Shown here piece after piece: positions 1 to 64,000 of a stretch of DNA of 64,000 nt. The notes under the pieces were generated by a model that ran no database searches, was not told where the DNA came from, and was given only the letters and a program-made list of their open reading frames with translations. A program made the position numbers and the translations under genes. The stretch covers positions 62,001-126,000 of the forward strand of contig JAGFIV010000041.1 in the NCBI GenBank assembly GCA_024103275.1. The letters are read 5' to 3'. Positions within the stretch are counted from its first letter, which is position 1, and every line of letters starts with the position of its first letter. The DNA is from Flavobacteriales bacterium. Lineage in GTDB: Bacteria; Bacteroidota; Bacteroidia; Flavobacteriales_F; PHOS-HE28.

Positions 1-1
1 G

Positions 2-193
2 CTGAATACCTGGGCCCTGCGCGCCGTGCAGCCCAGCGTGGCCGGTTCGTTCATCTACCTGCAGCCGGTGCTGGCGCTGGTGGTCACCTGGCTGTGGCTG
101 CCGGACGAACTGGGCCTTGGCTGGCCGCAAGCGCTGGGTGCCGCCTGCATCTTTCTGGGTGTTTGGCTGGTGGGCAAACGGGAGCGGGGGTGA
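2..193 (+). CDS. EamA/DMT-family permease, C-terminal fragment
   Basis: The reading frame is open from base 2 to a TGA at 191-193 and encodes the last 63 residues of an inner-membrane drug/metabolite transporter. Visible are a NTWALR motif, the FIYLQPVLALVV transmembrane segment, an acidic turn (LPDEL) and a final hydrophobic helix (GAACIFLGVWLVG) ending in a basic KRERG tail. This order is typical of the last two helices of EamA domains. The start lies left of the window, so substrate and full length cannot be judged. A second EamA permease lies at 26065-27015. Confidence 0.85.
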   Translation: MNTWALRAVQPSVAGSFIYLQPVLALVVTWLWLPDELGLGWPQALGAACIFLGVWLVGKRERG

Positions 194-200
194 GGAAGTT

Positions 201-227
201 GCCAATTCGCCAATTCGCCAATTCGCC
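201..227. repeat. three tandem copies of an 8-bp unit (GCCAATTC)
   Basis: Three head-to-tail copies of GCCAATTC run from 201 to 224, followed by a partial GCC. They sit 8 bases after the permease stop and about 130 bases before yicC. The unit is AT-richer than its surroundings. No function can be assigned; it may be a slipped-strand microsatellite. Confidence 0.8.
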
Positions 228-329
228 GGTCCGGCAATGTGACGAAGGCCATCGCTACCTGATCCATCGGGGCACCGGCCTTACCTCCTTACCACCCCCA
301 CCCCATCACGCCATCACCCGCAGCGCGGC

Positions 330-337
330 TACATTTG
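330..337 (+). promoter_or_regulatory. TAcaTTTG -7 promoter box for the yicC-gmk-nadD operon
   Basis: Exact match to the Bacteroidota -7 consensus TAnnTTTG. Only 6 bases separate it from the ATG at 344, so the transcript should be leaderless or nearly so. No clear TTG is seen at -33. Confidence 0.6.
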
Positions 338-343
338 TGGCCC

Positions 344-1213
344 ATGCTACGCTCCATGACCGGCTTTGGCCGGGCCGAAGGCCTTGTTGGTGGGAAAAAG
401 GTCACCGTGGAACTGCGTTCCCTGAACAGCAAGCAGCTGGACCTGCAGGTGAAGCTGCCTGCCCTGTGGCGCGAGAAGGAGATCACCCTGCGCCAGTGGG
501 CCGGGGAGCGCGTGCTGCGCGGCAAGGCCGACCTGTACATCGGCATGGAGAATGCCCAGGAGGCCAAGCGCACGGCCTTCAACGCCGACCTGATCCGCGC
601 CTACTACGCGGAGCTATCCGACGTGGCGCGCACGGTGGCACCCGGCCAGGAAACCGACCTGCTGGCCCAGGTGCTGCGCCTGCCTGACGTTGCCGCGCCG
701 GTGAAGGAGGAGTTCGACCCCGCCGAATGGGAAGCCGTGACCGCCTTGGCTGAACAGGCCTGGAAGGCCTTCGAGGGGTTCCGCGTGGCGGAGGGCACCA
801 AGCTGCACGCCGAGCTGAAACAGCGCACGGCCAATATCACCGCGCTGCTCGAGGAGGTGGCAGCCATGGACGGCGGCCGCATCCGCCGCACGCGCGAACG
901 CCTGCACGCCCGCCTGGAGGAGCTGCAGGCCACGGTGGACCAGGAGCGCTTTGAGCAGGAACTGGTGTACTACCTGGAGAAATTGGACGTCACTGAGGAG
1001 AAGCTGCGCCTTTCCACCCATTGCACCTATTTCCTCTCCACCATGGCGGAAGAGGAGGGGCAGGGCCGCAAGCTCGGCTTCATTGCCCAGGAGATGGGGC
1101 GCGAGATCAACACGCTCGGCTCCAAGGCCAACGATGCGGCCATGCAGCAGCGGGTGGTGCTGATGAAGGACGAGTTGGAGAAGATCAAGGAGCAGGTGCT
1201 GAACGTGCTGTAG
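344..1213 (+). CDS. yicC: YicC/YloC-family endoribonuclease
   Basis: This 289-residue protein begins MLRSMTGFGRAEG, the family signature. It ends with the conserved DUF1732 helices, including LGFIAQEMGREINTLGSKAND and a terminal EKIKEQVLNVL. YicC proteins are oligomeric stress-linked endoribonucleases; the exact substrate here is inferred only from the family. The ATG at 344 is chosen over the in-frame TTG at 335 because the TTG lies inside the TAcaTTTG promoter box and the family starts at M-x-R-SMTGFG. It is the first gene of an operon: gmk follows after 6 bases, and nadD overlaps gmk. The yicC-gmk pairing is common in bacteria. Confidence 0.95.
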   Translation: MLRSMTGFGRAEGLVGGKKVTVELRSLNSKQLDLQVKLPALWREKEITLRQWAGERVLRGKADLYIGMENAQEAKRTAFNADLIRAYYAELSDVARTVAPGQETDLLAQVLRLPDVAAPVKEEFDPAEWEAVTALAEQAWKAFEGFRVAEGTKLHAELKQRTANITALLEEVAAMDGGRIRRTRERLHARLEELQATVDQERFEQELVYYLEKLDVTEEKLRLSTHCTYFLSTMAEEEGQGRKLGFIAQEMGREINTLGSKANDAAMQQRVVLMKDELEKIKEQVLNVL

Positions 1214-1219
1214 GCAAGG

Positions 1220-1792
1220 ATGGAGCAGGGCAAGTGCATCATCGTTTCGGCCCCGTCCGGCGCGGGAAAGACCACCATCGTACACCACTTGCTGGGGTGC
1301 GGCCTCGGGCTGGACTTCTCCGTCAGCGCCACCAGCAGGCCCCGGCGCGGCCAGGAGGAGGACGGCAAGGACTACTTCTTCATCACGGCCGGGGAATTCC
1401 GCCGCCGCATCGCGGCCGGTGCCTTCGTGGAATGGGAGGAGGTGTACCCGGGCCGCTTCTATGGCACGCTGCGCAGCGAGGTGGAGCGCATCTGGGCCGC
1501 CGGGCAGCATCCCATCTTCGACGTGGACGTGGTGGGCGGGCTGCGCCTGAAGGACATCTTCGGGGCGCGTGCCTTCTCCATCTTCGTGTCGCCGCCCACC
1601 ATCGAGGCCCTGGAACAGCGGTTGCAGCTGCGCGGCACCGAGACGCCGGAATCGCTGCGCACCCGGATGGGCAAGGCGGCCGAGGAGCTGGCCTACAGCG
1701 TGAAATACGATCACGTATTGATCAACGACGACATGGGCCAGGCATGCCGGGAGGCGTACGAGGCCGTGCGCGGTTTCCTGCAAGCACCATGA
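1220..1792 (+). CDS. gmk: guanylate kinase
   Basis: Guanylate kinase phosphorylates GMP to GDP with ATP in the cytoplasm. The 190-residue protein has a Walker A loop at residues 11-19 (APSGAGKTT). The GMP-binding segment SATSRPRRGQEEDGKDYFF follows near residues 36-54, then EWEEVYPGRFYGT near 75 and a DVDVVGG strand near 100. Length and motif order are standard for bacterial Gmk. The gene starts 6 bases after yicC and its TGA overlaps the nadD ATG (ATGA at 1789-1792), so the two are probably translationally coupled. Confidence 0.96.
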   Translation: MEQGKCIIVSAPSGAGKTTIVHHLLGCGLGLDFSVSATSRPRRGQEEDGKDYFFITAGEFRRRIAAGAFVEWEEVYPGRFYGTLRSEVERIWAAGQHPIFDVDVVGGLRLKDIFGARAFSIFVSPPTIEALEQRLQLRGTETPESLRTRMGKAAEELAYSVKYDHVLINDDMGQACREAYEAVRGFLQAP

Positions 1793-2379
1793 AGATCGGC
1801 TGCCTCTTCGGAAGCTTTGACCCCCCGCATGCGGGCCATGTGGCCCTTGCGCGCCACGTCAGGCAACGTCAGGGCCTGGACGAGGTGTGGCTGGTGGTCA
1901 CCCCGCAGAACCCCTTCAAGAAGGACCGGCGGCTCAGCCCCGAAAAGCACCGCTTGGCCATGGTGCGCCTGGCGGTCCAGGGCATCGAGGGCCTCGGCGC
2001 CAGCGGCGTGGAGCTGGACCTGCCCCAGCCCAACTACACCGTGGATACCTTGGATTTCATGCGCGAACGGTGGCCGCAGAACGAATACGCCCTGATCATC
2101 GGCAGCGACAACCTGGCCGGCCTGCACCGATGGAAGGATGCCTCGCGCCTGCTGGAGAAGACCAAGGTGCTCGTCTATCCCCGGCCGGGGCTGGAGGAGC
2201 ACCTGGCGCAGGCCGACCTGCTCTACCACCCCTCGGTGACCTTGCTGCCCGATGCCCCGCAAATGGCCATTTCCTCCACGGGAATCCGCGTCCGGCTGCG
2301 CAACTGGAAGCCGGTGGACGGCCTGCTGGACCCCAAGGTGCTGGCCTACATCCGGCAGAACGGGCTCTACGCCGAGTAG
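1789..2379 (+). CDS. nadD: nicotinate-nucleotide adenylyltransferase
   Basis: NadD transfers AMP from ATP to nicotinate mononucleotide, the penultimate step of NAD synthesis. The 196-residue protein shows the nucleotidyltransferase motif GSFDPPHAGH at residues 8-17. It has the family PQNPFK segment, IIGSDNLAGLHRW in the middle, and ISSTGIR near the C-terminus, which contacts nucleotide in this family. The start ATG overlaps the gmk stop codon. It closes the yicC-gmk-nadD operon; the next gene (udk) converges from the other strand 13 bases downstream. Confidence 0.95.
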   Translation: MKIGCLFGSFDPPHAGHVALARHVRQRQGLDEVWLVVTPQNPFKKDRRLSPEKHRLAMVRLAVQGIEGLGASGVELDLPQPNYTVDTLDFMRERWPQNEYALIIGSDNLAGLHRWKDASRLLEKTKVLVYPRPGLEEHLAQADLLYHPSVTLLPDAPQMAISSTGIRVRLRNWKPVDGLLDPKVLAYIRQNGLYAE

Positions 2380-2392
2380 GCGCGGCCGCGCA

Positions 2393-3040
2393 TCAGGCAG
2401 TCTCCTCCACCAGGCTGCGGATGCCGGCATGGCGGAGCAGATGGTCGCGCAGCACGGCCAGGCCGCGCTGGTATTGTGTCTCGTTCACGATCTGCAGGTC
2501 GCACAGGTGGCGGTAGGGCAGCAGGTGCTCCCGGTAGGCGGGCATCACATGGTGTTCCCACTGGTACAGGACGTGCTGGCGGTCGTAGCCCCGTTCGCGC
2601 CGGTCGCGCTGGATGCGGCGTTCCAGCTGCACCTCCTCGCTGGCCTCCATGTACACCTTCAGGTCGAACAGCTCGCGCAGGCCCGGGTGCTGGAGCAGGA
2701 ACAGGCCCTCCACCAGGACCACGCGGGCCGGGCGGATCTCCATCCATTTGCCGGCCATGCCGGGCTGCTCGTAGGTATATTCCTGCCGGTACACCGCCTC
2801 GCCCCGTGCCAGGCTGCGCAGGTCGTCCGCCAACAGGTCCAGGTCCAGCGCCGTGGGAAGGTCCCAGTTGATGCGCCCGTTGGGGTCCGTGCGCTGCCTG
2901 TCCAAAGGCAGGTAGTAATCGTCCTGCGATACGATGCAGGCTGTCCCCGGGGGCAGCCCGTCACGGAGTGCACGCACCAGGGTGGTCTTCCCCGAGCCGC
3001 TGCCCCCGGCCACGCCAACCAAGTAGGGCCTGCCGTGCAT
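2393..3040 (-). CDS. udk: uridine kinase
   Basis: Uridine kinase phosphorylates uridine and cytidine in pyrimidine salvage. The 215-residue protein has a P-loop GGSGSGKT at residues 12-19 and the substrate-side DDYYLP near residue 43. It also has NWDLPTALD, a VVLVEGLFLL strand, and RRIQRDRRERGYD, all characteristic of the Udk family. The start MHGRPYLVGVAGG at 3040 is preferred because the 17 upstream in-frame residues are Pro/His-rich and have no counterpart in the family. A near-consensus -7 box (TATTTTCG, minus strand, 3047-3054) lies 6 bases before that ATG. Confidence 0.94.
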   Translation of the reverse strand: MHGRPYLVGVAGGSGSGKTTLVRALRDGLPPGTACIVSQDDYYLPLDRQRTDPNGRINWDLPTALDLDLLADDLRSLARGEAVYRQEYTYEQPGMAGKWMEIRPARVVLVEGLFLLQHPGLRELFDLKVYMEASEEVQLERRIQRDRRERGYDRQHVLYQWEHHVMPAYREHLLPYRHLCDLQIVNETQYQRGLAVLRDHLLRHAGIRSLVEETA

Positions 3041-3179
3041 CAGGGGCGAAAATAGGGCAGGGGGCGCGGGGTGGTGAAGCCGGGGGGGCAAGAATGCGCG
3101 AAAGCCTCGCCAAGCGGGGGATGTGGCAGTTTGGCACGCCGTTGGAAAGGGAGGTGCAACCTTTCAAGACCCACCAGCG

Positions 3180-3317
3180 ATGAAACCAGACAAGGGACGT
3201 GCGGCGAGGTTGAACGCCATCGCCACCCGGATGATGATCGAGGGCAATGTGGAGCGCTACCTGCATGCGCTGCGGCTGATCTTCATGCTGCGCCACCGCC
3301 ATGCCGCCCTGGCCTGA
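3180..3317 (+). CDS. possible 45-residue basic small protein
   Basis: The ORF begins MKPDKGRAARLNAIATRM and continues MIEGNVERYLHALRLIFMLRHRHAALA before a TGA. The second half could form one amphipathic helix. Composition is normal for a protein rather than for an antisense shadow, and no competing gene overlaps it. A purine-rich GGGAGG lies about 25 bases upstream, too far for a standard ribosome site. I do not recognise the family; whether it is translated is uncertain. Confidence 0.35.
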   Translation: MKPDKGRAARLNAIATRMMIEGNVERYLHALRLIFMLRHRHAALA

Positions 3318-3426
3318 CGCCGGCGGGCCGTGCGGGCGGAAGGGCGTTCCACGGCCTTCCAGCGGGCTTTCGGCGAAAATTTCAGGGCGGGTGGATCCTT
3401 TTTCACCCGGCGCCGTTGAAAGCCTT

Positions 3427-3603
3427 ATGACGAAGAAGGACAAGATAGCCTTCATCAAGAGCAGCAAGCGCAAGTCGCATGTATACAACGACCTGCAGCG
3501 GTACTCGGACCAGCAGCTCGATGAGCTGATCCGGGAGATCGTACAGGGGCTGGTCAGGGAAAGCGAGCTCATCGCCAACGCCTACATGAACGGCTACCGT
3601 TGA
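3427..3603 (+). CDS. small hypothetical protein (58 residues)
   Basis: The ORF encodes a lysine-rich N-terminus (MTKKDKIAFIKSSKRKSH) followed by VYNDLQRYSDQQLDELIREIVQGLVRESELIANAYMNGYR. The second part reads as two short amphipathic helices. The earlier in-frame start at 3301 gives an implausible Pro/Gly-rich leader, so the ATG at 3427 is used. A strong intrinsic terminator follows 53 bases after its stop, which supports it as a transcribed gene. I do not recognise a family and assign no function. Confidence 0.55.
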   Translation: MTKKDKIAFIKSSKRKSHVYNDLQRYSDQQLDELIREIVQGLVRESELIANAYMNGYR

Positions 3604-3656
3604 ACAAAGCGCACGCGCTTCCCTCTTGAGGGGGCTCTAAACGGACAGGTGGCAAG

Positions 3657-3682
3657 GCCCCGGCAGCAGCGCCGGGGCTTTT
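3657..3682 (+). terminator. intrinsic terminator after the small ORF
   Basis: A perfect 7-bp stem GCCCCGG (3657-3663) pairs with CCGGGGC (3672-3678) across an 8-base loop and is followed at once by TTTT (3679-3682). It lies between the + strand small gene and the convergent MORN-repeat gene. Confidence 0.8.
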
Positions 3683-3735
3683 CCACGCCCGGAAGTGGCC
3701 GCCCACGATCCCCCCACCAGGCTTATGGTGCTCTT

Positions 3736-5370
3736 TTACCGCCTCCCCTTCGGCATGGCCGGCGGCGGTGCCTTCTTCAGCTGTCCGTTCTCGTACTCGA
3801 TGCGGGAAACCTCTTGCCCGCGGCTGTTGTACCGCACCAGGGGCCCGTGGAGGCGGCCTTCGCGGTAGTTCATTTCCTGCGCCACCCGGCCCCGCTGGTC
3901 GTACACGGTGCACTTGCCGTGGGGCGTGCCATTGAGGAACATTTGCTCGCGCACCTTCACGCCCTTCTCGTAGTAGGTCCATTGCCCGGTGGGCGCTCCT
4001 TTGGCGTACATGCCCTCGCTCAACAGCACGCCCTTGTCGTTGTATTCCTGCCAGCGCCCGCTGCGCAGCCCGTCGGTGAAGGCGCCCACCTCCTGCAGGT
4101 GGCCGTTCTCGTACCAGCTTTTCCACGGGCCGTTCTTCATGTTGTCTTTCCACGTGGCCAGGTAGCGCTCGTTGCCGTTGGGCAGCCAGCCTTGCCAAAT
4201 GCCGTCCATCTGGCCCCCCTTGTAGGCTCCCTTGTCCTTTTGCCGCCCGTTTTCGTACCAGCTTTCCCACATGCCCTCCTCCTTGCCGCCCGCATAGTTG
4301 CCTTCCTGCAACTTCTGCCCGCCCTCGAACCAGGTGGTCCACAGGCCGTCCTTCGCGCCCTCCTTCCATTGGCCCCGCTTCCAGTTCTGCCCGCCGTCGT
4401 AGTAGTACACCCACTCACCCTCCTGCTTGCCGCCGCGGTACAGGCCGGTGGCGCTCAGCTGGCCATTGGGGTACCAGAATTTCCACAGGCCGTCCTGCTG
4501 GCCCGCCTTGAAGTTGCCCAGCATGTCCCGCGCGCCGCTGGCGGTGTACCACGTCCAGGTGCTGTCCTTCGCGCCGTGGGCGAAGAAGCCGGAAACCTTC
4601 ACCTGGCCCGAGGGGAAATAGCTCGTGAAGGACCCGTGCAGCTTGCCCTTGTCCCAGGTTTCCATGGTCTCCGGGGCATTCGCGGAGGTCCAGTAGGCCC
4701 AGGGCCCGTCCTTCACGCCCCCGACCCAGTTGCCTTTTGCCTTCAGGTTGCCGGCGGGCCAGTATTCGCGTTGCTCGCCGCTCAGCACCCCCAGGTGGTA
4801 GCGGCTTGTAGTGGCGGTATCGCCGGAAGGGTAGTAGGTGCGGATGAAGCCCTCCCCCTTCACCAAGGTGCGGGTGCTGTCGCGGTCCCAGGCATCCAGG
4901 CTCAAGCAATCGCCCTTGTCGCAGAGCTCGGCGAGCATCTTCCTGCCGTCGGCATAGAAGTAGTTCCACGGCCCTTGCTTGGCACCCTTGGCGTAGCTGC
5001 CTTCCTCCATCAGCTGGCCGTTGCGGTAGTAGCTGCGCATCAGGCTGTCCTGTTTGCCCTTGCGGATCCAGCCGTCGTGCTGCACCTGCCCGTTGTCGTA
5101 GAAGATCACCACGTGGCCGTCGCGTTCGCCGCTCTTGAAATCGGCCACCTCGGTGGGCCGCCCTTGCCGATCCCAGAATTTCCATTCGCCCCACTCGCGG
5201 CCGTTCACCATCAGCCCCTCGCTTTTCTTCACCGTCTTCAGGCTGTCCCAGTGGTCCACGTAGGGAAGCACGGTTTGGGCCATGGCGGCGTGTGCCAGCA
5301 ACAGGAAGGCGGCTGCCGGAAGGGCGTTGCGGAGGTGGCTGCAGTGGCTGCGGAAAGGCGTTGGGGGCAT
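3736..5370 (-). CDS. exported MORN/YwqK-repeat protein
   Basis: The 544-residue protein has a signal peptide (ALPAAAFLLLAHAAMA followed by Q). It then consists almost entirely of degenerate repeats of about 22 residues with the pattern G-x-W-x-Y/F-W-x-x-G-x-x...EG-x-Y, roughly twenty copies to the C-terminus. Such MORN/YwqK modules form long beta-hairpin solenoids; YwqK is named as an antitoxin in Bacillus, but in Bacteroidota these proteins are mostly exported and of unknown role. No toxin partner is visible beside it. The start at 5370 gives the signal peptide directly and follows an exact TActTTTG box by 5 bases. No C-terminal T9SS domain is seen. Confidence 0.85.
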   Translation of the reverse strand: MPPTPFRSHCSHLRNALPAAAFLLLAHAAMAQTVLPYVDHWDSLKTVKKSEGLMVNGREWGEWKFWDRQGRPTEVADFKSGERDGHVVIFYDNGQVQHDGWIRKGKQDSLMRSYYRNGQLMEEGSYAKGAKQGPWNYFYADGRKMLAELCDKGDCLSLDAWDRDSTRTLVKGEGFIRTYYPSGDTATTSRYHLGVLSGEQREYWPAGNLKAKGNWVGGVKDGPWAYWTSANAPETMETWDKGKLHGSFTSYFPSGQVKVSGFFAHGAKDSTWTWYTASGARDMLGNFKAGQQDGLWKFWYPNGQLSATGLYRGGKQEGEWVYYYDGGQNWKRGQWKEGAKDGLWTTWFEGGQKLQEGNYAGGKEEGMWESWYENGRQKDKGAYKGGQMDGIWQGWLPNGNERYLATWKDNMKNGPWKSWYENGHLQEVGAFTDGLRSGRWQEYNDKGVLLSEGMYAKGAPTGQWTYYEKGVKVREQMFLNGTPHGKCTVYDQRGRVAQEMNYREGRLHGPLVRYNSRGQEVSRIEYENGQLKKAPPPAMPKGRR

Positions 5371-5375
5371 GTGGC

Positions 5376-5383
5376 CAAAAGTA
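5376..5383 (-). promoter_or_regulatory. TActTTTG -7 box for the MORN-repeat gene
   Basis: Exact TAnnTTTG on the minus strand, ending 5 bases before the ATG at 5370. This implies a leaderless or nearly leaderless transcript. Confidence 0.6.
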
Positions 5384-5540
5384 GGGATGCCTGGTGCACC
5401 CATGCGGTTGTGGAACGCAGGACGGCGCCGCTTGGTACGGCCCGGTCCCCGATTGCCGCCCGTTGGGCCATGATGCCCAGGGTGTCCGCCATTCCATGAT
5501 TTACCGCACATTTTTCCCGGGGTTGCGTATACCTTGCGGC

Positions 5541-7496
5541 ATGGTGCGCATGAAGTTGGGGATGCCGCGGAAGCTGCGCGTGTTCGCCGGGCTTGTGGCC
5601 CTGGTGTTGCTGCTGGCCGGGTGGACGGCGGCCACCACGCCGGTAAAAGGCCCGCACAGCCCGCTGGAGCTGGCCTTCATGCGCGAGCAGATCTCGGGCC
5701 TGGAGGTGCAGTTCGGCACCTATTTCGTCACTGCGGGCCGCTGCGCGGGCTGCCATGGGCACGACCCCAACGGGGTGACGATGATCGCCGGCGACGGGGA
5801 GGATGTGAACGTGGTGGACGACTGGCGGAGCACCATGATGGCCAATGCGGCCAACGACCCCTTCTTCCTGTCCAAGATGCAGCATGAGGGCCTGGTGAAC
5901 CCGCAGATCAAGGAGCAGATCGAGCATGGCTGCCTGAAGTGCCATGCCCCGCTGGCCGTGTTCGAGCAGCAGATGCTGGGCAACCCGCCGTTCACCGCGG
6001 CCAGCCTGGACACCAGCGTGTTCGCCCGCGACGGCGTTTCCTGCCTGGCCTGCCACATGCAGAACCCGGCCTCGGGCGGCCATGTGTTCTCCGGCAACCT
6101 GGTGTTCGACAGTGCGCGCGTGTGGGGCCCTTACACCGACGAGCAGATCAACCCGGCGATCATGCAGTACTTCGTAAACTACACGCCGGACCAGGGCTCG
6201 AACATCCTGGACGGCAGCGTGTGCGCCGGATGCCACACGGCCATCAATCACCCAGTGGACCTGGAGGGCAACCCCACGGGCACGTCGTTCTATGAGCAGA
6301 CGCTGTGGCAGGAGTACAAGAACTCGGTGTACTACGGCACGGAGCAGAACTGCCGCAGCTGCCACATGCCGCGCATCCAGGACTCGGTGAAGCTGGCCTC
6401 GGAGTACATCTACCTGCCGGGGCAGTCGCCCTTTGGCAAGCACCACCTCACCGGCGGCGGGGTGTTCATGCTGAAGATGATGAAGGACCACATCGGCGGG
6501 TTCGGCCTGCCCGCCACCCCGGCCCAGTTCGACAGCACCATAGCGCGCAGCCTCGCCCTGCGGAAGACCTCCATGACCATGGCGTTGCAGACCGTGGACC
6601 GCACGGACGACACTTTGTTCGTGGACGTGGCCCTCACCAACCTTACAGGCCACAAGTTCCCCGGCGGATTCCCCAACCGGAGGGCCTTTGTGCAGGTGCT
6701 GGCCATCGGCGCCATGGGCGATACGCTCTTCAACAGCGGCAGCTGGGACGGCACCTATGAGGTGGTGGGCAACGACCTGCCCTATGAACCGCACCACGAC
6801 GTGATCACACAGGAGGGCCAGGCACAGATCTATGAATTCGTGATGGGCGACGTGAACCATGATGTCACCACCACGCTGCTGCGCGCCGTACACCGCCTGA
6901 AGGACAACCGCTTGGTGCCCGTGGGCTACAGCCTTTCGCACCCCAGCCAGGACACCACGGCCGTGGCGGGACTGGCCCTCACGGATCCCGATTTCAACCG
7001 CGATGCCGACGGGGTGGAGGGCACGGGCGGCGATATCGTGCACTACCACATCCCGCTGGGCGGGCATGGCGGCGCGGTGGAGGTGAAGGCCCGCGTGTGG
7101 TTCCAGCAGGTGCCGCCGCGCTGGAACGATGAGATGTTCGGCTTCCACGGCGCGCGCATCGACAGCTTCCGCACCATGTATTTCAATGCGGACAACACGC
7201 CGGAGCTGGTGATGGCGGACTCCACCGTCGTGCTGGGCACCGGCGTGGGCGTGGCCGGCGGCGGCGTGGTGCGCATCTTCCCCAACCCCACACGGGACGG
7301 CGTGGTGCATGTGCCATCGCCGGATGCAAGGTGGATCAAGGCCTACGATGCGGCGGGTAAGCAGGTGCCTTTGGTGACGCAGCGGAATGCCGCGGGCTGG
7401 CGCTGCATCCTGCCGATGACGCCGGGCGTGTACCACTTGGTGGTGGGCACCTCGCACGGGGAGCAGTTGGTGCGTGTGGTGCGGACCGGGGAATGA
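5541..7496 (+). CDS. pentaheme c-type cytochrome with T9SS C-terminal sorting domain
   Basis: The 651-residue protein starts with a basic stretch and a hydrophobic signal helix (VFAGLVALVLLLAGWTAATT). Five CxxCH heme sites begin at C68, C131, C168, C228 and C271, the layout of cytochrome c554-like multiheme proteins. A beta-rich region follows (about 340-570). The last 75 residues, starting VVRIFPNPTRDGVV, fit a T9SS type A sorting domain. It would therefore cross the inner membrane by Sec, acquire hemes in the periplasm and be moved to the cell surface by SprA-dependent secretion. The electron donor and acceptor are unknown. The start could also be the ATG at 5550; upstream in-frame starts give no better signal peptide. 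Confidence 0.88.
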   Translation: MVRMKLGMPRKLRVFAGLVALVLLLAGWTAATTPVKGPHSPLELAFMREQISGLEVQFGTYFVTAGRCAGCHGHDPNGVTMIAGDGEDVNVVDDWRSTMMANAANDPFFLSKMQHEGLVNPQIKEQIEHGCLKCHAPLAVFEQQMLGNPPFTAASLDTSVFARDGVSCLACHMQNPASGGHVFSGNLVFDSARVWGPYTDEQINPAIMQYFVNYTPDQGSNILDGSVCAGCHTAINHPVDLEGNPTGTSFYEQTLWQEYKNSVYYGTEQNCRSCHMPRIQDSVKLASEYIYLPGQSPFGKHHLTGGGVFMLKMMKDHIGGFGLPATPAQFDSTIARSLALRKTSMTMALQTVDRTDDTLFVDVALTNLTGHKFPGGFPNRRAFVQVLAIGAMGDTLFNSGSWDGTYEVVGNDLPYEPHHDVITQEGQAQIYEFVMGDVNHDVTTTLLRAVHRLKDNRLVPVGYSLSHPSQDTTAVAGLALTDPDFNRDADGVEGTGGDIVHYHIPLGGHGGAVEVKARVWFQQVPPRWNDEMFGFHGARIDSFRTMYFNADNTPELVMADSTVVLGTGVGVAGGGVVRIFPNPTRDGVVHVPSPDARWIKAYDAAGKQVPLVTQRNAAGWRCILPMTPGVYHLVVGTSHGEQLVRVVRTGE

Positions 7497-7605
7497 AAGG
7501 CCTTTTAGTGCCGGGTTATTGGCACGGCACCTGGTACATCCATCAGTGCGAAGTTGTCAACCAGGGTTTTCCCACTGGTGGTGGGTGTTCCAGCCGTGTT
7601 CTCCG

Positions 7606-7613
7606 TAACTTTC
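7606..7613 (+). promoter_or_regulatory. near-consensus -7 box (TAacTTTC) for the DUF6922 gene
   Basis: One mismatch to TAnnTTTG, ending 7 bases before the ATG at 7621. Confidence 0.35.
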
Positions 7614-7620
7614 GGGACGG

Positions 7621-7893
7621 ATGAACGAAAGATTCCCGGCATCGGTGAAGGCGGTCCTGTGGTCGTATGATGTGGACAAGCTCGATCTGCAGGCCCATAA
7701 GTCGCACATCATCACAAACGTGCTGAACCTCGGCACCCATGATGCGGTGTCTTGGCTGTTCGCGACCTATTCCCGGGATGAGATCGCTGCCCAGGTGGAG
7801 CATCCAAGACCGGGTGAATGGAACCGGAAGTCATTGAACTATTGGGCACTGGTGTTCGGGCTGGAACCCAAGGTCACAGCGCGGTTCGCATGA
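7621..7893 (+). CDS. DUF6922-type protein, putative antitoxin of an AbiEii-like pair
   Basis: The 90-residue protein contains the DUF6922-like pattern: SYDVDKLDLQAHKSHIITNVLNLG, then a W-LFATYSRDEI segment and SLNYWALVFGLEP. In Bacteroidota, small proteins of this type commonly sit directly upstream of AbiEii/AbiGii nucleotidyltransferase toxins. Here the stop codon overlaps the start of such a gene (ATGA at 7890-7893), as expected for a translationally coupled antitoxin-toxin pair. This ORF is intact although the toxin gene is destroyed. The antitoxin role is inferred from context, not from a known motif. Confidence 0.7.
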   Translation: MNERFPASVKAVLWSYDVDKLDLQAHKSHIITNVLNLGTHDAVSWLFATYSRDEIAAQVEHPRPGEWNRKSLNYWALVFGLEPKVTARFA

Positions 7894-8392
7894 TCCATTG
7901 GTCCGTGCTGGATAACGAGCGGCAAGCGGCCTTGCCGCGATTGCGGTTTGCGCAGGCACAGCACTTCTACTTGGCGGGCGGAACCGCCTCTCCCAACGCA
8001 GGGTCTCCGCCTCGGGACCCTGCGGTTCCTCGGCCTCAATTCAGTGCTGAAGCCCAGGTGACGCAGGGTCCCTTTCAGGAGACCCTGCGCGAGGGGAGGG
8101 GAAGTTGGCCGATGTGGCCGACATCGGATGCATGAAGTTGTCCGACATCACAGGGCGTGCGGCCATGAAGGACTATGTGGACCTTTACTTCATCCTGCAA
8201 CGCATCCCGCTGGAGAAGTTGTTGGAACCATGCAGCCGTAAGCTGCCCCGATTGGATCGCACGCTGATCTTGAAGTCGTTGGTTTTCTTTGACGACCTGA
8301 TTCCGGAGCCCATTCTGTTTGCCCCAGGGCAGCAGGTGACATTTGACCGCGTGAAAACCTACCTGCGCGATCAGGCCAAGCGTGCATCTTGA
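7890..8392 (+). pseudogene. AbiEii/AbiGii-type nucleotidyltransferase toxin, central core replaced by a palindromic repeat
   Basis: Two ends of one AbiEii-like gene are recognisable. The first 33 codons read MIHWSVLDNERQAALPRLRF then AQAQHFYLAGGTA, ending inside the nucleotidyltransferase GGTA motif. The C-terminal part resumes near 8102 in a different frame with LADVADIGCMKLSDITGRAA, then MKDYVDLYFILQR, and ends at a TGA at 8390-8392. The roughly 110 residues expected between them, including the HR-x-S-x-D-x-D catalytic part, are absent. In their place is a ~108-base copy of the repeat found around the transposase at 11.5-12.0 kb. The toxin cannot be functional. The last bases overlap the putative TTG start of the MOSC gene. 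Confidence 0.85.
7991..8098. repeat. REP-like palindromic element, unit A (inside the toxin gene)
   Basis: Outer inverted repeats CGCAGGGTCTCC (7997-8008) and GGAGACCCTGCG (8078-8089) bound the unit. The left arm folds with GACCCTGCG at 8016-8024, and the right arm pairs CGCAGGGTC (8062-8070) with GACCCTGCG (8081-8089), giving two adjacent hairpins. Ends and hairpins match units B, D and F near the RAYT gene; the middle is more diverged. Confidence 0.88.
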
Positions 8393-9219
8393 TCCTTCCC
8401 CGCCCGCGTTCGGCAAAGCCTGGCATATCCACGACGCTCGCCTCCATCCACATTCATCCCGTGAAATCACTCGGTGGTTTCGCCGTGCAGCAAGTACGGC
8501 TTACGGACCGCGGCCTGGAGCACGACCGCCGCTGGATGCTCGTGGACCCGCAAGGCAGTTTTCTCTCACAGCGCGAATGCCCTGAAATGGCCTGCCTGCA
8601 CACCGCACCGGCAGCCGCTGGATTCACCGTCACCGATGTGCGGAACGGATCGGTGCTGCACCTGCCGTGGGAGTTGGAAAGCGGCCCGTCCGTTCACGCG
8701 CAGATGTGGAACGATGCCGTGGACCTACTGCTCGCGGATCACGGGGTGAACGGCTGGTACAGCGAGGCCCTGCAACGGCCGGTGCGGCTGGCCTTCATGC
8801 CGCAGCGCACCGTGCGCATCACCGACCGCACCTACGCCGAAGTGCGGGTGGCCCTCAACGATGCATTCCCGGCCTTGGTCATCTCCCAAGCCTCGCTCGA
8901 TGACCTCAATGCCCGCCTGTCCACGCCGGTACCGATGGAACGTTTCCGCCCCAACCTGGTGATCGCCGGCGGCGCGGCCTTTCAGGAGGATACATGGCGG
9001 ACGGTCCGGATCGGGCCCGTGCGCTTCCACCTGGTGAAGCCTTGTGCGCGTTGCGTCATCCCCAACACGGACCAACGTACCGGCGTACGCTTGAAGGAAC
9101 CGTTGCGCACCTTGGCGAGCTACCGCACCGTGGGCAACAAGGTGCTTTTCGGGATGAATGCGACTTTTGATGCACCCGGACCGCTGCACGTCGGTGATCC
9201 GGTGACGTACGACGGATGA
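8389..9219 (+). CDS. MOSC-domain protein with N-terminal MOSC beta-barrel
   Basis: The protein (276 residues from the TTG start) contains ASIHIHPVKSLGG and LEHDRRWMLVDPQGSFLSQRE, the N-terminal barrel signature of the MOSC/YcbX group. It also has FRPNLVIAGGAAF and the conserved KPCARCVIPNTDQRTG with the sulfur-carrying cysteine region. MOSC proteins take sulfur or molybdenum cofactor as substrate; YcbX-like members reduce N-hydroxylated compounds using bound Moco. It lies about 5 kb from a molybdenum formate dehydrogenase, but no shared transcript is indicated. No ATG precedes the first conserved motif, so a TTG overlapping the pseudogene stop is the likeliest start; this is the weakest point of the call. 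Confidence 0.88.
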   Translation: MILPRPRSAKPGISTTLASIHIHPVKSLGGFAVQQVRLTDRGLEHDRRWMLVDPQGSFLSQRECPEMACLHTAPAAAGFTVTDVRNGSVLHLPWELESGPSVHAQMWNDAVDLLLADHGVNGWYSEALQRPVRLAFMPQRTVRITDRTYAEVRVALNDAFPALVISQASLDDLNARLSTPVPMERFRPNLVIAGGAAFQEDTWRTVRIGPVRFHLVKPCARCVIPNTDQRTGVRLKEPLRTLASYRTVGNKVLFGMNATFDAPGPLHVGDPVTYDG

Positions 9220-9241
9220 TGGAGCGAACGGGCGCAACGGC

Positions 9242-10027
9242 ATGATCCACGAGATCCTCGGCAACAAGGCCACGCGGCTCTACATCATCCTCGGTGCCTT
9301 CTTCGTGGCCAGCGCCATCGTGGCGGAGATGATCGGCGTGAAGCTCTTCCAACTGGAGACCGCGCTGGGCATCGGCAAGGCCGACTTCACGCTGCTCGGC
9401 CAGCACCACCTCAGCTTCGTGCTCAGCGTGGGCGTGCTGCCCTGGCCCATCATTTTCATCATGACCGATGTGATCAACGATTACTTCGGCGTGCGCGGCG
9501 TGCGCTTCCTCACGCTGATCACCGCCGGGTTGATCGCGTTCACCTACATCCTGATGTGGTTCGCCATCCGCATGCCGCCGGACCAAAGCTGGTGGATCAC
9601 CAGCAGCACGGCGCAGGGCGTGCCGGACATGCAGGCCGCGTTCAGGAACATCTTCGGCCAAGGCAACAACATCATCATCGGCTCGCTCACCGCCTTCATC
9701 ATCGGCCAGCTGGTGGATGCCCGCACCTTCCGCGGCTTCAAGCGCATCACCGGCGACCGGCGCATCTGGCTGCGCGCCACGGGCAGCACGCTCATCAGCC
9801 AACTGGTGGACAGCGTGGTGGTGACCTACGTGGCCTTCTGGGTCTTCAAGGACATGCCCTTCGCGCAATGCACGGCCATGGTGGTCACGGCGTACGCGTA
9901 CAAGTTCGTGGTGGCATTGCTGGCCACGCCGTTGATCTACTTGGTACACGCAGGCGTGGAGCGCTACGTCGGCAGGGAGCGGGCGCTGGCCATGCGCGAG
10001 GCCGCCATGGCGTTGCGGGCGGCCTGA
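9242..10027 (+). CDS. queuosine precursor transporter (VUT/YhhQ family)
   Basis: The 261-residue membrane protein has about six transmembrane helices. Family features include FVASAIVAEMIGVKLF, PWPIIFIMTDVINDYFG, FIIGQLVDARTF, and GSTLISQLVDSVVVTYVAF. COG1738 proteins import queuosine precursors (preQ0, preQ1 or queuine) across the inner membrane. A queG epoxyqueuosine reductase lies at 45818-46777 in this window, so the tRNA modification is used by the organism. The gene follows the MOSC gene by 22 bases on the same strand and ends 4 bases before the stop of the convergent cytochrome gene. Confidence 0.9.
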   Translation: MIHEILGNKATRLYIILGAFFVASAIVAEMIGVKLFQLETALGIGKADFTLLGQHHLSFVLSVGVLPWPIIFIMTDVINDYFGVRGVRFLTLITAGLIAFTYILMWFAIRMPPDQSWWITSSTAQGVPDMQAAFRNIFGQGNNIIIGSLTAFIIGQLVDARTFRGFKRITGDRRIWLRATGSTLISQLVDSVVVTYVAFWVFKDMPFAQCTAMVVTAYAYKFVVALLATPLIYLVHAGVERYVGRERALAMREAAMALRAA

Positions 10028-10031
10028 TGGG

Positions 10032-11018
10032 TCACTTCGCCGCTGCCGGTTGCCAATGTTCCACCTTGTTCACCACGGGCTTCAGGGCGTGCAGGTAGTC
10101 GTAGATCGCGCCGAGGTCCTGCTCGGTCATGCCGCCGTACATGGTCCAAGGCATCACCGTTTGGAAATCCCCTGCCTTCCAGTCCACCGCAGTGGGCACG
10201 TAGCTGCTGTCCGCGAACTGCCTGAACTTCCGGATGAAGGTGGCGCGGTCCCATGAGCCGATTCCGGTCTCCTTGTCCGGGGTGATGTTGGCAGAGCGCA
10301 CGATGGCACCGTTTGGGAACTGGAACTCAAAGCCGCCTGCGAAGGGCTCGCCCACGGCCTTCCCGTTTTCCATCTTCGTATGGCATTCACGGCAACCGGC
10401 CGCATTGACCATATAGGCACCATAGCCGGGGTCCGTTGGCGCGGGCAGTGCCATGGGTTGTGCCGGCTCCGGGATGGTGTGCATGATCACGTTCATGGGG
10501 AAGTCGGCCTCGGAGGCTTCCGGATGGCTCTCGATGGACGGCAGGCTGCGCAGGTAGATGATCAGGCTGTACACGTCCTCGGGGGTCAATTTGTTGTAGT
10601 ACGGGTAGGGCATCACCGGGAAGAACGGCTGGCCATCCTTGCCGATGCCGCTGGTGATGGCGCGGTACAGTTGGCCGTCACTCCAAGTGCCGAGGTTGAA
10701 GGGGGTAAGGTTTTTCGAGACGAACCGCCCGGGGAAATTCATCGCCTGGTCGAACACTTCGCCGCCCTTGCCCAGGGTACCCGGTTCGATGGGGGCGGAG
10801 AACTTGCTCCAGTCGCGCGTGCTGTGGCAGTCCATGCAGACCGTCACATGGTTGGCCAGATAGTGCCCCCTGGCCACGCGGGCCGGCGTGGCCTCCACCC
10901 GCAGGTCCTTCGGCACCGGGATGTCGGGCATGGCCTGGGTCACGTAGGTAATGCCGGCCACCGCCACCAAGGCAATCGCGGCCACCGCGATCAAAAGGAA
11001 TTTGAGCAGCTTACGCAT
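10032..11018 (-). CDS. diheme c-type cytochrome, membrane-anchored or periplasmic
   Basis: The 328-residue protein starts with MRKLLKFLLIAVAAIALVAV, an uncleaved anchor or signal peptide. Two cytochrome c domains follow: CMDCH at C61 and CRECH at C209. Each has downstream Met-containing segments (PVMPYPYYNKLTPEDV and VMPWTMYGGMTEQD) that could supply the sixth ligand. This is the general layout of the diheme cytochromes that serve alcohol or sugar dehydrogenases, or donate to oxidases. No dehydrogenase gene is adjacent, so the partner is unknown. On the + strand beyond its start lies a promoter reading away from it. Confidence 0.9.
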   Translation of the reverse strand: MRKLLKFLLIAVAAIALVAVAGITYVTQAMPDIPVPKDLRVEATPARVARGHYLANHVTVCMDCHSTRDWSKFSAPIEPGTLGKGGEVFDQAMNFPGRFVSKNLTPFNLGTWSDGQLYRAITSGIGKDGQPFFPVMPYPYYNKLTPEDVYSLIIYLRSLPSIESHPEASEADFPMNVIMHTIPEPAQPMALPAPTDPGYGAYMVNAAGCRECHTKMENGKAVGEPFAGGFEFQFPNGAIVRSANITPDKETGIGSWDRATFIRKFRQFADSSYVPTAVDWKAGDFQTVMPWTMYGGMTEQDLGAIYDYLHALKPVVNKVEHWQPAAAK

Positions 11019-11033
11019 GGGTCCGTAGATTTG
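11001..11033 (+). promoter_or_regulatory. complete TTTG-N21-TAgaTTTG promoter
   Basis: TTTG at 11001-11004 and TAgaTTTG at 11026-11033 are 21 bases apart, within the 17-23 spacing known for Bacteroidota primary sigma promoters. It reads towards the small basic ORF at 11092 and overlaps the 5' end of the divergent cytochrome gene. Confidence 0.6.
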
Positions 11034-11091
11034 GGAGATTGAATTTATTGCCCCATGGACCGCTTCGACGCGGTGGTTGATAATTTAATCC

Positions 11092-11253
11092 ATGGCCAAA
11101 AAGGACGTCACAAAAAGGGACCTGCTGAAGGTGGAACGCAGCGCCGTGCGCGAGGAACGCAAGCAACAAGGTGCGCTGGACGGACGGTTCCGCGAGAAGG
11201 TGGAAAAGAGCAAGAAGACGTACAGCCGCAAGCGGAAGCACAAGGATGAATGA
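11092..11253 (+). CDS. small, highly basic hypothetical protein (53 residues)
   Basis: The product begins MAKKDVTKRDLLKVERSAV and ends KSKKTYSRKRKHKDE. About 40 percent of residues are Lys or Arg, with no hydrophobic core, suggesting an RNA- or DNA-binding or disordered protein. It has a full promoter 58 bases upstream, and a truncated second copy exists at 12223-12345 with mostly synonymous or conservative changes. The 3' end runs straight into REP-like unit B. I do not recognise a named family. Confidence 0.6.
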   Translation: MAKKDVTKRDLLKVERSAVREERKQQGALDGRFREKVEKSKKTYSRKRKHKDE

Positions 11254-11281
11254 ATTTCCCTGCAATGATCCTTCGCTCCTG

Positions 11282-11412
11282 ATCCCCACGCAGGGTCTCC
11301 GCACCCCAGTGATTCCAACGGACCTATGCGGGACCCTGCGATTCCCACATGAGTATTTCGCGTCCAGATTGGGGGCGCAGGGTCCCTTGCAGGAGACCCG
11401 GCGCGAGGGTGG
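11282..11412. repeat. REP-like palindromic element, unit B (full)
   Basis: Outer arms: CGCAGGGTCTCC at 11289-11300 and GGAGACCCGGCG at 11392-11403 (one T-to-G change breaks the right arm). It is nearly identical to unit F at 12424-12554 over more than 100 bases. It lies between the small basic ORF and the half unit C. Confidence 0.88.
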
Positions 11413-11418
11413 GACTTC

Positions 11419-11480
11419 ATCCCCACGCAGGGTCTCCGCTCCAAGTGATTCAAAAACACTCAGGCGGGACCCCTGCGTAT
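11419..11480. repeat. REP-like element, unit C (left half only)
   Basis: CGCAGGGTCTCC at 11426-11437, then a spacer with CAAAAACACTCAGG, then GCGGGACCCCTGCG. Only the left hairpin is present. The spacer matches half unit E at 12365-12423, so C and E form a separate sub-class. It ends a few bases after the RAYT stop codon, i.e. at the 3' end of the transposase gene. Confidence 0.82.
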
Positions 11481-11486
11481 CCCGAC

Positions 11487-12050
11487 CTACCCCAGCACGT
11501 CATGGTAATGCGTGAGCGGCGCAGGGCCGGAATCGCCCTGCAGGTAGAACCCCATGCTGGAATGGGGATAGTCGATGGCGTTTTCCGCCAAGGACCACTT
11601 TCCCGAAACGGGGTTGGCGTGGATGTAGTCCAGCTTTTGTTCCAGCATCCGCCGATCAAGGCATTCGCGGATGTCGGTAGAGGTCTCGAAAACCCGATGG
11701 AGCTGGCCTCGCGCGGCATCTCCCTTGCGCACGGCCGTGCGTAGCCTGAGCAATGTACCCGACCGGCCGGCCGCCTTCAATCGGGTTACGATTTCATAAG
11801 CGAGGAACCGCTTGGCGTTCCCCAACAGTGCGTTGATACCTGCACCTTCCGGTGCGTGGATCAACAGGTGGACATGGTTTGGCATGATGACATAGCCCAT
11901 AATCCGGAAGCCCTTGTTGTGCGCCAGATGCATCCAGGTGTAGATGTGGTCATGGCAGGCGGTCTGTTCGATCAACGGCAGCCATCTATAGCACGTGAAC
12001 GTGCAGAAGAAGATGGCGCCATCGGTGTGTTGCGCCCTGCGGACCGCCAT
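11487..12050 (-). CDS. REP-associated tyrosine transposase (RAYT, Y1_Tnp/IS200-like fold)
   Basis: The 187-residue protein has the single-strand DNA transposase (HUH) core: GAIFFCTFTCYRWLPL near the start, then MPNHVHLL with the metal-binding His pair H59 and H61. A candidate nucleophilic Tyr (Y142) lies in QKLDYIHANPVSGKW, and the C-terminus has YPHSSMGFY. This matches Bacteroidota RAYT proteins. RAYTs nick and join single-stranded REP hairpins and are thought to spread REP sequences. Matching palindromic repeats lie directly on both sides (C at 11419, D at 12087). The start at 12050 is chosen because codons further upstream translate the repeat itself. Confidence 0.92.
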   Translation of the reverse strand: MAVRRAQHTDGAIFFCTFTCYRWLPLIEQTACHDHIYTWMHLAHNKGFRIMGYVIMPNHVHLLIHAPEGAGINALLGNAKRFLAYEIVTRLKAAGRSGTLLRLRTAVRKGDAARGQLHRVFETSTDIRECLDRRMLEQKLDYIHANPVSGKWSLAENAIDYPHSSMGFYLQGDSGPAPLTHYHDVLG

Positions 12051-12086
12051 TGCGACAAGGTAAGCAGAAAGATTTCGTTCTTGTTT

Positions 12087-12220
12087 TCCCCACGCAGGGT
12101 CTCCGCCCCTCCCCCAGTGATTCCAACGCACTTATGCGGAACCCTGCGATTCACACAAGAGTCTTTCGCGTTCTTATCGGGGGCGCAGGGTCCCTTGCAG
12201 GAGACCCTGCGCGAGGGTGG
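12087..12220. repeat. REP-like palindromic element, unit D (full), 5' of the RAYT gene
   Basis: Arms CGCAGGGTCTCC (12093-12104) and GGAGACCCTGCG (12200-12211); the inner right hairpin GCGCAGGGTC / GACCCTGCGC is perfect. It resembles B and F but with about 15 percent differences by eye. Its right edge (GAGGGTGG) abuts the truncated copy of the small basic gene. Confidence 0.88.
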
Positions 12221-12222
12221 AA

Positions 12223-12345
12223 TTGGAGCGCAGTGCCGTGCGCGAAGAACGCAAGCAGCAAGGTGCCCTGGACGGACGATTCCGCGAGAAAGTGGAAAAG
12301 AGCAAGAAGACGTACAGCCGCAAGCGGAAGCACAAGGATGAATGA
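12223..12345 (+). pseudogene. 5'-truncated duplicate of the small basic gene at 11092
   Basis: The sequence encodes LERSAVREERKQQGALDGRF followed by REKVEKSKKTYSRKRKHKDE and a TGA. It matches residues 14-53 of the 11092 product; the two differ at roughly ten mainly third-codon positions and continue identically through the bases after the stop codon (AATTTCCCTGCAATGATCC). The first 13 codons and the promoter are missing; the copy begins exactly at the right edge of repeat unit D. A TTG at 12223 is in frame, but no promoter or ATG is present. Confidence 0.82.
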
Positions 12346-12364
12346 ATTTCCCTGCAATGATCCT

Positions 12365-12423
12365 CATCCCCACGCAGGATCTTCGTTCCAAGTGATTAAA
12401 AAACACTCAGGCGGGACCCCCTA
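12365..12423. repeat. REP-like element, unit E (left half, degenerate)
   Basis: CGCAGGATCTTC at 12373-12384 followed by AAGTGATTAAAAAACACTCAGGCGGGACC in two parts. It matches half unit C with a few changes in the arm, and is followed directly by full unit F. Confidence 0.78.
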
Positions 12424-12554
12424 ATCCCCACGCAGGGTCTCCGCACCCCAGTGATTCCAACGGACCTATGCGGGACCCTGCGATTCCCACATGAATATTT
12501 CGCGTCCAGATTGGGGGCGCAGGGTCCCTTGCAGGAGACCCTGCGCGAGGGTGG
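12424..12554. repeat. REP-like palindromic element, unit F (full)
   Basis: Arms CGCAGGGTCTCC (12431-12442) and GGAGACCCTGCG (12534-12545). It differs from unit B at only about two positions by eye, one of which restores the right arm. After it, 12555-12677 holds no gene or repeat that I can recognise. Confidence 0.88.
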
Positions 12555-12677
12555 ACCACCAAGGCCGCACCCGTTCAGGCAAGGTCGCTGTGGTCCGGTG
12601 GGTTACGGTATGTGGTATTGCGAACGACGCGGCGGTCGCACCGGCGCCAGTTGGCCGTACTTGATCCGCGGCCCGCG

Positions 12678-12685
12678 TATCTTTA
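12678..12685 (+). promoter_or_regulatory. near-consensus -7 box (TAtcTTTA)
   Basis: One mismatch to TAnnTTTG, 18 bases before the ATG at 12704. A TTG lies 14 bases further upstream, shorter than the usual spacing. Confidence 0.35.
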
Positions 12686-12703
12686 GGCCAAACCCGAAGG
12701 ATC

Positions 12704-13096
12704 ATGACCGCCGAGCTGCACGACATCTTCATCGACGGGAAGAAGGCCAGCCCCGGCCTGCCCGATGGCATGAAGAACTACCTGATCGACATCGACGGCA
12801 CCATCTGTGAGGACATCCCCAACGAGGAGCCGGAACGCATGGCCGACGCGGCGGTGTTCAACGGGGCCGTGGAGGCCTGCAACGGCTGGTACGACCAAGG
12901 GCATGTCATCACCTTTTTCACCTCGCGCACGGAAGAGCACCGGGCGGTGACCGAGGCCTGGCTGAACAAGCACGGCTTCAAATACCACGGCATCCTCTTC
13001 GGCAAACCGCGCGGCGGCAACTACCACTGGATCGACAACCACCTGGTCAGTTCAGCTTTGTTCAAGGGGTCCTATTCGGGTTTAGAATCAGTCTGA
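12704..13096 (+). CDS. HAD-superfamily phosphatase-like protein (often annotated phosphoheptose isomerase)
   Basis: The 130-residue protein carries the HAD motif I as LIDIDGTICEDIPNEEPERM, motif II as ITFFTSRTEEH, and GKPRGGNYHWIDNHLV near the end. Bacteroidota homologues are frequently labelled phosphoheptose isomerase, but the motifs are those of a small HAD hydrolase; the substrate is not known. From memory, homologues continue with a longer, basic and acidic tail after the NHLV motif. Here the protein ends 14 residues later (SSALFKGSYSGLES plus V), so the tail appears shortened or replaced. Confidence 0.82.
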   Translation: MTAELHDIFIDGKKASPGLPDGMKNYLIDIDGTICEDIPNEEPERMADAAVFNGAVEACNGWYDQGHVITFFTSRTEEHRAVTEAWLNKHGFKYHGILFGKPRGGNYHWIDNHLVSSALFKGSYSGLESV

Positions 13097-13169
13097 TCTG
13101 AGTACGGCACCCCCGGAAGGCCGCGCCTTCGGCGTACTGTTGTGCTTGGCAATCGCTACATTCGGAACC

Positions 13170-14870
13170 ATGTCCAAGAACGTTTCTTCCCTCTCCGGCC
13201 GCGACGGCAAGGAGCTGACCGATCCGCTGTGGGAGCGGTTGCAACAAGCAGCCAAGCAACAAGGCGGATCGCCCACCGATGCACAAGTGACCGCCATCGC
13301 CGACGACTTCCTCATCGGTGAAGCCATGGCCTTCGGCACCACCACGTTCTACGACTTCCTCAAGCGGGACAACCTGGGCAGGAAGGCTTACGTGTGCAGC
13401 GGCAGCACCTGCCTGGTCGCGGGTACGCAAGGGCGGGTGCGCGAGGAGCTGGCCAAACATTTCCGTCCGGAGGAGATCGGCGAGATGTGCTGCCTGGGCC
13501 GCTGCCACGAGAACAGCGCGTTCCACGTGGACGGCCGCAATTACAGCGGCCCCAGCATCGGGCATGTGGAGGACGTGGTGAAGAAACGGGACGAACAGGG
13601 CGCCTGGCGCCAGGCGAACGGAAAGCACCACGTGGGCACCTCCATGGAGCAGCCCATCCTCACCGCGCCGATGCCCGCGATCGAGGAGTTCTACGGCCTG
13701 TGGGAGCGCGTGTTGAAGAGCGATGGCGCGGACCTGCTCAACGAGATCAAGGCCTCCAAGCTGCGCGGCCGCGGCGGCGCGGGCTTCCCCATGGGCATCA
13801 AGCTGGAGGCCACACGCAATGCGAAGGACACCACCGGCAACGGCACGCCGCGCAAGTACATCGTCTGCAATGCGGACGAGGGCGACCCGGCGGCCTTCAG
13901 CGACCGCTACCTGCTGGAGCAGCGCCCGCACTTGGTACTGCTGGGCATGATGATCGCCGGGTTCATCGTGGGTGCGGACACGGGCGTACTGTACATCCGC
14001 GCGGAATACCCCGAGGCGGTGGAAAGCGTGAAGGAGGCCATCGCCGCCATCGAGGCCAAGGGCTGGATCGGCAACGACATCAAGGGCAGCGGCATCAACT
14101 TCCGCTTCAAGGTGATCATGGCGGCGGGTGCCTACATCTGCGGGGAGGAAACGGCCCTGCTGAACAGCATCGAGGGCAAGCGCGGCGAGGTGCGCACGCG
14201 CCCGCCCTACCCGGCGGAGAAGGGCCTGTTCAACCGGCCCACCGTGGTGAACAATGTGGAGTCGCTGGCTTGCGTGCCCTGGATCATCCGGCATGGCGGG
14301 GCCGCCTTTGCCAAGCTCGGCAGCGCCGAGACCGCCGGCTCCAAGCTGCTCTCGCTGGACAGTTCATTCAACCGCCCCGGCATCTATGAGGTGGAATGCG
14401 GCACCCCCCTGCGCAGGGTGATCGACGAGCTGGGCCAGGGACTGAACAAGAAGGTGAAGGCGATGCACATCGGCGGACCACTGGGCGGCATCGTGCCCAT
14501 GCACAAGGTGGACAGCCTCTCCATCGACTTCGAGAGCTTCAAGAAGGAGGGCTTCATGCTCGGCCACGCCAGCATCCTCTGCATCCCGGAGACCTTTCCC
14601 ATGATCGACTACCTGCAGCACCTCTTCGAGTTCACCGCGGTGGAAAGCTGCGGCAAATGCTATCCCTGCCGCATCGGCAGCAAGCGCGGCGAGGAGTTGA
14701 TCCACGGGGCGCGCGAACACGGCCGACCGATCGACCGGCAGCTCTTCAATGACCTGCTGGAGACCATGGAGATCGGCAGCCTCTGCGCACTCGGCGGCGG
14801 GCTGCCCCTGGGCATCAACAACGCCTTGCAGTATTTCGGTGATGAGCTCAAAGCCAACTTCAAATCCTGA
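13170..14870 (+). CDS. NuoE-NuoF fusion, NADH-oxidising/reducing subunit of formate dehydrogenase
   Basis: The 566-residue protein joins two complex-I-type modules. Residues about 1-160 are NuoE-like, with a [2Fe-2S] site from CSGSTC (C76, C81) and CCLGRC (about 107-112). The rest is NuoF-like: GRGGAGFP for FMN, CNADEGDPAAFSD and ICGEETALLNSIEG for NADH, and ESCGKCYPCRIGSKR with a later CALGGG for the N3 [4Fe-4S] cluster. It sits 4 bases before the formate dehydrogenase gene and lacks the other nuo genes, so it is the diaphorase half of a soluble NAD-linked formate dehydrogenase. The ATG at 13170 is preferred; a near-consensus TAcaTTcG box lies 5 bases upstream. Confidence 0.92.
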   Translation: MSKNVSSLSGRDGKELTDPLWERLQQAAKQQGGSPTDAQVTAIADDFLIGEAMAFGTTTFYDFLKRDNLGRKAYVCSGSTCLVAGTQGRVREELAKHFRPEEIGEMCCLGRCHENSAFHVDGRNYSGPSIGHVEDVVKKRDEQGAWRQANGKHHVGTSMEQPILTAPMPAIEEFYGLWERVLKSDGADLLNEIKASKLRGRGGAGFPMGIKLEATRNAKDTTGNGTPRKYIVCNADEGDPAAFSDRYLLEQRPHLVLLGMMIAGFIVGADTGVLYIRAEYPEAVESVKEAIAAIEAKGWIGNDIKGSGINFRFKVIMAAGAYICGEETALLNSIEGKRGEVRTRPPYPAEKGLFNRPTVVNNVESLACVPWIIRHGGAAFAKLGSAETAGSKLLSLDSSFNRPGIYEVECGTPLRRVIDELGQGLNKKVKAMHIGGPLGGIVPMHKVDSLSIDFESFKKEGFMLGHASILCIPETFPMIDYLQHLFEFTAVESCGKCYPCRIGSKRGEELIHGAREHGRPIDRQLFNDLLETMEIGSLCALGGGLPLGINNALQYFGDELKANFKS

Positions 14871-14874
14871 CATC

Positions 14875-17742
14875 ATGTCCGACGTGGCCTACATCGACGG
14901 GGTGGCGTATCCGATCAATCCGGGCGAGAGCATCCTCGCCTTCCTGCGGCGCCACAAGGGCGGCGACCACGTGCCCACGCTCTGCGACGCGCCCAACCTG
15001 GAGCCTTTCGGCAGCTGCCGCGTGTGCTCGGTGGAGGTGGCCCTGAAGGCGGACGGCCCCACCAAGGTGATGGCCAGTTGCCACACGCCGGTGGGCAAGG
15101 GGCAGTACATCAAGGCGCACACGCCCCGCATGGAGCGCCTGCGCAGGAACCTGGTGGAGATGGTGCTCACCACCTACGACACCGAAAAGCTCAAGACCGA
15201 GGACCACGGCCGCAATGAGCTGTACAACGTGGTGAAGCAGACCGGCTTCGACATCGACAGCGTGCGCTATCCCAAGGGTGCCATGCCGCTGGATTTCATC
15301 GGCAGGGAAGCCGCCTTCGCAAAGGACCGTTCGCACCCGTACATGGTGAGCGACCTCAGCAGCTGCATCCACTGCTTCCGCTGTGTGCGTGCCTGCGACG
15401 AGGTGCAGGGCGAACAGGTGCTCACCATGGCCGGGCGCGGCTTCAACAGCTACATCGCCAAGGGCACCGCCGAATCGTTCATGGACAGCGACTGCGTGAG
15501 CTGCGGCGCCTGCGCGCAGGCCTGTCCCACCAGCGCCATCACCGACGTGTTCATGAGCAAGGAGAACGTGCCGGACAAGGTGGTGCGCACCGTGTGCACC
15601 TACTGCGGCGTGGGCTGCAACCTGGACGTGAACGTGAAGGACAACACGGTGGTCAGCATCCGCGCGCCGTACGATGCCGAGGTGAACAACGGCCACACCT
15701 GCCTGAAGGGGCGCTATGCCTTCAGCTTCTACAACCATCCGGACCGCCTGCGCACACCGCTGATCAAGCGCAACGGCCAATTCGAGGAGGCCACGTGGGA
15801 CGAGGCCTACGACTACATCGTGGACAGGCTGGCGGAAATCCGTTCCGGGCACGGCCCGGACAGCATCGCCGGCATCAGCAGCGCGCGCTGCCCCAACGAG
15901 GAGAACTACCTGATGCAGAAGTTCATGCGGGCGGTGATCGGCACCAACAACATCGACTGCTGCGCGCGCGTATGCCACAGCCCCACGGCGGCCGGCATGC
16001 AGCGTACCTACGGCACGGGCGCCGCCACCAACAGCATCGAGGACCTCAAGCATACCCATGCCATCCTGCTGATCGGCGCCAACCCCACCGATGCCCACCC
16101 GGTGACCGGTGCACGGATCAAGCAGGAGGCCATGAAGGGCAAGACCCTCATCGTCATCGACCCGAGGCGCATCCACCTGGCCCGCTACGCCCACTTCCAC
16201 CTGCAGCTGAGGCCCGGCACCAACGTGGCCCTGCTGAACATGATGATGCACTACATCATCAAGGAAGGCTTGGTGGACAAGGCCTTCATCGAGGCGCGCA
16301 CCGAGGGGTGGGAGGAGTTCCGGAAGGAACTCATGGACCTGGACGTGGCGCGGATGGAGGAGGTGACCGGCGTGGACCGCAACCTGGTGCGCGAGGCCGC
16401 CATCGCCTACGCCAAGGCCCCGGCCGCCATGAGCTTCCACGGGCTGGGCGTCACCGAGCACTCACAGGGCACCTTCGCCGTGATGCAGATCGCCGACCTG
16501 GCCATGATGACCGGCAACATCGGCCGCCGCGGCGTGGGCGTGAACCCCTTGCGGGGGCAGAACAACGTGCAGGGCGCGGCCGACATGGGGGCGCAGCCGC
16601 ACCAGGGCGCCGGCTACCTGGACCTCACCGACCACGGGGTGCAGCAGCGCTACGAGGAGCACTATGGCGTGCCCATGCCGCCCATGCCGGGCTTCATGAT
16701 CCCGGACATGTTCAACGCCGCCATCGACGGTCGCCTGAAAGCCTTGTGGCTGATGGGCGAGGACGTGGTGCAGTCGGACCCGAACACGCAAAAGGTGATG
16801 CGCGCGCTGGACAGCTTGGACCTCCTGATCGTGCAGGACCTTTTCATGTCGGAATCAGCCCGGCATGCCGATGTGATCTTGCCGGCCTCCAGCTTCCTGG
16901 AGAAGAGTGGGACCTTCACCAACGGCGAACGCCGCGTGCAGCGCGTGCAGGCCGCCGTGGAACCATTGGAGGGCACACGCCCGGACGGGCAGATCATCGT
17001 GGACGTGAGCGAGCGCCTTGCGGAACGGCTGGGCATGTCCAATCCCTTCAACACAGGCACGGGTGCCGCACCCAGCATAGCCAAATACCAGCGGCACGAG
17101 AAGGTGGACGGCGGCACCCGTGCCCGCACTACCTACCATCCGGCTTGGGTGCTGGAGGAGATCAGCGCCCTGGTACCCTTTTTCAAGGGCATCCGCTGGG
17201 AGATGCTCGGTGAGAACGGCAAACAGTGGCCCGTGGCCGCCGACGGCACGGACACGAAGATCCTGCACCTGGATTCCTTCAAGCGCGGGAAGGGCAAATT
17301 CTTCGCGCCCCACTGGACCGAGACCAAGGAAGTGCTCACCCACGGCGAGGCGTACCCCTACATCATCACCACCAACCGCGAGCTGGAGCACTACAACGCC
17401 GGCACCATGACGCGCCGCACGGCCAACAGCGCGATCCTCACCGAGGACGTGCTCCTGATCAACCCGGCCGACGCGGCCGGGAACGGCATCGGCGACGGCG
17501 ACATGGTATGCGTGGAAAGCCCGCGCGGCAAGGTGGACATCAAGGCCCGCATCACCGACGAGGTGAAGCCCGGCATCCTCAGCAGCACCTTCCACTTCCC
17601 GGAGATCATGCTCAACGTGATCACCAGCGACGTGCACGATAGCGAGGCCAAGTGCCCCGAGTACAAGGTGGTGAGCTGCCGGATCCGCAAGGCGAAGAGG
17701 GCGCACACGCGGAAGGCGGGGGAGGTGCGTGTGAAGGCGTGA
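14875..17742 (+). CDS. molybdopterin formate dehydrogenase, catalytic alpha subunit
   Basis: The 955-residue enzyme oxidises formate to CO2 and passes electrons through iron-sulfur clusters to the fused NuoEF subunit. Order: [2Fe-2S] domain (C37, C48, C51, C69), a His-Cys site, two [4Fe-4S] ferredoxin motifs (CIHCFRCVRAC about 164; CVSCGACAQAC about 208), then CTYCGVGC (about 241) opening the molybdopterin domain. The active-site segment is CCARVCHSPTAAG, with Cys (codon TGC at 15973) where Sec-containing enzymes have U, followed by the conserved His. The C-terminal molybdopterin-binding domain includes TTNRELEHYNAGTMTRR. The N-terminus resembles the HoxU/NuoG-like part of NAD-dependent FDHs. 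No accessory gene (fdhD) is adjacent. Confidence 0.94.
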   Translation: MSDVAYIDGVAYPINPGESILAFLRRHKGGDHVPTLCDAPNLEPFGSCRVCSVEVALKADGPTKVMASCHTPVGKGQYIKAHTPRMERLRRNLVEMVLTTYDTEKLKTEDHGRNELYNVVKQTGFDIDSVRYPKGAMPLDFIGREAAFAKDRSHPYMVSDLSSCIHCFRCVRACDEVQGEQVLTMAGRGFNSYIAKGTAESFMDSDCVSCGACAQACPTSAITDVFMSKENVPDKVVRTVCTYCGVGCNLDVNVKDNTVVSIRAPYDAEVNNGHTCLKGRYAFSFYNHPDRLRTPLIKRNGQFEEATWDEAYDYIVDRLAEIRSGHGPDSIAGISSARCPNEENYLMQKFMRAVIGTNNIDCCARVCHSPTAAGMQRTYGTGAATNSIEDLKHTHAILLIGANPTDAHPVTGARIKQEAMKGKTLIVIDPRRIHLARYAHFHLQLRPGTNVALLNMMMHYIIKEGLVDKAFIEARTEGWEEFRKELMDLDVARMEEVTGVDRNLVREAAIAYAKAPAAMSFHGLGVTEHSQGTFAVMQIADLAMMTGNIGRRGVGVNPLRGQNNVQGAADMGAQPHQGAGYLDLTDHGVQQRYEEHYGVPMPPMPGFMIPDMFNAAIDGRLKALWLMGEDVVQSDPNTQKVMRALDSLDLLIVQDLFMSESARHADVILPASSFLEKSGTFTNGERRVQRVQAAVEPLEGTRPDGQIIVDVSERLAERLGMSNPFNTGTGAAPSIAKYQRHEKVDGGTRARTTYHPAWVLEEISALVPFFKGIRWEMLGENGKQWPVAADGTDTKILHLDSFKRGKGKFFAPHWTETKEVLTHGEAYPYIITTNRELEHYNAGTMTRRTANSAILTEDVLLINPADAAGNGIGDGDMVCVESPRGKVDIKARITDEVKPGILSSTFHFPEIMLNVITSDVHDSEAKCPEYKVVSCRIRKAKRAHTRKAGEVRVKA

Positions 17743-17752
17743 GGCTTTCTTC

Positions 17753-17848
17753 TGGGCGTGCCGGCGCTCGAATGCAGCGCCGTCGGGCTATCCGCAGTAG
17801 TCCTCGCCGACGACGGCTGCGGGCTACTTGCTGCTATCCCTCACGCAG
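17753..17848. repeat. structured intergenic repeat of a Bacteroidota-wide type (GGGCGT ... ATCCC-TCACGC)
   Basis: The order is TGGGCGTG, a hairpin GGCGCT/AGCGCC (17763-17768 with 17776-17781), CGGGCTATCCGC, an arm GCAGTAG paired imperfectly with CTACTTGC, then GCTATCCCTCACGC. I recall very similar intergenic elements with GGGCTATCCG and CTATCCCTAACGC in many Flavobacterium and Chryseobacterium genomes; that family link is from memory and untested here. It begins 10 bases after the fdhA stop and could also act in 3'-end formation. Confidence 0.62.
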
Positions 17849-17898
17849 GTTCCGGCAACACCCTCCGCACCGCTGCCACTCAACCCCGGGGGTAGGGC

Positions 17899-17990
17899 CT
17901 CTGCCGGATAGGGATCCCAACGGTTTTCTGCGGGACCCGGCCAATTCCCGCATGGATCTTCGTGAAGGGAATTGGCGCAGGCCTGCCGTA
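17899..17990. repeat. diverged relative of the RAYT-linked REP-like element
   Basis: Blocks in the same order as in units B, D and F: GAT-CCAACGG, TGCGGGACCC, ATTCCC-CATG-AT-TTCG, and ATTGG-GCGCAGG. A perfect 10-bp inverted repeat GCCAATTCCC (17940-17949) / GGGAATTGGC (17967-17976) forms an internal hairpin not present in the others. Outer arms are eroded to AGGCCTCTGCC and GCAGGCCTGCC. Confidence 0.55.
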
Positions 17991-18044
17991 GGAAGCAAGG
18001 CAAGAGGAAGGGAACGGAACGGAACGGGAGGAGAAGTGGGATCA

Positions 18045-18068
18045 ACCCATTCATGGCCATGAATGGGT
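18045..18068. repeat. perfect 24-bp palindrome, copy 1
   Basis: A fully self-complementary 24-mer with outer ACC/GGT around the 20-bp core CCATTCATGGCCATGAATGG. It has no loop, so it suits either a cruciform or a dimeric protein site. Confidence 0.92.
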
Positions 18069-18145
18069 CCATATGGTTTTGTGCTTGAAACACATCTGGA
18101 TGTGGGGCCTATTCCGGTATAATACGCTGAGTGCCAGCTGCCAAA

Positions 18146-18169
18146 ATCCATTCATGGCCATGAATGGAT
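18146..18169. repeat. perfect 24-bp palindrome, copy 2
   Basis: The same 20-bp core as copy 1, flanked by AT/AT instead of AC/GT, and also fully self-complementary. Its centre is 101 bases from that of copy 1 and about 112 bases before the metB ATG. The compensating outer-base changes (C-G to T-A) keep the symmetry. Confidence 0.92.
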
Positions 18170-18269
18170 CCGATGCGGACCTAGCATCCGAACAACGTTC
18201 AGTACCCGGATCCCCGCCAAATCCGCGGGTGCAAGCTTGGAGTACCTTCGCGCCCTCTTTCCCCCGTCC

Positions 18270-19409
18270 ATGAAATTCTCCACCAAGTGCATCCACGCGG
18301 GCGTGGAGCCCGATCCCTCCACCGGGGCCATCATGACCCCCATCTTCCAGACCAGCACCTACGTGCAGGCCTCGCCGGGCCACCACAAGGGCTATGAGTA
18401 CAGCCGCACGCACAACCCCACGCGCACCGCCCTGCAAAAGGCGCTGGCCGCGCTGGAGAACGGCAAGCACGGCCTCTGCTTCGCCACAGGCATGGCCAGC
18501 ATCGATGCCGTGGTGAAGCTGCTCAAGCCCGGTGACGAGGTGGTGAGCACCAACGACCTCTACGGCGGCACCTACCGCCTCTTCACCAAGGTCTTCGAAC
18601 CCTTCGGCGTGAAGTTCTCCTTCGTGGACATGAGCGACCCGGCCAATGTGGCCGCCGCCATCACGCCGAAGACCAAGTTGGTGTGGGCGGAAACGCCGAC
18701 CAATCCCACGCTGCGCATCGTGGACATTGCCGCCTTGGCCAAGCTCACCAAAGGCAACGGCATCCTGCTGGCCGTGGACAACACCTTCGCCTCGCCTTAC
18801 CTGCAGAACCCCATGGACCTGGGCGCGGACATCGTGATGCACTCCGTGACTAAGTTCCTCGGCGGCCACAGCGACGTGGTGATGGGCGCCCTGGTGGTGA
18901 ATGATGATGCCTTGGCCGAACGCCTGGCCTTCATCCAGAACAGCTGCGGCGCCACGCCCGGGCCGCAGGACTGCTTCCTGGTGCTGCGCGGCCTGAAGAC
19001 CCTGCACCTGCGCATGGAGCGCCATTGCGCCAACGGTCGTGCCGTGGCGGAGTTCCTGGCGAAGCATCCCAAGGTGGGCAAGGTCTACTGGCCCGGTCTG
19101 CCCGACCACCCCAACCACGCCGTGGCCAAGCGCCAGATGCGCGACTTCGGCGGCATGATGAGCTTCACCATCAAAGGCGACCGCATGGAGGACGCCAACC
19201 GCTTCCTCAGCACCTGCAAGCTCTTCAGCCTGGCGGAATCCCTCGGCGGCGTGGAATCCCTGATGGGCCACCCGGCCAGCATGACCCATGCCAGCATTCC
19301 CCGTGAAGAGCGGATCAAGACCGGTGTCACCGACTCGTTGATCCGCCTCAGCGTGGGCGTGGAGGACGCGCAGGACCTGATTGACGACCTGTCGAAGGCC
19401 TTGGCCTGA
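18270..19409 (+). CDS. metB: cystathionine gamma-synthase / Cys-Met metabolism PLP enzyme
   Basis: The 379-residue enzyme belongs to the Cys/Met-metabolism PLP family. Seen are TPIFQTSTYVQASP, YEYSRTHNPTR, DLYGGTYRLF, ETPTNPTLRIVDI, VDNTFASPYLQNP, and the PLP lysine K195 in SVTKFLGGHSD. It ends with SLGGVESLMGHPASMTH and an SVGVEDAQDLIDDL segment. MetB makes cystathionine from an activated homoserine and cysteine; MetC-type lyases and MGL share the fold, so the exact reaction is less certain than the family. The start MKFSTKCIHAG at 18270 matches the family N-terminus. The unusual palindrome pair lies upstream. Confidence 0.92.
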   Translation: MKFSTKCIHAGVEPDPSTGAIMTPIFQTSTYVQASPGHHKGYEYSRTHNPTRTALQKALAALENGKHGLCFATGMASIDAVVKLLKPGDEVVSTNDLYGGTYRLFTKVFEPFGVKFSFVDMSDPANVAAAITPKTKLVWAETPTNPTLRIVDIAALAKLTKGNGILLAVDNTFASPYLQNPMDLGADIVMHSVTKFLGGHSDVVMGALVVNDDALAERLAFIQNSCGATPGPQDCFLVLRGLKTLHLRMERHCANGRAVAEFLAKHPKVGKVYWPGLPDHPNHAVAKRQMRDFGGMMSFTIKGDRMEDANRFLSTCKLFSLAESLGGVESLMGHPASMTHASIPREERIKTGVTDSLIRLSVGVEDAQDLIDDLSKALA

Positions 19410-19490
19410 TCCAGGCAGGGAACCGTTTGGAACCCAAGGGTGGACCCGTCTTTAGGCACCTTGTGGCGTGAAGAAGGGAGGCATCCTTCG

Positions 19491-19498
19491 TAAATTTG
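19491..19498 (+). promoter_or_regulatory. TAaaTTTG -7 box for the metalloprotease gene
   Basis: Exact TAnnTTTG, 28 bases before the ATG at 19527. No TTG is found at the usual distance upstream. Confidence 0.55.
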
Positions 19499-19526
19499 GG
19501 CTCATCCAATCGTGTAAGAACCTGAA

Positions 19527-21614
19527 ATGACCCGGACTTCCCTGTACACCTTGGCGGCGGCGCTGCTCCTGCCGTCGCTTTCCCTACGTGCGCAGCAATC
19601 CGACTTCCACTGCGGTGCCAACGAGCTTGACCGGATGGGCAGCCTGGTGATCGGGCATCCCGACCGCCTGCAACAGATCGAGCAGGCCCGCACGGAGTTG
19701 GAGCACTTCACCCAGGCCTGGGAGCAGGACGCATCGCGCGGTGGCGGCCAGTACGTCATTCCGGTGGTGTTCCACATCATCCACAACAACGGTCCGGAGA
19801 ACATCAGCAACGAGCAGGTGTATGATGCCGTCAGGGTGATGAACGAGGATTGGAACAAGCAGAATCCGGATTGGATGAACGTGCAGCCGGAGTTCCTGGA
19901 CCGGGTGGCCGATATGCAGGTGACCTTCAAGCTGGCGAAGAAGGACCCCAATGGGAATTGCACGAGCGGGATCACCCGGACTGAAAGTGTTCTGACCAAC
20001 GACGGGGGCCAAGAAATGAAAAACTTGATCCACTGGCCGCGGGAAAGCTACCTGAACATCTGGGTGGCGGCGAGTGCGGGAGGGTCAGGCGTGGCGGGCT
20101 ATGCCATGTATCCCTCCTCGGTGGCGGGGTCATGGGGTGCGGCTGCGGACGGCATCGTGATCATGAGCAGTTATGTGGGCGCCATCGGGACGGGTAGCCC
20201 CATGCGTTCCCATTCCTTGAGCCACGAGGTGGGCCACTGGCTGAACCTGATGCACCCGTGGGGCAATTCCAATGACCCCGGTGTCGCCTCCAACTGCAAT
20301 ACGGACGACGGTGTCAGCGATACGCCGAACACCATCGGTTGGACCTCTTGCAACTTGCGCGGGGCCACTTGCGGTTCGGCACTGGACAACGTGGAGAACT
20401 TCATGGAGTACTCCTATTGCAGCAAGATGTTCACCAACGGGCAGAAGGCACGTGTACACGCCGCCCTGAACAGCAGCACGGCCTCGCGAAACAACCTGTG
20501 GACGGCATCCAACCTGGCACTCACCGGCGTGAATGACGCGCCCCAGCTCTGTGAGGCGGACTTCATCAGCAACCGCAGGGTCGTTTGCGTGGGTCAGACG
20601 ATCACGTTCACCGATATCAGCTTCAACGGGGTTGCCGGGCGGAGCTGGACCTTTGAGGGGGCCACGCCGGCCACGGCCGAAACGTCCACTGCCACGGTGA
20701 GCTACAGCGCCTCCGGAACCTATGACGTGACCCTGACCGTGAGTGACGGCTCGGGGTCGCTCACCACCACACATGCGGGATATGTCACCGTGCTGCCCGA
20801 ACCCGGGGCTGCCACGCCGTTGGCGGAAAGCTTCGAGAACATGAGCAACCTCGACCCCTCCATCTGGCACGTGGCGGACCAGAACCCGGGCAGCTTTACC
20901 ATCTCGGGCTCGGCCGCCTATACCGGTTCGCAGAGCTTGCGCCTGACCAACAACACTGCGCGCAGGGGCAACCGCTATGAGCTAATGAGCACCACCGTGG
21001 ACAATTCCTCGGGCACCCCATTGAGCATCTCCTTCCGCTATGCCTTCGCCAAGCGCACCAATTCCAATAACGATGCGTTGCGCGTGTATGCAAGCCGTGA
21101 TTGCGGTGAGACCTGGAGCATGCGCAAGGCCCTGATAGGCAGCAACCTGGCCACTGCCCCGAACACGAACGGCACGTTTACGCCCAATGGACCCGATCAG
21201 TGGGCTTATGTGGAACTGGCCCCGCTGACCGGCCTGTTCGAGATCGGCAGCCTGCGCCTGAGGTTCGTGTTCGAGAGCGATGGAGGCAACAACTTGTGGC
21301 TGGACGACATCAACCTGAACAGCGGGCAGGTGGGCATCGATGAACTTGGGACCGGTGCGGCCAGGGCCATTTCCGTGGTGCCGAACCCGGCACATGACCG
21401 TGCAGAGGTATCGGTAATGCTACGGAACAACGGTGCGGTGAAGGTGGAACTGGTGGATCTGCTGGGCCGCCCGGTGCGCACGGTGGACCAAGGGACGCGG
21501 CCGGCCGGCATGGCCCGTTGGACCGTGGACCTGAACGGGCTTCCCGATGGCCTGTATTTCGTGCGGGTCCAGCAGGAAGGCGGGGTGCAAGTGGCCAAGT
21601 TCACCAAGGAGTAG
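19527..21614 (+). CDS. secreted M43-type zinc metalloprotease with PKD domain and T9SS sorting domain
   Basis: The 695-residue protein has a signal peptide (LYTLAAALLLPSLSLRAQ). It then has an M43/pappalysin-like catalytic domain with the zinc motif HEVGHWLNLMH (H233, E234, H237, H243) and a Met-turn region ENFMEYSYCSKMFT. A PKD domain follows (about 350-440, with VSYSASGTYDVTLTVSDG), then a jelly-roll-like domain (about 440-610), and a C-terminal sorting domain starting AISVVPNPAHDRAEV. The protease would be released or anchored at the cell surface through the T9SS whose translocon gene sprA lies at 54-61 kb. A 19-bp stem terminator follows. Confidence 0.93.
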   Translation: MTRTSLYTLAAALLLPSLSLRAQQSDFHCGANELDRMGSLVIGHPDRLQQIEQARTELEHFTQAWEQDASRGGGQYVIPVVFHIIHNNGPENISNEQVYDAVRVMNEDWNKQNPDWMNVQPEFLDRVADMQVTFKLAKKDPNGNCTSGITRTESVLTNDGGQEMKNLIHWPRESYLNIWVAASAGGSGVAGYAMYPSSVAGSWGAAADGIVIMSSYVGAIGTGSPMRSHSLSHEVGHWLNLMHPWGNSNDPGVASNCNTDDGVSDTPNTIGWTSCNLRGATCGSALDNVENFMEYSYCSKMFTNGQKARVHAALNSSTASRNNLWTASNLALTGVNDAPQLCEADFISNRRVVCVGQTITFTDISFNGVAGRSWTFEGATPATAETSTATVSYSASGTYDVTLTVSDGSGSLTTTHAGYVTVLPEPGAATPLAESFENMSNLDPSIWHVADQNPGSFTISGSAAYTGSQSLRLTNNTARRGNRYELMSTTVDNSSGTPLSISFRYAFAKRTNSNNDALRVYASRDCGETWSMRKALIGSNLATAPNTNGTFTPNGPDQWAYVELAPLTGLFEIGSLRLRFVFESDGGNNLWLDDINLNSGQVGIDELGTGAARAISVVPNPAHDRAEVSVMLRNNGAVKVELVDLLGRPVRTVDQGTRPAGMARWTVDLNGLPDGLYFVRVQQEGGVQVAKFTKE

Positions 21615-21647
21615 GCTACGGCGGCAAACGGGAAGGCAGACGTGCCC

Positions 21648-21688
21648 CATGAAGAAGCCCCGGCACTTTGTGCCGGGGCTTCTTCATG
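21648..21688. terminator. long bidirectional terminator hairpin
   Basis: A perfect 19-bp stem (21648-21666 with 21670-21688) containing GAAGAAGCCCCGGCAC, closed by a TTT loop. It lies between the convergent metalloprotease gene and the exported-protein gene at 21706. The A-rich/T-rich stem ends could supply U-tracts on both strands. Confidence 0.75.
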
Positions 21689-21705
21689 GCCGGATCTTCC
21701 GCAGG

Positions 21706-22140
21706 CTACTTGTAGCCCACCAGGATGGCCACGCAGCCGACAGTGAGCATTCCGTTGCCGCCTTTGGCGGAGGCGGGCACGTCGATGTGCACCGTCAATT
21801 TCTGGGTGGTGGCCACCTTGAAGTCAAAATGGTCCAGGGGGGCATCTCCGGTGCTTTCCGTCAAGGTGTTGCCGGATGCATCGCGCAGTTGCCAGTTCAC
21901 CTGCCCGAGGATGGGGTGGGCGCAGATGGCCAACCGGTATTCCTGTCCGCTGTAGAAGGTCAGGTCCACTTGCGCCTCCTCGCCGGGTGCCAGTTGGGCG
22001 GCGTTGAAGGTCTCGTTGAACTTGTACGGTGCCATGGCAGGCATGCACTTGTTCTTGGCGAAGCTGCGGCACTGGGCCCGGGAAGCAGCCGGCAGGGCCA
22101 AGGCCAGCATCAGCGCGAAGAGGGGTATGAGGTGCTTCAT
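21706..22140 (-). CDS. exported hypothetical protein (144 residues)
   Basis: The protein has a clear signal peptide (LIPLFALMLALALPAASRAQ) and a mature part of about 120 residues with three or four cysteines near its ends (CRSFAKNKC, AICAHP, VGCVAIL). The mature domain is predicted beta-rich (VDLTFYSGQEYRLAIC, VNWQLRDASGNTL, KLTVHIDVP), like a small periplasmic C2/beta-sandwich domain. It starts 9 bases after the lipoprotein gene on the same strand, so the two form an operon, perhaps with polA. I do not recognise a named family. Confidence 0.82.
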   Translation of the reverse strand: MKHLIPLFALMLALALPAASRAQCRSFAKNKCMPAMAPYKFNETFNAAQLAPGEEAQVDLTFYSGQEYRLAICAHPILGQVNWQLRDASGNTLTESTGDAPLDHFDFKVATTQKLTVHIDVPASAKGGNGMLTVGCVAILVGYK

Positions 22141-22149
22141 GGCAGGTGT

Positions 22150-23031
22150 TCAATTGATGTAGCCGGCGCGGATGCTTGCCGCCGCCTCGCCGATGGACTT
22201 GAGTTGTTCGTCGGTGAGGGTGGCCACGGGCGCCGTCCCCCCGATGACGGTCACGCCGCCGTCCTGTGTCACGGTGCTGTTGCCCGTGGGCATGGCCACC
22301 CCGGCAAAGAGGGCATCGAGCCTTTCCAGGTCGGTGAGCACCGCGGCCACGCTGGCATCATCGGGGCTGTAGGTGCGGATCAGGTCCAGCAGGTCCTTGA
22401 GGGAAAGGCGCTGCTCGGCCACGCGCTGCCGCAGCTCGGGCGTATCGTGCTTCAGGCACACCTGCGTGGCGATGTACAGGCCCTCCACCCAGCCGCCGGC
22501 CACCATCAGGGCGCTGATGTTGTCCCGTTGGTTTTCCTTCAGGTACCCGTCCACGTCCAGGTAGGTCTCGCTGATGATGTTCAGCAGTGAATCGCGGTTG
22601 CTGCGGTTCTGTTCCAGGCGGTCCACCACCTCCTGGTTGAAGGCGTTGTTGATGTCCAGCTTCTTGCCCAGCTTTTGCGCGCAACTGGTGTAGAGCATGC
22701 TTTCCTGGGTGTTGTTGTACACGCTGGCATAGCTGAGGTCGGCCCCGTAGATGCCCAGGTTGAGCGCCTGCTTGCTGGCCGAGGTATAATTGTCCACGTT
22801 CTTCACGTCGTTGAGGATGCTCTTGTCGTACTCGGCGCCGGCCTTTTGCAGCAGGCCGGCGGTTTCCATCGGCGACGGGATCGAGTGGAATATGTTGCGG
22901 GTGCGCTGGGACCGGAGGACGGCGGTGGAATCGGTGTCGGTGGTGAGGGTCTCCGCCGGCTGGCCGGGACCGCTGCATGCGGCCATGGCCAGGCATGCCG
23001 TCAGGGAGAGGATGATCGGTTTCGCACGCAT
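22150..23031 (-). CDS. putative envelope lipoprotein (293 residues)
   Basis: The N-terminus MRAKPIILSLTACLAMAACSG contains a lipobox (LAMAAC), so the mature protein should be lipidated at that Cys and exported. The rest is mainly alpha-helical: SSILNDVKNV-like and LGIYGADLSYASVYNNTQESM segments, then QEVVDRLEQNRSNRDSLLNI and VAGGWVEGLYIATQVC. Many Bacteroidota genomes carry similar helical lipoproteins of unknown role. It lies 60 bases downstream of polA and 9 bases upstream of the next exported-protein gene. Confidence 0.85.
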   Translation of the reverse strand: MRAKPIILSLTACLAMAACSGPGQPAETLTTDTDSTAVLRSQRTRNIFHSIPSPMETAGLLQKAGAEYDKSILNDVKNVDNYTSASKQALNLGIYGADLSYASVYNNTQESMLYTSCAQKLGKKLDINNAFNQEVVDRLEQNRSNRDSLLNIISETYLDVDGYLKENQRDNISALMVAGGWVEGLYIATQVCLKHDTPELRQRVAEQRLSLKDLLDLIRTYSPDDASVAAVLTDLERLDALFAGVAMPTGNSTVTQDGGVTVIGGTAPVATLTDEQLKSIGEAAASIRAGYIN

Positions 23032-23091
23032 GGTCGGTCTCCGTTCTGGTTGGGGAGGATTGCGGTAAAGATCCCCTTTCCCGGTGAGTCA

Positions 23092-25986
23092 TCAGTGGGC
23101 TTCGAGCCAGTTTTTCCCCACATTCATGTCAACAACCAGCGGGACGTCAAGTTTCATCGCCCCTTCCATCAAGGTTTTCACATGGGCCTTGAGAACGGCC
23201 TCCTCATCCAGGTGGCAGTCGAACACCAGCTCGTCATGTACCTGCAGCAACAACTTGCTGCGCATGTTCTTCCGCACCAGCCAGTCGTGTATGCGGATCA
23301 TGGCCAGCTTGATGATGTCGGCGGCGGTGCCTTGCATGGGCGCGTTGATGGCCACCCGCTCGGCGGCGGCCCGCACCGTGTTGTTGGCGCTGCGCACGTC
23401 GGGCAGGTAGCGGCGGCGGCCCATCAGGGTTTGCACGTAGCCGTGTTCGCGGCAAAAGGCGATGGTCTCGTCCATGTAACGCTTCACCCCGGGGAACTCG
23501 GCGAAATAGCCAGTGATGATGCCTTGCGCCTCGGTGCGCGTGATGCCCAGGTTCTGGCTCAGGCCGAAGGCACCCTGCCCGTACGCGATGCCGAAGTTGA
23601 CGGCCTTGGCGCGGCTGCGCTGCTCGCGCGTCACATCCTTGATGGGCGTGTTGAACACCTTGGCGGCGGTGGCGGCGTGGATGTCGAGCCCCTTGTGGAA
23701 GGCCTCCTGCATGTGCTGGTCGCCGCTCATGTGCGCGATGATGCGCAGCTCGATCTGCGAGTAGTCGGCGCTCAGCAGGCGGAAGTGTGCGTCGCGCGGC
23801 ACGAAGGCCTTGCGGATCTCGCGCCCCTTCTCCGTGCGAATGGGGATGTTCTGCAGGTTGGGCTCGTCGCTGCTCAGCCGCCCGGTGGAGGCCACGGCCT
23901 GCCGGTAGTTGGTGTGCACGCGGCCGTCGCGCGGGTCCACCGCCTGCGGCAGCGTGTCCACATAGGTGCCCTTCAGCTTGCGCAGGCTGCGGTAGTCCAG
24001 GATCAACGGGATGGCGGGATGTTCGTGCGCCATGGCGCTCAGCACGTCCTCGCTGGTCTGGTACTGGCCCGTGCGGGTCTTTTTCGGTTTCTCGCCGCCC
24101 AGCTTCAGCGTGTCGAACAGCACTTCGCCCAATTGCTTGGGCGAGTCGATGTTGAAATGGACCCCGCAGGCCTCGATGATCTTGTCCTGCAGTTCCACCA
24201 GGTCGCGGCCCAGTTCCTTGCTGAAGGCTTCCAAGGCCCCGGTGTCCAGCCGGATGCCTTCGCGTTCCATGTCGGCCAGCACGCGCACCAGCGGCATTTC
24301 CACCTCATGGAACAGCTTCTCCTGCCCCATCTCCTTCAGGCGCGGGGCCAGCAGCCCGTACAACTGCCAGGTGATGTCGGCATCCTCGGCGGCATATTCG
24401 GCGGCCATCTCCACGGGCACCTCGCGCATGGTCCTTTGGCTCTTGCCCTTGGCGCCGATCAGGTCGGTGATGGGCTGCGGCCTGTAGTTCAACAAGGTCT
24501 CCGCCAGGTAGTCCATGCCGTGGCGTAGGTCGGATTCCAGGAGGAAGTGGGCCAGCATGGTATCGAACAAGGGGCCCTTCACGCGCACCCCGTAATTCTC
24601 CAGCACCAGCATGTCGTACTTCAGGTTCTGCGCCACCTTGAGGATGTGCACACTTTCCAAGGCATCGCGGAAGGGCGATACCACCGCACGGGCCTCTTCC
24701 TCGTCCTCCGGAACGGGTACGTACCAGCCTTCGTGGGCTTTCCAGCTGAAGGACATGCCCACCAACCGCGCGTTCAGCGCGTCCAGTCCGTCGGTCTCGG
24801 TGTCGAAGCAGAACCTTTTCAGCCCGGCCAGGTGCCTGGCGAGATCATGGACCTCCCGGGCGGTGGCCGCGATGCGGTAATCATGGGGCGTGTTGCCCAG
24901 ATTGCCCATGGGGCTGTGGTGCCCGCCGGCCGTCCCGCCGTCCATCTCCTCGCCGGTGAACATGCTCATTTGGGCCTTTGTGGCGGCCTTTTTCCGGGCG
25001 GGTGCCGACGGAGTGGCCTCCGGTGCATCGCCGTCGCCCAGTACGCTCTTCAACAAGGTGCGGAATTCCAATTCGCCGAACACCTCGCGCACCTTTTCCT
25101 CGTCCGGCGGGTCCAAATGCAAGGCGTGGTGGTCCAACTTTACCGGCGCATCGGTCGCGATGGTCGCCAGCTTCTTGCTCATCAATCCCTGCTGTGCGTA
25201 GGCCATCACATTTTCCTTCTGCTTGCCCTTCAGCTGGTCCGCGCCCTCAATCACGCCTTCCAGGCTGCCGAACTGCCGGATCAGCTTGGTCGCGGTCTTC
25301 TCGCCGATCCCCGGTATGCCGGGAATGTTGTCCACGGAGTCGCCCATCAGGCCCAGGATGTCCTTCACCTGCTCGGGACGTTCGAGGCCCCAGCGTTCGC
25401 ACACCTCCTTGGGCCCATGGATCTCGGGCGGCGCCCCGCTGCGGCCCGGCTTGTAGATCAGGATCTTGTCGGTCACCAGCTGCCCGAAATCCTTGTCGGG
25501 CGTCACCATGTAAGTGGTGTAGCCCTCCTTCTCGGCCTTCTTGGCCATGGTGCCGATCACGTCGTCGGCCTCGTAGCCGTTGCTTTCGATCACCGGGATG
25601 TTGAAGGCCTCGATGATGCGGCGGATGTACGGCACGTTGCTGCGGATATCGTCGGGTGTCTCGTCGCGGTTGGCCTTGTAATCCGGAAAGATCGCCAGCC
25701 GTTCGGCGGGTGCGCCCACGTCGAACACCACGGCGATGTGCGTGGGCTTTTCGCGCTTGAGCAGTTCCAGCAATGCCAGGGTGAAGCCGAAGGCGGCACT
25801 GGTGTTGAGATGCTGGCTGTTGATGCGCGGATTGCGGATAAAGCTGAAATAGGCCCTGAAGATCAGCGCGTAGGCGTCCAACAGGAAAAGGCGCTTGTCG
25901 TCGTCGTGGTTGGAGAGGGCTCCGTTGTGTTCGGCCATGGCAGGGGTAGAGGCGGTGAAGGTACTCTGGGCTTTCATGTCGGACAT
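23092..25986 (-). CDS. polA: DNA polymerase I
   Basis: Pol I fills gaps and removes RNA primers. About 964 residues: an N-terminal 5'-3' exonuclease (KRLFLLDAYALIFRAYFSF, NIPVIESNGYEADDVIG, PGIPGIGEKTATKLI), and a 3'-5' exonuclease with FCFDTETDGLDA and a DADITWQL motif, so proofreading is likely active. The polymerase domain follows, with SSDEPNLQNIPIR, LSADYSQIELRIIAHMSGD, YGQGAFGLSQ and QVHDELVFDC. The start is uncertain: ATG at 25986, 25977 or 25938 all precede the first conserved motif. It reads divergently from the EamA gene at 26065. Confidence 0.96.
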   Translation of the reverse strand: MSDMKAQSTFTASTPAMAEHNGALSNHDDDKRLFLLDAYALIFRAYFSFIRNPRINSQHLNTSAAFGFTLALLELLKREKPTHIAVVFDVGAPAERLAIFPDYKANRDETPDDIRSNVPYIRRIIEAFNIPVIESNGYEADDVIGTMAKKAEKEGYTTYMVTPDKDFGQLVTDKILIYKPGRSGAPPEIHGPKEVCERWGLERPEQVKDILGLMGDSVDNIPGIPGIGEKTATKLIRQFGSLEGVIEGADQLKGKQKENVMAYAQQGLMSKKLATIATDAPVKLDHHALHLDPPDEEKVREVFGELEFRTLLKSVLGDGDAPEATPSAPARKKAATKAQMSMFTGEEMDGGTAGGHHSPMGNLGNTPHDYRIAATAREVHDLARHLAGLKRFCFDTETDGLDALNARLVGMSFSWKAHEGWYVPVPEDEEEARAVVSPFRDALESVHILKVAQNLKYDMLVLENYGVRVKGPLFDTMLAHFLLESDLRHGMDYLAETLLNYRPQPITDLIGAKGKSQRTMREVPVEMAAEYAAEDADITWQLYGLLAPRLKEMGQEKLFHEVEMPLVRVLADMEREGIRLDTGALEAFSKELGRDLVELQDKIIEACGVHFNIDSPKQLGEVLFDTLKLGGEKPKKTRTGQYQTSEDVLSAMAHEHPAIPLILDYRSLRKLKGTYVDTLPQAVDPRDGRVHTNYRQAVASTGRLSSDEPNLQNIPIRTEKGREIRKAFVPRDAHFRLLSADYSQIELRIIAHMSGDQHMQEAFHKGLDIHAATAAKVFNTPIKDVTREQRSRAKAVNFGIAYGQGAFGLSQNLGITRTEAQGIITGYFAEFPGVKRYMDETIAFCREHGYVQTLMGRRRYLPDVRSANNTVRAAAERVAINAPMQGTAADIIKLAMIRIHDWLVRKNMRSKLLLQVHDELVFDCHLDEEAVLKAHVKTLMEGAMKLDVPLVVDMNVGKNWLEAH

Positions 25987-26047
25987 GGTGGCCAAGCGGA
26001 CTGAAGGATCAGGTGGCGGCACCCGGCGGAGGCGTTGCATGGCCGCC

Positions 26048-26055
26048 TACTTTTA
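26048..26055 (+). promoter_or_regulatory. near-consensus -7 box (TActTTTA) for the EamA gene
   Basis: One mismatch to TAnnTTTG, 9 bases before the ATG at 26065. Confidence 0.4.
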
Positions 26056-26064
26056 CCCCCGCCG

Positions 26065-27015
26065 ATGGTTGGCAGGGGCGTGGTGCGCGGGGCGGTGTTC
26101 GTGGCATTGGGGGCCACCTTCTATGGCGTGCTCGGCAACGTCATCAAGCTGGCGTACCGCGATGGCTACACCACGGCGGAGGTCACCGGCGCGCAATATG
26201 CGTTGGGCCTGGTGGGGCTGTTGCTGGTCAATCGCTTCACCCGGGGAAGGCAGGGTGGTCCGGTACACCTGTCCGGGCGTGACGCGCGGCAGCTGGTGCT
26301 CGCCGGCACGGCCATCGGCATCACCAGTGTCAGCTACTACATCTCCATGCTGTACATCGACGTGTCCGTCGCCATTGTGCTCATGATGCAATCCGTGTGG
26401 TTCGGCATCGTGCTGGAAAGCGTGATCAACCGGCGGTTCCCCGGATGGCGCAAGGCGGTCGCCACGGTGGCCATCCTGGGGGGTACCCTGCTGGCCACCA
26501 ATGCCCTGGGCAGCCATCGCCCGCTGGATGCCCGGGGTGTCCTGTGGGGCCTTTTCTCCGGGGCCACGTTCACCTTCATGATGTTCACGTCCAACCGGAT
26601 CGCCGTGCATGTGCCGCCGCTCCGCAAGAGCCTGCTGATGCTGCTTGGCGGCAGCACCGTGGTGGCCGCCTTCGTGCTGATGGCCCAGATCGGGCCGCAC
26701 CACATCCCGGCCTTGCGGTCTTGGCTGCCGGGGCAGGGCCTTGGGGCCGTACGCGCGTTCAACCCGTCGATCTTCCTGTCCTACGGTCCCGTGATCGCCC
26801 TTTTTGGCACCATCATCCCGCCGATCTTCTTCAACATCGGATTCCCCAAGGTGGGGTTGGGCCTGGGCAGCATCGTTTCCTCCCTGGAGCTGCCGGTCTC
26901 GGTTTCCGTGGCCTTCCTGGTGCTGCATGAACAGGTGGTGGCGGTGCAGTGGACGGGCATCGCCCTGATCCTGGCGGCCATCGTGTTCATGAACGCGCGC
27001 GGCGCCGCCCGGTGA
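26065..27015 (+). CDS. EamA/DMT-family permease
   Basis: The 316-residue inner-membrane protein has about ten hydrophobic helices in two repeated halves, each ending with an EamA-type signature: VSVAIVLMMQSVWFGIVLE in the first half and LGSIVSSLELPVSVSVAFLVLHE in the second. Family members export or exchange small metabolites, and the substrate cannot be told from sequence. The start at 26065 (MVGRGVVRGAVFVALG) begins directly at the first helix. It is divergent from polA with about 78 bases between starts, and precedes the rimP operon. Confidence 0.9.
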   Translation: MVGRGVVRGAVFVALGATFYGVLGNVIKLAYRDGYTTAEVTGAQYALGLVGLLLVNRFTRGRQGGPVHLSGRDARQLVLAGTAIGITSVSYYISMLYIDVSVAIVLMMQSVWFGIVLESVINRRFPGWRKAVATVAILGGTLLATNALGSHRPLDARGVLWGLFSGATFTFMMFTSNRIAVHVPPLRKSLLMLLGGSTVVAAFVLMAQIGPHHIPALRSWLPGQGLGAVRAFNPSIFLSYGPVIALFGTIIPPIFFNIGFPKVGLGLGSIVSSLELPVSVSVAFLVLHEQVVAVQWTGIALILAAIVFMNARGAAR

Positions 27016-27078
27016 CCACCACCCGCTTCCTTTCCTTGCCCGGCCATCGCAAGCGCGCCAACTTGTGCTTGTGCTGCG

Positions 27079-27086
27079 TATATTTG
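27079..27086 (+). promoter_or_regulatory. TAtaTTTG -7 box of the rimP-nusA-infB operon
   Basis: Exact TAnnTTTG followed by CAGCC, as at the gcvH and ruvA promoters. It lies 79 bases before the rimP ATG, leaving room for the leader terminator at 27116-27138. Confidence 0.6.
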
Positions 27087-27115
27087 CAGCCGTTTCGGTG
27101 CGGTGATATTGCGGA

Positions 27116-27138
27116 AGAGGGGCCCACCCCTCTTTTTT
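27116..27138 (+). terminator. intrinsic terminator in the rimP-nusA-infB leader (possible attenuator)
   Basis: A 7-bp stem AGAGGGG (27116-27122) / CCCCTCT (27127-27133) with a CCCA loop ends in six T residues (27133-27138). It lies about 30 bases downstream of the TAtaTTTG box and 27 bases before the rimP ATG. It could end read-through from the EamA gene, attenuate the operon, or both. Confidence 0.72.
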
Positions 27139-27165
27139 GTTACCGCAGCGGGCGGCCCGGAAGCC

Positions 27166-27633
27166 ATGATCACATCCGCGCAATTGCAACAGGCCCTGCT
27201 CCGGCAGATCGACGGCACCACGTGTTTCGTGGTGGCGGCCGAGGTGCGCGCGGGCGGCAAGGCGGTTGTGGAGGTGGACCGTGACGAGGCCTCCATCACC
27301 TTGGCCGAGCTCACGGCCATCAACCGGGGCCTGCGGGATGAATTCGGTGAGGCCCTGGACGACGTGGAGCTCCAAGTGGGCAGCCCGGGCCTGGGCCGTC
27401 CCTTCAAGGTGGAGCGCCAATACCGGAAACACCTGGGCCGCAACGTGGAGGTGCTGCTGAAGGAAGGCGGGGCCCTGGAAGCGGTGCTGGAGGGTTTCGA
27501 CCAGGCCGGCATCACCGTGCGTGTCCTGCTGCCCGCCAAGGTGAAAGGCCGCAAACCGAAGCTCTCGGAGCAAACCACGGTGATCCCATTCACCGACATC
27601 AAGGCCGTGCAGGCCGTCATCACCATCAATTGA
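27166..27633 (+). CDS. rimP: ribosome maturation factor RimP
   Basis: RimP assists late assembly of the 30S subunit. The 155-residue protein has the N-terminal alpha/beta domain with VDRDEASITLAELTAINRGL and the signature LQVGSPGLGRPFKVERQY (usually EVSSPGLDRPL). A C-terminal SH3-like barrel follows (GRNVEVLLKEGG, LPAKVKGRKPKLS). The start MITSAQLQQALL at 27166 is preferred because upstream codons translate the leader terminator. nusA starts 9 bases after its stop, the usual rimP-nusA-infB order. Confidence 0.93.
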   Translation: MITSAQLQQALLRQIDGTTCFVVAAEVRAGGKAVVEVDRDEASITLAELTAINRGLRDEFGEALDDVELQVGSPGLGRPFKVERQYRKHLGRNVEVLLKEGGALEAVLEGFDQAGITVRVLLPAKVKGRKPKLSEQTTVIPFTDIKAVQAVITIN

Positions 27634-27642
27634 ACCAGTGCA

Positions 27643-28881
27643 ATGAGCACAGTGAACCTCATCGAATCCTTCTCGGAATTCAAGGATCTGAAGAACATCG
27701 ACCGGGTGACCATGATGGGCATCCTGGAAGATGTGTTCCGCGGCGTGGTCAAGCGCAAATACGGGGAAGAGGCCAACTTCGACATCATCATCAACCCGGA
27801 CAAGGGCGACCTGGAGATCTGGCTGAACCGCGAGATCGTGCCCGACGGGGAGGTGGAGGACGAGGGCCTGCAGATCGCGCTTTCCGAAGCACTGAAGATC
27901 GAGCCCGACTTCGAGGTGGGCGAGGAAGTGAGCCAGGAAGTGAAGATCGCCGACTTCGGGCGGCGCAACATCCTTGCGCTCAAGCAAAACCTGCAGGGCC
28001 GCATCATGGAGCTGGAGAAGGACCACATCTACGTGAAGTACAAGGAGCGCGTGGGCGAGATCATCACCGGCGAGGTGTACCAGGTGTGGAAGCGCGAGAC
28101 CCTGGTGCTGGACGACGAGGGCAACGAGCTGATCATGCCCAAGGACCAGCAGATCAAGACCGACTTCTTCAAGAAGGGCGATACCGTGCGTGCCGTGGTG
28201 TGGAAGGTGGAGATGCGCAACAACAGCCCGGTGGTGCTGCTGTCGCGCGCGGCGCCCGAGTTCCTTGAGAAATTGTTCGAGCAGGAAGTGCCTGAGGTGG
28301 CGGACGGGCTGATCACCATCAAGCGCATCGTGCGCGAGCCCGGTGAGCGGGCCAAGGTGGCGGTGGAGAGCTACGACGACCGCATCGACCCGGTGGGCGC
28401 CTGCGTGGGCATGAAGGGGAGCCGCATCCACGGCATCGTGCGCGAACTGCGCAACGAAAACATCGACGTGATCAACTGGACCTCCAACGAACAGCTCCTG
28501 ATCCAGCGCGCGCTCAGCCCTGCCAAGGTGGGCGAGATCAAGCTCGACCCCGTGAACAAGCGCGCCGAGGTGTACATGAAGCCCGACCAGGTGGCCCTGG
28601 CCATCGGCAAGGGCGGCCACAACATCAAGCTGGCGGGCCGCCTTTCAGGCTACGACATCGACGTGTACCGTGACAGCGATGAGGTGACCGATGACGTGGA
28701 CCTGGACGAGTTCAAGGATGAGATCGAGCCGTGGATCATCGAGGCCCTGAAGGGGGTGGGGTGCGACACGGCGCGCTCGGTCCTGGAAGTGGCCCCGGAT
28801 GAACTGGCCCGGCGGACCGATCTGGAGGACGAAACGGTGGCGGAGGTGCTCCGCATACTGAAACTGGAACTTTCCCGATGA
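27643..28881 (+). CDS. nusA: transcription termination/antitermination factor NusA
   Basis: NusA binds RNA polymerase and modulates pausing, intrinsic termination and antitermination. The 412-residue protein has the N-terminal RNAP-binding domain ([20 protein letters not shown]), an S1 domain (about 130-200, [18 protein letters not shown]), and tandem KH domains ([43 protein letters not shown]). A short helix-hairpin C-terminal region with [21 protein letters not shown] resembles one acidic repeat. It lies between rimP and infB; the leader terminator upstream could be a feedback target for NusA itself. Confidence 0.96.
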
Positions 28882-28920
28882 ACGGGCGAAGGCGGCGCAA
28901 GGCCAAATGATAGATACTGA

Positions 28921-31632
28921 ATGAGCGAAACGGCAGAAAAGGCGGTACGATTGAGCAAGGTCACGCGGGTGTTCAACCTGGGCGTGCACACCGTGGTGGA
29001 GTTCCTGGCCGCCAAGGGCCATGTGGTGGAAGCCTCCCCGAACGCAAAGATCACCGGTGAGCAATACGCGTTGCTGGAAAAGGAGTTCGGCCAGGACAAG
29101 GCTGAAAAGGCAGCCAGCAAGCAGGTGATCCAGGAACGGCAGGAGCGCGAGGTGGTGGCCTTGGCCAGCGCGCCGGAGACGGCCGAGGCTCCGGTTGCCG
29201 ATGCCGCGCCCACCGCTGCCGTGCCCCCGGCCGAAGCCCCTGCGCCCGCCGTGGAGGCCGATGCCGGGAAGAAGCAGGAAAAGCCCGCCAAGGAGCAAGA
29301 GGCCGCCCCGGCGGCCCCGGCGGCCCCTGAGACCGAAGTGGTCAAGGCCAAGACCCGGAAGATCGCCGGGCTGAAGACGGTGGGCAAGATCGAGCTGGAA
29401 CCCAAGAAGAAACCCAAGGTGCCCATGAATGAGGAGCCGGCAGCCCCGCCGGTAGCGCCCCCTCCGGCCCCTGAAGAAAAGCCCGCCGCCCAGCCCCCTG
29501 CCAAACCGGAGGAGCCCGAGACCATCCGGGTGCATGTAGAGAAGTTGGCCGGCCCGAAGACGGTGGGTCGCATCGAACTGCCCGTGGAACGCGAGCGCAA
29601 GCCGTCCGACAAGGACAAGGAACGCGGGCGCCGCAAGCGCATCGTGCGCACCGGGCCCGTGAATGTGGGCCGGGTGGTGCAGCAGGAACAGCGCAAGGCG
29701 GCGGCCACCAAGCAGACCGAGCTGGACGAGAATGCCGTGAAACGCAAGGTGAGCGAGACCTTGGCCCGCCTGACCGGCACCAGCCAGAAGAGCAGGGCGG
29801 CCAAGCGCCGTGGCGACAAGCGCCAGGAGCGTTTCCAGCGCCGGGAAGAAGAGGACAAGGCACGGCAGTTGGCCGGGCAAACGCTGAAGGTGACCGAGTT
29901 CGTCACCGCCAGCGAACTCGCTTCCATGATGGACGTGCCTGTTACCGACATCATCAAGGCCTGCTTCTCCCTGGGCATGATGGTGAGCATCAACCAGCGC
30001 CTGGACGCGGAAACACTCTCGGTGATCGCCGACGAATACGGGTTCAAGGTGGAGTTCGTGGGTGCCGAGGTACAGGATGACACCATCGGCGAGCCGGATG
30101 ATCCGGCACGGGTGAAGCCGCGTGCACCCATCGTCACCGTGATGGGCCACGTGGACCACGGCAAGACCTCACTGCTGGACCACATCCGCAAGGCCAACGT
30201 GATCGCGGGCGAGGCCGGCGGCATCACCCAGCACATCGGGGCCTACCGCGTGACCCTTGAGAACGGCAAGCAGATCACCTTCCTGGACACGCCGGGCCAC
30301 GAGGCCTTCACCGCCATGCGGGCACGCGGCGCGCAGGTCACCGACATCGCCATCATCGTCATCGCGGCGGATGACAGCGTGATGCCCCAGACGCGCGAGG
30401 CCATCAACCACGCACAGGCGGCAGGGGTGCCCATGGTGTTCGCTTTCAACAAGATCGACAAGCCCCAGGCCAACCCGGACAAGATCCGCGAGCAACTCTC
30501 GCAGATGAACATCCTGGTGGAGGAGTGGGGCGGCAAGTACCAGACCCAGGAGATCAGCGCCAAGAAAGGGACGGGTGTGGAACAGCTGTTGGAGAAGGTG
30601 CTGCTGGAGGCCGACCTGCTGGACCTGAAGGCCGACCCCGGCAAGCGCAGCAGCGGCGTGGTGATCGAGAGCACCCTGGAAATGGGCCGCGGCTACGTGA
30701 CCACCATCCTGGTGGAAGGCGGCACGTTGCACAAAGGTGATGTGATCCTGGTGGGCCAGCACAGTGGACGGGTACGCAACATGTTCAACGAACGCGGGCA
30801 GAGCGTGGATGAGGCCGGGCCTTCCGTGCCGGTATCCATCCTGGGGTTGGATGGTGCGCCCAATGCAGGCGACCGGTTCCAGGTGATGGAGGACGAACGC
30901 GAGGCCAGGCAGATCGCCACCCGCAGGCAGCAGCTCCAGCGCGAGCAGGGCATCCGCACCCGCAAGCACATCACCCTGGACGAGATCGGGCGGCGGTTGG
31001 CCATCGGCGATTTCAAGGAGCTCAACATCATCGTCAAGGGCGACGTGGACGGCTCCGTGGAGGCCCTGACCGACTCGCTGCTGAAGCTCAGCACGGAGAA
31101 CATCAAGGTGGACGTGATCCACAAGGCGGTGGGCCCCATTGCCGAGAGCGACGTGCTGCTGGCTTCCGCCTCCAACGCCATCATCATCGGCTTCCAGGTG
31201 AGGCCCACGGTGGGTGCGCGCAAACTGGCGGAACAGGAAGAGATCGAGATCCGGTTGTACTCCATCATTTACGATGCCATCGAGGAGCTCAAGCAGGCCA
31301 TGGAAGGCATGCTCGCGCCGAAGGAGGAAGAGAAGGTCATCGGCACCGCCGAGGTGCGCGAGACCTTCCGCATCAGCAAGGTGGGCACCGTGGCCGGCTG
31401 CTATGTGCTCGATGGCAAGATCACCCGCAACAGCAAGGTGCGCCTGATCCGCGAGAGCATCGTGGTTTACACCGGCGACCTGGCCGACCTCAAGCGCTTC
31501 AAGGACGACGTGAAGGAGGTGACGCACGGCTACGAGTGCGGCCTGAGCATCAAGAACTTCAACGACATCAAGGTGGGCGACCACATCGAAGCCTTCGAGG
31601 TGGTGGAGGTGAAACGGACCTTGGGCGATTGA
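28921..31632 (+). CDS. infB: translation initiation factor IF-2
   Basis: IF-2 is the GTPase that places initiator tRNA on the ribosome. The 903-residue protein has an IF2-N helical domain at the start ([20 protein letters not shown]), a long Ala/Pro/Glu/Lys-rich linker (about 75-290), and a second IF2-N domain ([18 protein letters not shown]). The G domain has GHVDHGKTS (about 409), DTPGHEAFT (about 457) and NKID (about 510), followed by domains II, III and C2. Length and linker are typical for Bacteroidota. It begins 39 bases after nusA. Confidence 0.97.
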
Positions 31633-31638
31633 TCGGCA

Positions 31639-31657
31639 GCGGCCATCACTGGGCCGC
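31639..31657. terminator. weak hairpin between convergent infB and SPOR genes
   Basis: GCGGCC (31639-31644) pairs with GGCCGC (31652-31657) across a 7-base loop in the 29-base gap between the two stop codons. There is no T-tract, so termination is only a possibility. Confidence 0.3.
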
Positions 31658-31661
31658 GCAC

Positions 31662-32126
31662 CTATTTCGGTGCCGTCGGCAAGCGCGGCGGCTCGATCTC
31701 ATCGGGTACGATATACAAGCCCGGATATTCGGCTTGCAGCTGTTCCCGCAGGAACTCGGCCCCCACCCGGTCGCGCAGGTCGCCTACGCGTACCCTGAAG
31801 TTCGGTGCCAAGTAGCTGAGGTAGGCGGACAGGTCCGGGTGCTGCAGCAGGAAATTGCGCCGCACGGTCTCCGCCGTTGCGCGGTCGCCCAGAAAGATTT
31901 GCACCCTGTAGCCCATCAACGGCTGTTTCTTGGCGGCATATTCACCCATCAATGCCTTGATGCGCGCGCTCTCGAAGACTTGCACCTGGCCCGGGCGGAC
32001 ACTGTCCTGGAGCAGGCTGTCCTGTGCGGCCCGCACTTTGGTGGCCGGCTCGAACAGGTGGGGGGCCGCCTGCGCGCGTGCCGACAAGGCCGCAGGGAAG
32101 GCGAGCAGCAGGAAAAAGGTCCGCAT
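31662..32126 (-). CDS. exported SPOR-domain protein
   Basis: The 154-residue protein has a signal peptide (MRTFFLLLAFPAALSARAQA), a short helical stretch, and a C-terminal SPOR domain with GYRVQIFLGDRATAETVRRNFL and FRVRVGDLRDRVGAEFLREQL. SPOR domains bind denuded glycan strands of peptidoglycan, often at septa. The start at 32126 follows an exact -7 box by 8 bases; the longer upstream reading frame adds only Pro/Arg-rich residues. It is convergent with infB and divergent from the act operon. Confidence 0.88.
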   Translation of the reverse strand: MRTFFLLLAFPAALSARAQAAPHLFEPATKVRAAQDSLLQDSVRPGQVQVFESARIKALMGEYAAKKQPLMGYRVQIFLGDRATAETVRRNFLLQHPDLSAYLSYLAPNFRVRVGDLRDRVGAEFLREQLQAEYPGLYIVPDEIEPPRLPTAPK

Positions 32127-32134
32127 GGGAGGGG

Positions 32135-32142
32135 CAAATGTA
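32135..32142 (-). promoter_or_regulatory. TAcaTTTG -7 box for the SPOR gene
   Basis: Exact TAnnTTTG on the minus strand, 8 bases before the ATG at 32126. Confidence 0.58.
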
Positions 32143-32314
32143 CCGGACCGGACCGGCCGGGCAAGAAGCGTGCTGCAAAGCCGGTGCCGGGCATCGAGCC
32201 GCGGTGATGTCGGCCGGAAAGGTCCGGGTGAATGGGGCCAACATGCGCGGACCATGACAGACTTATGACGCTCCTGGCCGTGATGGGCGCGGGTTTCGCC
32301 CCTGACCGTCAGGC

Positions 32315-32331
32315 TTTAGAATGATTCTAAA
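32315..32331. promoter_or_regulatory. 17-bp inverted repeat TTTAGAAT-G-ATTCTAAA, candidate Fur/PerR-family operator
   Basis: A perfect 8-1-8 inverted repeat in an otherwise GC-rich gap. The inner TTAGAATnATTCTAA has the 7-1-7 geometry of Fur-family boxes and differs from the Bacillus PerR box (TTATAATnATTATAA) by one symmetrical base pair per half. It lies 57 bases upstream of the act -7 box. Confidence 0.55.
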
Positions 32332-32388
32332 TAGGGCCGCTTGGCACCGGGTCGGGGGCCGGGCCTTACGCGCGTATCGCTTCGCGGC

Positions 32389-32396
32389 TACTTTTG
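32389..32396 (+). promoter_or_regulatory. TActTTTG -7 box of the act-cox operon
   Basis: Exact TAnnTTTG, 43 bases before the actA ATG at 32440. The only -33-like sequence nearby is TTACG, so activation by a regulator may be needed. Confidence 0.58.
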
Positions 32397-32439
32397 CCCG
32401 GCGCGGATGGGTTGCCCGCCGCCCACTAAATCGTTTGGA

Positions 32440-33762
32440 ATGTCCCTTGTTTACAGGCTATTAAACCGGCCGTCCAGGTTATTCGGGGCGGCTGCGATCT
32501 TTACATTCCTGTTGATCGGCACCGCTGCCCACGCCCAGGTGGACGAGGCGGAATACGGGGCCGGCGAGAAACTCTTCAAGGCCAACTGCGGCAGTTGCCA
32601 CAAGCCGGACAAGGACATGACGGGCCCCGCCGTGGCCGGTGCCAAGGAGCGGTGGGACGGCAAGGGCGATGTGCATGCCTGGATCAAGGACAGCCAAGGC
32701 TACATCAAGAGCGGCAACGCCCACGCCAAGCAGCTTTTCGAGGACCACAACAAGATCGTGATGCCGCCGCAGCCATTGACGGATGCGGAGATCGACCAGG
32801 TGCTTTACTACGCCGACAACTTCGCCACGGTCAACGCCAAGAAGGCCCCGGCCAAGGAGGCCCCGGCGGCGGGCACCGCCGAACCGGCCGTGACCTGGCC
32901 CTGGTGGCTGGTCATCGGCGCACTGTTCTGGATCGTGCTCTTCTCCCTGGGCGGGGTGCGCAAGCAGCTCGCCAATGCCGTGCGCGAGAAGCAGGGCCTT
33001 CCTCCCGAGAAGGACCTGAACACCTGGGGCCGCATCCGCCGCTGGGCCTCGCGCAACAAGGGCTGGGCCTCCGTGGTGGTACTGCTTTTCGTGGTGTGGA
33101 TGACGGTGCTGCTTTGGAACTGGATGTTCAACATCGGGGTGTACGGCGGTGAGAAGAATGCGCATTACAAGCCCAGCCAGCCCATCGCCTTCGACCACAG
33201 CCTGCACGCGGGCAAGGACAACCTGGCCATCAACTGCCAATACTGCCACAGCGGGGCCTCCAAGAGCCGCCATGCGGGCATCCCCAGTGCCAACGTGTGC
33301 ATGAACTGCCACCAGGCCATCAGCGAGGGGCCCAAGACGGGCACGGAGGAGATTGCCAAGATCTATGCCGCTGTGGGTTGGGACCCGGGGACGATGAAGT
33401 ATTCCGGTGAGCAGAAGCCCATCAAGTGGAACAAGGTGCACAACCTGCCGGACCATGTGTATTTCAACCACTCGCAGCACGTGGCGGTGGCCAAGCTGGA
33501 ATGCCAGCAGTGCCACGGCCCCGTGGATACCGAGATGGACCAGGTGCAGCAATGGAGCCCGTTGACCATGCGGTGGTGCCTGGACTGCCACAACACCACG
33601 GAGGTGAAGGTGGCCGGCTCGGACAACGGCTATTACCAGGAGGTTCACCGCCGCTTGACCGAGACCCCGATGGGCCGGCGGGAATTGAAGAAGTATTTGG
33701 AGGACGAGAAGATCACCGTTCGTGAGCTTGGCGGGTTCGAGTGCGCCAAGTGCCATTATTAA
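32440..33762 (+). CDS. actA: Alternative Complex III subunit ActA, hexaheme cytochrome c
   Basis: ActA carries hemes that pass electrons from quinol oxidation to the oxidase. The 440-residue protein has a signal peptide, then an N-terminal monoheme domain (CGSCH at C50). Two membrane segments follow (about 153-172 and 209-233), then a periplasmic multiheme domain with CxxCH at C266, C287, C355, C380 and C435. The pentaheme part is the usual ActA core; the N-terminal monoheme domain is an addition that could act as the mobile exit domain to CuA. It is the first of eight genes with gaps under 40 bases. The ATG at 32440 gives a normal signal peptide. Confidence 0.93.
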   Translation: MSLVYRLLNRPSRLFGAAAIFTFLLIGTAAHAQVDEAEYGAGEKLFKANCGSCHKPDKDMTGPAVAGAKERWDGKGDVHAWIKDSQGYIKSGNAHAKQLFEDHNKIVMPPQPLTDAEIDQVLYYADNFATVNAKKAPAKEAPAAGTAEPAVTWPWWLVIGALFWIVLFSLGGVRKQLANAVREKQGLPPEKDLNTWGRIRRWASRNKGWASVVVLLFVVWMTVLLWNWMFNIGVYGGEKNAHYKPSQPIAFDHSLHAGKDNLAINCQYCHSGASKSRHAGIPSANVCMNCHQAISEGPKTGTEEIAKIYAAVGWDPGTMKYSGEQKPIKWNKVHNLPDHVYFNHSQHVAVAKLECQQCHGPVDTEMDQVQQWSPLTMRWCLDCHNTTEVKVAGSDNGYYQEVHRRLTETPMGRRELKKYLEDEKITVRELGGFECAKCHY

Positions 33763-33782
33763 GATCCATCAGCCACAGACAG

Positions 33783-36700
33783 ATGTCGAGCACGAAGCGT
33801 TACTGGCAGGACCTTTCCGAGCTGGAGCCCGCCAGCACCCCGGTAAAGACCGCAGCGGAGGAGTTCAATGAGCCCATGCCCCTGGACCAGGTGCTGGCCG
33901 ATGGGGGCATTGCCGGATCCACCACCAGCCGCCGCGATTTCCTGAAATTCCTCGGATTCTCCGTGGGGGCCGCCGCCCTGGCCGCCTGCGAAGCCCCGGT
34001 GATCAAGAGCATCCCCTACGTGAACAAGCCGGAGGAGATCACCCCCGGCGTGGCCAACTGGTACGCCAGCACCTATTACGATGGTGAAGATTTTGCCAGC
34101 GTGCTGGTGAAAACGCGCGAAGGCCGCCCCATCCATGTGCAGGGCAACCCCCGCTTCGGCGTGAACCGCAACCCGGCCACCGGCCGCTCGGCCGTCAATG
34201 CCCGCATCAACAGCAGCGTGCTTTCGCTCTACGACAGCGAACGTTTGGCCGGGCCCATGGAAGTAACCGACGGAAACCCGTCGCAACGCTCGTGGGAGCA
34301 GGCGGACAAGGCCATCGGCGATGCCTTGGCCAAGGCCAGCGCGGCCGGCAAGCGGATCGTGCTCCTCACCGGCACGGTCATCAGCCCCAGTATCCAGGAG
34401 GCCATCAAGGTGTTCAAGGCCAAGCACGGCTTGAACATCAGCACCGGCGACCCGGCGGTGAGCGCCACCGTGGGCGGTGCCGTGGACCATGTGCAGTACG
34501 ACCCGGTGAGCTACGCCGGCATCGCCAGTGCCAACCTGAAGACCTACGGCAAGTGGGCCTTCCCGTCCTACGACCTTACCAAGGCCGATGTGGTGGTGGG
34601 CATCGGCGCGGACTTCCTCAGCAACTGGGGCAGCACCACCGAAAACACTTGGCAATACACCAGCCGCCGCCGCCCCGAGGACGCCACCACGGCACGCCCG
34701 ATGAGCCGCCACTGGCAGTTCGAGGCACGCATGAGCATGACCGGCGCCAATGCCGACCGCCGTGTCGCGGTGCGCCCCAGCCAGATCCCCCAAGTGGTGC
34801 TGGCCCTGCACGATGCCGTCGCCTCCGCTACCGGAAACAGCGGTGCCGGCAAGGGACAGCTGCCCGAGGGCATTGCCGCCGCCGCCGCCCAATGTGCCAA
34901 GGAACTCTTGGCCGCCAAGGGCAAAAGCGTCGTGATGTGCGGGGTCAACGAGGAAGGCATCCAAGTGTTGGTGAACAGCATCAACACCATGCTGGGCAAC
35001 TACGGCAGCACCATCGACATCCGCAACGAGTCCCCCTTCTTCCGGGGCAACGATGCCGCCATGGCCCAATTGGTGAAGGACCTCAACGCCGGTACCGTGG
35101 GGGCCATCCTGATCCACGGCACAAACCCGGCCTACACCCTGCCCAACGCGGAAGAGTTCAAGGCCGGCATCAAGAAGACCGACCTCAGTGTGTGCTTCAA
35201 CAGCCATGCCGATGAGACCGCCTCGCTGTGCAACTGGATCACCCCGGACCACCACTGGTTGGAGAGCTGGGGCGATTTCAACCCCAAGGCCGGCACCTTC
35301 GCCTTGGCCCAGCCCACCATCAGCCCGCTCTTCGACACCCGCCAATGGGGCGAAAGCCTGCTGAAATGGAGCGGTGTGGGCCAAGACTGGCACACGTTCG
35401 TCCAGACGGTCTTCAAGGGCATCTCCACGGCCTCCTGGGACCAATGCCTGCACGATGGCACCTTCCCAGGGAACGCCATGGCCACCGAGCCCACGGCCTT
35501 TACGGCGGACCTGGCCGATGCCGCCCGGCGGGCAACCGACGGGGTGAAGGAAGGGGAGTGGGAAGTGGAGGTGTACACCACCGAGGCCCTGGCCAGCGGC
35601 CTGCATGCCAACAACCCGTGGCTGCAGGAGCTTCCCGACCCCATCACCAAGGTGACCTGGGACAACTATGTGAGCATTTCCCCGGAAGACCTCAGCACCC
35701 TCACGGGCAAGTCCTTCAAGCAACTGTACATCGGGCAGGAAAGCCCCGCCCAGGTGTTGAAGGTCACCGTGAACGGCGTGGCCATGGAGCTGCCCGCAGT
35801 GATGAGCCCCGGCCAGGCGCCGAAAACCATCTCGGTAGCCCTGGGCTACGGCCGCGGCGCCAACGGGGAGCGCGTGGGCCGTGCGGCCTGCCTGCGCAAT
35901 CCCGATGGCAGCCCGGCACCGGTGGGCCAAAACGCCTATCCATGGTCGGCGCTGCGCGGCAACACCATGCGCTACGAGGCCTACGATGCCTCCGTGGAAC
36001 CTACCGGACGCACCTATGCCATCGCCCTTACGCAGACGCAGATGACGGGCATGGACCGCGGCAGCATCGTGAAGGAGACCACGTTCACCGTCTGGGCGCT
36101 GAACAAGCCGGAGGAATACAACCCGCCCCATACGCTGGCCGTGCATGAGGACGTGAACAAGGACGGGAAGATCGACGCACGGGACCAGGTGCCCGCCACG
36201 TCCATCAACCTGTGGGCAGACCACCCGATCGAGGAGGTGGGCCACCGCTGGGGCATGAGCATCGACCTCAACGCCTGCATCGGTTGCGGGGCGTGCATCA
36301 CCGCCTGCAACAGCGAGAACAACATATCGGTGGTGGGCAAGGACGAGGTGCGGCGCAGCCGCGAGATGCACTGGATGCGCATCGACCGCTACTACACCAG
36401 CGACACGCATGAGGACACCGAAGGCCTGAGCTGGGCCGGCAAGCTGGCGGCGATGGAGCGCCCCAGCGCCGACCCCACGGTGATCTTCATCCCCATGATG
36501 TGCCAGCACTGCAACCATGCGCCGTGCGAAACGGTGTGCCCCGTGGCGGCCACCACGCACAGCGAGGAGGGCCTGAACATGATGGCCTACAACCGATGCA
36601 TCGGCACGCGCTACTGCGCGAATAACTGCCCTTACAAGGTGCGCCGTTTCAACTGGTTCAACTACGTCACCGAGGACTTCGGCCAGGTGAACCCCGCCTG

Positions 36701-37043
36701 GGACGAGCTGGGCCGCATGGTGCTCAACCCCGACGTGGTGGTGCGCAGCCGCGGGGTGATGGAAAAGTGTACGCTGTGTGTGCAGCGTATCCAGGAAGGC
36801 AAGCTGGAGGCCAAGAAACAGGGCCGCCCGGTGAAGGACGGCGACATTCAGACGGCCTGCTCGGCCGCATGCGGCTACGGAGCCATCGTGTTCGGTGACC
36901 TCAACGACGCGGGCAGCCAGGTACGCAGCGGGCGTGACAATCCGCGCGGCTACGAGATGCTCGAGGAGATCGGCACGCAGCCAAACGTCAATTACCTCGT
37001 GAAGGTGCGCAACAGTTCGGAGGGAGATAACCACCAAGCCTAA
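33783..37043 (+). CDS. actB: Alternative Complex III subunit ActB, molybdoenzyme-like iron-sulfur protein
   Basis: The 1086-residue protein fuses a molybdopterin-oxidoreductase-like domain, in this family without cofactor, to a four-cluster ferredoxin domain. A twin-arginine signal (SRRDFLKFLGFS, R50-R51) runs into a lipobox-like LAAC (C69). The cluster ligands are CIGCGACITAC (about 833), CQHCNHAPCETVCP (about 907), CIGTRYCANNCPYK (about 939), CTLC (about 996) and CSAAC (about 1026). It transfers electrons from the quinol site in ActC to the ActA hemes. It lies 20 bases after actA and 17 before actC. Confidence 0.95.
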   Translation: MSSTKRYWQDLSELEPASTPVKTAAEEFNEPMPLDQVLADGGIAGSTTSRRDFLKFLGFSVGAAALAACEAPVIKSIPYVNKPEEITPGVANWYASTYYDGEDFASVLVKTREGRPIHVQGNPRFGVNRNPATGRSAVNARINSSVLSLYDSERLAGPMEVTDGNPSQRSWEQADKAIGDALAKASAAGKRIVLLTGTVISPSIQEAIKVFKAKHGLNISTGDPAVSATVGGAVDHVQYDPVSYAGIASANLKTYGKWAFPSYDLTKADVVVGIGADFLSNWGSTTENTWQYTSRRRPEDATTARPMSRHWQFEARMSMTGANADRRVAVRPSQIPQVVLALHDAVASATGNSGAGKGQLPEGIAAAAAQCAKELLAAKGKSVVMCGVNEEGIQVLVNSINTMLGNYGSTIDIRNESPFFRGNDAAMAQLVKDLNAGTVGAILIHGTNPAYTLPNAEEFKAGIKKTDLSVCFNSHADETASLCNWITPDHHWLESWGDFNPKAGTFALAQPTISPLFDTRQWGESLLKWSGVGQDWHTFVQTVFKGISTASWDQCLHDGTFPGNAMATEPTAFTADLADAARRATDGVKEGEWEVEVYTTEALASGLHANNPWLQELPDPITKVTWDNYVSISPEDLSTLTGKSFKQLYIGQESPAQVLKVTVNGVAMELPAVMSPGQAPKTISVALGYGRGANGERVGRAACLRNPDGSPAPVGQNAYPWSALRGNTMRYEAYDASVEPTGRTYAIALTQTQMTGMDRGSIVKETTFTVWALNKPEEYNPPHTLAVHEDVNKDGKIDARDQVPATSINLWADHPIEEVGHRWGMSIDLNACIGCGACITACNSENNISVVGKDEVRRSREMHWMRIDRYYTSDTHEDTEGLSWAGKLAAMERPSADPTVIFIPMMCQHCNHAPCETVCPVAATTHSEEGLNMMAYNRCIGTRYCANNCPYKVRRFNWFNYVTEDFGQVNPAWDELGRMVLNPDVVVRSRGVMEKCTLCVQRIQEGKLEAKKQGRPVKDGDIQTACSAACGYGAIVFGDLNDAGSQVRSGRDNPRGYEMLEEIGTQPNVNYLVKVRNSSEGDNHQA

Positions 37044-37060
37044 GCAAGAGAGACCGGCAA

Positions 37061-38455
<1,395 letters not shown>

Positions 38456-38460
38456 TCGGC

Positions 38461-38994
38461 ATGGCCAATAAAGTCATCTATGCGGTCTACGAGGACCCCG
38501 AGTTGCTGAAGGATGCGGCGCGCAAGCTGGTCACGGCCGGCGTGCGGGTGAAGGACGTGTTCAGCCCCTTCCCGATCCACGGCATCGACCCCATCATCGG
38601 GCTGAAACGAACCCGGATGGGCATCGTCTCCTTCATGTTCGGCGCCTTCGGCCTGTCGCTGGCCATCCTGGGCACCTATTACATGGCGATATACGACTGG
38701 CCGATGAACATCGGCGGCAAGCCCAACCAGTTCTACTACCAGAACGTGGCTGCGTTCGTGCCGGTGTTGTTCGAGTTCACCGTGCTTTGCGCGGCCCATG
38801 GCATGGCCATCACCTACCTGATCCGCAACAAGACGCTGCCGGGCATGCCCGGCCGCAACCCCGATCCGCGCAGCACCAACGACAAGTTCATCATCGAACT
38901 GCGCACCGAGGAGAACCATGGGCACGCGCCCGAGGCCATCACCGCGATGCTGCGGGAAACCACCGTGTTGGAGATCAACGAGCGCCAATACTGA
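38461..38994 (+). CDS. actD: Alternative Complex III subunit ActD
   Basis: The 177-residue protein (DUF3341 family) starts with a cytoplasmic alpha/beta domain (VIYAVYEDPELLKDAARKLV, VRVKDVFSPFPIHGID). Two transmembrane helices follow (IVSFMFGAFGLSLAILGTYY; FVPVLFEFTVLCAAHGMAIT), then a C-terminal tail. This small two-helix subunit packs beside ActC/ActF and has no cofactor. The ATG at 38461 is preferred to an in-frame TTG that overlaps the actC stop. Confidence 0.93.
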   Translation: MANKVIYAVYEDPELLKDAARKLVTAGVRVKDVFSPFPIHGIDPIIGLKRTRMGIVSFMFGAFGLSLAILGTYYMAIYDWPMNIGGKPNQFYYQNVAAFVPVLFEFTVLCAAHGMAITYLIRNKTLPGMPGRNPDPRSTNDKFIIELRTEENHGHAPEAITAMLRETTVLEINERQY

Positions 38995-38996
38995 GC

Positions 38997-39677
38997 ATGA
39001 GCAAGACGATCAACCCGGCCATCATCGCCGTAGCCACGGGTGCCATGGCCCTGCTGGGCGGCTGCACCAGCGACCCGGACAGCCCGGGCCTGGAGTACAT
39101 GCCCGACATGTACCGCAGCCCGGCCATCGAGGCCTATGTGGATTACGGCCAGGACCCCTACTACTTCGGCGACAGCCTGGCGAAGGCCCAGCGCAACACC
39201 ATGAGCGCACGCCTGCCGGTGGAGGGCACCATTCCCTTTGCCGGCCACGAAGAGGATGCCGCGTACAATTTCCCGTATGCCTACCCGCGCACCGAAGAAG
39301 GGTACGAGGCTGCGGGGCGCGAGCTGCACAGCCCCATTCCCATGACCGAGGCCACGGTGGCCCAGGGCAAGGAGATCTACGACATCTTCTGCATCGAGTG
39401 CCATGGCGCCAAGGGCCAGGGGGACGGCACGGTGGTGAACAAGGGCAACTATCCCCCGCCTCCGGCCTATGACGGCAACCAGCTGAAAGACCTGCCCGAG
39501 GGCAAGATGTACCATTCGATCTCCTATGGGCGCAACATCGCCATGGGCGCCCACGCCAGCCAGCTCAGCCCCAAGGAGCGCTGGCTGGTGATCCAGTATG
39601 TGAAATACCTGCAGCACGGCGGCAAGATGCCCGGAGAGGCCCCGCAGGCGAGCACGACCACGGCCGAAGCCCAGTGA
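38997..39677 (+). CDS. actE: Alternative Complex III subunit ActE, monoheme lipoprotein cytochrome c
   Basis: The 226-residue protein has a lipoprotein signal (AMALLGGC, Cys23) and one heme motif CIECHG at C132 inside a cytochrome c domain. A later SYGRNIAMGAHASQL segment carries the probable Met ligand. ActE is peripheral to the periplasmic side of the complex and may relay electrons to the oxidase. A disordered, Ala/Thr-rich tail ends the protein. It begins 2 bases after the actD stop codon. Confidence 0.94.
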   Translation: MSKTINPAIIAVATGAMALLGGCTSDPDSPGLEYMPDMYRSPAIEAYVDYGQDPYYFGDSLAKAQRNTMSARLPVEGTIPFAGHEEDAAYNFPYAYPRTEEGYEAAGRELHSPIPMTEATVAQGKEIYDIFCIECHGAKGQGDGTVVNKGNYPPPPAYDGNQLKDLPEGKMYHSISYGRNIAMGAHASQLSPKERWLVIQYVKYLQHGGKMPGEAPQASTTTAEAQ

Positions 39678-39691
39678 ACAAACCAGCAACG

Positions 39692-40900
39692 ATGAATTTC
39701 ACCATTAGCAAGCGGGCCAGCACCCTCACCTTGGCCCTGATCATCATCGGCCTGGTGTTGGCCGTCATCGGCGTGGCGGGCGATCACACCGACCACCGGC
39801 AGTATTCCTGGGCCGCGTTCTACACCAATGCCCTGTTCTTCTTCTTCATCGCGTTGGGCACGCTCTTCTTCTATGCGCTGAACCACGTGACCGAGACGGC
39901 GTGGACCGTGTTGGTGAAACGGGTCTATGAGGCCATCGCCACCTATTTGCCCTGGGGCGCGTTGGCCGTGCTCGTGGTGCTGGTGGCCGGTTCCATGGGG
40001 CTGCACCACATCTTCCCCTGGATGGACGGGCGGGTGCTGGATGCGGGCGACCCGGATCATTACGATGGCCATATCGCACACATCTCGTCCTACTTGAACA
40101 AACCCTTCTTCTGGTTCCGCGCCTTGCTGATACTGGGCGTGTTCGTGTTCTTCACCCGCTGGTTCCGCAAGCACAGCATCCAGATGGACGGCGAGACGGG
40201 CGACACCCTGGTGCGCTCGCACTGGAAGAACTACAACCGCAGCGTGGTGTTCATCGTGTGTTTCGCCTTCTTCAGCTCCGTGCTGGCCTGGGATTGGGTG
40301 ATGAGCATCGACCCACACTGGCACAGCGCCCTGTTCGGATGGTACGTGTTCGGCGGCATGTGGTGCAGCGCCATGATCACCGCCGTGATCTTCGTGCTCT
40401 ACCTCAAGGGCAAGGGCTACTTGCCGCAGGTGAACGCCAACCACCTGCAGGACATGGGCAAATGGGTGTTTGCGGTGAGCTTCCTGTGGAGCTACCTCTA
40501 CTTCGAGCAGTTCCTGCTCATCTGGTATTCGGACGTGCCGGAGGAGGCGGCCTATTACTTCGGGCGCCTGAACCATCACCCCTGGCTTACGTGGGTGACC
40601 TTCTTCGCCAACTTTGCCCTGCCGATGGTACTGCTGATGAGCCGGGATGCCAAACGGTCGCCGAAATACTTGATCTTTGTCGGCGTGCTGATCTTCATCG
40701 GCCATTGGCTGGACACCGTGCAGATGATCATGCCGAGCTCATTGGCGCTGCACTTCGAGCGCATCGGGATCCTGGAGATCGGGTTCTTCGCCCTGTTCCT
40801 GGGGGTCTTCATCCGCATGGTGCTCACCGCATTCACCAAGGCACCGCTGACGGTGGTGGCCCATCCGTTCCTGGAAGAGAGCGTCCATCACCATATTTGA
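39692..40900 (+). CDS. actF: Alternative Complex III subunit ActF
   Basis: The 402-residue membrane protein is an ActC paralogue with about ten helices, including AWDWVMSIDPHWHSALFGWYVF, FLWSYLYFEQFLLIWYSDVPEEA and IGHWLDTVQMIMPS. In known structures it carries a second membrane half without a quinol site and may conduct protons. A GTG 18 bases upstream is in frame, but the ATG at 39692 (MNFTISKRAST) is the more usual start. It is followed by coxB after 35 bases. Confidence 0.94.
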   Translation: MNFTISKRASTLTLALIIIGLVLAVIGVAGDHTDHRQYSWAAFYTNALFFFFIALGTLFFYALNHVTETAWTVLVKRVYEAIATYLPWGALAVLVVLVAGSMGLHHIFPWMDGRVLDAGDPDHYDGHIAHISSYLNKPFFWFRALLILGVFVFFTRWFRKHSIQMDGETGDTLVRSHWKNYNRSVVFIVCFAFFSSVLAWDWVMSIDPHWHSALFGWYVFGGMWCSAMITAVIFVLYLKGKGYLPQVNANHLQDMGKWVFAVSFLWSYLYFEQFLLIWYSDVPEEAAYYFGRLNHHPWLTWVTFFANFALPMVLLMSRDAKRSPKYLIFVGVLIFIGHWLDTVQMIMPSSLALHFERIGILEIGFFALFLGVFIRMVLTAFTKAPLTVVAHPFLEESVHHHI

Positions 40901-40935
40901 TCACCAGGCGCTAATCGAGCTAATCGGACCTGAAA

Positions 40936-42213
40936 ATGATGACTTTGTTGATACTAGCCGTGCTTGTACTGGGCTTCATGGTGGTGCTCCGCCTGAGCCG
41001 CATCGCCGACCTGAGCCGTGAACTGGGCGGGCTGCGCGAAGAGAACATACCGGAGCGGGAAAACCGGATGTCCGGGCGGCTGATGTGGGCCTTCGGCGTG
41101 ATCTACATGGCGGCCTTCATCTGGATGCCCATCCACTTCCACGATGTCTTCCTGCCCGTGTCCGGCAGCGAGCAAGGGGTGTGGATCGACCAGATGTACG
41201 ATGTGAACTGGATCGTGCTTGGTTTCGTGTTCTTCCTCACCAACATCGCCTTGTTCTATTTCGCGGGCCGGTACTACCACCGTGCCGACCGCAGGGCATA
41301 CTGGTACCCCCACAACAACAAGCTTGAAATGGTGTGGACCATCGTGCCCACGGTGACCTTGGTGGCCGGCATCATCTACGGCATCATCGTCTGGAACAAG
41401 ATCACGGCCGCCCCGGAGCCTGGCACCCTGCAGGTGGAGGTGTATTCCAAGCAATTCGACTGGACCTTCCGCTATGCCGGCAAGGATGGCAAGCTGGGGG
41501 CCACGGACTACCGGCTGATCACCGCCGAGAACCCCCTGGGGATCATCACCCGGAAGACCTTGGCCGACCGGCTCGCGGCATTGAAGCAGGAGGCGGCCGA
41601 GGCCACTGCGGCGCGTGACAAGCAGATGGAAACCCTGCCGAAGGACGTGCTGGAGGAGAAGAACAAGGAGATCGCGCACCTGAACCGCACCGTGGAGCGG
41701 CTGCTGGGCCTGCAAAAGCTGATGGAGGACGACATCGCGGTGAACGGCGACAACAGTTCCTACCTGCACGGGGCCGACGACAAGGTGACCAAGGAGTTCC
41801 ACCTGCCGGTGAACACGCCCGTGGAACTGCTGTTCCGCAGCCAGGACGTGATCCACAGCGCCTACCTGCCGCACATGCGCTCGCAAATGAACACGGTGCC
41901 GGGGATGACCACGCGGATCAACCTCACGCCGACGATCACCACGGACAGCATGCGGTTGATCACGGCCAACCCTGAGTTCGATTACATCCTGATGTGCAAC
42001 AAGGTGTGCGGGGTGTCCCACTACAACATGCAGTCACCGCTCACGGTGGAGAAGAGCGGGGCCTTCAAGCTATGGAACATCATGCTGCCTGTGTTCGACC
42101 GCAGTGGGGGGTCCACCGCCATGGCAACCCCGCAAGAGGCTGCGGCCACGCACACCGCAGAGGCGGGAACCGAGGGAGCCGCCCAGGAGCAGGCCGCCCC
42201 GGAAAACGAATAA
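40936..42213 (+). CDS. coxB: cytochrome c oxidase subunit II (CuA subunit) with coiled-coil insertion
   Basis: The 425-residue protein has three hydrophobic segments (about 1-18, 45-65, 95-115, the last two being the usual hairpin). The CuA cupredoxin domain has H307 in HSAYLPHMR and C355, C359, H363, M366 in CNKVCGVSHYNM. Between the first cupredoxin strands and the CuA part lies an insertion (about 200-275) of charged heptad-like sequence (LADRLAALKQEAAEATAAR; IAHLNRTVERLLGLQKLMED), predicted to be coiled coil. It accepts electrons from ActA/ActE. The C-terminal tail is Ala/Glu-rich. Confidence 0.94.
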   Translation: MMTLLILAVLVLGFMVVLRLSRIADLSRELGGLREENIPERENRMSGRLMWAFGVIYMAAFIWMPIHFHDVFLPVSGSEQGVWIDQMYDVNWIVLGFVFFLTNIALFYFAGRYYHRADRRAYWYPHNNKLEMVWTIVPTVTLVAGIIYGIIVWNKITAAPEPGTLQVEVYSKQFDWTFRYAGKDGKLGATDYRLITAENPLGIITRKTLADRLAALKQEAAEATAARDKQMETLPKDVLEEKNKEIAHLNRTVERLLGLQKLMEDDIAVNGDNSSYLHGADDKVTKEFHLPVNTPVELLFRSQDVIHSAYLPHMRSQMNTVPGMTTRINLTPTITTDSMRLITANPEFDYILMCNKVCGVSHYNMQSPLTVEKSGAFKLWNIMLPVFDRSGGSTAMATPQEAAATHTAEAGTEGAAQEQAAPENE

Positions 42214-42230
42214 ATAATTGAATTGAGCTG

Positions 42231-44030
42231 ATGAGCGCCGCAATCAATCCGTCGATGGAAAGCAGCCGTGAACACGCTGGTTTCCATGAGCACGAACAAA
42301 GCTTCGTCTCGAAGTACATCTTCTCGCGGGACCACAAGATGATCAGCAAGCAATTCCTGATCACGGCGATGGTGATGGCCACGGTGGCGATGATCATGTC
42401 CGTGATCTTCCGCCTGCAGATCGCCTTCCCTGGGGAGAGCTTCGCCTTCACCCATTTCTTCCTGGGCGACAAATGGGCGCCCGGGGGTGTGATCAACCAG
42501 TCCATGTTCCTGGGGCTGGTCACCATCCACGGCACCATCATGCTGTTCTTCGTGCTCACCGGCGGCCTGTCAGGCACCTTCAGCAACCTGCTGATCCCCT
42601 TGCAGATCGGCGCGCGCGACATGGCCAACGGGTTCATGAACATGCTGTCCTACTGGTTCTTTCTGGCCGCCTCGGTGATGATGCTCTCCTCGCTGTTCGT
42701 GGAAAGTGGGCCCGCCATGGGCGGCTGGACGGTGTATCCGCCGTTGAGCGTGCTGCCCGAGGCCGTGTCCGGTTCCGGCACGGGCATGACCCTCTGGCTG
42801 TTCAGCATGGTCCTGTTCATCATCGGCTCGCTCATGGGCAGCCTGAACTACATCGTCACCGTGCTCAACCTGCGCACCAAGGGGATGAAGATGACGCGCC
42901 TGCCGCTGACGGTCTGGGCATTGTTGCTTACCGCCATTGTGGGCGTGCTGGCGTTCCCCGTGCTGGTGAGCGCCGTGCTGCTCTTGATCATGGACCGCAT
43001 GCTGGGCACGAGCTTCTACCTGAGCGAGATATACATCGCCGGTGAAGCCCTGGACAACCTGGGCGGAAGCCCCATCCTGTACGAGCACCTCTTCTGGTTC
43101 CTCGGGCACCCCGAGGTGTACATCGTGATCCTGCCCGCCTTCGGCATCGTGTCGGAGATCATCTCCACCATGAGCCGCAAGCCCATCTTCGGGTACAGGG
43201 CCATGATCGGGTCGTTGATGGCCATTTCCTTCATGAGCTTCCTGGTTTGGGCGCACCACATGTTCGTCACGGGGATGAACCCATTCCTGGGCGCGGTCTT
43301 TGCGTTCACCACCACCTTGATCGCCGTGCCCAGTTCGATCAAGGTGTTCAACTACATCACCACCATCTGGCGGGGCAACATCATCTTCTCACCGGGGATG
43401 CTGTTCAGCATCGGCATGGTGTCCACCTTCATCGTCGGGGGCCTCACGGGCATCATCGTGGCCAACGCGGCCTTGGACATCCAGGTGCACGATACCTATT
43501 TCGTTGTGGCCCACTTCCACATGGTGATGGGCGTGGCTTCCATTTTTGCCATGATGGGGGGCGTATACCACTGGTTCCCGAAGCTGTATGGGCGAATGAT
43601 GAACAACCGCTTGGGCTATTGGCACTTCTGGCTGTCCCTGGTCGCGGCCTACGGCGTGTTCCTGCCCATGCACTACGTGGGCTTGTCGGGCCCGCGCCGC
43701 TATTACGAGTACACGGAGTTCCCCATGTTCCAAGGCCATTTCATGGACCTGAACGTGATCATCACCATTTTCGCGGCGATCGGTGGGGCCTCCCAATTGA
43801 TCTTCTTCTACAACTTCTTCCGCAGCATCTGGTACGGCCAAAAGGCACCGCAGAACCCGTGGCATGCCAATACCTTGGAGTGGACCACGCCCGTGGAACG
43901 CCTGCACGGCAACTGGCCGGGCCCGCTGCCTGAGGTACACCGCTGGCCCTATGACTACAGCAAGCCGGGCAAGCCGGAGGATTACGTGTTGCAGACCGTC
44001 CCATTGGAGGCAGGTGAGGAGGAGAGTTGA
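42231..44030 (+). CDS. coxA: cytochrome c oxidase subunit I
   Basis: The 599-residue membrane protein is the heme-copper catalytic subunit that reduces O2 to water and pumps protons. Ligand motifs include the heme a His in HGTIMLFFVLTGG and CuB His in FWFLGHPEVYIVILPAFG. The CuB His pair is in WAHHMFVTGM, and the two heme His are in HDTYFVVAHFHMVMG. It has about twelve helices and the glutamate in GHPEVY. It ends the act-cox operon; no subunit III or assembly gene follows here. Confidence 0.96.
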   Translation: MSAAINPSMESSREHAGFHEHEQSFVSKYIFSRDHKMISKQFLITAMVMATVAMIMSVIFRLQIAFPGESFAFTHFFLGDKWAPGGVINQSMFLGLVTIHGTIMLFFVLTGGLSGTFSNLLIPLQIGARDMANGFMNMLSYWFFLAASVMMLSSLFVESGPAMGGWTVYPPLSVLPEAVSGSGTGMTLWLFSMVLFIIGSLMGSLNYIVTVLNLRTKGMKMTRLPLTVWALLLTAIVGVLAFPVLVSAVLLLIMDRMLGTSFYLSEIYIAGEALDNLGGSPILYEHLFWFLGHPEVYIVILPAFGIVSEIISTMSRKPIFGYRAMIGSLMAISFMSFLVWAHHMFVTGMNPFLGAVFAFTTTLIAVPSSIKVFNYITTIWRGNIIFSPGMLFSIGMVSTFIVGGLTGIIVANAALDIQVHDTYFVVAHFHMVMGVASIFAMMGGVYHWFPKLYGRMMNNRLGYWHFWLSLVAAYGVFLPMHYVGLSGPRRYYEYTEFPMFQGHFMDLNVIITIFAAIGGASQLIFFYNFFRSIWYGQKAPQNPWHANTLEWTTPVERLHGNWPGPLPEVHRWPYDYSKPGKPEDYVLQTVPLEAGEEES

Positions 44031-44039
44031 TCGCCGGCA

Positions 44040-44741
44040 ATGGCTCCTGAAGCCGTGAACAATACGGGAAAGTCCGCGCCGCGTGCGCGGACTTTCCCGT
44101 TCAGGTCCCTGCTGCCCGTGCTGGCCGCCGTTGGAGGCATGGCGGCCGCAGTGCCCCTACGGGCGCAATTGTTGGACAGCCTGGCCCTGTTTGCCGGCCA
44201 GCGGCCAAGGTTCGTGGCCAAGCTCGACTCCCGGGGTTCGTTCATCAGCAACAGCAACGTGCGCATGTTCGGCATCAAGGTGGGAGCGGAACATGCCGGG
44301 AGGTTCCAGTACGGGCTGGGTTATTCCTTCCTCGCCAGTCACGTGGAAAGCCCCCGCACAGTGGAAGGCCGGGCCGGCATCCCCGTGCGGCTGCACATGG
44401 GACTGCTGGTGCCATACGTGGAATACGCCTTTTACCAGCGTCGCGCGTGGGAAGTGCGCATTCCGGTGCAGCTGGGCCTGGGCCGGGCCGGGTTCAGCTA
44501 CCCCGATGCGGCGGGTGTACGGCGCGTGTTGCGGCGCTCCTTTGTCCTGTTCTATGAGCCGGCCATGACGGTGCAGTATCGCTTCCTGCGGTATTTCGGC
44601 GCCAGCGCGGGCTGGGGCTTCCGCCTGCAACTGGTCCGCACCGGCCTGGGGGAAACCCTCTCCGCGCCGGTGTACCTGGTGGGGCTTAAAGTGTTCATGG
44701 GTGACCTGTGGGCGGACCTGAAACGGATGGAGGGCGATTAA
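44040..44741 (+). CDS. exported hypothetical protein, outer-membrane beta-barrel-like
   Basis: The 233-residue product has a signal peptide ([23 protein letters not shown]). The rest alternates polar and hydrophobic residues typical of a small outer-membrane barrel: [55 protein letters not shown], and [15 protein letters not shown]. The exact start is unclear: ATG at 44040 or GTG at 44055 are both possible. A perfect 16-bp inverted repeat overlaps the signal-peptide codons. It lies 9 bases after coxA but looks unrelated to respiration. I do not recognise the family. Confidence 0.75.
44064..44100. repeat. perfect 16-bp inverted repeat inside the signal-peptide coding region
   Basis: ACGGGAAAGTCCGCGC (44064-44079) pairs with GCGCGGACTTTCCCGT (44085-44100) around a 5-base loop. 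There is no T-tract after it. It may be a coxA-operon terminator or an RNA element controlling the downstream gene. Confidence 0.85.
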
Positions 44742-44746
44742 CTTTG
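44739..44746 (+). promoter_or_regulatory. TAacTTTG -7 box for ruvB
   Basis: Exact TAnnTTTG overlapping the stop codon of the preceding gene, 8 bases before the ruvB ATG at 44755. Confidence 0.55.
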
Positions 44747-44754
44747 GCTCACCC

Positions 44755-45780
44755 ATGCCGGAACAGTTCGACTTACGCCGGGAGCAGCATTCCGCCTCCG
44801 ACAAGGAGATGGAGCAGGTATTGCGACCCAGTCGCTTTGAGGAATTCGCGGGGCAGCGTGCCGTGACGGACAACCTGAAGGTGTTCGTGCAGGCCGCCAA
44901 GCTGCGCGGGGAAGCCTTGGACCACCTGTTGCTGCACGGCCCTCCCGGCCTGGGAAAGACCACCTTGGCGGGCATCGTGGCGCATGAGATGGGGGTCAAC
45001 ATGCGCGCCACCAGCGGGCCGGTGCTGGACAAACCCGCGGACCTGGCCGGACTGCTCACCAACCTGGAGCCGAACGACCTGCTCTTCATTGACGAGATCC
45101 ACCGCCTGAGCCCCGTGGTGGAGGAGTACCTGTACAGCGCCATGGAGGACTACCGGATCGACCTGGTGATCGATGCCGGACCCAATGCGCGCACGGTGCA
45201 GATCAACCTCAACCCCTTCACCCTGGTGGGTGCCACCACCCGCAGCGGCCTGCTGACGGCACCGCTGCGGGCGCGTTTCGGCATCAACAGCCGCTTGGAT
45301 TACTACGACGCGGAGACGCTCACCGGCATCGTAAAGCGCTCGGCGGGGCTGCTGCAGGTGCCGATAGGGGAGGATGCGGCCCTGGAGATCGCACGCCGCA
45401 GCAGGGGCACCCCGCGGATCGCCAACGCGCTGCTGCGGCGGGTGCGCGACTTCGCGCAGATCCAAGGTAACGGCTCCATCACCATGGCCATCGCCAAGCA
45501 CGCGCTGAAGGCATTGAACGTGGATGCACACGGGCTGGACGAGATGGACAACCGCATCCTGCTGTGCATCATCGAGAAGTTCGGCGGCGGCCCCGTGGGC
45601 CTGAACACCGTGGCCACGGCGGTGGGTGAGGAAAGCGGCACCATCGAGGAGGTGTACGAGCCCTTCCTGATCATGGAGGGCTACATCATGCGCACACCGC
45701 GCGGCCGCCAGGCCACCGAGCGGGCATACAGGCACTTGGGCAAGGCGCCGGCAGCCAGGCCGGGCAGCCTGTTTGAATAG
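44755..45780 (+). CDS. ruvB: Holliday junction branch-migration helicase RuvB
   Basis: RuvB is the hexameric AAA+ motor that drives branch migration with RuvA. The 341-residue protein has [12 protein letters not shown], Walker [10 protein letters not shown] (residues 62-70), and Walker [11 protein letters not shown]. It also has sensor 1 [11 protein letters not shown] with TAPLRARFG, and a winged-helix C-terminus with [29 protein letters not shown]. ruvA is unlinked at 53661. The gene ends 37 bases before queG. Confidence 0.97.
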
Positions 45781-45817
45781 GTGCGGCCTCCGCCCGGCCG
45801 TCATTGCGTTCCCCTCC

Positions 45818-46777
45818 ATGGACGATCCCAGGACCCGTTCCCTCCAGATCAAGGCCAAGGCCTTGGAACTGGGCTTCCTGGCCTGTGGCGTGGCCCGGGC
45901 GGACCGCTTGGCGGAGGAGGAAAGCAACTTGGAGCGTTGGTTGCGTGCGGGCCACAACGGGCAGATGGATTGGATGGCCCGCAATGTGGGCATGCGCCTG
46001 GACCCGCGGGAGCTGGTGCCCGGGGCGAAAAGCGTGGTCAGCCTGGCGTACAACTATTTCACCGGGGCGAAGCAGGCCGACCCGGATGCGCCCAAGCTGA
46101 GCATGTATGCTTTCGGCCGCGATTACCACAAGGTGGTGAAGCAGCGGATGAAGCCCTTGATGGCGTTCATCAAGGAGCAGTACGGTGATGTGGCCATGCG
46201 CTGCTTCACCGACAGCGCGCCCATCCTGGAGAAGGCCTGGGCCCAAAAGGCGGGCATCGGGTGGCGGGGCAAGCATACCTTGGTGATCCGCCAGGGGCAG
46301 GGCTCCTATTTCTTCCTGGGCGAGATCGTGCTGGACCTGGACCTGGAACCCGACGCACCGGCGACGGACCATTGCGGCACCTGCACCCGCTGCATCGATG
46401 CGTGCCCCACGGAAGCCATTACCCCGTACGGGCTGATCAGCAACAAGTGCATCACCTACAACACCATTGAGCTGAAGGGACCCATTCCGGGGGATGCGGG
46501 AGACTTCCGGAACTGGGCCTTCGGCTGCGACATCTGCCAGCAGGTATGTCCTTGGAACCGCTTCAGCACACCCCATCATGAGCCCGATTTCGCGCCGAGG
46601 CGGGAGCTGATGGAGCTGACGGCCGATGAATGGCATGCCCTCTCCGAGGAGCGCTATGAAAGGCTCTTCTTCGGCAGCCCGGTGAAACGTGCGAAGTACG
46701 GCGGATTGATGCGCAACCTGGCCTACCTGCGGGCGCGCAGTGGACCATCCATGGCACAGGGCAGCGCCGATAGCTGA
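45818..46777 (+). CDS. queG: epoxyqueuosine reductase QueG
   Basis: QueG is the cobalamin-dependent enzyme that reduces epoxyqueuosine to queuosine in tRNA. The 319-residue protein has CFTDSAPILEKAWAQKAGIGWRGKHTLV, with the likely catalytic Asp at D132. Two [4Fe-4S] motifs follow: CGTCTRCIDACPTEAI (C186, C189, C192, C196) and CDICQQVCPWNR (C237, C240, C244). It lacks the C-terminal HEAT repeats of some homologues. The ATG at 45818 is the first giving a normal N-terminus. A queuosine-precursor transporter lies at 9242. Confidence 0.95.
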   Translation: MDDPRTRSLQIKAKALELGFLACGVARADRLAEEESNLERWLRAGHNGQMDWMARNVGMRLDPRELVPGAKSVVSLAYNYFTGAKQADPDAPKLSMYAFGRDYHKVVKQRMKPLMAFIKEQYGDVAMRCFTDSAPILEKAWAQKAGIGWRGKHTLVIRQGQGSYFFLGEIVLDLDLEPDAPATDHCGTCTRCIDACPTEAITPYGLISNKCITYNTIELKGPIPGDAGDFRNWAFGCDICQQVCPWNRFSTPHHEPDFAPRRELMELTADEWHALSEERYERLFFGSPVKRAKYGGLMRNLAYLRARSGPSMAQGSADS

Positions 46778-46791
46778 GGCCGTGGCACCGC

Positions 46792-47007
46792 TCAACCCCG
46801 CATGGATCGCTGGAACACCTCCAGGATCACTTCCTTGTACATGTGGCCGAACGTGGCCAAGCACCAAGCTTTCAGCAATAGCTGGTCGCGGGCACCCACC
46901 CATTTGGCGGCCTTCACCAGTTCCTTGCGGAAAAGACGGGGGTCAAAGCTGACCTTCTGGAGCACTTGCTGGCTTAATTCCAGCATCTTCCTTCCGTTTT
47001 CCTTCAT
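46792..47007 (-). CDS. small conserved-looking hypothetical protein (71 residues)
   Basis: The protein reads MKENGRKMLELSQQVLQKVSF then DPRLFRKELVKAAKWVGARDQ and ends LLLKAWCLATFGHMYKEVIL-EVFQRSMRG. Helical, amphipathic and well balanced, it looks like a genuine gene rather than a shadow; its strand is opposite to queG, whose stop is 14 bases away. I believe related short proteins occur in other Bacteroidota but cannot name a function. Confidence 0.65.
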   Translation of the reverse strand: MKENGRKMLELSQQVLQKVSFDPRLFRKELVKAAKWVGARDQLLLKAWCLATFGHMYKEVILEVFQRSMRG

Positions 47008-47151
47008 GGCGGTTCCGGATTGTAACGGCTTGCAGGTCCGTTGGGCGGGATGAAGATAAGCGGGTCCGTTTCCTTTTGCAACACCGGGAGGTGCTGGTTG
47101 AAAACTTCACCCCGGTGTACCTGATGCTTGAACAATGAAAAACGCCAGCTG

Positions 47152-47172
47152 GGGTGCGATCATTGCGCACCC
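47152..47172 (-). terminator. possible terminator after the Omp28-like gene
   Basis: GGGTGCG (47152-47158) pairs with CGCACCC (47166-47172) just downstream of the minus-strand gene ending at 47181. On that strand a TTTTT run follows only 9 bases after the stem, so function is uncertain. Confidence 0.35.
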
Positions 47173-47180
47173 GGCCCGAT

Positions 47181-48041
47181 TCACGGTACGAGCGCTTCCT
47201 CCACCACCTGCTTCACCTCATACTGGTCCGCGCCTTCGGTGCTGTACACATAGGCCACCAAGGCGCAGTTGGACGGCACGAGCACATTGGTGGGCATGCC
47301 AAACGAGAAGGCCAGTTCCACGGTGTCGCCCACGGCGGGGCCGGCTGCAAGGAACGGCTGGCCCCAAGGGCTGTTCAGGGCGCCGCGCAACACATGGCGG
47401 TGTTCGTAGTCCGGCACGTCAGGCGGGTTGGCCTGGTTGTTCAACTGCCAGTCGATCACATGGTCCTCGGTGATGTACAGTGTGATGTTGTGCGCCGTGG
47501 ACAAGGGCTGGCGCACCACGCCTGTAACGGTCCCCGAGATGGTGTTGGCGGCACCGTCGTAGTTCAGGTCCCGGATCTTCAGGTCCACGGCTGCTTCCTG
47601 GTCGATCATGCCGGCCACGGCGGAAGCCCAGGTATAGCGGCTGATGGCCCGCGTGCCGTCGATCACCTTGCGGTTCACCATGCCTTTGGGCAGGGCGTCT
47701 ATGCCAAAGGTGGTTTCATAGGCATTGCCCGCCTCGGTGCGGAAATCGGTGTCGTACCAGTTGTCGTCAAGGGGTTCCACGGGCTGGGCGAAGGTGGTGG
47801 TCATGTGTACGCCCACCACCACCAGGCGGTCGCCATAGATGCTTTTCAGTTGCATGGCCCTCACGGCGGCGTCCGGGCAGTTGTTGCACCGGAATCCGGT
47901 GCAGTCCTCCAGCAGCACGTTGCGGGTCACCGTGTTCCCCGGCGGGGGCGTGGGCGTGGCCAATTCACCCTTGGGGCTGTCCACGATGTCGCAGCTGCTG
48001 AAGGCGCTGATGGCCAGGAGGAGGAGAGCTTGGCGGTGCAT
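47181..48041 (-). CDS. Omp28-related lipoprotein with thioredoxin-like fold
   Basis: The 286-residue protein has a lipobox (AISAFSSC, Cys17), then VLLEDCTGFRCNNCPDAA with a CNNC-type motif. The domain that follows is thioredoxin-like (LVVVGVHMTTTFAQP; ALPKGMVNRKV as a cis-Pro-like loop) with a C-terminal beta domain. Omp28 proteins are outer-membrane or surface proteins of Bacteroidota first described in Porphyromonas. It starts 4 bases after the DUF6029 stop, so the two are one operon. The motif suggests disulfide chemistry, which is inference. Confidence 0.88.
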   Translation of the reverse strand: MHRQALLLLAISAFSSCDIVDSPKGELATPTPPPGNTVTRNVLLEDCTGFRCNNCPDAAVRAMQLKSIYGDRLVVVGVHMTTTFAQPVEPLDDNWYDTDFRTEAGNAYETTFGIDALPKGMVNRKVIDGTRAISRYTWASAVAGMIDQEAAVDLKIRDLNYDGAANTISGTVTGVVRQPLSTAHNITLYITEDHVIDWQLNNQANPPDVPDYEHRHVLRGALNSPWGQPFLAAGPAVGDTVELAFSFGMPTNVLVPSNCALVAYVYSTEGADQYEVKQVVEEALVP

Positions 48042-48045
48042 GGGG

Positions 48046-49710
48046 TCAGAACGTTGTGGTGATGGAGGCGGTCAGGCCATTGGCGGCGGGCACCACGCGG
48101 CACACGCCGCCCACGCAGAAGATGCCTGCCCGCTGGCGGCCATAGCTGAATGAGATGCGGCTGCCCCCGCGGATGTAGCCCACGCTGCCCACCGGGTAAT
48201 GCGTGCGGTCCTTCTCCACCGGGTTGCCGTAGTTGTACTGGTCCATGACGGCCAGGAACCAATGCGGGCTGAAGGTGAGCTCGGCCAGTGCCGTGGCCCA
48301 GTCACCTTGGTCCTGTCCGGTGCCCAGCTGTTGCAGCTCGAAGCGCAGGGCCGTCTTGTCGTTGAAGTTGTGCAGGCCCTCCAGGATGAACATGTTGGCG
48401 TACACGGTCGGCTTGCCGGGCTTGCCCTGCACCACGTCGATGTCGTAGACCAGGTTCAGCCACGTGAGGGCCAATTCCCAGTCGGCACTGAATCTCTTGC
48501 GCAGCTCCACGTTGAGGTCGCTGAAGTACTGGCGTGGGCCCATGGCGAAGAACCTGGTTCTGTATCCGCGCAGGCGCACGGTGTCGTTGGGCAGGGCGGT
48601 GCTGTCCAGGCTCCAGGCACCGCTCCAGTTCACGGTCACTTTGGTGCCGTATTTCCCGCCGAGTGCGCTTCCACGCTTGAATTTGTAGAAGACTTCCCCG
48701 GAATACGCGACCTCCCCGTTGGGCTGGGTGGCGTAGGGGTAAAGGGTGGCGGGCAGGTTGTAGGAATGCTGCTTGGCCAAGGTCGGCAGGTAGTTGATGT
48801 TGAGGTCGAAGAGGGTGGGGGCGCCGCGGTCGCTTTGGAAGACCATGTTGTCGTAGGTGTGGGCCCCGGCGGTGACCCCGAGCCCGCTGACGCTGTAGGT
48901 GGCGTTCACCATCAACGCTTGGCCCGGCTTGTAGATGAAATTGTTGCTTCCGTTCGGGTCGTTGATCTTGTACGCATACTCGCTATACAGGTCCCAGCGC
49001 GGGGTGGTGTAATGCAGGCGCCCCGCCCACACCCCCACGTTTTCCGGAAGTTCCAGCGTGGGGTCGCGGTCAGCTTGGAATTTGCTCACGAAGGAGGCGC
49101 CCAGCGAAAGGTTGTTCCCTTTTTCGGCCCAGCGGGCAAAGAGCCGCGGGAAGGCCTCGGTAAGCGACACTTCCCCATCGATGCCGCGCACCAGGCCAAC
49201 CCCCTGGACGGTGGTCCGGTTGAAGGCGAAGCGCTGCGTGCCGATGATGCCCTTGAGGAAGATGCCCGTGTCCGGGCTGAACTTCACGCGTACGCCGTCC
49301 ATGGCGTTGTCCACCCCCAGGTAGCGTTCCTCGTAAGATCGGAAGGCCAGGCCTTGGCCGAACTGTTCGTAGAAATTACCGGCCGTCACCTCCAGGCCGT
49401 CCTTCCGGAACGTGGCGTAGCGGTAGCCGATGCCGGTGCCGTTCCAGGCCTCGCCGGCCGGGTAGCCCAGCAGGGCGGGCTCGTAGCTCTCGAAGCGCAC
49501 CCCCGCCTCGATGTTGTTGTTGCGGTACACCAGGTTGGTCCAAGCGTTGAGGCCAAAGTCGGACGGGGGTTTCACGGCCCCGATCTCTTCATCATCGTTG
49601 TACAATTGGCCGTCCATGCTGAAGTTGCCATGGACCTGGCCGCCTTCCTGGGCTGCCAGCCCTGAAACGATGAGCAGGGCGGCTGTTGAGGATAGGATGC
49701 GGTTCGTCAT
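48046..49710 (-). CDS. DUF6029-family outer-membrane beta-barrel protein
   Basis: The 554-residue protein has a signal peptide (ILSSTAALLIVSGLAAQ) and many amphipathic beta strands ending in a C-terminal Phe (SITTTF), the usual barrel signal. Characteristic segments are VHGNFSMDGQLYNDDEEIGA, GNFYEQFGQGLAFRSYEERYLG and LTWLNLVYDIDVVQGKPGK. DUF6029 genes in Bacteroidota commonly sit with Omp28 and thioredoxin-like genes, as here. The function of the barrel is unknown; a role in surface thiol or metal handling is speculative. Confidence 0.87.
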   Translation of the reverse strand: MTNRILSSTAALLIVSGLAAQEGGQVHGNFSMDGQLYNDDEEIGAVKPPSDFGLNAWTNLVYRNNNIEAGVRFESYEPALLGYPAGEAWNGTGIGYRYATFRKDGLEVTAGNFYEQFGQGLAFRSYEERYLGVDNAMDGVRVKFSPDTGIFLKGIIGTQRFAFNRTTVQGVGLVRGIDGEVSLTEAFPRLFARWAEKGNNLSLGASFVSKFQADRDPTLELPENVGVWAGRLHYTTPRWDLYSEYAYKINDPNGSNNFIYKPGQALMVNATYSVSGLGVTAGAHTYDNMVFQSDRGAPTLFDLNINYLPTLAKQHSYNLPATLYPYATQPNGEVAYSGEVFYKFKRGSALGGKYGTKVTVNWSGAWSLDSTALPNDTVRLRGYRTRFFAMGPRQYFSDLNVELRKRFSADWELALTWLNLVYDIDVVQGKPGKPTVYANMFILEGLHNFNDKTALRFELQQLGTGQDQGDWATALAELTFSPHWFLAVMDQYNYGNPVEKDRTHYPVGSVGYIRGGSRISFSYGRQRAGIFCVGGVCRVVPAANGLTASITTTF

Positions 49711-49781
49711 GCTCCGGTATCGGTCGCGGGTTCAGGACAAGGTAAGGGATAAATGCACCGCCTGCGGGGCCGCGCCCGCGA

Positions 49782-50276
49782 TCAGCCCTTGCCGGCCAGC
49801 TTTTTCACCTGTTGGTAAAGCTGCTTCTCGTCGCCGGGCTCGTAATTGTTGTGCTGCCACACGATGTTGCCCTTGCCGTCCACCAGGAAGGTATGCGGGA
49901 TGTTGTTCACGTTCAGCGCGCGCTTCAGGTCGCCGTTGGGGTCCAGGAAGATCTCGTAATCCCAGGCCTGGCCGTTCACGTAGGGCTTCACCCGGTTCAT
50001 GCTGCGGGTGTCGTCGATGCTCACCGCCATGAGCTTCACCCCGGTCTCCTTCTGCCAATCGGGATAGAGGTCGTTGATGGCATTGAGCTCCCGCTTGCAG
50101 GGTGCGCACCAGGTGGCCCAGAAGTTGATGATCATGGGCTTGCCGCCGTTGTTCCAGGTGGCCGTGGAGACCTTTTGGCCGTTCATGTTCTGCACGGTCA
50201 CGTCCGGAAGCTTGCCGGACTGGGCACTGGCCAGGACGGAGATGAGCAGAGCGGATAAGAGGAAGAGGTTGCGCAT
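49782..50276 (-). CDS. TlpA/ResA-like thiol-disulfide oxidoreductase
   Basis: The 164-residue periplasmic protein has a signal peptide (LFLLSALLISVLASAQ) and a thioredoxin domain with the active site WCAPC (C57, C60). The cis-Pro loop is NNIPHTFLVDGKG. It resembles the TlpA/ResA group that reduces cysteines in cytochrome c maturation and other extracytoplasmic proteins. It precedes the DUF6029-Omp28 pair on the same strand with a 71-base gap. It has its own likely promoter (50310-50317), because a terminator separates it from the gene upstream. Confidence 0.93.
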   Translation of the reverse strand: MRNLFLLSALLISVLASAQSGKLPDVTVQNMNGQKVSTATWNNGGKPMIINFWATWCAPCKRELNAINDLYPDWQKETGVKLMAVSIDDTRSMNRVKPYVNGQAWDYEIFLDPNGDLKRALNVNNIPHTFLVDGKGNIVWQHNNYEPGDEKQLYQQVKKLAGKG

Positions 50277-50309
50277 GGGGCAGGGATGTTCAATGGCTTT
50301 CGGTAAGGG

Positions 50310-50317
50310 CAAAGATG
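50310..50317 (-). promoter_or_regulatory. near-consensus -7 box (CAtcTTTG) for the TlpA-like gene
   Basis: One mismatch to TAnnTTTG on the minus strand, 33 bases before the ATG at 50276. Confidence 0.4.
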
Positions 50318-50330
50318 GGGCCAAAGAAAA

Positions 50331-50364
50331 CAGGCCGACGAGCCTGTATCGGTCCGTCGGCCTG
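50331..50364 (-). terminator. terminator of the T9SS thioredoxin-like gene
   Basis: CAGGCCGACG (50331-50340) pairs with CGTCGGCCTG (50355-50364). Read on the minus strand, the stem is followed by TTTTCTTT. It lies 23 bases after the stop of the 50387 gene. Confidence 0.72.
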
Positions 50365-50386
50365 CTCCAATGAAGGGTGCCTTTTT

Positions 50387-51832
50387 TTACTTGTTCAACG
50401 TGATCGTGCGCGTGGCTTGCTGGCCGTTCGCCTCCAACCGCAGGATGTACACGCCGTTGTCCAGGTTGCCCAGGTCGATCGTTTCATGCTGGATGCCGCC
50501 GGTAGGCTGCAAGGTGCGCCGCATCACCACCTTGCCCACCATGTCCGTGACGGTGGCATTCACCGTGTGGCCCAGGTCCATGTTGTATTCCAATTCCACC
50601 AGCCCACTGGTGGGGTTGGGGTATACGTTCAGGGAGCTGGTCAACGTGTTCTCCGTCACCCCGGCGGAGGCATCCTCCACCCCGAAAAACTTTGTGTCTT
50701 GGGATCCGAACTGGCCGCCTTGGAAGATCACTTGGTTGCCCACCTTGACCTTGTAATAGCCTTGGCCATAGCTGCAGCAGAAGCCATCACCGTATTGATC
50801 GTACACTTCCAGCCGGTAGCAGTTCCCATCCTCCAAATTCCAGGTGTAGGTGTGCAACGGTTGGCCAGCACCGCTTGGGTAAGGCCCTCCATCGGCATAG
50901 ATCGACCCGTCGGGTTTGAACAGTTTCCAAGTGGTCTCGTTCCCGTAGTTGTCGGTTTGCAGCTCGAAGGTCACTTGGGTGCTGTTCGCCACGTATGTGC
51001 TTGCCAACACCAGTTCACTCTTGGTGTTGTTGCTGGCATTGTCATCCGCGCTGGTGATCTGGAAGGTGACCTGCGTGTTGCCGGTGGGGGTATAGCTTGC
51101 AACGTTCACGAAATCCACGCCGTAGGTGGGCAGGTTCCCCGTCCAGTCCACCGTGCCCAGCACGTTGCCGGCACGGCGTACCTCGATGGTGGCGCTGGTC
51201 AGTGGCTCGGTCCCCATGTTCTGGATCCGGGTCACCAGGTCCATGGGCCGGTTGGCGCAGCCGCGCAGCTTGTCCACCAACGGCAGCAGGGCCGCATCCG
51301 TGGGGTGTTCTGCATTCTTGCAGCTGGAAACGGAATTCCACAATTGCGAGGTGGTCAATTGGCCCACCTCCGTGATGATGCGGTTGGGGCAGATCTTGTA
51401 GATCGTGGGGAAGTAGCCGATGTCCAGGTCGTCGGCAATGTTCGCATCGTCTATGATGGGATACGGTGTTCCCGCCACCCAATTGCCCCAGCTGTTGCTG
51501 GTGGCTTGGTACAGGTCTTGCACCGTGGTGGTGGGATCCCCTTCGATCATGAACAACCGGACCTTGTTCTCCGTGGTGCCTGGTCCATATTGGTTGTACA
51601 GGTTCGCAAAGGCGTGGGAATTGTGGTAATTCCAGCAAGGTTGGCACCAAGTGGCGCTGACATCCAGGAACACCGTGTAGCCGGAATCCAGGTAGGCATA
51701 CAAATGGTGCGAGTTCCCGTTCAGGTCGGTGCCGGTCCAATCAGGTGCGATCGAGTTGTCCGGGAGCTGCGAGAAGGCAGGTCCGCTGAGCAACGCTGCC
51801 ATAAGGGCCAGAAGTACAGGTTTTTTCATCAT
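50387..51832 (-). CDS. T9SS-exported thioredoxin-like protein
   Basis: The 481-residue protein has a signal peptide (VLLALMAALLSGPAFSQ) and a thioredoxin-like domain with WCQPC (C63, C66) and a GYFPTIYKICP loop. Beta domains follow, including CYRLEVYDQYGDGFCCSYGQGYY, a pattern seen in secreted Bacteroidota proteins. The T9SS sorting domain starts LNVYPNPTSGLVELEY. It should be displayed or released outside the outer membrane, while the TlpA-like protein downstream acts in the periplasm. An internal CSSCKNAEH-like pair (VSSCKN) may add disulfides. Confidence 0.92.
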   Translation of the reverse strand: MMKKPVLLALMAALLSGPAFSQLPDNSIAPDWTGTDLNGNSHHLYAYLDSGYTVFLDVSATWCQPCWNYHNSHAFANLYNQYGPGTTENKVRLFMIEGDPTTTVQDLYQATSNSWGNWVAGTPYPIIDDANIADDLDIGYFPTIYKICPNRIITEVGQLTTSQLWNSVSSCKNAEHPTDAALLPLVDKLRGCANRPMDLVTRIQNMGTEPLTSATIEVRRAGNVLGTVDWTGNLPTYGVDFVNVASYTPTGNTQVTFQITSADDNASNNTKSELVLASTYVANSTQVTFELQTDNYGNETTWKLFKPDGSIYADGGPYPSGAGQPLHTYTWNLEDGNCYRLEVYDQYGDGFCCSYGQGYYKVKVGNQVIFQGGQFGSQDTKFFGVEDASAGVTENTLTSSLNVYPNPTSGLVELEYNMDLGHTVNATVTDMVGKVVMRRTLQPTGGIQHETIDLGNLDNGVYILRLEANGQQATRTITLNK

Positions 51833-51974
51833 CGGGACGTTTAGGAGGCTTGGTAATGGTCTGTGGCATTTCCGCCGACCAGCCCAAAGCTAGTCGCATT
51901 CGTGCGCCCCTGGGTGGAAAGGGAACCCCTTCCTTGGATTCCTTCGCCTGTGCCCAACGGTGGGTCATTGGATG

Positions 51975-52002
51975 TTGCGGCTTGATCAAGGCGTTACTTT
52001 TG
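51975..52002 (+). promoter_or_regulatory. TTG-N17-TActTTTG promoter for the 52032 gene
   Basis: TTG at 51975-51977 and the exact box TActTTTG at 51995-52002 have consensus spacing (17). The ATG at 52032 follows 29 bases later. Confidence 0.62.
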
Positions 52003-52031
52003 CGGTACGTGAACCAATCCAAGGAAGAGCC

Positions 52032-52799
52032 ATGAAACAGCGGTACTCCATTGTTCTTTTCTCGGCTGCCATCCTGGCCTCCGCAGGGGCCCGCGCACAG
52101 GAAGTCCCGCTTACCCTGACCAATGCGGAAGGTGAGGTGGTGAATGGAACGACGATTGAGTTGAGCGAAGGCGTGACCGGCATGTTGCAGCTCATGGGCA
52201 TGGGCCTGCGTGCCGTGAATACCAGCGGAACCGACCGCCTGATGAACGTGAAGCGCTACGAACTGGACGTTTTGCATGGCACCATGAACTACTTCTGCTG
52301 GGACCTGTGCTACGGGGAGCGCTACGCAGGGGTATCCCCGCTTTGGGTCGGGGCCGATCCCATCCCGATGCAGGCGGGTGACACGGCCAATGGGTTTCAT
52401 GCCTACTACAAGCCGATGAACATCGTGGGCACCTCCGCGTTCCGCTATGTCTGGTACGATATGGGCAACCCCGATGACAGTACGTACGTGGATTTTATTT
52501 TCAACGTAACGGTTGGCACCGGGGTGGCCGAGGTGAACGACATGGCGGGCTTTTCGGTGTACCCCAACCCTGCGTTGGGCGGGACCATCACATTTGACTA
52601 TGACCTGCGGGGGAACGCCGCCGGCACGCGCCTGGCCATTTACAACATGCTGGGCGGGCGCCAGCTGGTGAAGCCCTTGGCTGCCGCGCAGGGGCGTGTA
52701 CGGCTGGGCGAAGGCGAGCTGGGCAGCGGGGTGTGGTTCGCGGTGCTGGAGCGCGATGGGAAGCCGCTGGCCACCAAGCGCCTGGTGGTGGCACGCTAA
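52032..52799 (+). CDS. T9SS-exported hypothetical protein (255 residues)
   Basis: The protein has a signal peptide (YSIVLFSAAILASAGARAQ) and a beta-rich domain of about 150 residues with a C-x-x-x-C pair (YFCWDLCYGERYAG). The C-terminal T9SS sorting domain starts FSVYPNPALGGTITFDY. Similar single-domain proteins occur near the thioredoxin-like T9SS genes in Bacteroidota; I do not know the role. It is convergent with the sirtuin gene: the two stop codons overlap at 52796-52799. The start follows a consensus promoter. Confidence 0.87.
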   Translation: MKQRYSIVLFSAAILASAGARAQEVPLTLTNAEGEVVNGTTIELSEGVTGMLQLMGMGLRAVNTSGTDRLMNVKRYELDVLHGTMNYFCWDLCYGERYAGVSPLWVGADPIPMQAGDTANGFHAYYKPMNIVGTSAFRYVWYDMGNPDDSTYVDFIFNVTVGTGVAEVNDMAGFSVYPNPALGGTITFDYDLRGNAAGTRLAIYNMLGGRQLVKPLAAAQGRVRLGEGELGSGVWFAVLERDGKPLATKRLVVAR

Positions 52800-53497
52800 G
52801 CGTATTGCTTCGTTAGAAGATCGGCCAGCATGGGTATGCCCGTGCTGGCCTTTTCCTTCCAATGGGTGAAGCGCCCGCCCCCGCCGTGCGGCAACAGGTC
52901 CCCCAGGTCGCGCGGGTCCACCACGTGGATAAGGGCGTGGGATTGTGCGGCATGCACCAGGCCTGCGGCAGGCCACACCTGCAGGGAACTGCCCACCACC
53001 ACCAGGATGTCCGCAGACGACACCAGCCGGGCGGCATCATCCAGCAGGGGCACTTCCTCGCCGAACCAAACGATGTGGGGGCGGAGCTGGGAACCCAGCG
53101 GGCAACGGTCGCCCAGCCCCAGTAACGGGCCTTTCACGGGCACAACGATGCCGGGGTCCAAGGTGCTTCGTGCCTTGAGGATCTCCCCGTGCAGGTGCAG
53201 CACCCGCGAGCTGCCGGCGCGTTCGTGCAGGTCGTCCACGTTCTGGGTCACCACGTCCACGTCGAAATCCCGTTCCAGGCCCGCGATGGCCCGGTGTGCG
53301 GGGTTGGGCCTCGCCTCCAGCACGTGCCGGCGGCGCTGGTCGTAGAACCGCAGCACCAGCCCGGGATTGCGGGCAAAGGCCGCTGGCGTGGCCACATCCT
53401 CGATCCGGTATTCCTCCCACAGCCCATTGCTGTCGCGGAAGGTGCGCAGGCCGCTTTCCGCGCTGATGCCCGCCCCGGTGAAGAACACGATGTGCAT
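52796..53497 (-). CDS. cobB: sirtuin-type NAD-dependent protein deacylase
   Basis: The 233-residue enzyme removes acyl groups from lysines using NAD+. It has FTGAGISAESGLRTFRD at residues 6-22, QNVDDLHERAG (85-95) and the catalytic His in HLHGEI (H103). FYDQRRR provides Y52 and R55, the YxxR pair that favours succinyl/malonyl-lysine substrates. The four zinc cysteines of most sirtuins are missing, leaving one Cys (C132), so this is a zinc-less class III form. The start at 53497 is the only ATG that places GAGIS normally; the upstream frame is Gly-rich filler. Confidence 0.92.
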   Translation of the reverse strand: MHIVFFTGAGISAESGLRTFRDSNGLWEEYRIEDVATPAAFARNPGLVLRFYDQRRRHVLEARPNPAHRAIAGLERDFDVDVVTQNVDDLHERAGSSRVLHLHGEILKARSTLDPGIVVPVKGPLLGLGDRCPLGSQLRPHIVWFGEEVPLLDDAARLVSSADILVVVGSSLQVWPAAGLVHAAQSHALIHVVDPRDLGDLLPHGGGGRFTHWKEKASTGIPMLADLLTKQYA

Positions 53498-53546
53498 GGT
53501 GTAAAGATCGTCCCGATCCCGGCGAAAAGCGGGTGGCCCCGACCCA

Positions 53547-53576
53547 TTGGCCGGTTCCGGACTTCCGCTTACTTTG
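53547..53576 (+). promoter_or_regulatory. TTG-N19-TTacTTTG promoter upstream of ruvA
   Basis: TTG at 53547-53549 and a near-consensus box TTacTTTG at 53569-53576 are 19 bases apart; the box is followed by CAGCC, as at rimP and gcvH. The ruvA ATG is 84 bases downstream. Confidence 0.5.
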
Positions 53577-53660
53577 CAGCCCTTTCCGCCCAAACCCGAG
53601 TGCATAGCCATACCCCTACCCCCTTCCCCCAAGCGGCCTCCAGCCCAAGGGAAGCCTTGA

Positions 53661-54272
53661 ATGATAGAGAGCCTGAACGGCGAGATCGTTGAGCGGTCGC
53701 CCGCCCACGCGGTAGTGGAATGCGGGGGGGTCGGTTATTTGGTGCACATCACCCCCGACACCTTTTCTCGCCTGCCCCGCAAAGGGGCGTGCCGGCTCTT
53801 CGTGCATTACACCGTGAGCGTGGACGTGCGCAGCGGGCTCAGCGAGCACAAGCTGTTCGGGTTCCTGGACCCGGAGGAGCGGCATTTGTTCCGCCAGCTC
53901 ATCACCGTGCAGGGGGTGAGCACCACCATCGGCCTGGCCATCACCGGTGCCCGGGGCGCCGATGAGCTGCGTGCGGCGATCATGGCGGGGGATGAGGGGG
54001 TACTGCGGGCCGTGAAAGGCATCGGGCCCAAGCTGGCACAACGCATCGTGCAGGAATTGCAGGCCAAGCTCGGTGCCGACCCGATCGAAAAGCGGACCCG
54101 TGGCGGCATCGGCGGAACCAATATGTTGCATGCCGAGGCGTTATCGGCACTGATCTCCTTGGGCCTGGACCGCTCCAAGGCGGAACGGGCGTTGAAACGC
54201 GTGATGGAGGAACACAAGGAGGGCCTGCCCGGGGTGGAGGAACTGATCAGGTTGACGTTGAGGAACAATTGA
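53661..54272 (+). CDS. ruvA: Holliday junction DNA-binding protein RuvA
   Basis: RuvA forms a tetramer around four-way DNA junctions and loads RuvB. The 203-residue protein has an OB-fold start (MIESLNGEIVERSPAHAVVEC then GGVGYLVHI), tandem helix-hairpin-helix motifs (LITVQGVSTTIGLAI; LRAVKGIGPKLAQRIVQEL) and a C-terminal UBA-like domain (HAEALSALISLGLDRSKAE). It is followed 17 bases later by sprA; the ruvA-sprA-gcvH order is, from memory, frequent in Bacteroidota. Confidence 0.96.
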   Translation: MIESLNGEIVERSPAHAVVECGGVGYLVHITPDTFSRLPRKGACRLFVHYTVSVDVRSGLSEHKLFGFLDPEERHLFRQLITVQGVSTTIGLAITGARGADELRAAIMAGDEGVLRAVKGIGPKLAQRIVQELQAKLGADPIEKRTRGGIGGTNMLHAEALSALISLGLDRSKAERALKRVMEEHKEGLPGVEELIRLTLRNN

Positions 54273-54289
54273 TCGCGCCGCAGTTTCCG

Positions 54290-57200
54290 ATGAAGCCCGT
54301 CCGGACGACCGTTCCCCTGTTGCGTTGCTTGGCGTTCCTGGTGGTGGCGTGGGCCGCAATGCAGGGGGCGGTGGCCAACTGGCAAACGCCGCCGGCACTT
54401 CCGGTGGACAGCCCGCAGATCCACCTGACCTATCCGATCACCGATCCCCCGGGCACCGGTGACACCAACACGGGGACCATCGACCTGGGCACGCCGGACA
54501 ACGTGACCAACGACGTGATCTACGACCCGGAGACCGGGCAGTACATCCTGCGCAGCCGCATGGGCGAGAACATTGACTACCGGCCACCGCAGAGCATGTC
54601 GTTGGACGAATACATGCAGTACGACATGGAGAAGGCCATGAAGACGTACTGGACGGAGAAAAACCAGGAGGAGACCGAGCGTGCCACCAAGGGACTGATC
54701 CCCAGCATCCAGGTGCGGAGCGAGGCCTTCTGCCGGATCTTCGGGGGGTGCAACATCGACATCCGGCCGCAGGGCAGCGCCGAGGTCACCTTCGGGCTGA
54801 ACACCAGCAAGACCGAGAACCCGCGGATCCCGGTGGACCAGCGGAAGATCACCACGTTCAACTTCGACCAGAAGATCCAGCTGAACCTGGTGGGCAACAT
54901 CGGCACCAAGCTGAAGATCAACACCAGCTACAACACCGAGGCCACCTTTGATTTCGAGAACCAGGTGAAGCTCAACTTCGCGGGAGAGGAGGACGACATC
55001 ATCCAGAAGCTGGAGGCGGGCAACGTGAGCCTGCCGCTCACGGGCCAGCTGATCCAGGGCAGCCAAAGCCTGTTCGGCCTGAAGACGGAGCTGCGCTTCG
55101 GACGCTTGACGGCCACGGCCATCTTCAGCCAGGAAAAGGGAGAGCGCAAGAACATCGCGGTGGCGGGCGGGGCGCAGACCACGAACTTCGAGATCAAGGC
55201 CGACCAGTACGAGGCCAACAAGTATTACTTCCTCAGCAACTACTTCCGGGACAACTACGAGAACGCCTTGCGCACGCTGCCCACGGTGAACAGCGGGGTG
55301 CAGATCACCAAGATCGAGGTGTGGGTGACCAATACCCGGAGCGACTACACGGACAACCGGAACATCGTGGCCTTTACCGACCTGGGCGAGGATGCCGGCC
55401 CGGCCAGCGTGGCCGCCAACCGGGTGAGCGCCAACCTGGTCAACTCGGGCCTGCTGGTGGACGGTCCGGGGGTTGAGGCCTCCAACGCCGCCAACAACCT
55501 GTACAACCTGGTGGCCAACAACGCGGGCATCCGCTCCTTCACGGCGGCTGCGGCGGCGCTGCAGGTGATGGGCATGCAGGCCAGCAGGAACTTCGAGAAG
55601 CTGGAGAGCGCGCGCCGGCTTACGCCCAGCGAGTTCACCCTGAACGAACGGCTGGGCTTCATCGGCCTGAACCAGAACCTGAACAACGATGAGGTGCTGG
55701 CGGTGGCCTACCAATACACCTTCCAGGGCCAGACCTTCCAGGTGGGGGAATTCAGCACCGACGGCATTGCACCGCCCAAGGCGCTGATGGTGCGCCTGCT
55801 GAAGGCCACCATCACCGACCCGCGGCTGCCGCTGTGGGACCTGATGATGAAGAACGTCTATTCCTTGGGCGCCTTCCAGGTCAACGCGCAGGATTTCCGG
55901 CTGGAGCTCCTCTACAACAATCCCACCACGGGGGTGGACCTGAACTACATCCCGCGCAAGCCCATCGACCAGGTGACGCTGCTGCGGGCATTGGGCCTGG
56001 ACCGGATCGACCAGCAGGGCGCGCCCAACTCGGACGGCTGGTTTGACTGGGTGGACAATGCGGCCACCACCGGGGGAACGATCAATTCACAAAACGGCCG
56101 CATCTTCTTCCCGGTGTTGGAACCCTTCGGCAGCTTCCTCAACCGCCAGCTGATCGGGCCCGACCCGAACAGCCCGGTGCAGGACACGCTGGTGCGGCAA
56201 AACATCGTCTTCCAGGCCTTGTACGACAGCACCAAGACGGCGGCGGAGAACATGCCCGAGCTGAACCGGTTCAAGCTCAAGGGCAGCTTCAAGAGCGCGA
56301 GCAGCGATGTGATCAGCCTCAACTCGGTGAACATCCCCCAGGGCTCGGTGAGCGTGACCGCCGGCGGCGTAAGGCTGGTGGAGAACCAGGACTACACGGT
56401 GGACTACAACCTGGGCCGCGTGAAGATCCTCAACCAGGGCATCCTCGAAAGCGGCACGCCCATCAACGTGAGCCTGGAGAGCAACACCCTGTTCAGCATC
56501 CAAACGAAAACGCTGGCCGGGGCACGCTTCGACTACAAGGTGAACAAGGACCTGGTGCTGGGCGGCACGGTGATGAACCTGTATGAACGGCCGCTGACGC
56601 AGAAGGTGAACGTGGGGGACGAGCCCATTGCCAACACCATCCTGGGCCTGGACGCCAACTGGAAGAAGGAAAGCGGGTTGATCACCCGCCTGGTGGACAA
56701 ACTGCCCTTTTACGCCACCAAGGAGACCAGTTCCCTGGATGCGAGCATCGAAGGGGCCTACCTCATCCCGGGACACAGCAAGGCCATCGGCAAGGGCGGC
56801 ACCAGCTACATCGACGACTTCGAGGGCAGCATCAGCAACATCGACATGCGCACCCAGAGCCAATGGTTCCTGGCCGCCACCCCCCAAGGGCAAACAGGGG
56901 ACCTCTTCCCGGAGGGGGAGTACATCAACGACCTGCGCACAGGCTTCAGGCGTGCCCTGCTCTCCTGGTACGTGATCGACCCCCTGTTCTTCAACAACAA
57001 CAGCCTGAAACCGCCCTTGCCCGACGGGTCCGACGCCGACAACCGTTCCCGCGAGGTGCTGGAGAAGGAAGTGTTCCCCAACCGCCAGCTGGCCACCGGC
57101 ACGCCCAGCAACATCCCCGTGCTGGACCTGGCCTATTACCCCAACGAGCGCGGGCCGTACAACTACAACCCCGACCTGGACGACAACGGCGACCTGCCCG

Positions 57201-60200
57201 ACCCGGACCAGAGCTGGGCAGGCATCCAGCGGCGGGTGACCACCACCGACTTCGAGGCCAGCAACATCGAGACGGTGCAGTTCTGGATGATGGACCCCTT
57301 CCACACCTCGGTGAGCAACGACCAGGGGGAGCCGGCGAGCAACGTCGATTCGGAAAACACCTCCGGCGGCGACCTGTACATCAACCTGGGCAACCTGAGC
57401 GAGGATGTGCTGCGCGACAGCCGCAAGAGCTTTGAGAACGGCTTGCCGAAGAGCCCCTCCGACCTGGCGGCCACCACGGACCAGACCGCCTGGGGCGTGG
57501 TGCCCACCACCCAGAGCGTGGTCAATGCGTTCGCCATCACCGACCAGAACACGTACCGCTACCAAGACGTGGGCATGGACGGCCTGGCCAACAACAATGC
57601 CAACGCCTTCCAGGCAGGCCTGAACGAGCAGACCTTCTTCGCCGATTACCTCAATGCGCTGTCGCCCGGGGCGCGTGCCCGCTGGATCAACGACCCCTCG
57701 GGGGACGACTACCACTATTTCCGCGGCGGCGACTACGACAGTCCCCCGCGCTCCATCCTGGACCGCTACAAGCGCTTCAACGGCCTGGAAGGCAACTCCA
57801 TCACCGACGAGGACAGCCCCGAATCGTACCCCACCCAATACACCACCCTGCCCACCTCCGAGGACATCAACCAGGACCAGAACCTGAGCGAGAGCGAGAG
57901 CTACTTCCAATACAGGATCAAGCTCAAGCCTTCCGACATGGTGGTGGGCCGCAACTTCATCACCGACCGTATCCTGGGCCGCAGCCCCGGCGGCAAGGAG
58001 GTGTACTGGTACCAGTTCAAGGTGCCGGTGCGCCAGCCGGAAAAACGGGTCAACGGCATCCAGGACTTCCGCTCCATCCGCTTCATGCGTATGTTCCTCA
58101 AGGGATGGAACCAGCCCGTGGTGCTGCGTTTTGCACGCCTGGACTTCGTGCGCGGCGAATGGCGCAAGTACACCCAGGGCCTGGACACCCCGGGCGAGGT
58201 CATCGGTGGCGACCCCGACCAGACCACCTTCGACGTGGCCGCGGTGAACATTGAGGAGAACGGCAACCGCACACCGATCAACTACGTCCTTCCCCCCGGC
58301 ATCAACCAGGAGACCGACATCGCCAGCGCCAACCTGCGCAGCCTGAACGAGCAATCCTTGAGCCTGAGCACCTGCGGGCTGCGCGACGGCGATGCCCGCG
58401 CCGTGTTCCGCAACGTGAGCCTGGACATCCGCAGCTACAAGAAGCTGCGCATGTACATCCATGCCGAATCCATGGACCCGGACCGCCCGATCACATACGG
58501 GGACGTGAGCGTGTTCATCCGCCTGGGCAACGACTATGCGCAGAACTATTACGAGTACGAGATCCCGGTAAAGCCCTCGGCGTTCTTCAACAGCGACCCG
58601 TACAACGTATGGCCTGAGGACAACAACCTGGTCGTGGAATTCGCCAAGCTGAACGATGTGAAGATCCAGCGGAACCAGGTCGGCCATGCCACCAACCAAC
58701 GGTACACCGTCATGGACGGCGACCGGCGGGTGACGGTGGTGGGCAATCCCAACCTGAGCCTGATGAACACGATCATGATCGGCATCAGGAACCCCAAGCG
58801 CGACGGCGCCGATGCCAACCCCTGGTCGAACCCCGACGATGGCACGGCCAAGTGCGTGGAGGTGTGGGTGAACGAGCTGCGCCTCACCGATTTCGACCAG
58901 CAAGGCGGATGGGCCGCCATCGGGCGGGTGAACACCGCCCTGGCCGACCTGGGCACACTGAGCGTCGCGGGCAACTACAGCACCCCGGGCTGGGGCAGCA
59001 TCGACAAGAAGGTGAGCGAGCGCCAACGGGATACACGCTATGGCATCGACGTGGCCGCCAACTTGGAGATGAGCAAGTTCCTCCCGGAGAAGAGCGGCCT
59101 GAGCGTGCCGATGTACGTGGGCTATTCCGAGGAGGTGATCAAGCCGGAATACGACCCGTTGAACCCGGACATCAAATGGAACGAGTCCACCCGTTCGCTC
59201 ACCCGTGAGGAGAAGAAGCAGCGGATGAAGGAGCTGCGCACCTACACCCGGCGGCGGAGCATCAATTTCACCAATGTGCACAAATCCCGGTCGGAAGGCA
59301 GCAAGAACGAGCACTTCTACGACATTTCGAATTTCGGATTGTCGTATGCTTACAGCGACCAGGAGTTCCACGATGTGAACACCCAATACGAGAACACGCG
59401 CATCTACCGGGGCTCGCTCACCTACCAGCACAACCCGCGGCCCCGGCCGGTGAAGCCCTTCGAGAATGTGGCGTTCATCGGCAAGAGCAAGTGGCTGCGC
59501 CTGGTGAGGGACTTCAACTTCAACCTGGGCTTCAAGCAGATCACCGCGCGCACGGCGATCGACCGCACCTACCTGGAACGCCTGGTCCGCCCCAATCCGG
59601 ACATCGAAAGCCTGCCCCCCACGCCCACCTACAACAAGACCTTCAACTGGACCAACCAGTACGGCTTCCGCTACGAGGTCACGCGGAACCTGAAGGTGGA
59701 CTTCAACGCCAACAACAATTCCATCATCGGCGAACCGCCGGGGCGCGTGAACACCGACGACCGCGACCAGTACCGGATCTGGAAGGACAGCGTGCTCACC
59801 AGCCTGAAGCGTTTCGGGGAGACCACCACCTACGACCACGCGGTGAACTTCACCTACACGCTGCCGCTGGACAAGCTGCCCCTCACCGACTGGATCACCG
59901 CCAATGCCACGTATGGCGCGGGCTACAAGTGGGATCGGGCACCGCTCACGCAGGACAGCATCGGCCACACGATCCAGAATTCGCGCAACATCAACCTCAA
60001 CGGGCAGTTCAACTTCGTGGGCCTGTACAACAAGGTGAAGTACTTCAAGAAGATCAACGACAAGGCGCGCGGCACGCGCACCACCACCGCCCGGAAAGCG
60101 GCGGGCGGCAAGGACCAGGGGAAGGATGCCGACCAAGGGAAGGATGGGAAGACGGGCCCCAAGATCAACCCCCTGGAAGGCCTGGCGCGCCTGCTGATGA

Positions 60201-61543
60201 CCGTGCGCACGGGCACCTTCACGTACAGCCAGACCAGCGGCATCCTGCTACCGGGCTGGGGCAGGGGCGCCAACGTCATCGGCATGGACCAAGGGTTCGG
60301 GGCGCCCGGCTTCGGCTTCCTCCTGGGCGCGCAGAACCAGGACCTGAACGGGAACTACGTGCGGGACTTCGCGTCCGACGCCTCCGCGCGCGGCTGGCTG
60401 GTGCAGACCCCGAGCATCTTCAACCCCTACACCAACACCCGGAACGAGACCATCAATGCGCGGCTTTCCCTGGAACCGTTCAAGAGCATGCGCATCGAGC
60501 TGATGGCCACCCGCACGCAAAGCGAGAACCGCAGCTCCTTCTTCCGGTGGAACGCGAATGAAGGACGGTACGTCAACGACAGCCCGCGCAACTTCGGCAA
60601 CTTCAGCGTCAGCACCATCAATTGGGCCACTACGTTCAGCCGCGACGATGAGAACTTCGTCAGCGACATCTTCAACCGCATGCTCGGCGCCCGCCAGGTG
60701 ATCAGCCAGCGGCTGGGCCAGGCCGACGTGCGCAGCATGCCCACCGACAGCGCCTACTGGCTGGGCTACGGAGGCACCAACCAGCAGGTGGTGGTCGGGG
60801 CCTTCATGGCCGCCTACGGGGGCAAGGACGCCGCGAAGATGAAGCTGGACCCGTTCAAGCAACTGCCCCTGCCGAACTGGGACATCACCTACGATGGGCT
60901 GTCCAGGCTGGAACTGTTCAGGAAATGGTTCCGGACCTTCACCGTGAAGCACAGCTACCGCAGCACCTTCAGCATCGGCAACTACCAGACCAACCTGCTC
61001 TATGAACCCGGCGGCAGCGTGATGGACGCCGGCGGCAACTTCCTGCCCGAGCGGGAGATCACCACGGTGACCATCGCCGAGGTGATGCACCCGTTCATCA
61101 ACTTCGACGCCACGCTGCAGAACAGCCTGCTGGCCAAGTTCGAGTACAACCGCGACCGCAACCTGAGCCTGGGCCTGACCAACTTCCAGGTGACCGAGAT
61201 CCGCGGCAAGGAATACGTGATCGGCAGCGGCTACCGCTTCAAGAAGGTGAAGTTCCCCTTCCAGATCGGTGGCAAGACCCCGCAGAGCGACCTGAACCTG
61301 CGCGTGGACCTGAGCTGGCGGCAGAACAACACCGTGATCCGCAAGATGGAGGAGGGCCAGAACCAGGTGACCGCCGGGCAGGACATCATCTCCATCAAGA
61401 CCAGCGCGGACTATGTGATCGACCAGCGCCTGAACGTGCGCGCCTTCTACGAGCGTGTGGTGAACAAGCCGGTGATCAGCACCTCCTTCCCCAGCAGCAA
61501 CACCAACATCGGGATCAGCCTCCGCTTCACCTTGACCCAATAA
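54290..61543 (+). CDS. sprA: SprA, outer-membrane translocon of the type IX secretion system
   Basis: The 2417-residue protein matches the roughly 2,400-residue SprA (Sov in Porphyromonas), a very large outer-membrane beta barrel. It starts with a signal sequence (LLRCLAFLVVAWAAMQGAVA). Motifs include NYRPPQSMSLDEYMQYDMEKA, EAFCRIFGGCNIDIRPQGSAEVTFG, FDFENQVKLNFAGEEDDIIQ, KAIGKGGTSYIDDFEGSIS, and a C-terminal barrel ending VISTSFPSSNTNIGISLRFTLTQ in two parts. It secretes cargo with C-terminal sorting domains; such cargo is encoded at 5541, 19527, 50387 and 52032. A TTG at 54269 overlapping ruvA is a possible alternative start. Confidence 0.97.
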   Translation: MKPVRTTVPLLRCLAFLVVAWAAMQGAVANWQTPPALPVDSPQIHLTYPITDPPGTGDTNTGTIDLGTPDNVTNDVIYDPETGQYILRSRMGENIDYRPPQSMSLDEYMQYDMEKAMKTYWTEKNQEETERATKGLIPSIQVRSEAFCRIFGGCNIDIRPQGSAEVTFGLNTSKTENPRIPVDQRKITTFNFDQKIQLNLVGNIGTKLKINTSYNTEATFDFENQVKLNFAGEEDDIIQKLEAGNVSLPLTGQLIQGSQSLFGLKTELRFGRLTATAIFSQEKGERKNIAVAGGAQTTNFEIKADQYEANKYYFLSNYFRDNYENALRTLPTVNSGVQITKIEVWVTNTRSDYTDNRNIVAFTDLGEDAGPASVAANRVSANLVNSGLLVDGPGVEASNAANNLYNLVANNAGIRSFTAAAAALQVMGMQASRNFEKLESARRLTPSEFTLNERLGFIGLNQNLNNDEVLAVAYQYTFQGQTFQVGEFSTDGIAPPKALMVRLLKATITDPRLPLWDLMMKNVYSLGAFQVNAQDFRLELLYNNPTTGVDLNYIPRKPIDQVTLLRALGLDRIDQQGAPNSDGWFDWVDNAATTGGTINSQNGRIFFPVLEPFGSFLNRQLIGPDPNSPVQDTLVRQNIVFQALYDSTKTAAENMPELNRFKLKGSFKSASSDVISLNSVNIPQGSVSVTAGGVRLVENQDYTVDYNLGRVKILNQGILESGTPINVSLESNTLFSIQTKTLAGARFDYKVNKDLVLGGTVMNLYERPLTQKVNVGDEPIANTILGLDANWKKESGLITRLVDKLPFYATKETSSLDASIEGAYLIPGHSKAIGKGGTSYIDDFEGSISNIDMRTQSQWFLAATPQGQTGDLFPEGEYINDLRTGFRRALLSWYVIDPLFFNNNSLKPPLPDGSDADNRSREVLEKEVFPNRQLATGTPSNIPVLDLAYYPNERGPYNYNPDLDDNGDLPDPDQSWAGIQRRVTTTDFEASNIETVQFWMMDPFHTSVSNDQGEPASNVDSENTSGGDLYINLGNLSEDVLRDSRKSFENGLPKSPSDLAATTDQTAWGVVPTTQSVVNAFAITDQNTYRYQDVGMDGLANNNANAFQAGLNEQTFFADYLNALSPGARARWINDPSGDDYHYFRGGDYDSPPRSILDRYKRFNGLEGNSITDEDSPESYPTQYTTLPTSEDINQDQNLSESESYFQYRIKLKPSDMVVGRNFITDRILGRSPGGKEVYWYQFKVPVRQPEKRVNGIQDFRSIRFMRMFLKGWNQPVVLRFARLDFVRGEWRKYTQGLDTPGEVIGGDPDQTTFDVAAVNIEENGNRTPINYVLPPGINQETDIASANLRSLNEQSLSLSTCGLRDGDARAVFRNVSLDIRSYKKLRMYIHAESMDPDRPITYGDVSVFIRLGNDYAQNYYEYEIPVKPSAFFNSDPYNVWPEDNNLVVEFAKLNDVKIQRNQVGHATNQRYTVMDGDRRVTVVGNPNLSLMNTIMIGIRNPKRDGADANPWSNPDDGTAKCVEVWVNELRLTDFDQQGGWAAIGRVNTALADLGTLSVAGNYSTPGWGSIDKKVSERQRDTRYGIDVAANLEMSKFLPEKSGLSVPMYVGYSEEVIKPEYDPLNPDIKWNESTRSLTREEKKQRMKELRTYTRRRSINFTNVHKSRSEGSKNEHFYDISNFGLSYAYSDQEFHDVNTQYENTRIYRGSLTYQHNPRPRPVKPFENVAFIGKSKWLRLVRDFNFNLGFKQITARTAIDRTYLERLVRPNPDIESLPPTPTYNKTFNWTNQYGFRYEVTRNLKVDFNANNNSIIGEPPGRVNTDDRDQYRIWKDSVLTSLKRFGETTTYDHAVNFTYTLPLDKLPLTDWITANATYGAGYKWDRAPLTQDSIGHTIQNSRNINLNGQFNFVGLYNKVKYFKKINDKARGTRTTTARKAAGGKDQGKDADQGKDGKTGPKINPLEGLARLLMTVRTGTFTYSQTSGILLPGWGRGANVIGMDQGFGAPGFGFLLGAQNQDLNGNYVRDFASDASARGWLVQTPSIFNPYTNTRNETINARLSLEPFKSMRIELMATRTQSENRSSFFRWNANEGRYVNDSPRNFGNFSVSTINWATTFSRDDENFVSDIFNRMLGARQVISQRLGQADVRSMPTDSAYWLGYGGTNQQVVVGAFMAAYGGKDAAKMKLDPFKQLPLPNWDITYDGLSRLELFRKWFRTFTVKHSYRSTFSIGNYQTNLLYEPGGSVMDAGGNFLPEREITTVTIAEVMHPFINFDATLQNSLLAKFEYNRDRNLSLGLTNFQVTEIRGKEYVIGSGYRFKKVKFPFQIGGKTPQSDLNLRVDLSWRQNNTVIRKMEEGQNQVTAGQDIISIKTSADYVIDQRLNVRAFYERVVNKPVISTSFPSSNTNIGISLRFTLTQ

Positions 61544-61547
61544 GGGG

Positions 61548-61555
61548 CATATTTG
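61548..61555 (+). promoter_or_regulatory. near-consensus -7 box (CAtaTTTG) for gcvH
   Basis: One mismatch to TAnnTTTG, directly after the sprA stop; followed by CAGCC, as at rimP and ruvA. It lies 33 bases before the gcvH ATG. Confidence 0.45.
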
Positions 61556-61588
61556 CAGCCGTGGCGAACCACCAAAAAACACCGGAAC

Positions 61589-61966
61589 ATGAACATCCCA
61601 GCGGAACTGAAGTACAGCAAGGACCACGAGTGGGTACGCATGGAGGGCGATGAGGCCGTGATCGGGATCACGGACCATGCGCAAAGCGAGCTTGGCGACA
61701 TCGTCTTCGTGGACATCAACACCGAAGGCGAGGACGTGGACAAGGAAGCCGTGTTCGGCACGGTGGAGGCCGTGAAGACCGTGAGCGACCTGTTCATGCC
61801 CGTCTCCGGCAAGATCCTTCAGGTGAACCCCGCCCTGGCGGACGACCCGGCGGCGGTGAACAAGGACCCCTATGGCAGCGGCTGGATGGTACGGGTGAAG
61901 GTGAAGGACCCCGCCGAACTGGAGGGCCTGCTTACGGCGGACCAGTACCAGGAGAGCATCGGCTGA
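61589..61966 (+). CDS. gcvH: glycine cleavage system H protein
   Basis: GcvH carries the aminomethyl intermediate on a lipoyl-lysine between the P, T and L proteins of glycine cleavage. The 125-residue protein has LKYSKDHEWVRMEGDEAVIG, the lipoylated K63 in FGTVEAVKTVSDLFMP, and NPALADDPAAVNKDPYGSGWM. The ATG at 61589 gives the usual N-terminus; codons upstream translate the promoter. The other gcv genes are not in the window. VanZ follows 17 bases later. Confidence 0.96.
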   Translation: MNIPAELKYSKDHEWVRMEGDEAVIGITDHAQSELGDIVFVDINTEGEDVDKEAVFGTVEAVKTVSDLFMPVSGKILQVNPALADDPAAVNKDPYGSGWMVRVKVKDPAELEGLLTADQYQESIG

Positions 61967-61983
61967 CCGGGTCCGTGCTGGAC

Positions 61984-62367
61984 ATGGCGGGAAGACGGGC
62001 ACCGCTCTGGGCGGCCCTATGGGCGGCAGGCATCCTGGTGGTCACGCTGATGCCGGTCAGTGACGTGCCACGCCTTTCATGGGCGGAGCAATTGCGCGTG
62101 GACAAGTTCGTGCATGCCTTCCTGTTCGGCGTGCAGGGCGTATTGCTGGGCATGGCACTGGCCTCTTCGGGCCGGGCCTGGCGTTCGCCAAGCCACCCGT
62201 TGTTGCTGGGCCTGGTGGTCGCGGTGCTCTTTGGGGCGCTGGTGGAGGTGCTGCAGGAACTGATGGCCTGGGGCCGCCACGGCGATCCGCTGGACCTGCT
62301 GGCCGACACGTTGGGGGCGGTGGCCGGTTTCTTCTTCCTGTGGGGCAAACAGCGGAAGGCCGCGTAA
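61984..62367 (+). CDS. VanZ-like membrane protein
   Basis: The 127-residue protein has four predicted transmembrane helices and the VanZ features DKFVHAFLFGVQG and LVEVLQELMAWGRHGDPLDLLADTLGA. The conserved pattern of Asp/His at the helix ends matches the VanZ domain. VanZ-like proteins affect teicoplanin sensitivity in some bacteria, but most have no known job. A GTG at 61975 is in frame three codons upstream. It is convergent with cysN (stops 4 bases apart). Confidence 0.88.
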   Translation: MAGRRAPLWAALWAAGILVVTLMPVSDVPRLSWAEQLRVDKFVHAFLFGVQGVLLGMALASSGRAWRSPSHPLLLGLVVAVLFGALVEVLQELMAWGRHGDPLDLLADTLGAVAGFFFLWGKQRKAA

Positions 62368-62371
62368 GGGC

Positions 62372-63643
62372 CTAGACGATCATACCCGCAGCCACCGTTT
62401 CGTTCGTCGCCTCGTCGATCAGGATCAGGCTGCCCGTATTGCGGTTGCGCGTGTACAGGTCGTAGTGCAGCGGCACGGTGGTGCGCAGGTGCACGCGGCC
62501 GATGTCGTTCATGCCGATGGCCTTGTCGCTCTCCAGGCGGCGCAGCGTGTTGATGTCCATCTTGTAGGCCACCTCCTTCACCATGCACCGCGCATCGCGC
62601 GTGGTATGCTTCAGCGCATACTTGCCGCCCGGTTGCAAGGGCTTCTGGTTCAGCCAGCACAGCATCACATGGATGTCCTGGCCGGTCTGCGGCAGGTTGT
62701 TGGTGCCGCTGATCATGTCGCCCCGGCTGATGTCGATCTCGTCGGACAGGGTCATCACCACGCTTTGCGGGGCGAAGGCCTCTTGCGCCTCACGGTCGCC
62801 TACATGGATGGACTTGATGGTACTCTGGAAGCCGCTGGGCAGCACCTGCACGGATTCGCCCACACGGAAGATGCCCGCATCGATCTGCCCTGCGAAGCCG
62901 CGGAAGTCGTGCCATTCCTCGGTCATGGGCCGGATGACGTGCTGCACGGGGAAGCGGCGGTCGATGTGGTTCAGGTCGCCCGCGATGTGGATGTTCTCCA
63001 GCAGGTACATCAGCGTGGTCCCCTGGTACCAGTCCATGTTGGTGCTGCGCTTCACCACGTTGTCGCCCCTCAGTGCGCTGATGGGGATGAAGTTCAGGTC
63101 CCGTACCTCCAGCTTGCTGCTGAAGTCCTCCAGTTGGTCCTTGATGGCGTGGAACGCCTTCTCGTCGTAATCCACCAGGTCCATCTTGTTGATGCAGAAC
63201 ACCACGTGGGGGATGCCCAGCAGCGAGGCGATGAAGGCATGGCGCGAGGTTTGCTCCTGCATGCCCTTGCGCGCATCCACCAGGATGATGGCCAGGTTCG
63301 CCGTGCTGGCGCCGGTGACCATGTTGCGCGTGTACTGGATATGCCCCGGCGTATCGGCGATGATGAACTTGCGCCTGGGCGTGGCGAAGTAGCGGTAGGC
63401 CACGTCGATGGTGATGCCCTGTTCGCGCTCGGCGCGCAGGCCGTCCGTCAGCAGGCTCAGGTCCAGCTCGCCGTTGCCGCGCTTGGAGCTGGCCCGCTCC
63501 ACGGCCTCCATCTGGTCGTCGAAGATCGCCCGGCTATCGTACAGCAGCCGCCCGATCAGTGTGCTCTTGCCATCGTCCACGTTGCCCGCCGTGGTGAACC
63601 GGAGCAGGTCCATGTCCAGATAACCCTTTGTCGTACTTGTCAT
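62372..63643 (-). CDS. cysN: sulfate adenylyltransferase subunit 1 (GTPase)
   Basis: CysN is the regulatory GTPase that powers ATP sulfurylase (CysD) in assimilatory sulfate activation. The 423-residue protein has the P-loop GNVDDGKST (residues 20-28), ADTPGHIQYTRNM (about 94-106), CINKMDLVD (about 149-157) and C-terminal EF-Tu-like domains. There is no APS kinase fusion. The adjacent upstream gene on the same strand is a four-helix-bundle protein rather than cysD, which may lie beyond the window edge. Confidence 0.96.
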   Translation of the reverse strand: MTSTTKGYLDMDLLRFTTAGNVDDGKSTLIGRLLYDSRAIFDDQMEAVERASSKRGNGELDLSLLTDGLRAEREQGITIDVAYRYFATPRRKFIIADTPGHIQYTRNMVTGASTANLAIILVDARKGMQEQTSRHAFIASLLGIPHVVFCINKMDLVDYDEKAFHAIKDQLEDFSSKLEVRDLNFIPISALRGDNVVKRSTNMDWYQGTTLMYLLENIHIAGDLNHIDRRFPVQHVIRPMTEEWHDFRGFAGQIDAGIFRVGESVQVLPSGFQSTIKSIHVGDREAQEAFAPQSVVMTLSDEIDISRGDMISGTNNLPQTGQDIHVMLCWLNQKPLQPGGKYALKHTTRDARCMVKEVAYKMDINTLRRLESDKAIGMNDIGRVHLRTTVPLHYDLYTRNRNTGSLILIDEATNETVAAGMIV

Positions 63644-63697
63644 GTTCTCGGTTAAAGATGAAATATGAAAGCTGAAAGCTGAAACCGCTTTCCGCCG

Positions 63698-64000
63698 CTA
63701 TCGCTTGACAATTGAGGTGAAAATGGACACCAGCTCATTGGCTTCGGTCAGCAAAGGCCTTGCCGGCTCCTCCTTTACGATCCCTGTTTCGCTCATCACT
63801 TCCAACCAAAAGCCGCACTCGTCCGCCTCTTCGATCACCACGCCCAGTTTGGCCTTGAATTCCTTCGGACTTCTTCCCCTAAAGGCTGAACGGGTGTTCG
63901 CTCCCACGGATGTTACGGCCCGAAGGAATTGCCGACCACAGATCTGTGCTTCCGTGTCCTTGGGAAGTCCACGAAAGAACTTGATTCCTGCAACGGAGAA
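63698..64000 (-). CDS. four-helix-bundle protein (23S rRNA intervening-sequence protein family), 5' end off the window
   Basis: The frame is open to the right edge. The C-terminal 100 residues read FSVAGIKFFRGLPKDTEAQI then CGRQFLRAVTSVGANTRSAF, then RGRSPKEFKAKLGVVIEEAD-ECGFWLEV and end ELVSIFTSIVKR. This is the known four-helix-bundle pattern (FxxxLPK...QLLRSxTSVGANYRAA...KLGIxxEEADExxFWLE). Homologues are encoded within insertions in 23S rRNA of some bacteria and, in Bacteroidota, as scattered single genes. The start lies outside the window; a GTG at 63907 is internal. Its position next to cysN suggests insertion into the cys operon. Confidence 0.9.
   Translation of the reverse strand, partial: FSVAGIKFFRGLPKDTEAQICGRQFLRAVTSVGANTRSAFRGRSPKEFKAKLGVVIEEADECGFWLEVMSETGIVKEEPARPLLTEANELVSIFTSIVKR

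Follow-up and report, generated by a model that had tools for sequence, protein, structure and literature searches.

A T9SS-tailed pentaheme cytochrome predicted to reach the cell surface in a Flavobacteriales bacterium

The window analyzed in this study is a stretch of 64,000 nt from a Flavobacteriales bacterium (GCA_024103275.1, contig JAGFIV010000041.1, positions 62,001-126,000, forward strand); all unlabeled coordinates refer to it. A T9SS-tailed five-heme cytochrome of 651 residues, herein called P0001, is encoded at 5541..7496 (+ strand) and was characterized by its sequence, the TIGR04183 profile, a structure model, and fold matching. Delivery of P0001 to the cell surface by the T9SS is judged quite probable; this judgment follows from the profile match of the tail, the sorting-domain fold, the presence of SprA, the modular character of the tail, and a contrast between tail and fusion among the relatives. 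The joint claim, that P0001 is an exported pentaheme of the c552/ExtKL type that exchanges electrons with extracellular substrates at the surface, is considered somewhat better than an even proposition.

What is understood of extracellular electron transfer across the outer membrane of Gram-negative bacteria comes mainly from porin-cytochrome complexes. If the favored reading is true, a T9SS-exported multiheme cytochrome would be a different way to put redox cofactors outside the cell in Bacteroidota, a phylum in which few conduits are known, and SprA would be able to pass a heme-loaded protein. No open paper combining T9SS, multiheme, and cytochrome was found; because most subscription papers lay outside the literature search, this is weak evidence of novelty. 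The question of surface redox chemistry in Bacteroidota is directly testable, since tailed and tailless forms share a core and differ in having a tail versus a fusion.

The gene and its heme core

The reading frame begins with an ATG at 5541, ends with a stop codon at 7494-7496, and is open throughout, so the initial annotation had located the gene correctly. It was also right about the number of heme motifs: exactly five CxxCH sequences are present, starting at residues 68, 131, 168, 228, and 271. All on the + strand, these are heme 1, CAGCH (C68, 5742..5756); heme 2, CLKCH (C131, 5931..5945); heme 3, CLACH (C168, 6042..6056); heme 4, CAGCH (C228, 6222..6236); and heme 5, CRSCH (C271, 6351..6365). 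Across 46 core homologues and six distant ones, the 15 heme-motif positions (C, C, and H of each motif) show no variation in any sequence that has the residue, and the sole exception to CxxCH completeness among the 46 core-family rows is one truncated row. Because of this invariance, the five motifs of P0001 are not a product of chance. The N-terminus is basic and is followed by a hydrophobic stretch at about residues 12-27, with neither a lipobox nor a strong AxA site. This N-terminus is plausible as a Sec signal; the probable signal peptide was placed at residues 1 to about 34 (5541..5642, + strand), and the model features a helix at residues 10-32.

The AlphaFold model of P0001 had a mean pLDDT of 63.7, with residues 411-487 poorly modelled. 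In the fold search, residues 58-564 matched 5ze8, the pentaheme cytochrome c552 of Thermochromatium tepidum, with a Z-score of 17.2 (341 of 385 residues, rmsd 3.9, 22% identity); the next-best match had a Z-score of 8.1. The family profile matched the same structure with an E-value of 3.7e-9. By modelled fold, the heme core is of the pentaheme c552 type, with its five CxxCH motifs and a match to 5ze8 over most of its length. The T. tepidum protein shares with P0001 the five hemes and the fold; it differs in having no T9SS tail, in coming from a purple sulfur bacterium, and in the GHxxP motif of P0001, which is replaced there by PHAMPTGAP. In P0001, a core Ig-like beta domain containing the GHKFPGGFPNRR motif was delimited by the model, the profile alignment, and the fold match (residues 343-565; 6567..7235, + strand).

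The initial annotation had also proposed a comparison with multiheme families. The two models of known families both scored under their cut-offs, and what emerged was a distant likeness to ExtKL. NF040886 (ExtKL/MccSep) matched 19 of 22 family members (best E-value 1.3e-12), all far under the 250-bit cut-off; the score of P0001 was 18.8 bits and that of the best member 47.1. The family profile matched MccSep (9wt8) with an E-value of 0.004. In a HMMER alignment, the selenocysteine of MccSep (U325) falls at F377 of P0001, and every one of the 46 core rows has F, Y, or I at this position. Membership of P0001 in ExtKL was rejected because of the sub-threshold score and the missing selenocysteine; judged by sequence comparison, the heme core is distantly related to Geobacter ExtKL. 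ExtKL has the five-heme architecture seen in the P0001 family (PMC5877670), and the GH..P.G.P motif is common to ExtKL/MccSep and P0001. Unlike ExtKL/MccSep, P0001 has F377 where selenocysteine would stand, lacks an ext cluster, and bears a T9SS tail. Membership in OmcA/MtrC was likewise rejected: the decaheme model gave 21.2 bits (cut-off 209.3), and P0001 has five hemes, not ten.

The C-terminal sorting domain

A T9SS type A sorting domain was assigned to residues 579-651 (7275..7493, + strand) on the basis of TIGR04183 and of fold matches to 8glk_D and the C-terminal domain of PorZ. TIGR04183, the NCBI model for T9SS type A domains, matched residues 579-647 with 23.4 bits against a cut-off of 23; this search had been set as a check beforehand, and the cut-off was passed narrowly. 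The Pfam model PF18962 scored under its own cut-off. By itself, the tail score of P0001 is marginal. It is not marginal once the relatives are counted, because 17 of 22 aligned family members matched TIGR04183 at E ≤ 0.001, the tail of a paralogue in the same genome (L002) scored 40.9 bits, and seven of nine further core-family tails exceeded the cut-off (those below it were L029, 12.9 bits, and L035, 18.1 bits). A tenth tail, from L054 of a distant subfamily, also passed.

The tail was modelled with a pLDDT of 84-92. It matched 8glk_D, the sorting domain of the T9SS substrate NucA as found in a T9SS complex, with a Z-score of 7.9 over 71 of 75 residues, and the sorting domain of PorZ with a Z-score of 7.7; since Z-scores below 8 can reflect a common Ig-like arrangement, the identity of the tail depends first on sequence. 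The family profile matched 8glk_D with an E-value of 0.007.

Substitution rates were compared between P0001 and six close relatives. In the core, dN/dS was 0.12-0.26, and in the tail it was 0.22-0.42 in five pairs and 0.78 in the sixth. Between them lies a 13-residue linker (residues 566-578; 7236..7274, + strand) in which the ratio was near or above 1 in four of the six pairs. From these sequence comparisons, the tail is a separate module: the core is conserved, the linker fast-changing, and the tail constrained.

The export machinery is represented in the window by SprA, the outer-membrane translocon of the T9SS (54479..61534, + strand; profile match of 2535.5 bits), and about 130 tails in the same genome exceed the TIGR04183 cut-off. 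A terminal sorting domain and a SprA-bearing genome are thus common to P0001 and known type A cargo; a multiheme c-type cytochrome cargo was not found in the literature searched. The claim that P0001 bears a T9SS-type tail held up through the TIGR04183 score, the matches of the relatives, and the fold of a solved sorting domain; that the tail addresses it to the surface is well supported by sequence, fold, homologues, and machinery. In the proposed pathway, heme would be attached to P0001 in the periplasm, the protein would be recognized via its type A domain and pass folded through SprA, and it would then remain on, or be released from, the cell surface.

Tailless relatives and a probable cytochrome-barrel fusion

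Homologues were gathered from 25 loci of the genome collection, from the genome of P0001 itself (the paralogue), and from 29 of 395 genomes of the phylum, the genome of P0001 being counted among the 29. The paralogue (L002; G000:C69:33738-35675) is T9SS-tailed, has five hemes, and is 44% identical to P0001; another gene for a T9SS-tailed protein follows it. No relative was found on viral contigs. A tree of 52 sequences was inferred by a quick method with SH-aLRT support only, and the tail label changes three times on it. The tail is retained in all 20 rows of the P0001 clade. Tailless core forms make up one sister clade of 15 (genomes of the Bacteroidota phylum, Deltaproteobacteria, and Phycisphaerae), all of which stop exactly at the end of the core, plus a tandem copy in G302. 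T9SS-like tails also occur in homologues from Calditrichota and KSB1 and in a distant Bacteroidota subfamily (L049, L051, L054), and a further distant group (L052, L053, L055) has lipobox-like N-termini. In the G302 locus (L060:6410-9994), tailed and tailless five-heme genes stand in tandem with no barrel fusion. Homologues were also noted in the archaeon Geoglobus (L026, L027). The L026 copy (L026:7827-9388) is split across several frames, its second CxxCH being interrupted by a stop and its first replaced by CxCH; to judge from these defects it looks broken, i.e., a pseudogene or an assembly error.

The idea that tail presence tracks T9SS presence was refuted: SprA was found in all 28 other homologue-bearing genomes, tailless ones included. 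Loss of the machinery therefore does not account for loss of the tail.

The surroundings of the five-heme gene were inspected in three tailless genomes; in each, it is immediately preceded by a gene for a monoheme class I cytochrome that carries a C-terminal domain about 230 residues long. This domain matched the outer-membrane barrel family PF13557 weakly in seven of nine members and shows a slight strand alternation, exceeding that of shuffled sequences by about 1.5-2.5 s.d.; it is a probable outer-membrane beta-barrel by these sequence features. Across the 29 homologue-bearing genomes, full-length matches to the fusion were found in all 11 with a tailless core, on the same strand as the five-heme gene and adjoining it, and in none of the 11 with a tailed core or the seven with distant homologues only. 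A second sample comprised 245 genomes of the class concerned; 17 had the fusion, and 15 of these fusions lead directly into a five-heme gene, four of the cases being new. The pairing was thereby seen in a total of 15 phylum-mates, and it is kept though the fusions share only 54-75% identity with the query. The counts of fusions and tails are not independent trials, because the tailless, fusion-associated forms are one clade and represent close to one evolutionary transition.

Examples of the two-gene unit, in which the fusion precedes the tailless pentaheme, are L061:5698-8777, L062:5069-7909, and L065:4742-7643, with others at L066-L076 and L086-L089; the C-terminus of the fusion in the unit ends ...LLWDWFDGGFFEGW. 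Distant fusions at 30-32% identity were also seen in L090 and L091, where the flank examined contains no multiheme gene. The unit is possibly an unrecognized electron conduit. No paper on such a pair was met in the open literature searched, in which the pair was not a named query. The fusion partner has the general layout of the fused cytochrome-porin Cyc2, i.e., one heme and an outer-membrane barrel (PMC8406198). This likeness concerns the fusion partner and not P0001; moreover, the partner's cytochrome is of the PF13442 type, its barrel is only weakly PF13557-like, and Cyc2 was not recovered in the searches of this analysis.

Geobacter ExtKL is encoded in a cluster with an outer-membrane porin, ExtI (PMC5877670). 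The tail, the fusion, and the ExtKL-ExtI arrangement together indicate that the pentaheme family is repeatedly accompanied by an outer-membrane partner or a T9SS tail, and the tail and the fusion suggest two ways of placing one redox protein at the outer membrane. A bolder version is offered only tentatively: that one five-heme module has two interchangeable placements, beside a fusion in one clade of the Bacteroidota phylum and by T9SS export in others, with the exported form acting as a surface electron-exchange protein that needs no porin-cytochrome conduit.

Electron supply, alternative roles, and gene neighborhood

A purpose like that of MtrCAB and other porin-cytochrome conduits had been proposed for P0001 in the initial annotation, namely a route of extracellular electron transfer independent of such conduits, and P0001 does contain weak heme-motif matches of the OmcA/MtrC type. 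In contrast to MtrCAB-bearing genomes, that of P0001 (G000) yielded no match to MtrB/PioB. This absence and the tail/fusion contrast agree with the proposal; it is weakened in that export moves a protein, not electrons, and no electron source was found. Because export changes the address and not the wiring, a surface pentaheme can exchange electrons with the cell only by way of mediators, an outside reductant, or an unrecognized carrier. The most likely suppliers of P0001 would be soluble mediators, extracellular reductants, or an unrecognized outer-membrane carrier, and at the surface it may exchange electrons with metal oxides, oxyanions, or redox mediators. No match to a NapC/NirT quinol dehydrogenase was found in the genome either; with neither it nor a conduit, a respiratory role of P0001 is left with no electron supply. 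The fusion was sought elsewhere in the genome as a conduit and rejected, the only match being a 61-residue one of cytochrome type.

The diheme cytochrome that had been suggested as a partner is real. It is a class I cytochrome c with two PF00034 stretches (10032..11018, - strand) and is kept as a neighbor in eight relatives. It is encoded on the strand opposite to P0001, has an N-terminal hydrophobic anchor and no sorting domain, and from its sequence is probably periplasmic and membrane-anchored; as a partner it would be separated from surface-located P0001 by the outer membrane. A cluster at about 32335-38994, the first subunit of which has six CxxCH motifs, is what we take, from sequence features, to be an alternative complex III. 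These genes, together with the absence of MtrB/PioB, lend something to a scheme of full extracellular respiration, in which electrons from the alternative complex III or the diheme cytochrome reach P0001 at the surface and minerals or partner cells are respired with no conduit. This scheme is unlikely: no outer-membrane-spanning electron carrier was identified in the genome, the quinol dehydrogenase is missing, and an isolated surface protein has mediators as its only electron path.

A surface redox enzyme fed by extracellular reductants fits the data as well as an electron-transfer route does. In such an enzyme, a small molecule (an oxyanion, a peroxide, or a nitrogen oxide) would be reduced or detoxified at a heme with an open site, with no respiratory link. 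In the 46 core rows, the only invariant histidines outside the CxxCH motifs are H301, H371, and H418, too few for the invariant residues to make all five hemes bis-histidine (a histidine conserved in 40 of the 46 rows is N221 in P0001); some hemes may instead have a Met ligand or be five-coordinate. Related pentahemes have been classed as potentially catalytic (PMC11976967), and preliminary data link ExtKL to selenite reduction (PMC5877670). However, methionine M208 does not vary in the core family, M100 and M310 hardly vary, and all three could ligate hemes; the chemistry of the MccSep selenocysteine site is not conserved, and the gene context indicates no substrate. As a specific role, the enzyme is possible rather than probable. 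That the tail is vestigial or that P0001 stays in the periplasm as an ordinary electron carrier like T. tepidum c552 is quite unlikely; the marginal tail score of P0001 and the tailless homologues in SprA-bearing genomes would suit it, yet the tail is constrained, flanked by an unconstrained linker on one side and the stop codon on the other, it persists throughout its clade, and that of the paralogue scores strongly. Polymerization of surface P0001 into a cytochrome wire, by analogy with the archaeal filament AvECN, is highly improbable. Proteins like c552 and ExtKL have been related to AvECN (PMC11976967), and Geoglobus, an archaeon, has a homologue; against this, a globular C-terminal tail may hinder stacking, and the Geoglobus copy appears to be defective. 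AvECN was absent among the fold-search matches listed, an absence that does not tell against the analogy. Surface electron exchange by an exported pentaheme remains the favored reading.

The gene neighborhood was compared among 15 Bacteroidota relatives. A divergent MORN_2-repeat protein (3736..5511, - strand; PF07661) is kept in 11 of them, and a VUT transporter near the cytochrome in seven. A MOSC-domain protein (8389..9219, + strand; PF03473/PF03476) is encoded directly downstream of the cytochrome in eight of the 15 and about 1 kb downstream in a ninth (L008). Formate dehydrogenase was rejected as a conserved partner, the matches being at 24-26% identity, in two relatives only, and not orthologous. 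In the window, a DUF6922 gene (7621-7893) and the gene that follows it separate the cytochrome gene from that for the MOSC protein; because the latter two are adjacent in most relatives, the DUF6922 module looks like an insertion, perhaps of the toxin-antitoxin type. A transposase-like gene at 11487-12131 (- strand) resembles the REP-associated (RAYT) kind, as judged by eye only.

What the first reader, a model, noticed from the sequence alone, without database searches (positions are those of the whole stretch)
11282..12554. RAYT transposase embedded in a cluster of palindromic REP-like units
A RAYT gene is flanked on both sides by a repeat of about 130 bases with outer arms CGCAGGGTCTCC / GGAGACCCTGCG and two inner hairpins. 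I count full units B, D and F, half units C and E, and a further full unit inside the toxin gene at 7991-8098. All face the same way. RAYT-REP modules are described mainly in gammaproteobacteria; the two-hairpin unit and the half units here would define a Bacteroidota form, with the half unit perhaps the minimal mobile piece.
Basis: partly seen in the sequence, partly recalled or inferred. Interest (0 to 1): 0.7.

Follow-up and report, generated by a model that had tools for sequence, protein, structure and literature searches.

The report
Bacteroidota RAYT with bulged-hairpin REPINs
The repeats are real: they are pairs of small DNA hairpins that travel with a single-strand DNA transposase in the Bacteroidota, a little-described branch of the known RAYT/REP partnership with its own hairpin design, and in some genomes the transposase gene seems to have been copied together with its hairpins.

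Summary
A RAYT-type HUH/Y1 transposase (11487-12050, minus) lies among three full units (B, D, F), two half units (C, E) and a distant unit (A). Each unit is two hairpins in inverted orientation, the REPIN/BIME layout. A half unit is one such hairpin (REP). In the own genome the repeat is sparse: this cluster plus about six sites elsewhere. The same hairpin design flanks this RAYT clade across Bacteroidota: a variable self-complementary stem, GTC/GAC, one unpaired base (mostly T), 3 bp and a 3-nt loop. A 48-sequence RAYT clade has it in 41; RAYTs outside have it in 3 of 38 (Fisher 1.4e-13). Outside the genus, hairpins occur in 6 of 7 genomes with the clade and 8 of 231 without. Stem sequence follows the RAYT tree. 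The canonical GT[AG]G foot is missing (1 of 93), replaced by a C-rich foot. The sister genome has no repeats here; homology stops exactly at the outer edges of B and F. So this is a RAYT-REP system in the broad sense, not gammaproteobacterial-type. Quentin et al. 2018 already reported Bacteroidetes RAYTs with 'atypical' structures, so it is a new variant, not a new kind. Mobility of the half unit is not shown.

The parts
11487..12050 (-). RAYT (REP-associated tyrosine transposase), 187 aa; NHVH and YIHANP motifs
   Evidence: PF01797; NF047646 64.8 bits, below its cut-off of 80; AlphaFold pLDDT 90, best PDB match 4er8 TnpAREP bound to REP, E 3.3e-8; start checked
11278..11412 (+). Unit B: REPIN (REP+ about 11289-11341, REP- 11375-11404)
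   Evidence: homology to sister genome G002 stops at 11279
11417..11483 (+). Half unit C: single REP hairpin with long loop
   Evidence: z -4.7
12086..12220 (+). Unit D: REPIN directly upstream of the RAYT start (REP- at 12183-12212)
12224..12364 (+). Duplicated 3' part of the neighbouring small gene, 5' end lost at the edge of unit D
   Evidence: 95% identical to 11132-11272
12364..12420 (+). Half unit E: degenerate single REP
   Evidence: 93% to C over 57 nt; no stable fold
12420..12554 (+). Unit F: REPIN (REP+ about 12431-12483, REP- 12517-12546)
   Evidence: 98% to B; homology to G002 resumes at 12554
7985..8104 (+). Unit A: diverged REPIN with short loops (REP+ 7996-8025, REP- 8061-8090), inside a broken AbiEii-like gene
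   Evidence: (z -5.9)
11092..11253 (+). Small basic protein gene (53 aa), left neighbour of the cluster
   Evidence: orthologue lies about 40 bp from the HAD gene in five relatives
12554..12601 (+). Last ~16-17 codons of a secreted-protein gene that is whole in G002
12704..13096 (+). HAD-like hydrolase gene, right neighbour of the cluster
   Evidence: PF24694

Best explanation
This is a RAYT-REP system of the Bacteroidota. The RAYT recognises a single-stranded hairpin (REP) made of a short C-rich 5' foot, a lineage-specific stem, an invariant GTC/GAC, one unpaired base, 3 bp and a 3-nt loop. Two REPs in inverted orientation make a REPIN (units A, B, D, F); a lone REP is a half unit (C, E). By analogy with E. 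coli TnpAREP and IS608, the protein would cut and rejoin ssDNA next to the hairpin, so REPs, REPINs and sometimes the RAYT gene with its flanking REPs are copied to new places. In this species the module sits between a small gene and a HAD gene, where the sister species has another gene and no repeats. Shown: anatomy, clade-wide association, stem co-variation with the RAYT tree, co-occurrence, sharp edges of dispersed doublets, repeat-free sister site. Inferred: ssDNA recognition, strand choice, cleavage and active transposition.
For: HUH/Y1 protein; best profile match 4er8 and best fold match 4er8. Hairpin density is 6.06/kb within 100 nt of RAYTs against 0.054/kb at 2-4 kb, with shuffles near 0. 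RAYT tree of 86: the 48-row clade (96/92) has core hairpins in 41, against 3/38 outside. Outside the genus, hairpins occur in 6/7 genomes with the clade and 8/231 without, p 8.6e-8. Within the genus, median 14 against 3 exact hairpins, p 3.5e-4; reversed-pattern control near zero. Stem class needs 6 changes on the RAYT tree, shuffled 13.9. Inverted doublets in +- order are spaced 7-17 nt in 33 of 34. G241 doublets share GTCC...GGAC ends with unrelated flanks. G002 homology ends at the outer edges of B and F; five other relatives have the two neighbour genes about 40 bp apart.
Against: The own genome holds few copies and most lie in this one cluster, unlike high-copy canonical REPs. The canonical GT[AG]G foot is absent (1/93), and the position of E. 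coli W94 is F in the A2 alignment. Some genomes keep many hairpins without a clade RAYT (G002 35, G065 53, G028 38). The cluster is a replacement with loss of a gene, not a clean insertion. No movement was observed.
Confidence: 0.88

Rival explanations
1. The hairpins are the ends of an IS200/IS605-like insertion sequence: the RAYT gene with its flanking hairpins moves as one unit, and the solo units are decayed ends.
For: G266 has three RAYT copies (97-98.6%) whose homology begins at the hairpin foot with unrelated upstream DNA. G011 has two copies 3.2 kb apart, 95% identical, matching from hairpin edge to hairpin edge.
Against: In most genomes examined, clade RAYTs are single or strongly diverged copies. 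Dispersed doublets without a gene are frequent and have their own exact ends. The protein's best match is TnpAREP, not IS200 transposase. Local duplication or conversion could also explain the copies.
Confidence: 0.3
2. The hairpins are transcription terminators or other regulatory palindromes that merely sit near the RAYT.
For: Many lie between genes: 19 of 41 sites outside long ORFs against about 19% of random points. Strong folds.
Against: The stem sequence differs by RAYT lineage but is shared within it. There is 100-fold enrichment next to one RAYT clade only. The asymmetric unpaired base and C-rich foot are conserved over families.
Confidence: 0.05
3. The cluster here arose only by local tandem duplication and recombination, with no current transposition; the RAYT is a relic.
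For: B/F 98% and the duplicated 141-bp gene end show local duplication. Few copies elsewhere in the genome.
Against: The RAYT is an intact ORF with all motifs. Its close relatives carry dispersed copies (G004 106, G032 88, G006 84 hairpins).
Confidence: 0.35

Closest known systems
E. coli TnpAREP (RAYT) with Y/Z REPs and BIMEs
   Same: HUH/Y1 fold (4er8 best match); hairpin with an irregularity in the stem that matters for recognition (PMC8266576); inverted doublets; RAYT gene flanked by its repeats
   Different: No GTAG foot but a C-rich foot; F in place of W94; different hairpin core with a 3-nt loop; low copy number here; RAYT sometimes multi-copy
TnpAY1 subclass 2.6 (Bertels group 5), Quentin et al. 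2018 PMC6006769
   Same: Mostly Bacteroidetes; HuH-to-Y distance about 82 (here 84-85); NHxH and YIHxNP; flanked by 'atypical' structures without GT[AG]G, with copies elsewhere in the genome
   Different: Motif WQ in 2.6; F at that position in all 23 rows of A2, although two genus members (G006b, G032) keep W. The WQ-bearing RAYTs of the same genus have none of these hairpins. Whether Quentin's set includes this clade could not be checked
REPINs (Bertels and Rainey 2011, PMC3116915)
   Same: Two inverted REPs with a short spacer; dispersed with sharp ends
   Different: Other phylum, other REP, other foot; tens per genome here
IS608 / ISDra2 (IS200/IS605)
   Same: Unpaired base in the stem (T17 in IS608; PMC8266576); HUH/Y1 fold
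   Different: Closer in fold and profile to TnpAREP; gene-free doublets abundant
TIRYT/TIRtrons (PMC3733652)
   Same: RAYT-like genes flanked by non-GTAG repeats, some self-complementary and in dimers
   Different: The reported shared motif GGGGWSAS was not seen as the common feature here; not formally aligned

Membership tests
RAYT / TnpAREP (broad) | HUH motif and catalytic Tyr in a Y1 fold | tested here: met
   NHVH, YIHANP; PF01797; 4er8 best fold match, E 3.3e-8
RAYT / TnpAREP (broad) | NCBIfam NF047646 curated cut-off (80 bits) | tested here: not met
   64.8 bits
RAYT / TnpAREP (broad) | Gene flanked by palindromic repeats that also occur elsewhere in the genome | tested here: met
RAYT / TnpAREP (broad) | One gene per REP type, not moving as a unit | tested here: inconclusive
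   single in the own genome; three near-identical copies in G266, two in G011
GTAG-tagged REP | GT[AG]G at the 5' foot | tested here: not met
   1 of 93 hairpins; C-rich foot instead, position -3 is C in 29/35 loci
GTAG-tagged REP | Stem with mismatch or bulge | tested here: met
   one unpaired base 3 bp from the loop; hairpins were selected as palindromes, so pairing counts are biased
REPIN/BIME | Two REPs in inverted orientation with a short spacer, dispersed | tested here: met
TnpAY1 subclass 2.6 | WQ motif | tested here: not met
   F invariant at that position in A2
TnpAY1 subclass 2.6 | HuH-Y distance about 82, Bacteroidetes, atypical flanking structures | tested here: met
   84-85; hosts
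[quoted passage not shown] membership of the published tree | not tested
IS200/IS605 | Whole element with both ends moves to clean sites | tested here: inconclusive
   copies with shared hairpin edges in G266 and G011, but no clean empty site for them

The most novel reading that the evidence does not exclude
This clade is a still-mobile intermediate between IS200-type insertion sequences and domesticated RAYTs: the gene transposes together with its bulged-hairpin REPs as ends, and also spawns gene-free REPINs, using a C-rich guide foot in place of GTAG.
Probability: 0.3. Interest if true: 0.7.

Novelty: new variant of a known kind. Interest (0 to 1): 0.5.

Why it matters
It gives a precise, searchable definition of the Bacteroidota REP: stem, GTC/GAC, one unpaired base, 3 bp, 3-nt loop, C-rich foot. 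It also shows that its stem changes along the RAYT tree. That makes two open questions testable: how a RAYT chooses its cut site without GTAG, and whether RAYTs can still move with their repeats.

Tried and rejected
Rfam scan of the window: no match. Distant RAYTs of the genus as sources of the hairpins: none of 21 loci has one. Empty site of a G241 REPIN in its own genus: no synteny at that locus. IS3 gene in G266 as a clean target: the other half of that gene is absent, so no empty site. Idea that the repeat is confined to the window: rejected. Idea that the half unit is the minimal mobile piece: not shown. The TIRYT motif GGGGWSAS did not explain the hairpins. Bertels et al. 2017 is not held.

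Full report
Observation. The repeats are real and more than chance. B, D and F form one family (B/F 98%), C and E are shorter relatives, A is a diverged copy, and all except E fold as ssDNA far better than shuffles. The RAYT ORF is intact, 187 aa, on the minus strand; its ATG at 12050 lies 36 bp from unit D. Its predicted structure (pLDDT 90) has TnpAREP bound to REP (4er8) as the best PDB match, ahead of ISDra2 and IS608 transposases; the profile search agrees.

What the unit is. Each unit holds the same asymmetric hairpin twice, first in one orientation (GTCTCC..GGGAC) and then in the other (GTCCC..GGAGAC). This is the layout of a REPIN or BIME. The half units are single hairpins. In B-F and C/E the first hairpin has a longer loop than in relatives; unit A and nearly all relatives have short loops.

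Hairpin design. Near RAYTs from Cytophagales, Chitinophagaceae, Flavobacteriales and others fetched by protein similarity alone, the same design recurs: outer stem of 5-8 bp whose letters vary but stay complementary, GTC/GAC (GTT/AAC in a few), one unpaired base (T 59, A 21, C 11, G 3; the C readings come mostly from the opposite strand), 3 bp, and usually a 3-nt loop of G-N-A type. The 5' foot is C-rich (position -3 is C in 29 of 35 loci) and the 3' flank is not conserved; GT[AG]G occurs in 1 of 93. The covariation counts are biased because hairpins were chosen as palindromes; the unbiased evidence is the enrichment near the gene, 6.06 per kb within 100 nt against 0.054 per kb at 2-4 kb, with shuffles near zero.

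Association with one RAYT clade. In a tree of 86 RAYTs a supported clade of 48 (96/92) has the hairpin in 41; outside it is in 3 of 38. Twenty-one more distant RAYTs of the same genus and class, many of which carry the WQ motif of subclass 2.6, have none. Stem class needs 6 changes on the clade's tree, shuffled mean 13.9.

Co-occurrence. In 45 genomes of the genus the exact pattern CAGGGTCN{6,36}GACCCTG occurs in 44; the reversed control is nearly empty. Genomes with the clade RAYT have a median of 14, those without 3 (p 3.5e-4; 24 against 5 among genomes at least 90% complete, p 0.003). A covariance model finds 106 hairpins in G004, 88 in G032, 84 in G006 and 10 in the own genome. Among 238 genomes of the class outside the genus, hairpins occur in 6 of 7 with the clade RAYT and 8 of 231 without (p 8.6e-8). 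Some RAYT-less genomes keep many (G065 53, G028 38, G002 35), as would follow from loss of the gene.

Dispersal and edges. In G004, G010, G066 and G241 the hairpins are spread over the chromosome; neighbouring pairs in +- orientation are 7-17 nt apart in 33 of 34 cases. Five doublets of G241 are alike from GTCC to GGAC and unrelated outside, so the dispersed unit there is the doublet with its feet. Many single hairpins also exist, so the half unit can be neither excluded nor proved as a mobile piece.

Own site. In G002, the closest relative by the HAD gene (89%), homology to the window covers the small gene up to 11279 and resumes at 12554, exactly the outer edges of B and F. In between G002 has a secreted-protein gene and no hairpins; the window keeps only its last codons. 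In five other relatives the small gene and the HAD gene are about 40 bp apart. The module is thus lineage-specific, and its arrival went with loss of that gene and duplication of the small gene's end.

Does the RAYT itself move? G266 has three copies (97-98.6%) whose homology starts at the hairpin foot with unrelated upstream DNA, one abutting an IS3-type transposase fragment (the IS3 naming is by eye). G011 has two copies with matching ends at hairpins. [quoted passage not shown] These copies suggest otherwise for this clade, but duplication is not excluded.

Known or new. Quentin et al. 2018 reported Bacteroidetes subclass 2.6 with atypical structures lacking GT[AG]G. The present clade shares the distance between motifs (84-85) but has F where 2.6 has W. 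The detailed hairpin, its C-rich foot, doublet form and stem co-evolution were not found in the papers that could be read. I rate it a new variant of the RAYT-REP kind.

Noticed in passing
window 7621-8392: DUF6922 gene followed by a broken AbiEii-like nucleotidyltransferase gene that contains REPIN A; part of the gene is missing around the unit.
   Followed up: partly
window 12224-12364: A second, 5'-truncated copy of the small gene's 3' end (95%) sits inside the RAYT cluster; the junction with unit D shows a short shared GGTGGA.
   Followed up: partly
L173, L174, L175 (G000 C30:9843, C125:715, C132:22940): Three copies of another REP subfamily (CCGCAGCGGTCTCGCGCAGCGGACCCTGCGG) in the own genome with unrelated flanks and no cognate RAYT found.
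   Followed up: partly
L137-L143: Mucilaginibacter and Pedobacter RAYTs outside the clade have a different flanking hairpin with a GTGNGGACAC core.
   Followed up: no
L178 1614-1672: A 45-58 bp sequence beside a G241 REPIN recurs at up to 98% identity at many places in genomes of that genus; a separate dispersed repeat.
   Followed up: no
L048 (G022), L050 (G032), L201 (G004): Long local arrays of REP hairpins next to RAYTs or alone, up to 13 hairpins in a row.
   Followed up: partly
L134, L135: RAYTs with the same hairpin design in a Deltaproteobacteria and a Parcubacteria MAG, suggesting horizontal transfer or misbinned contigs.
   Followed up: no
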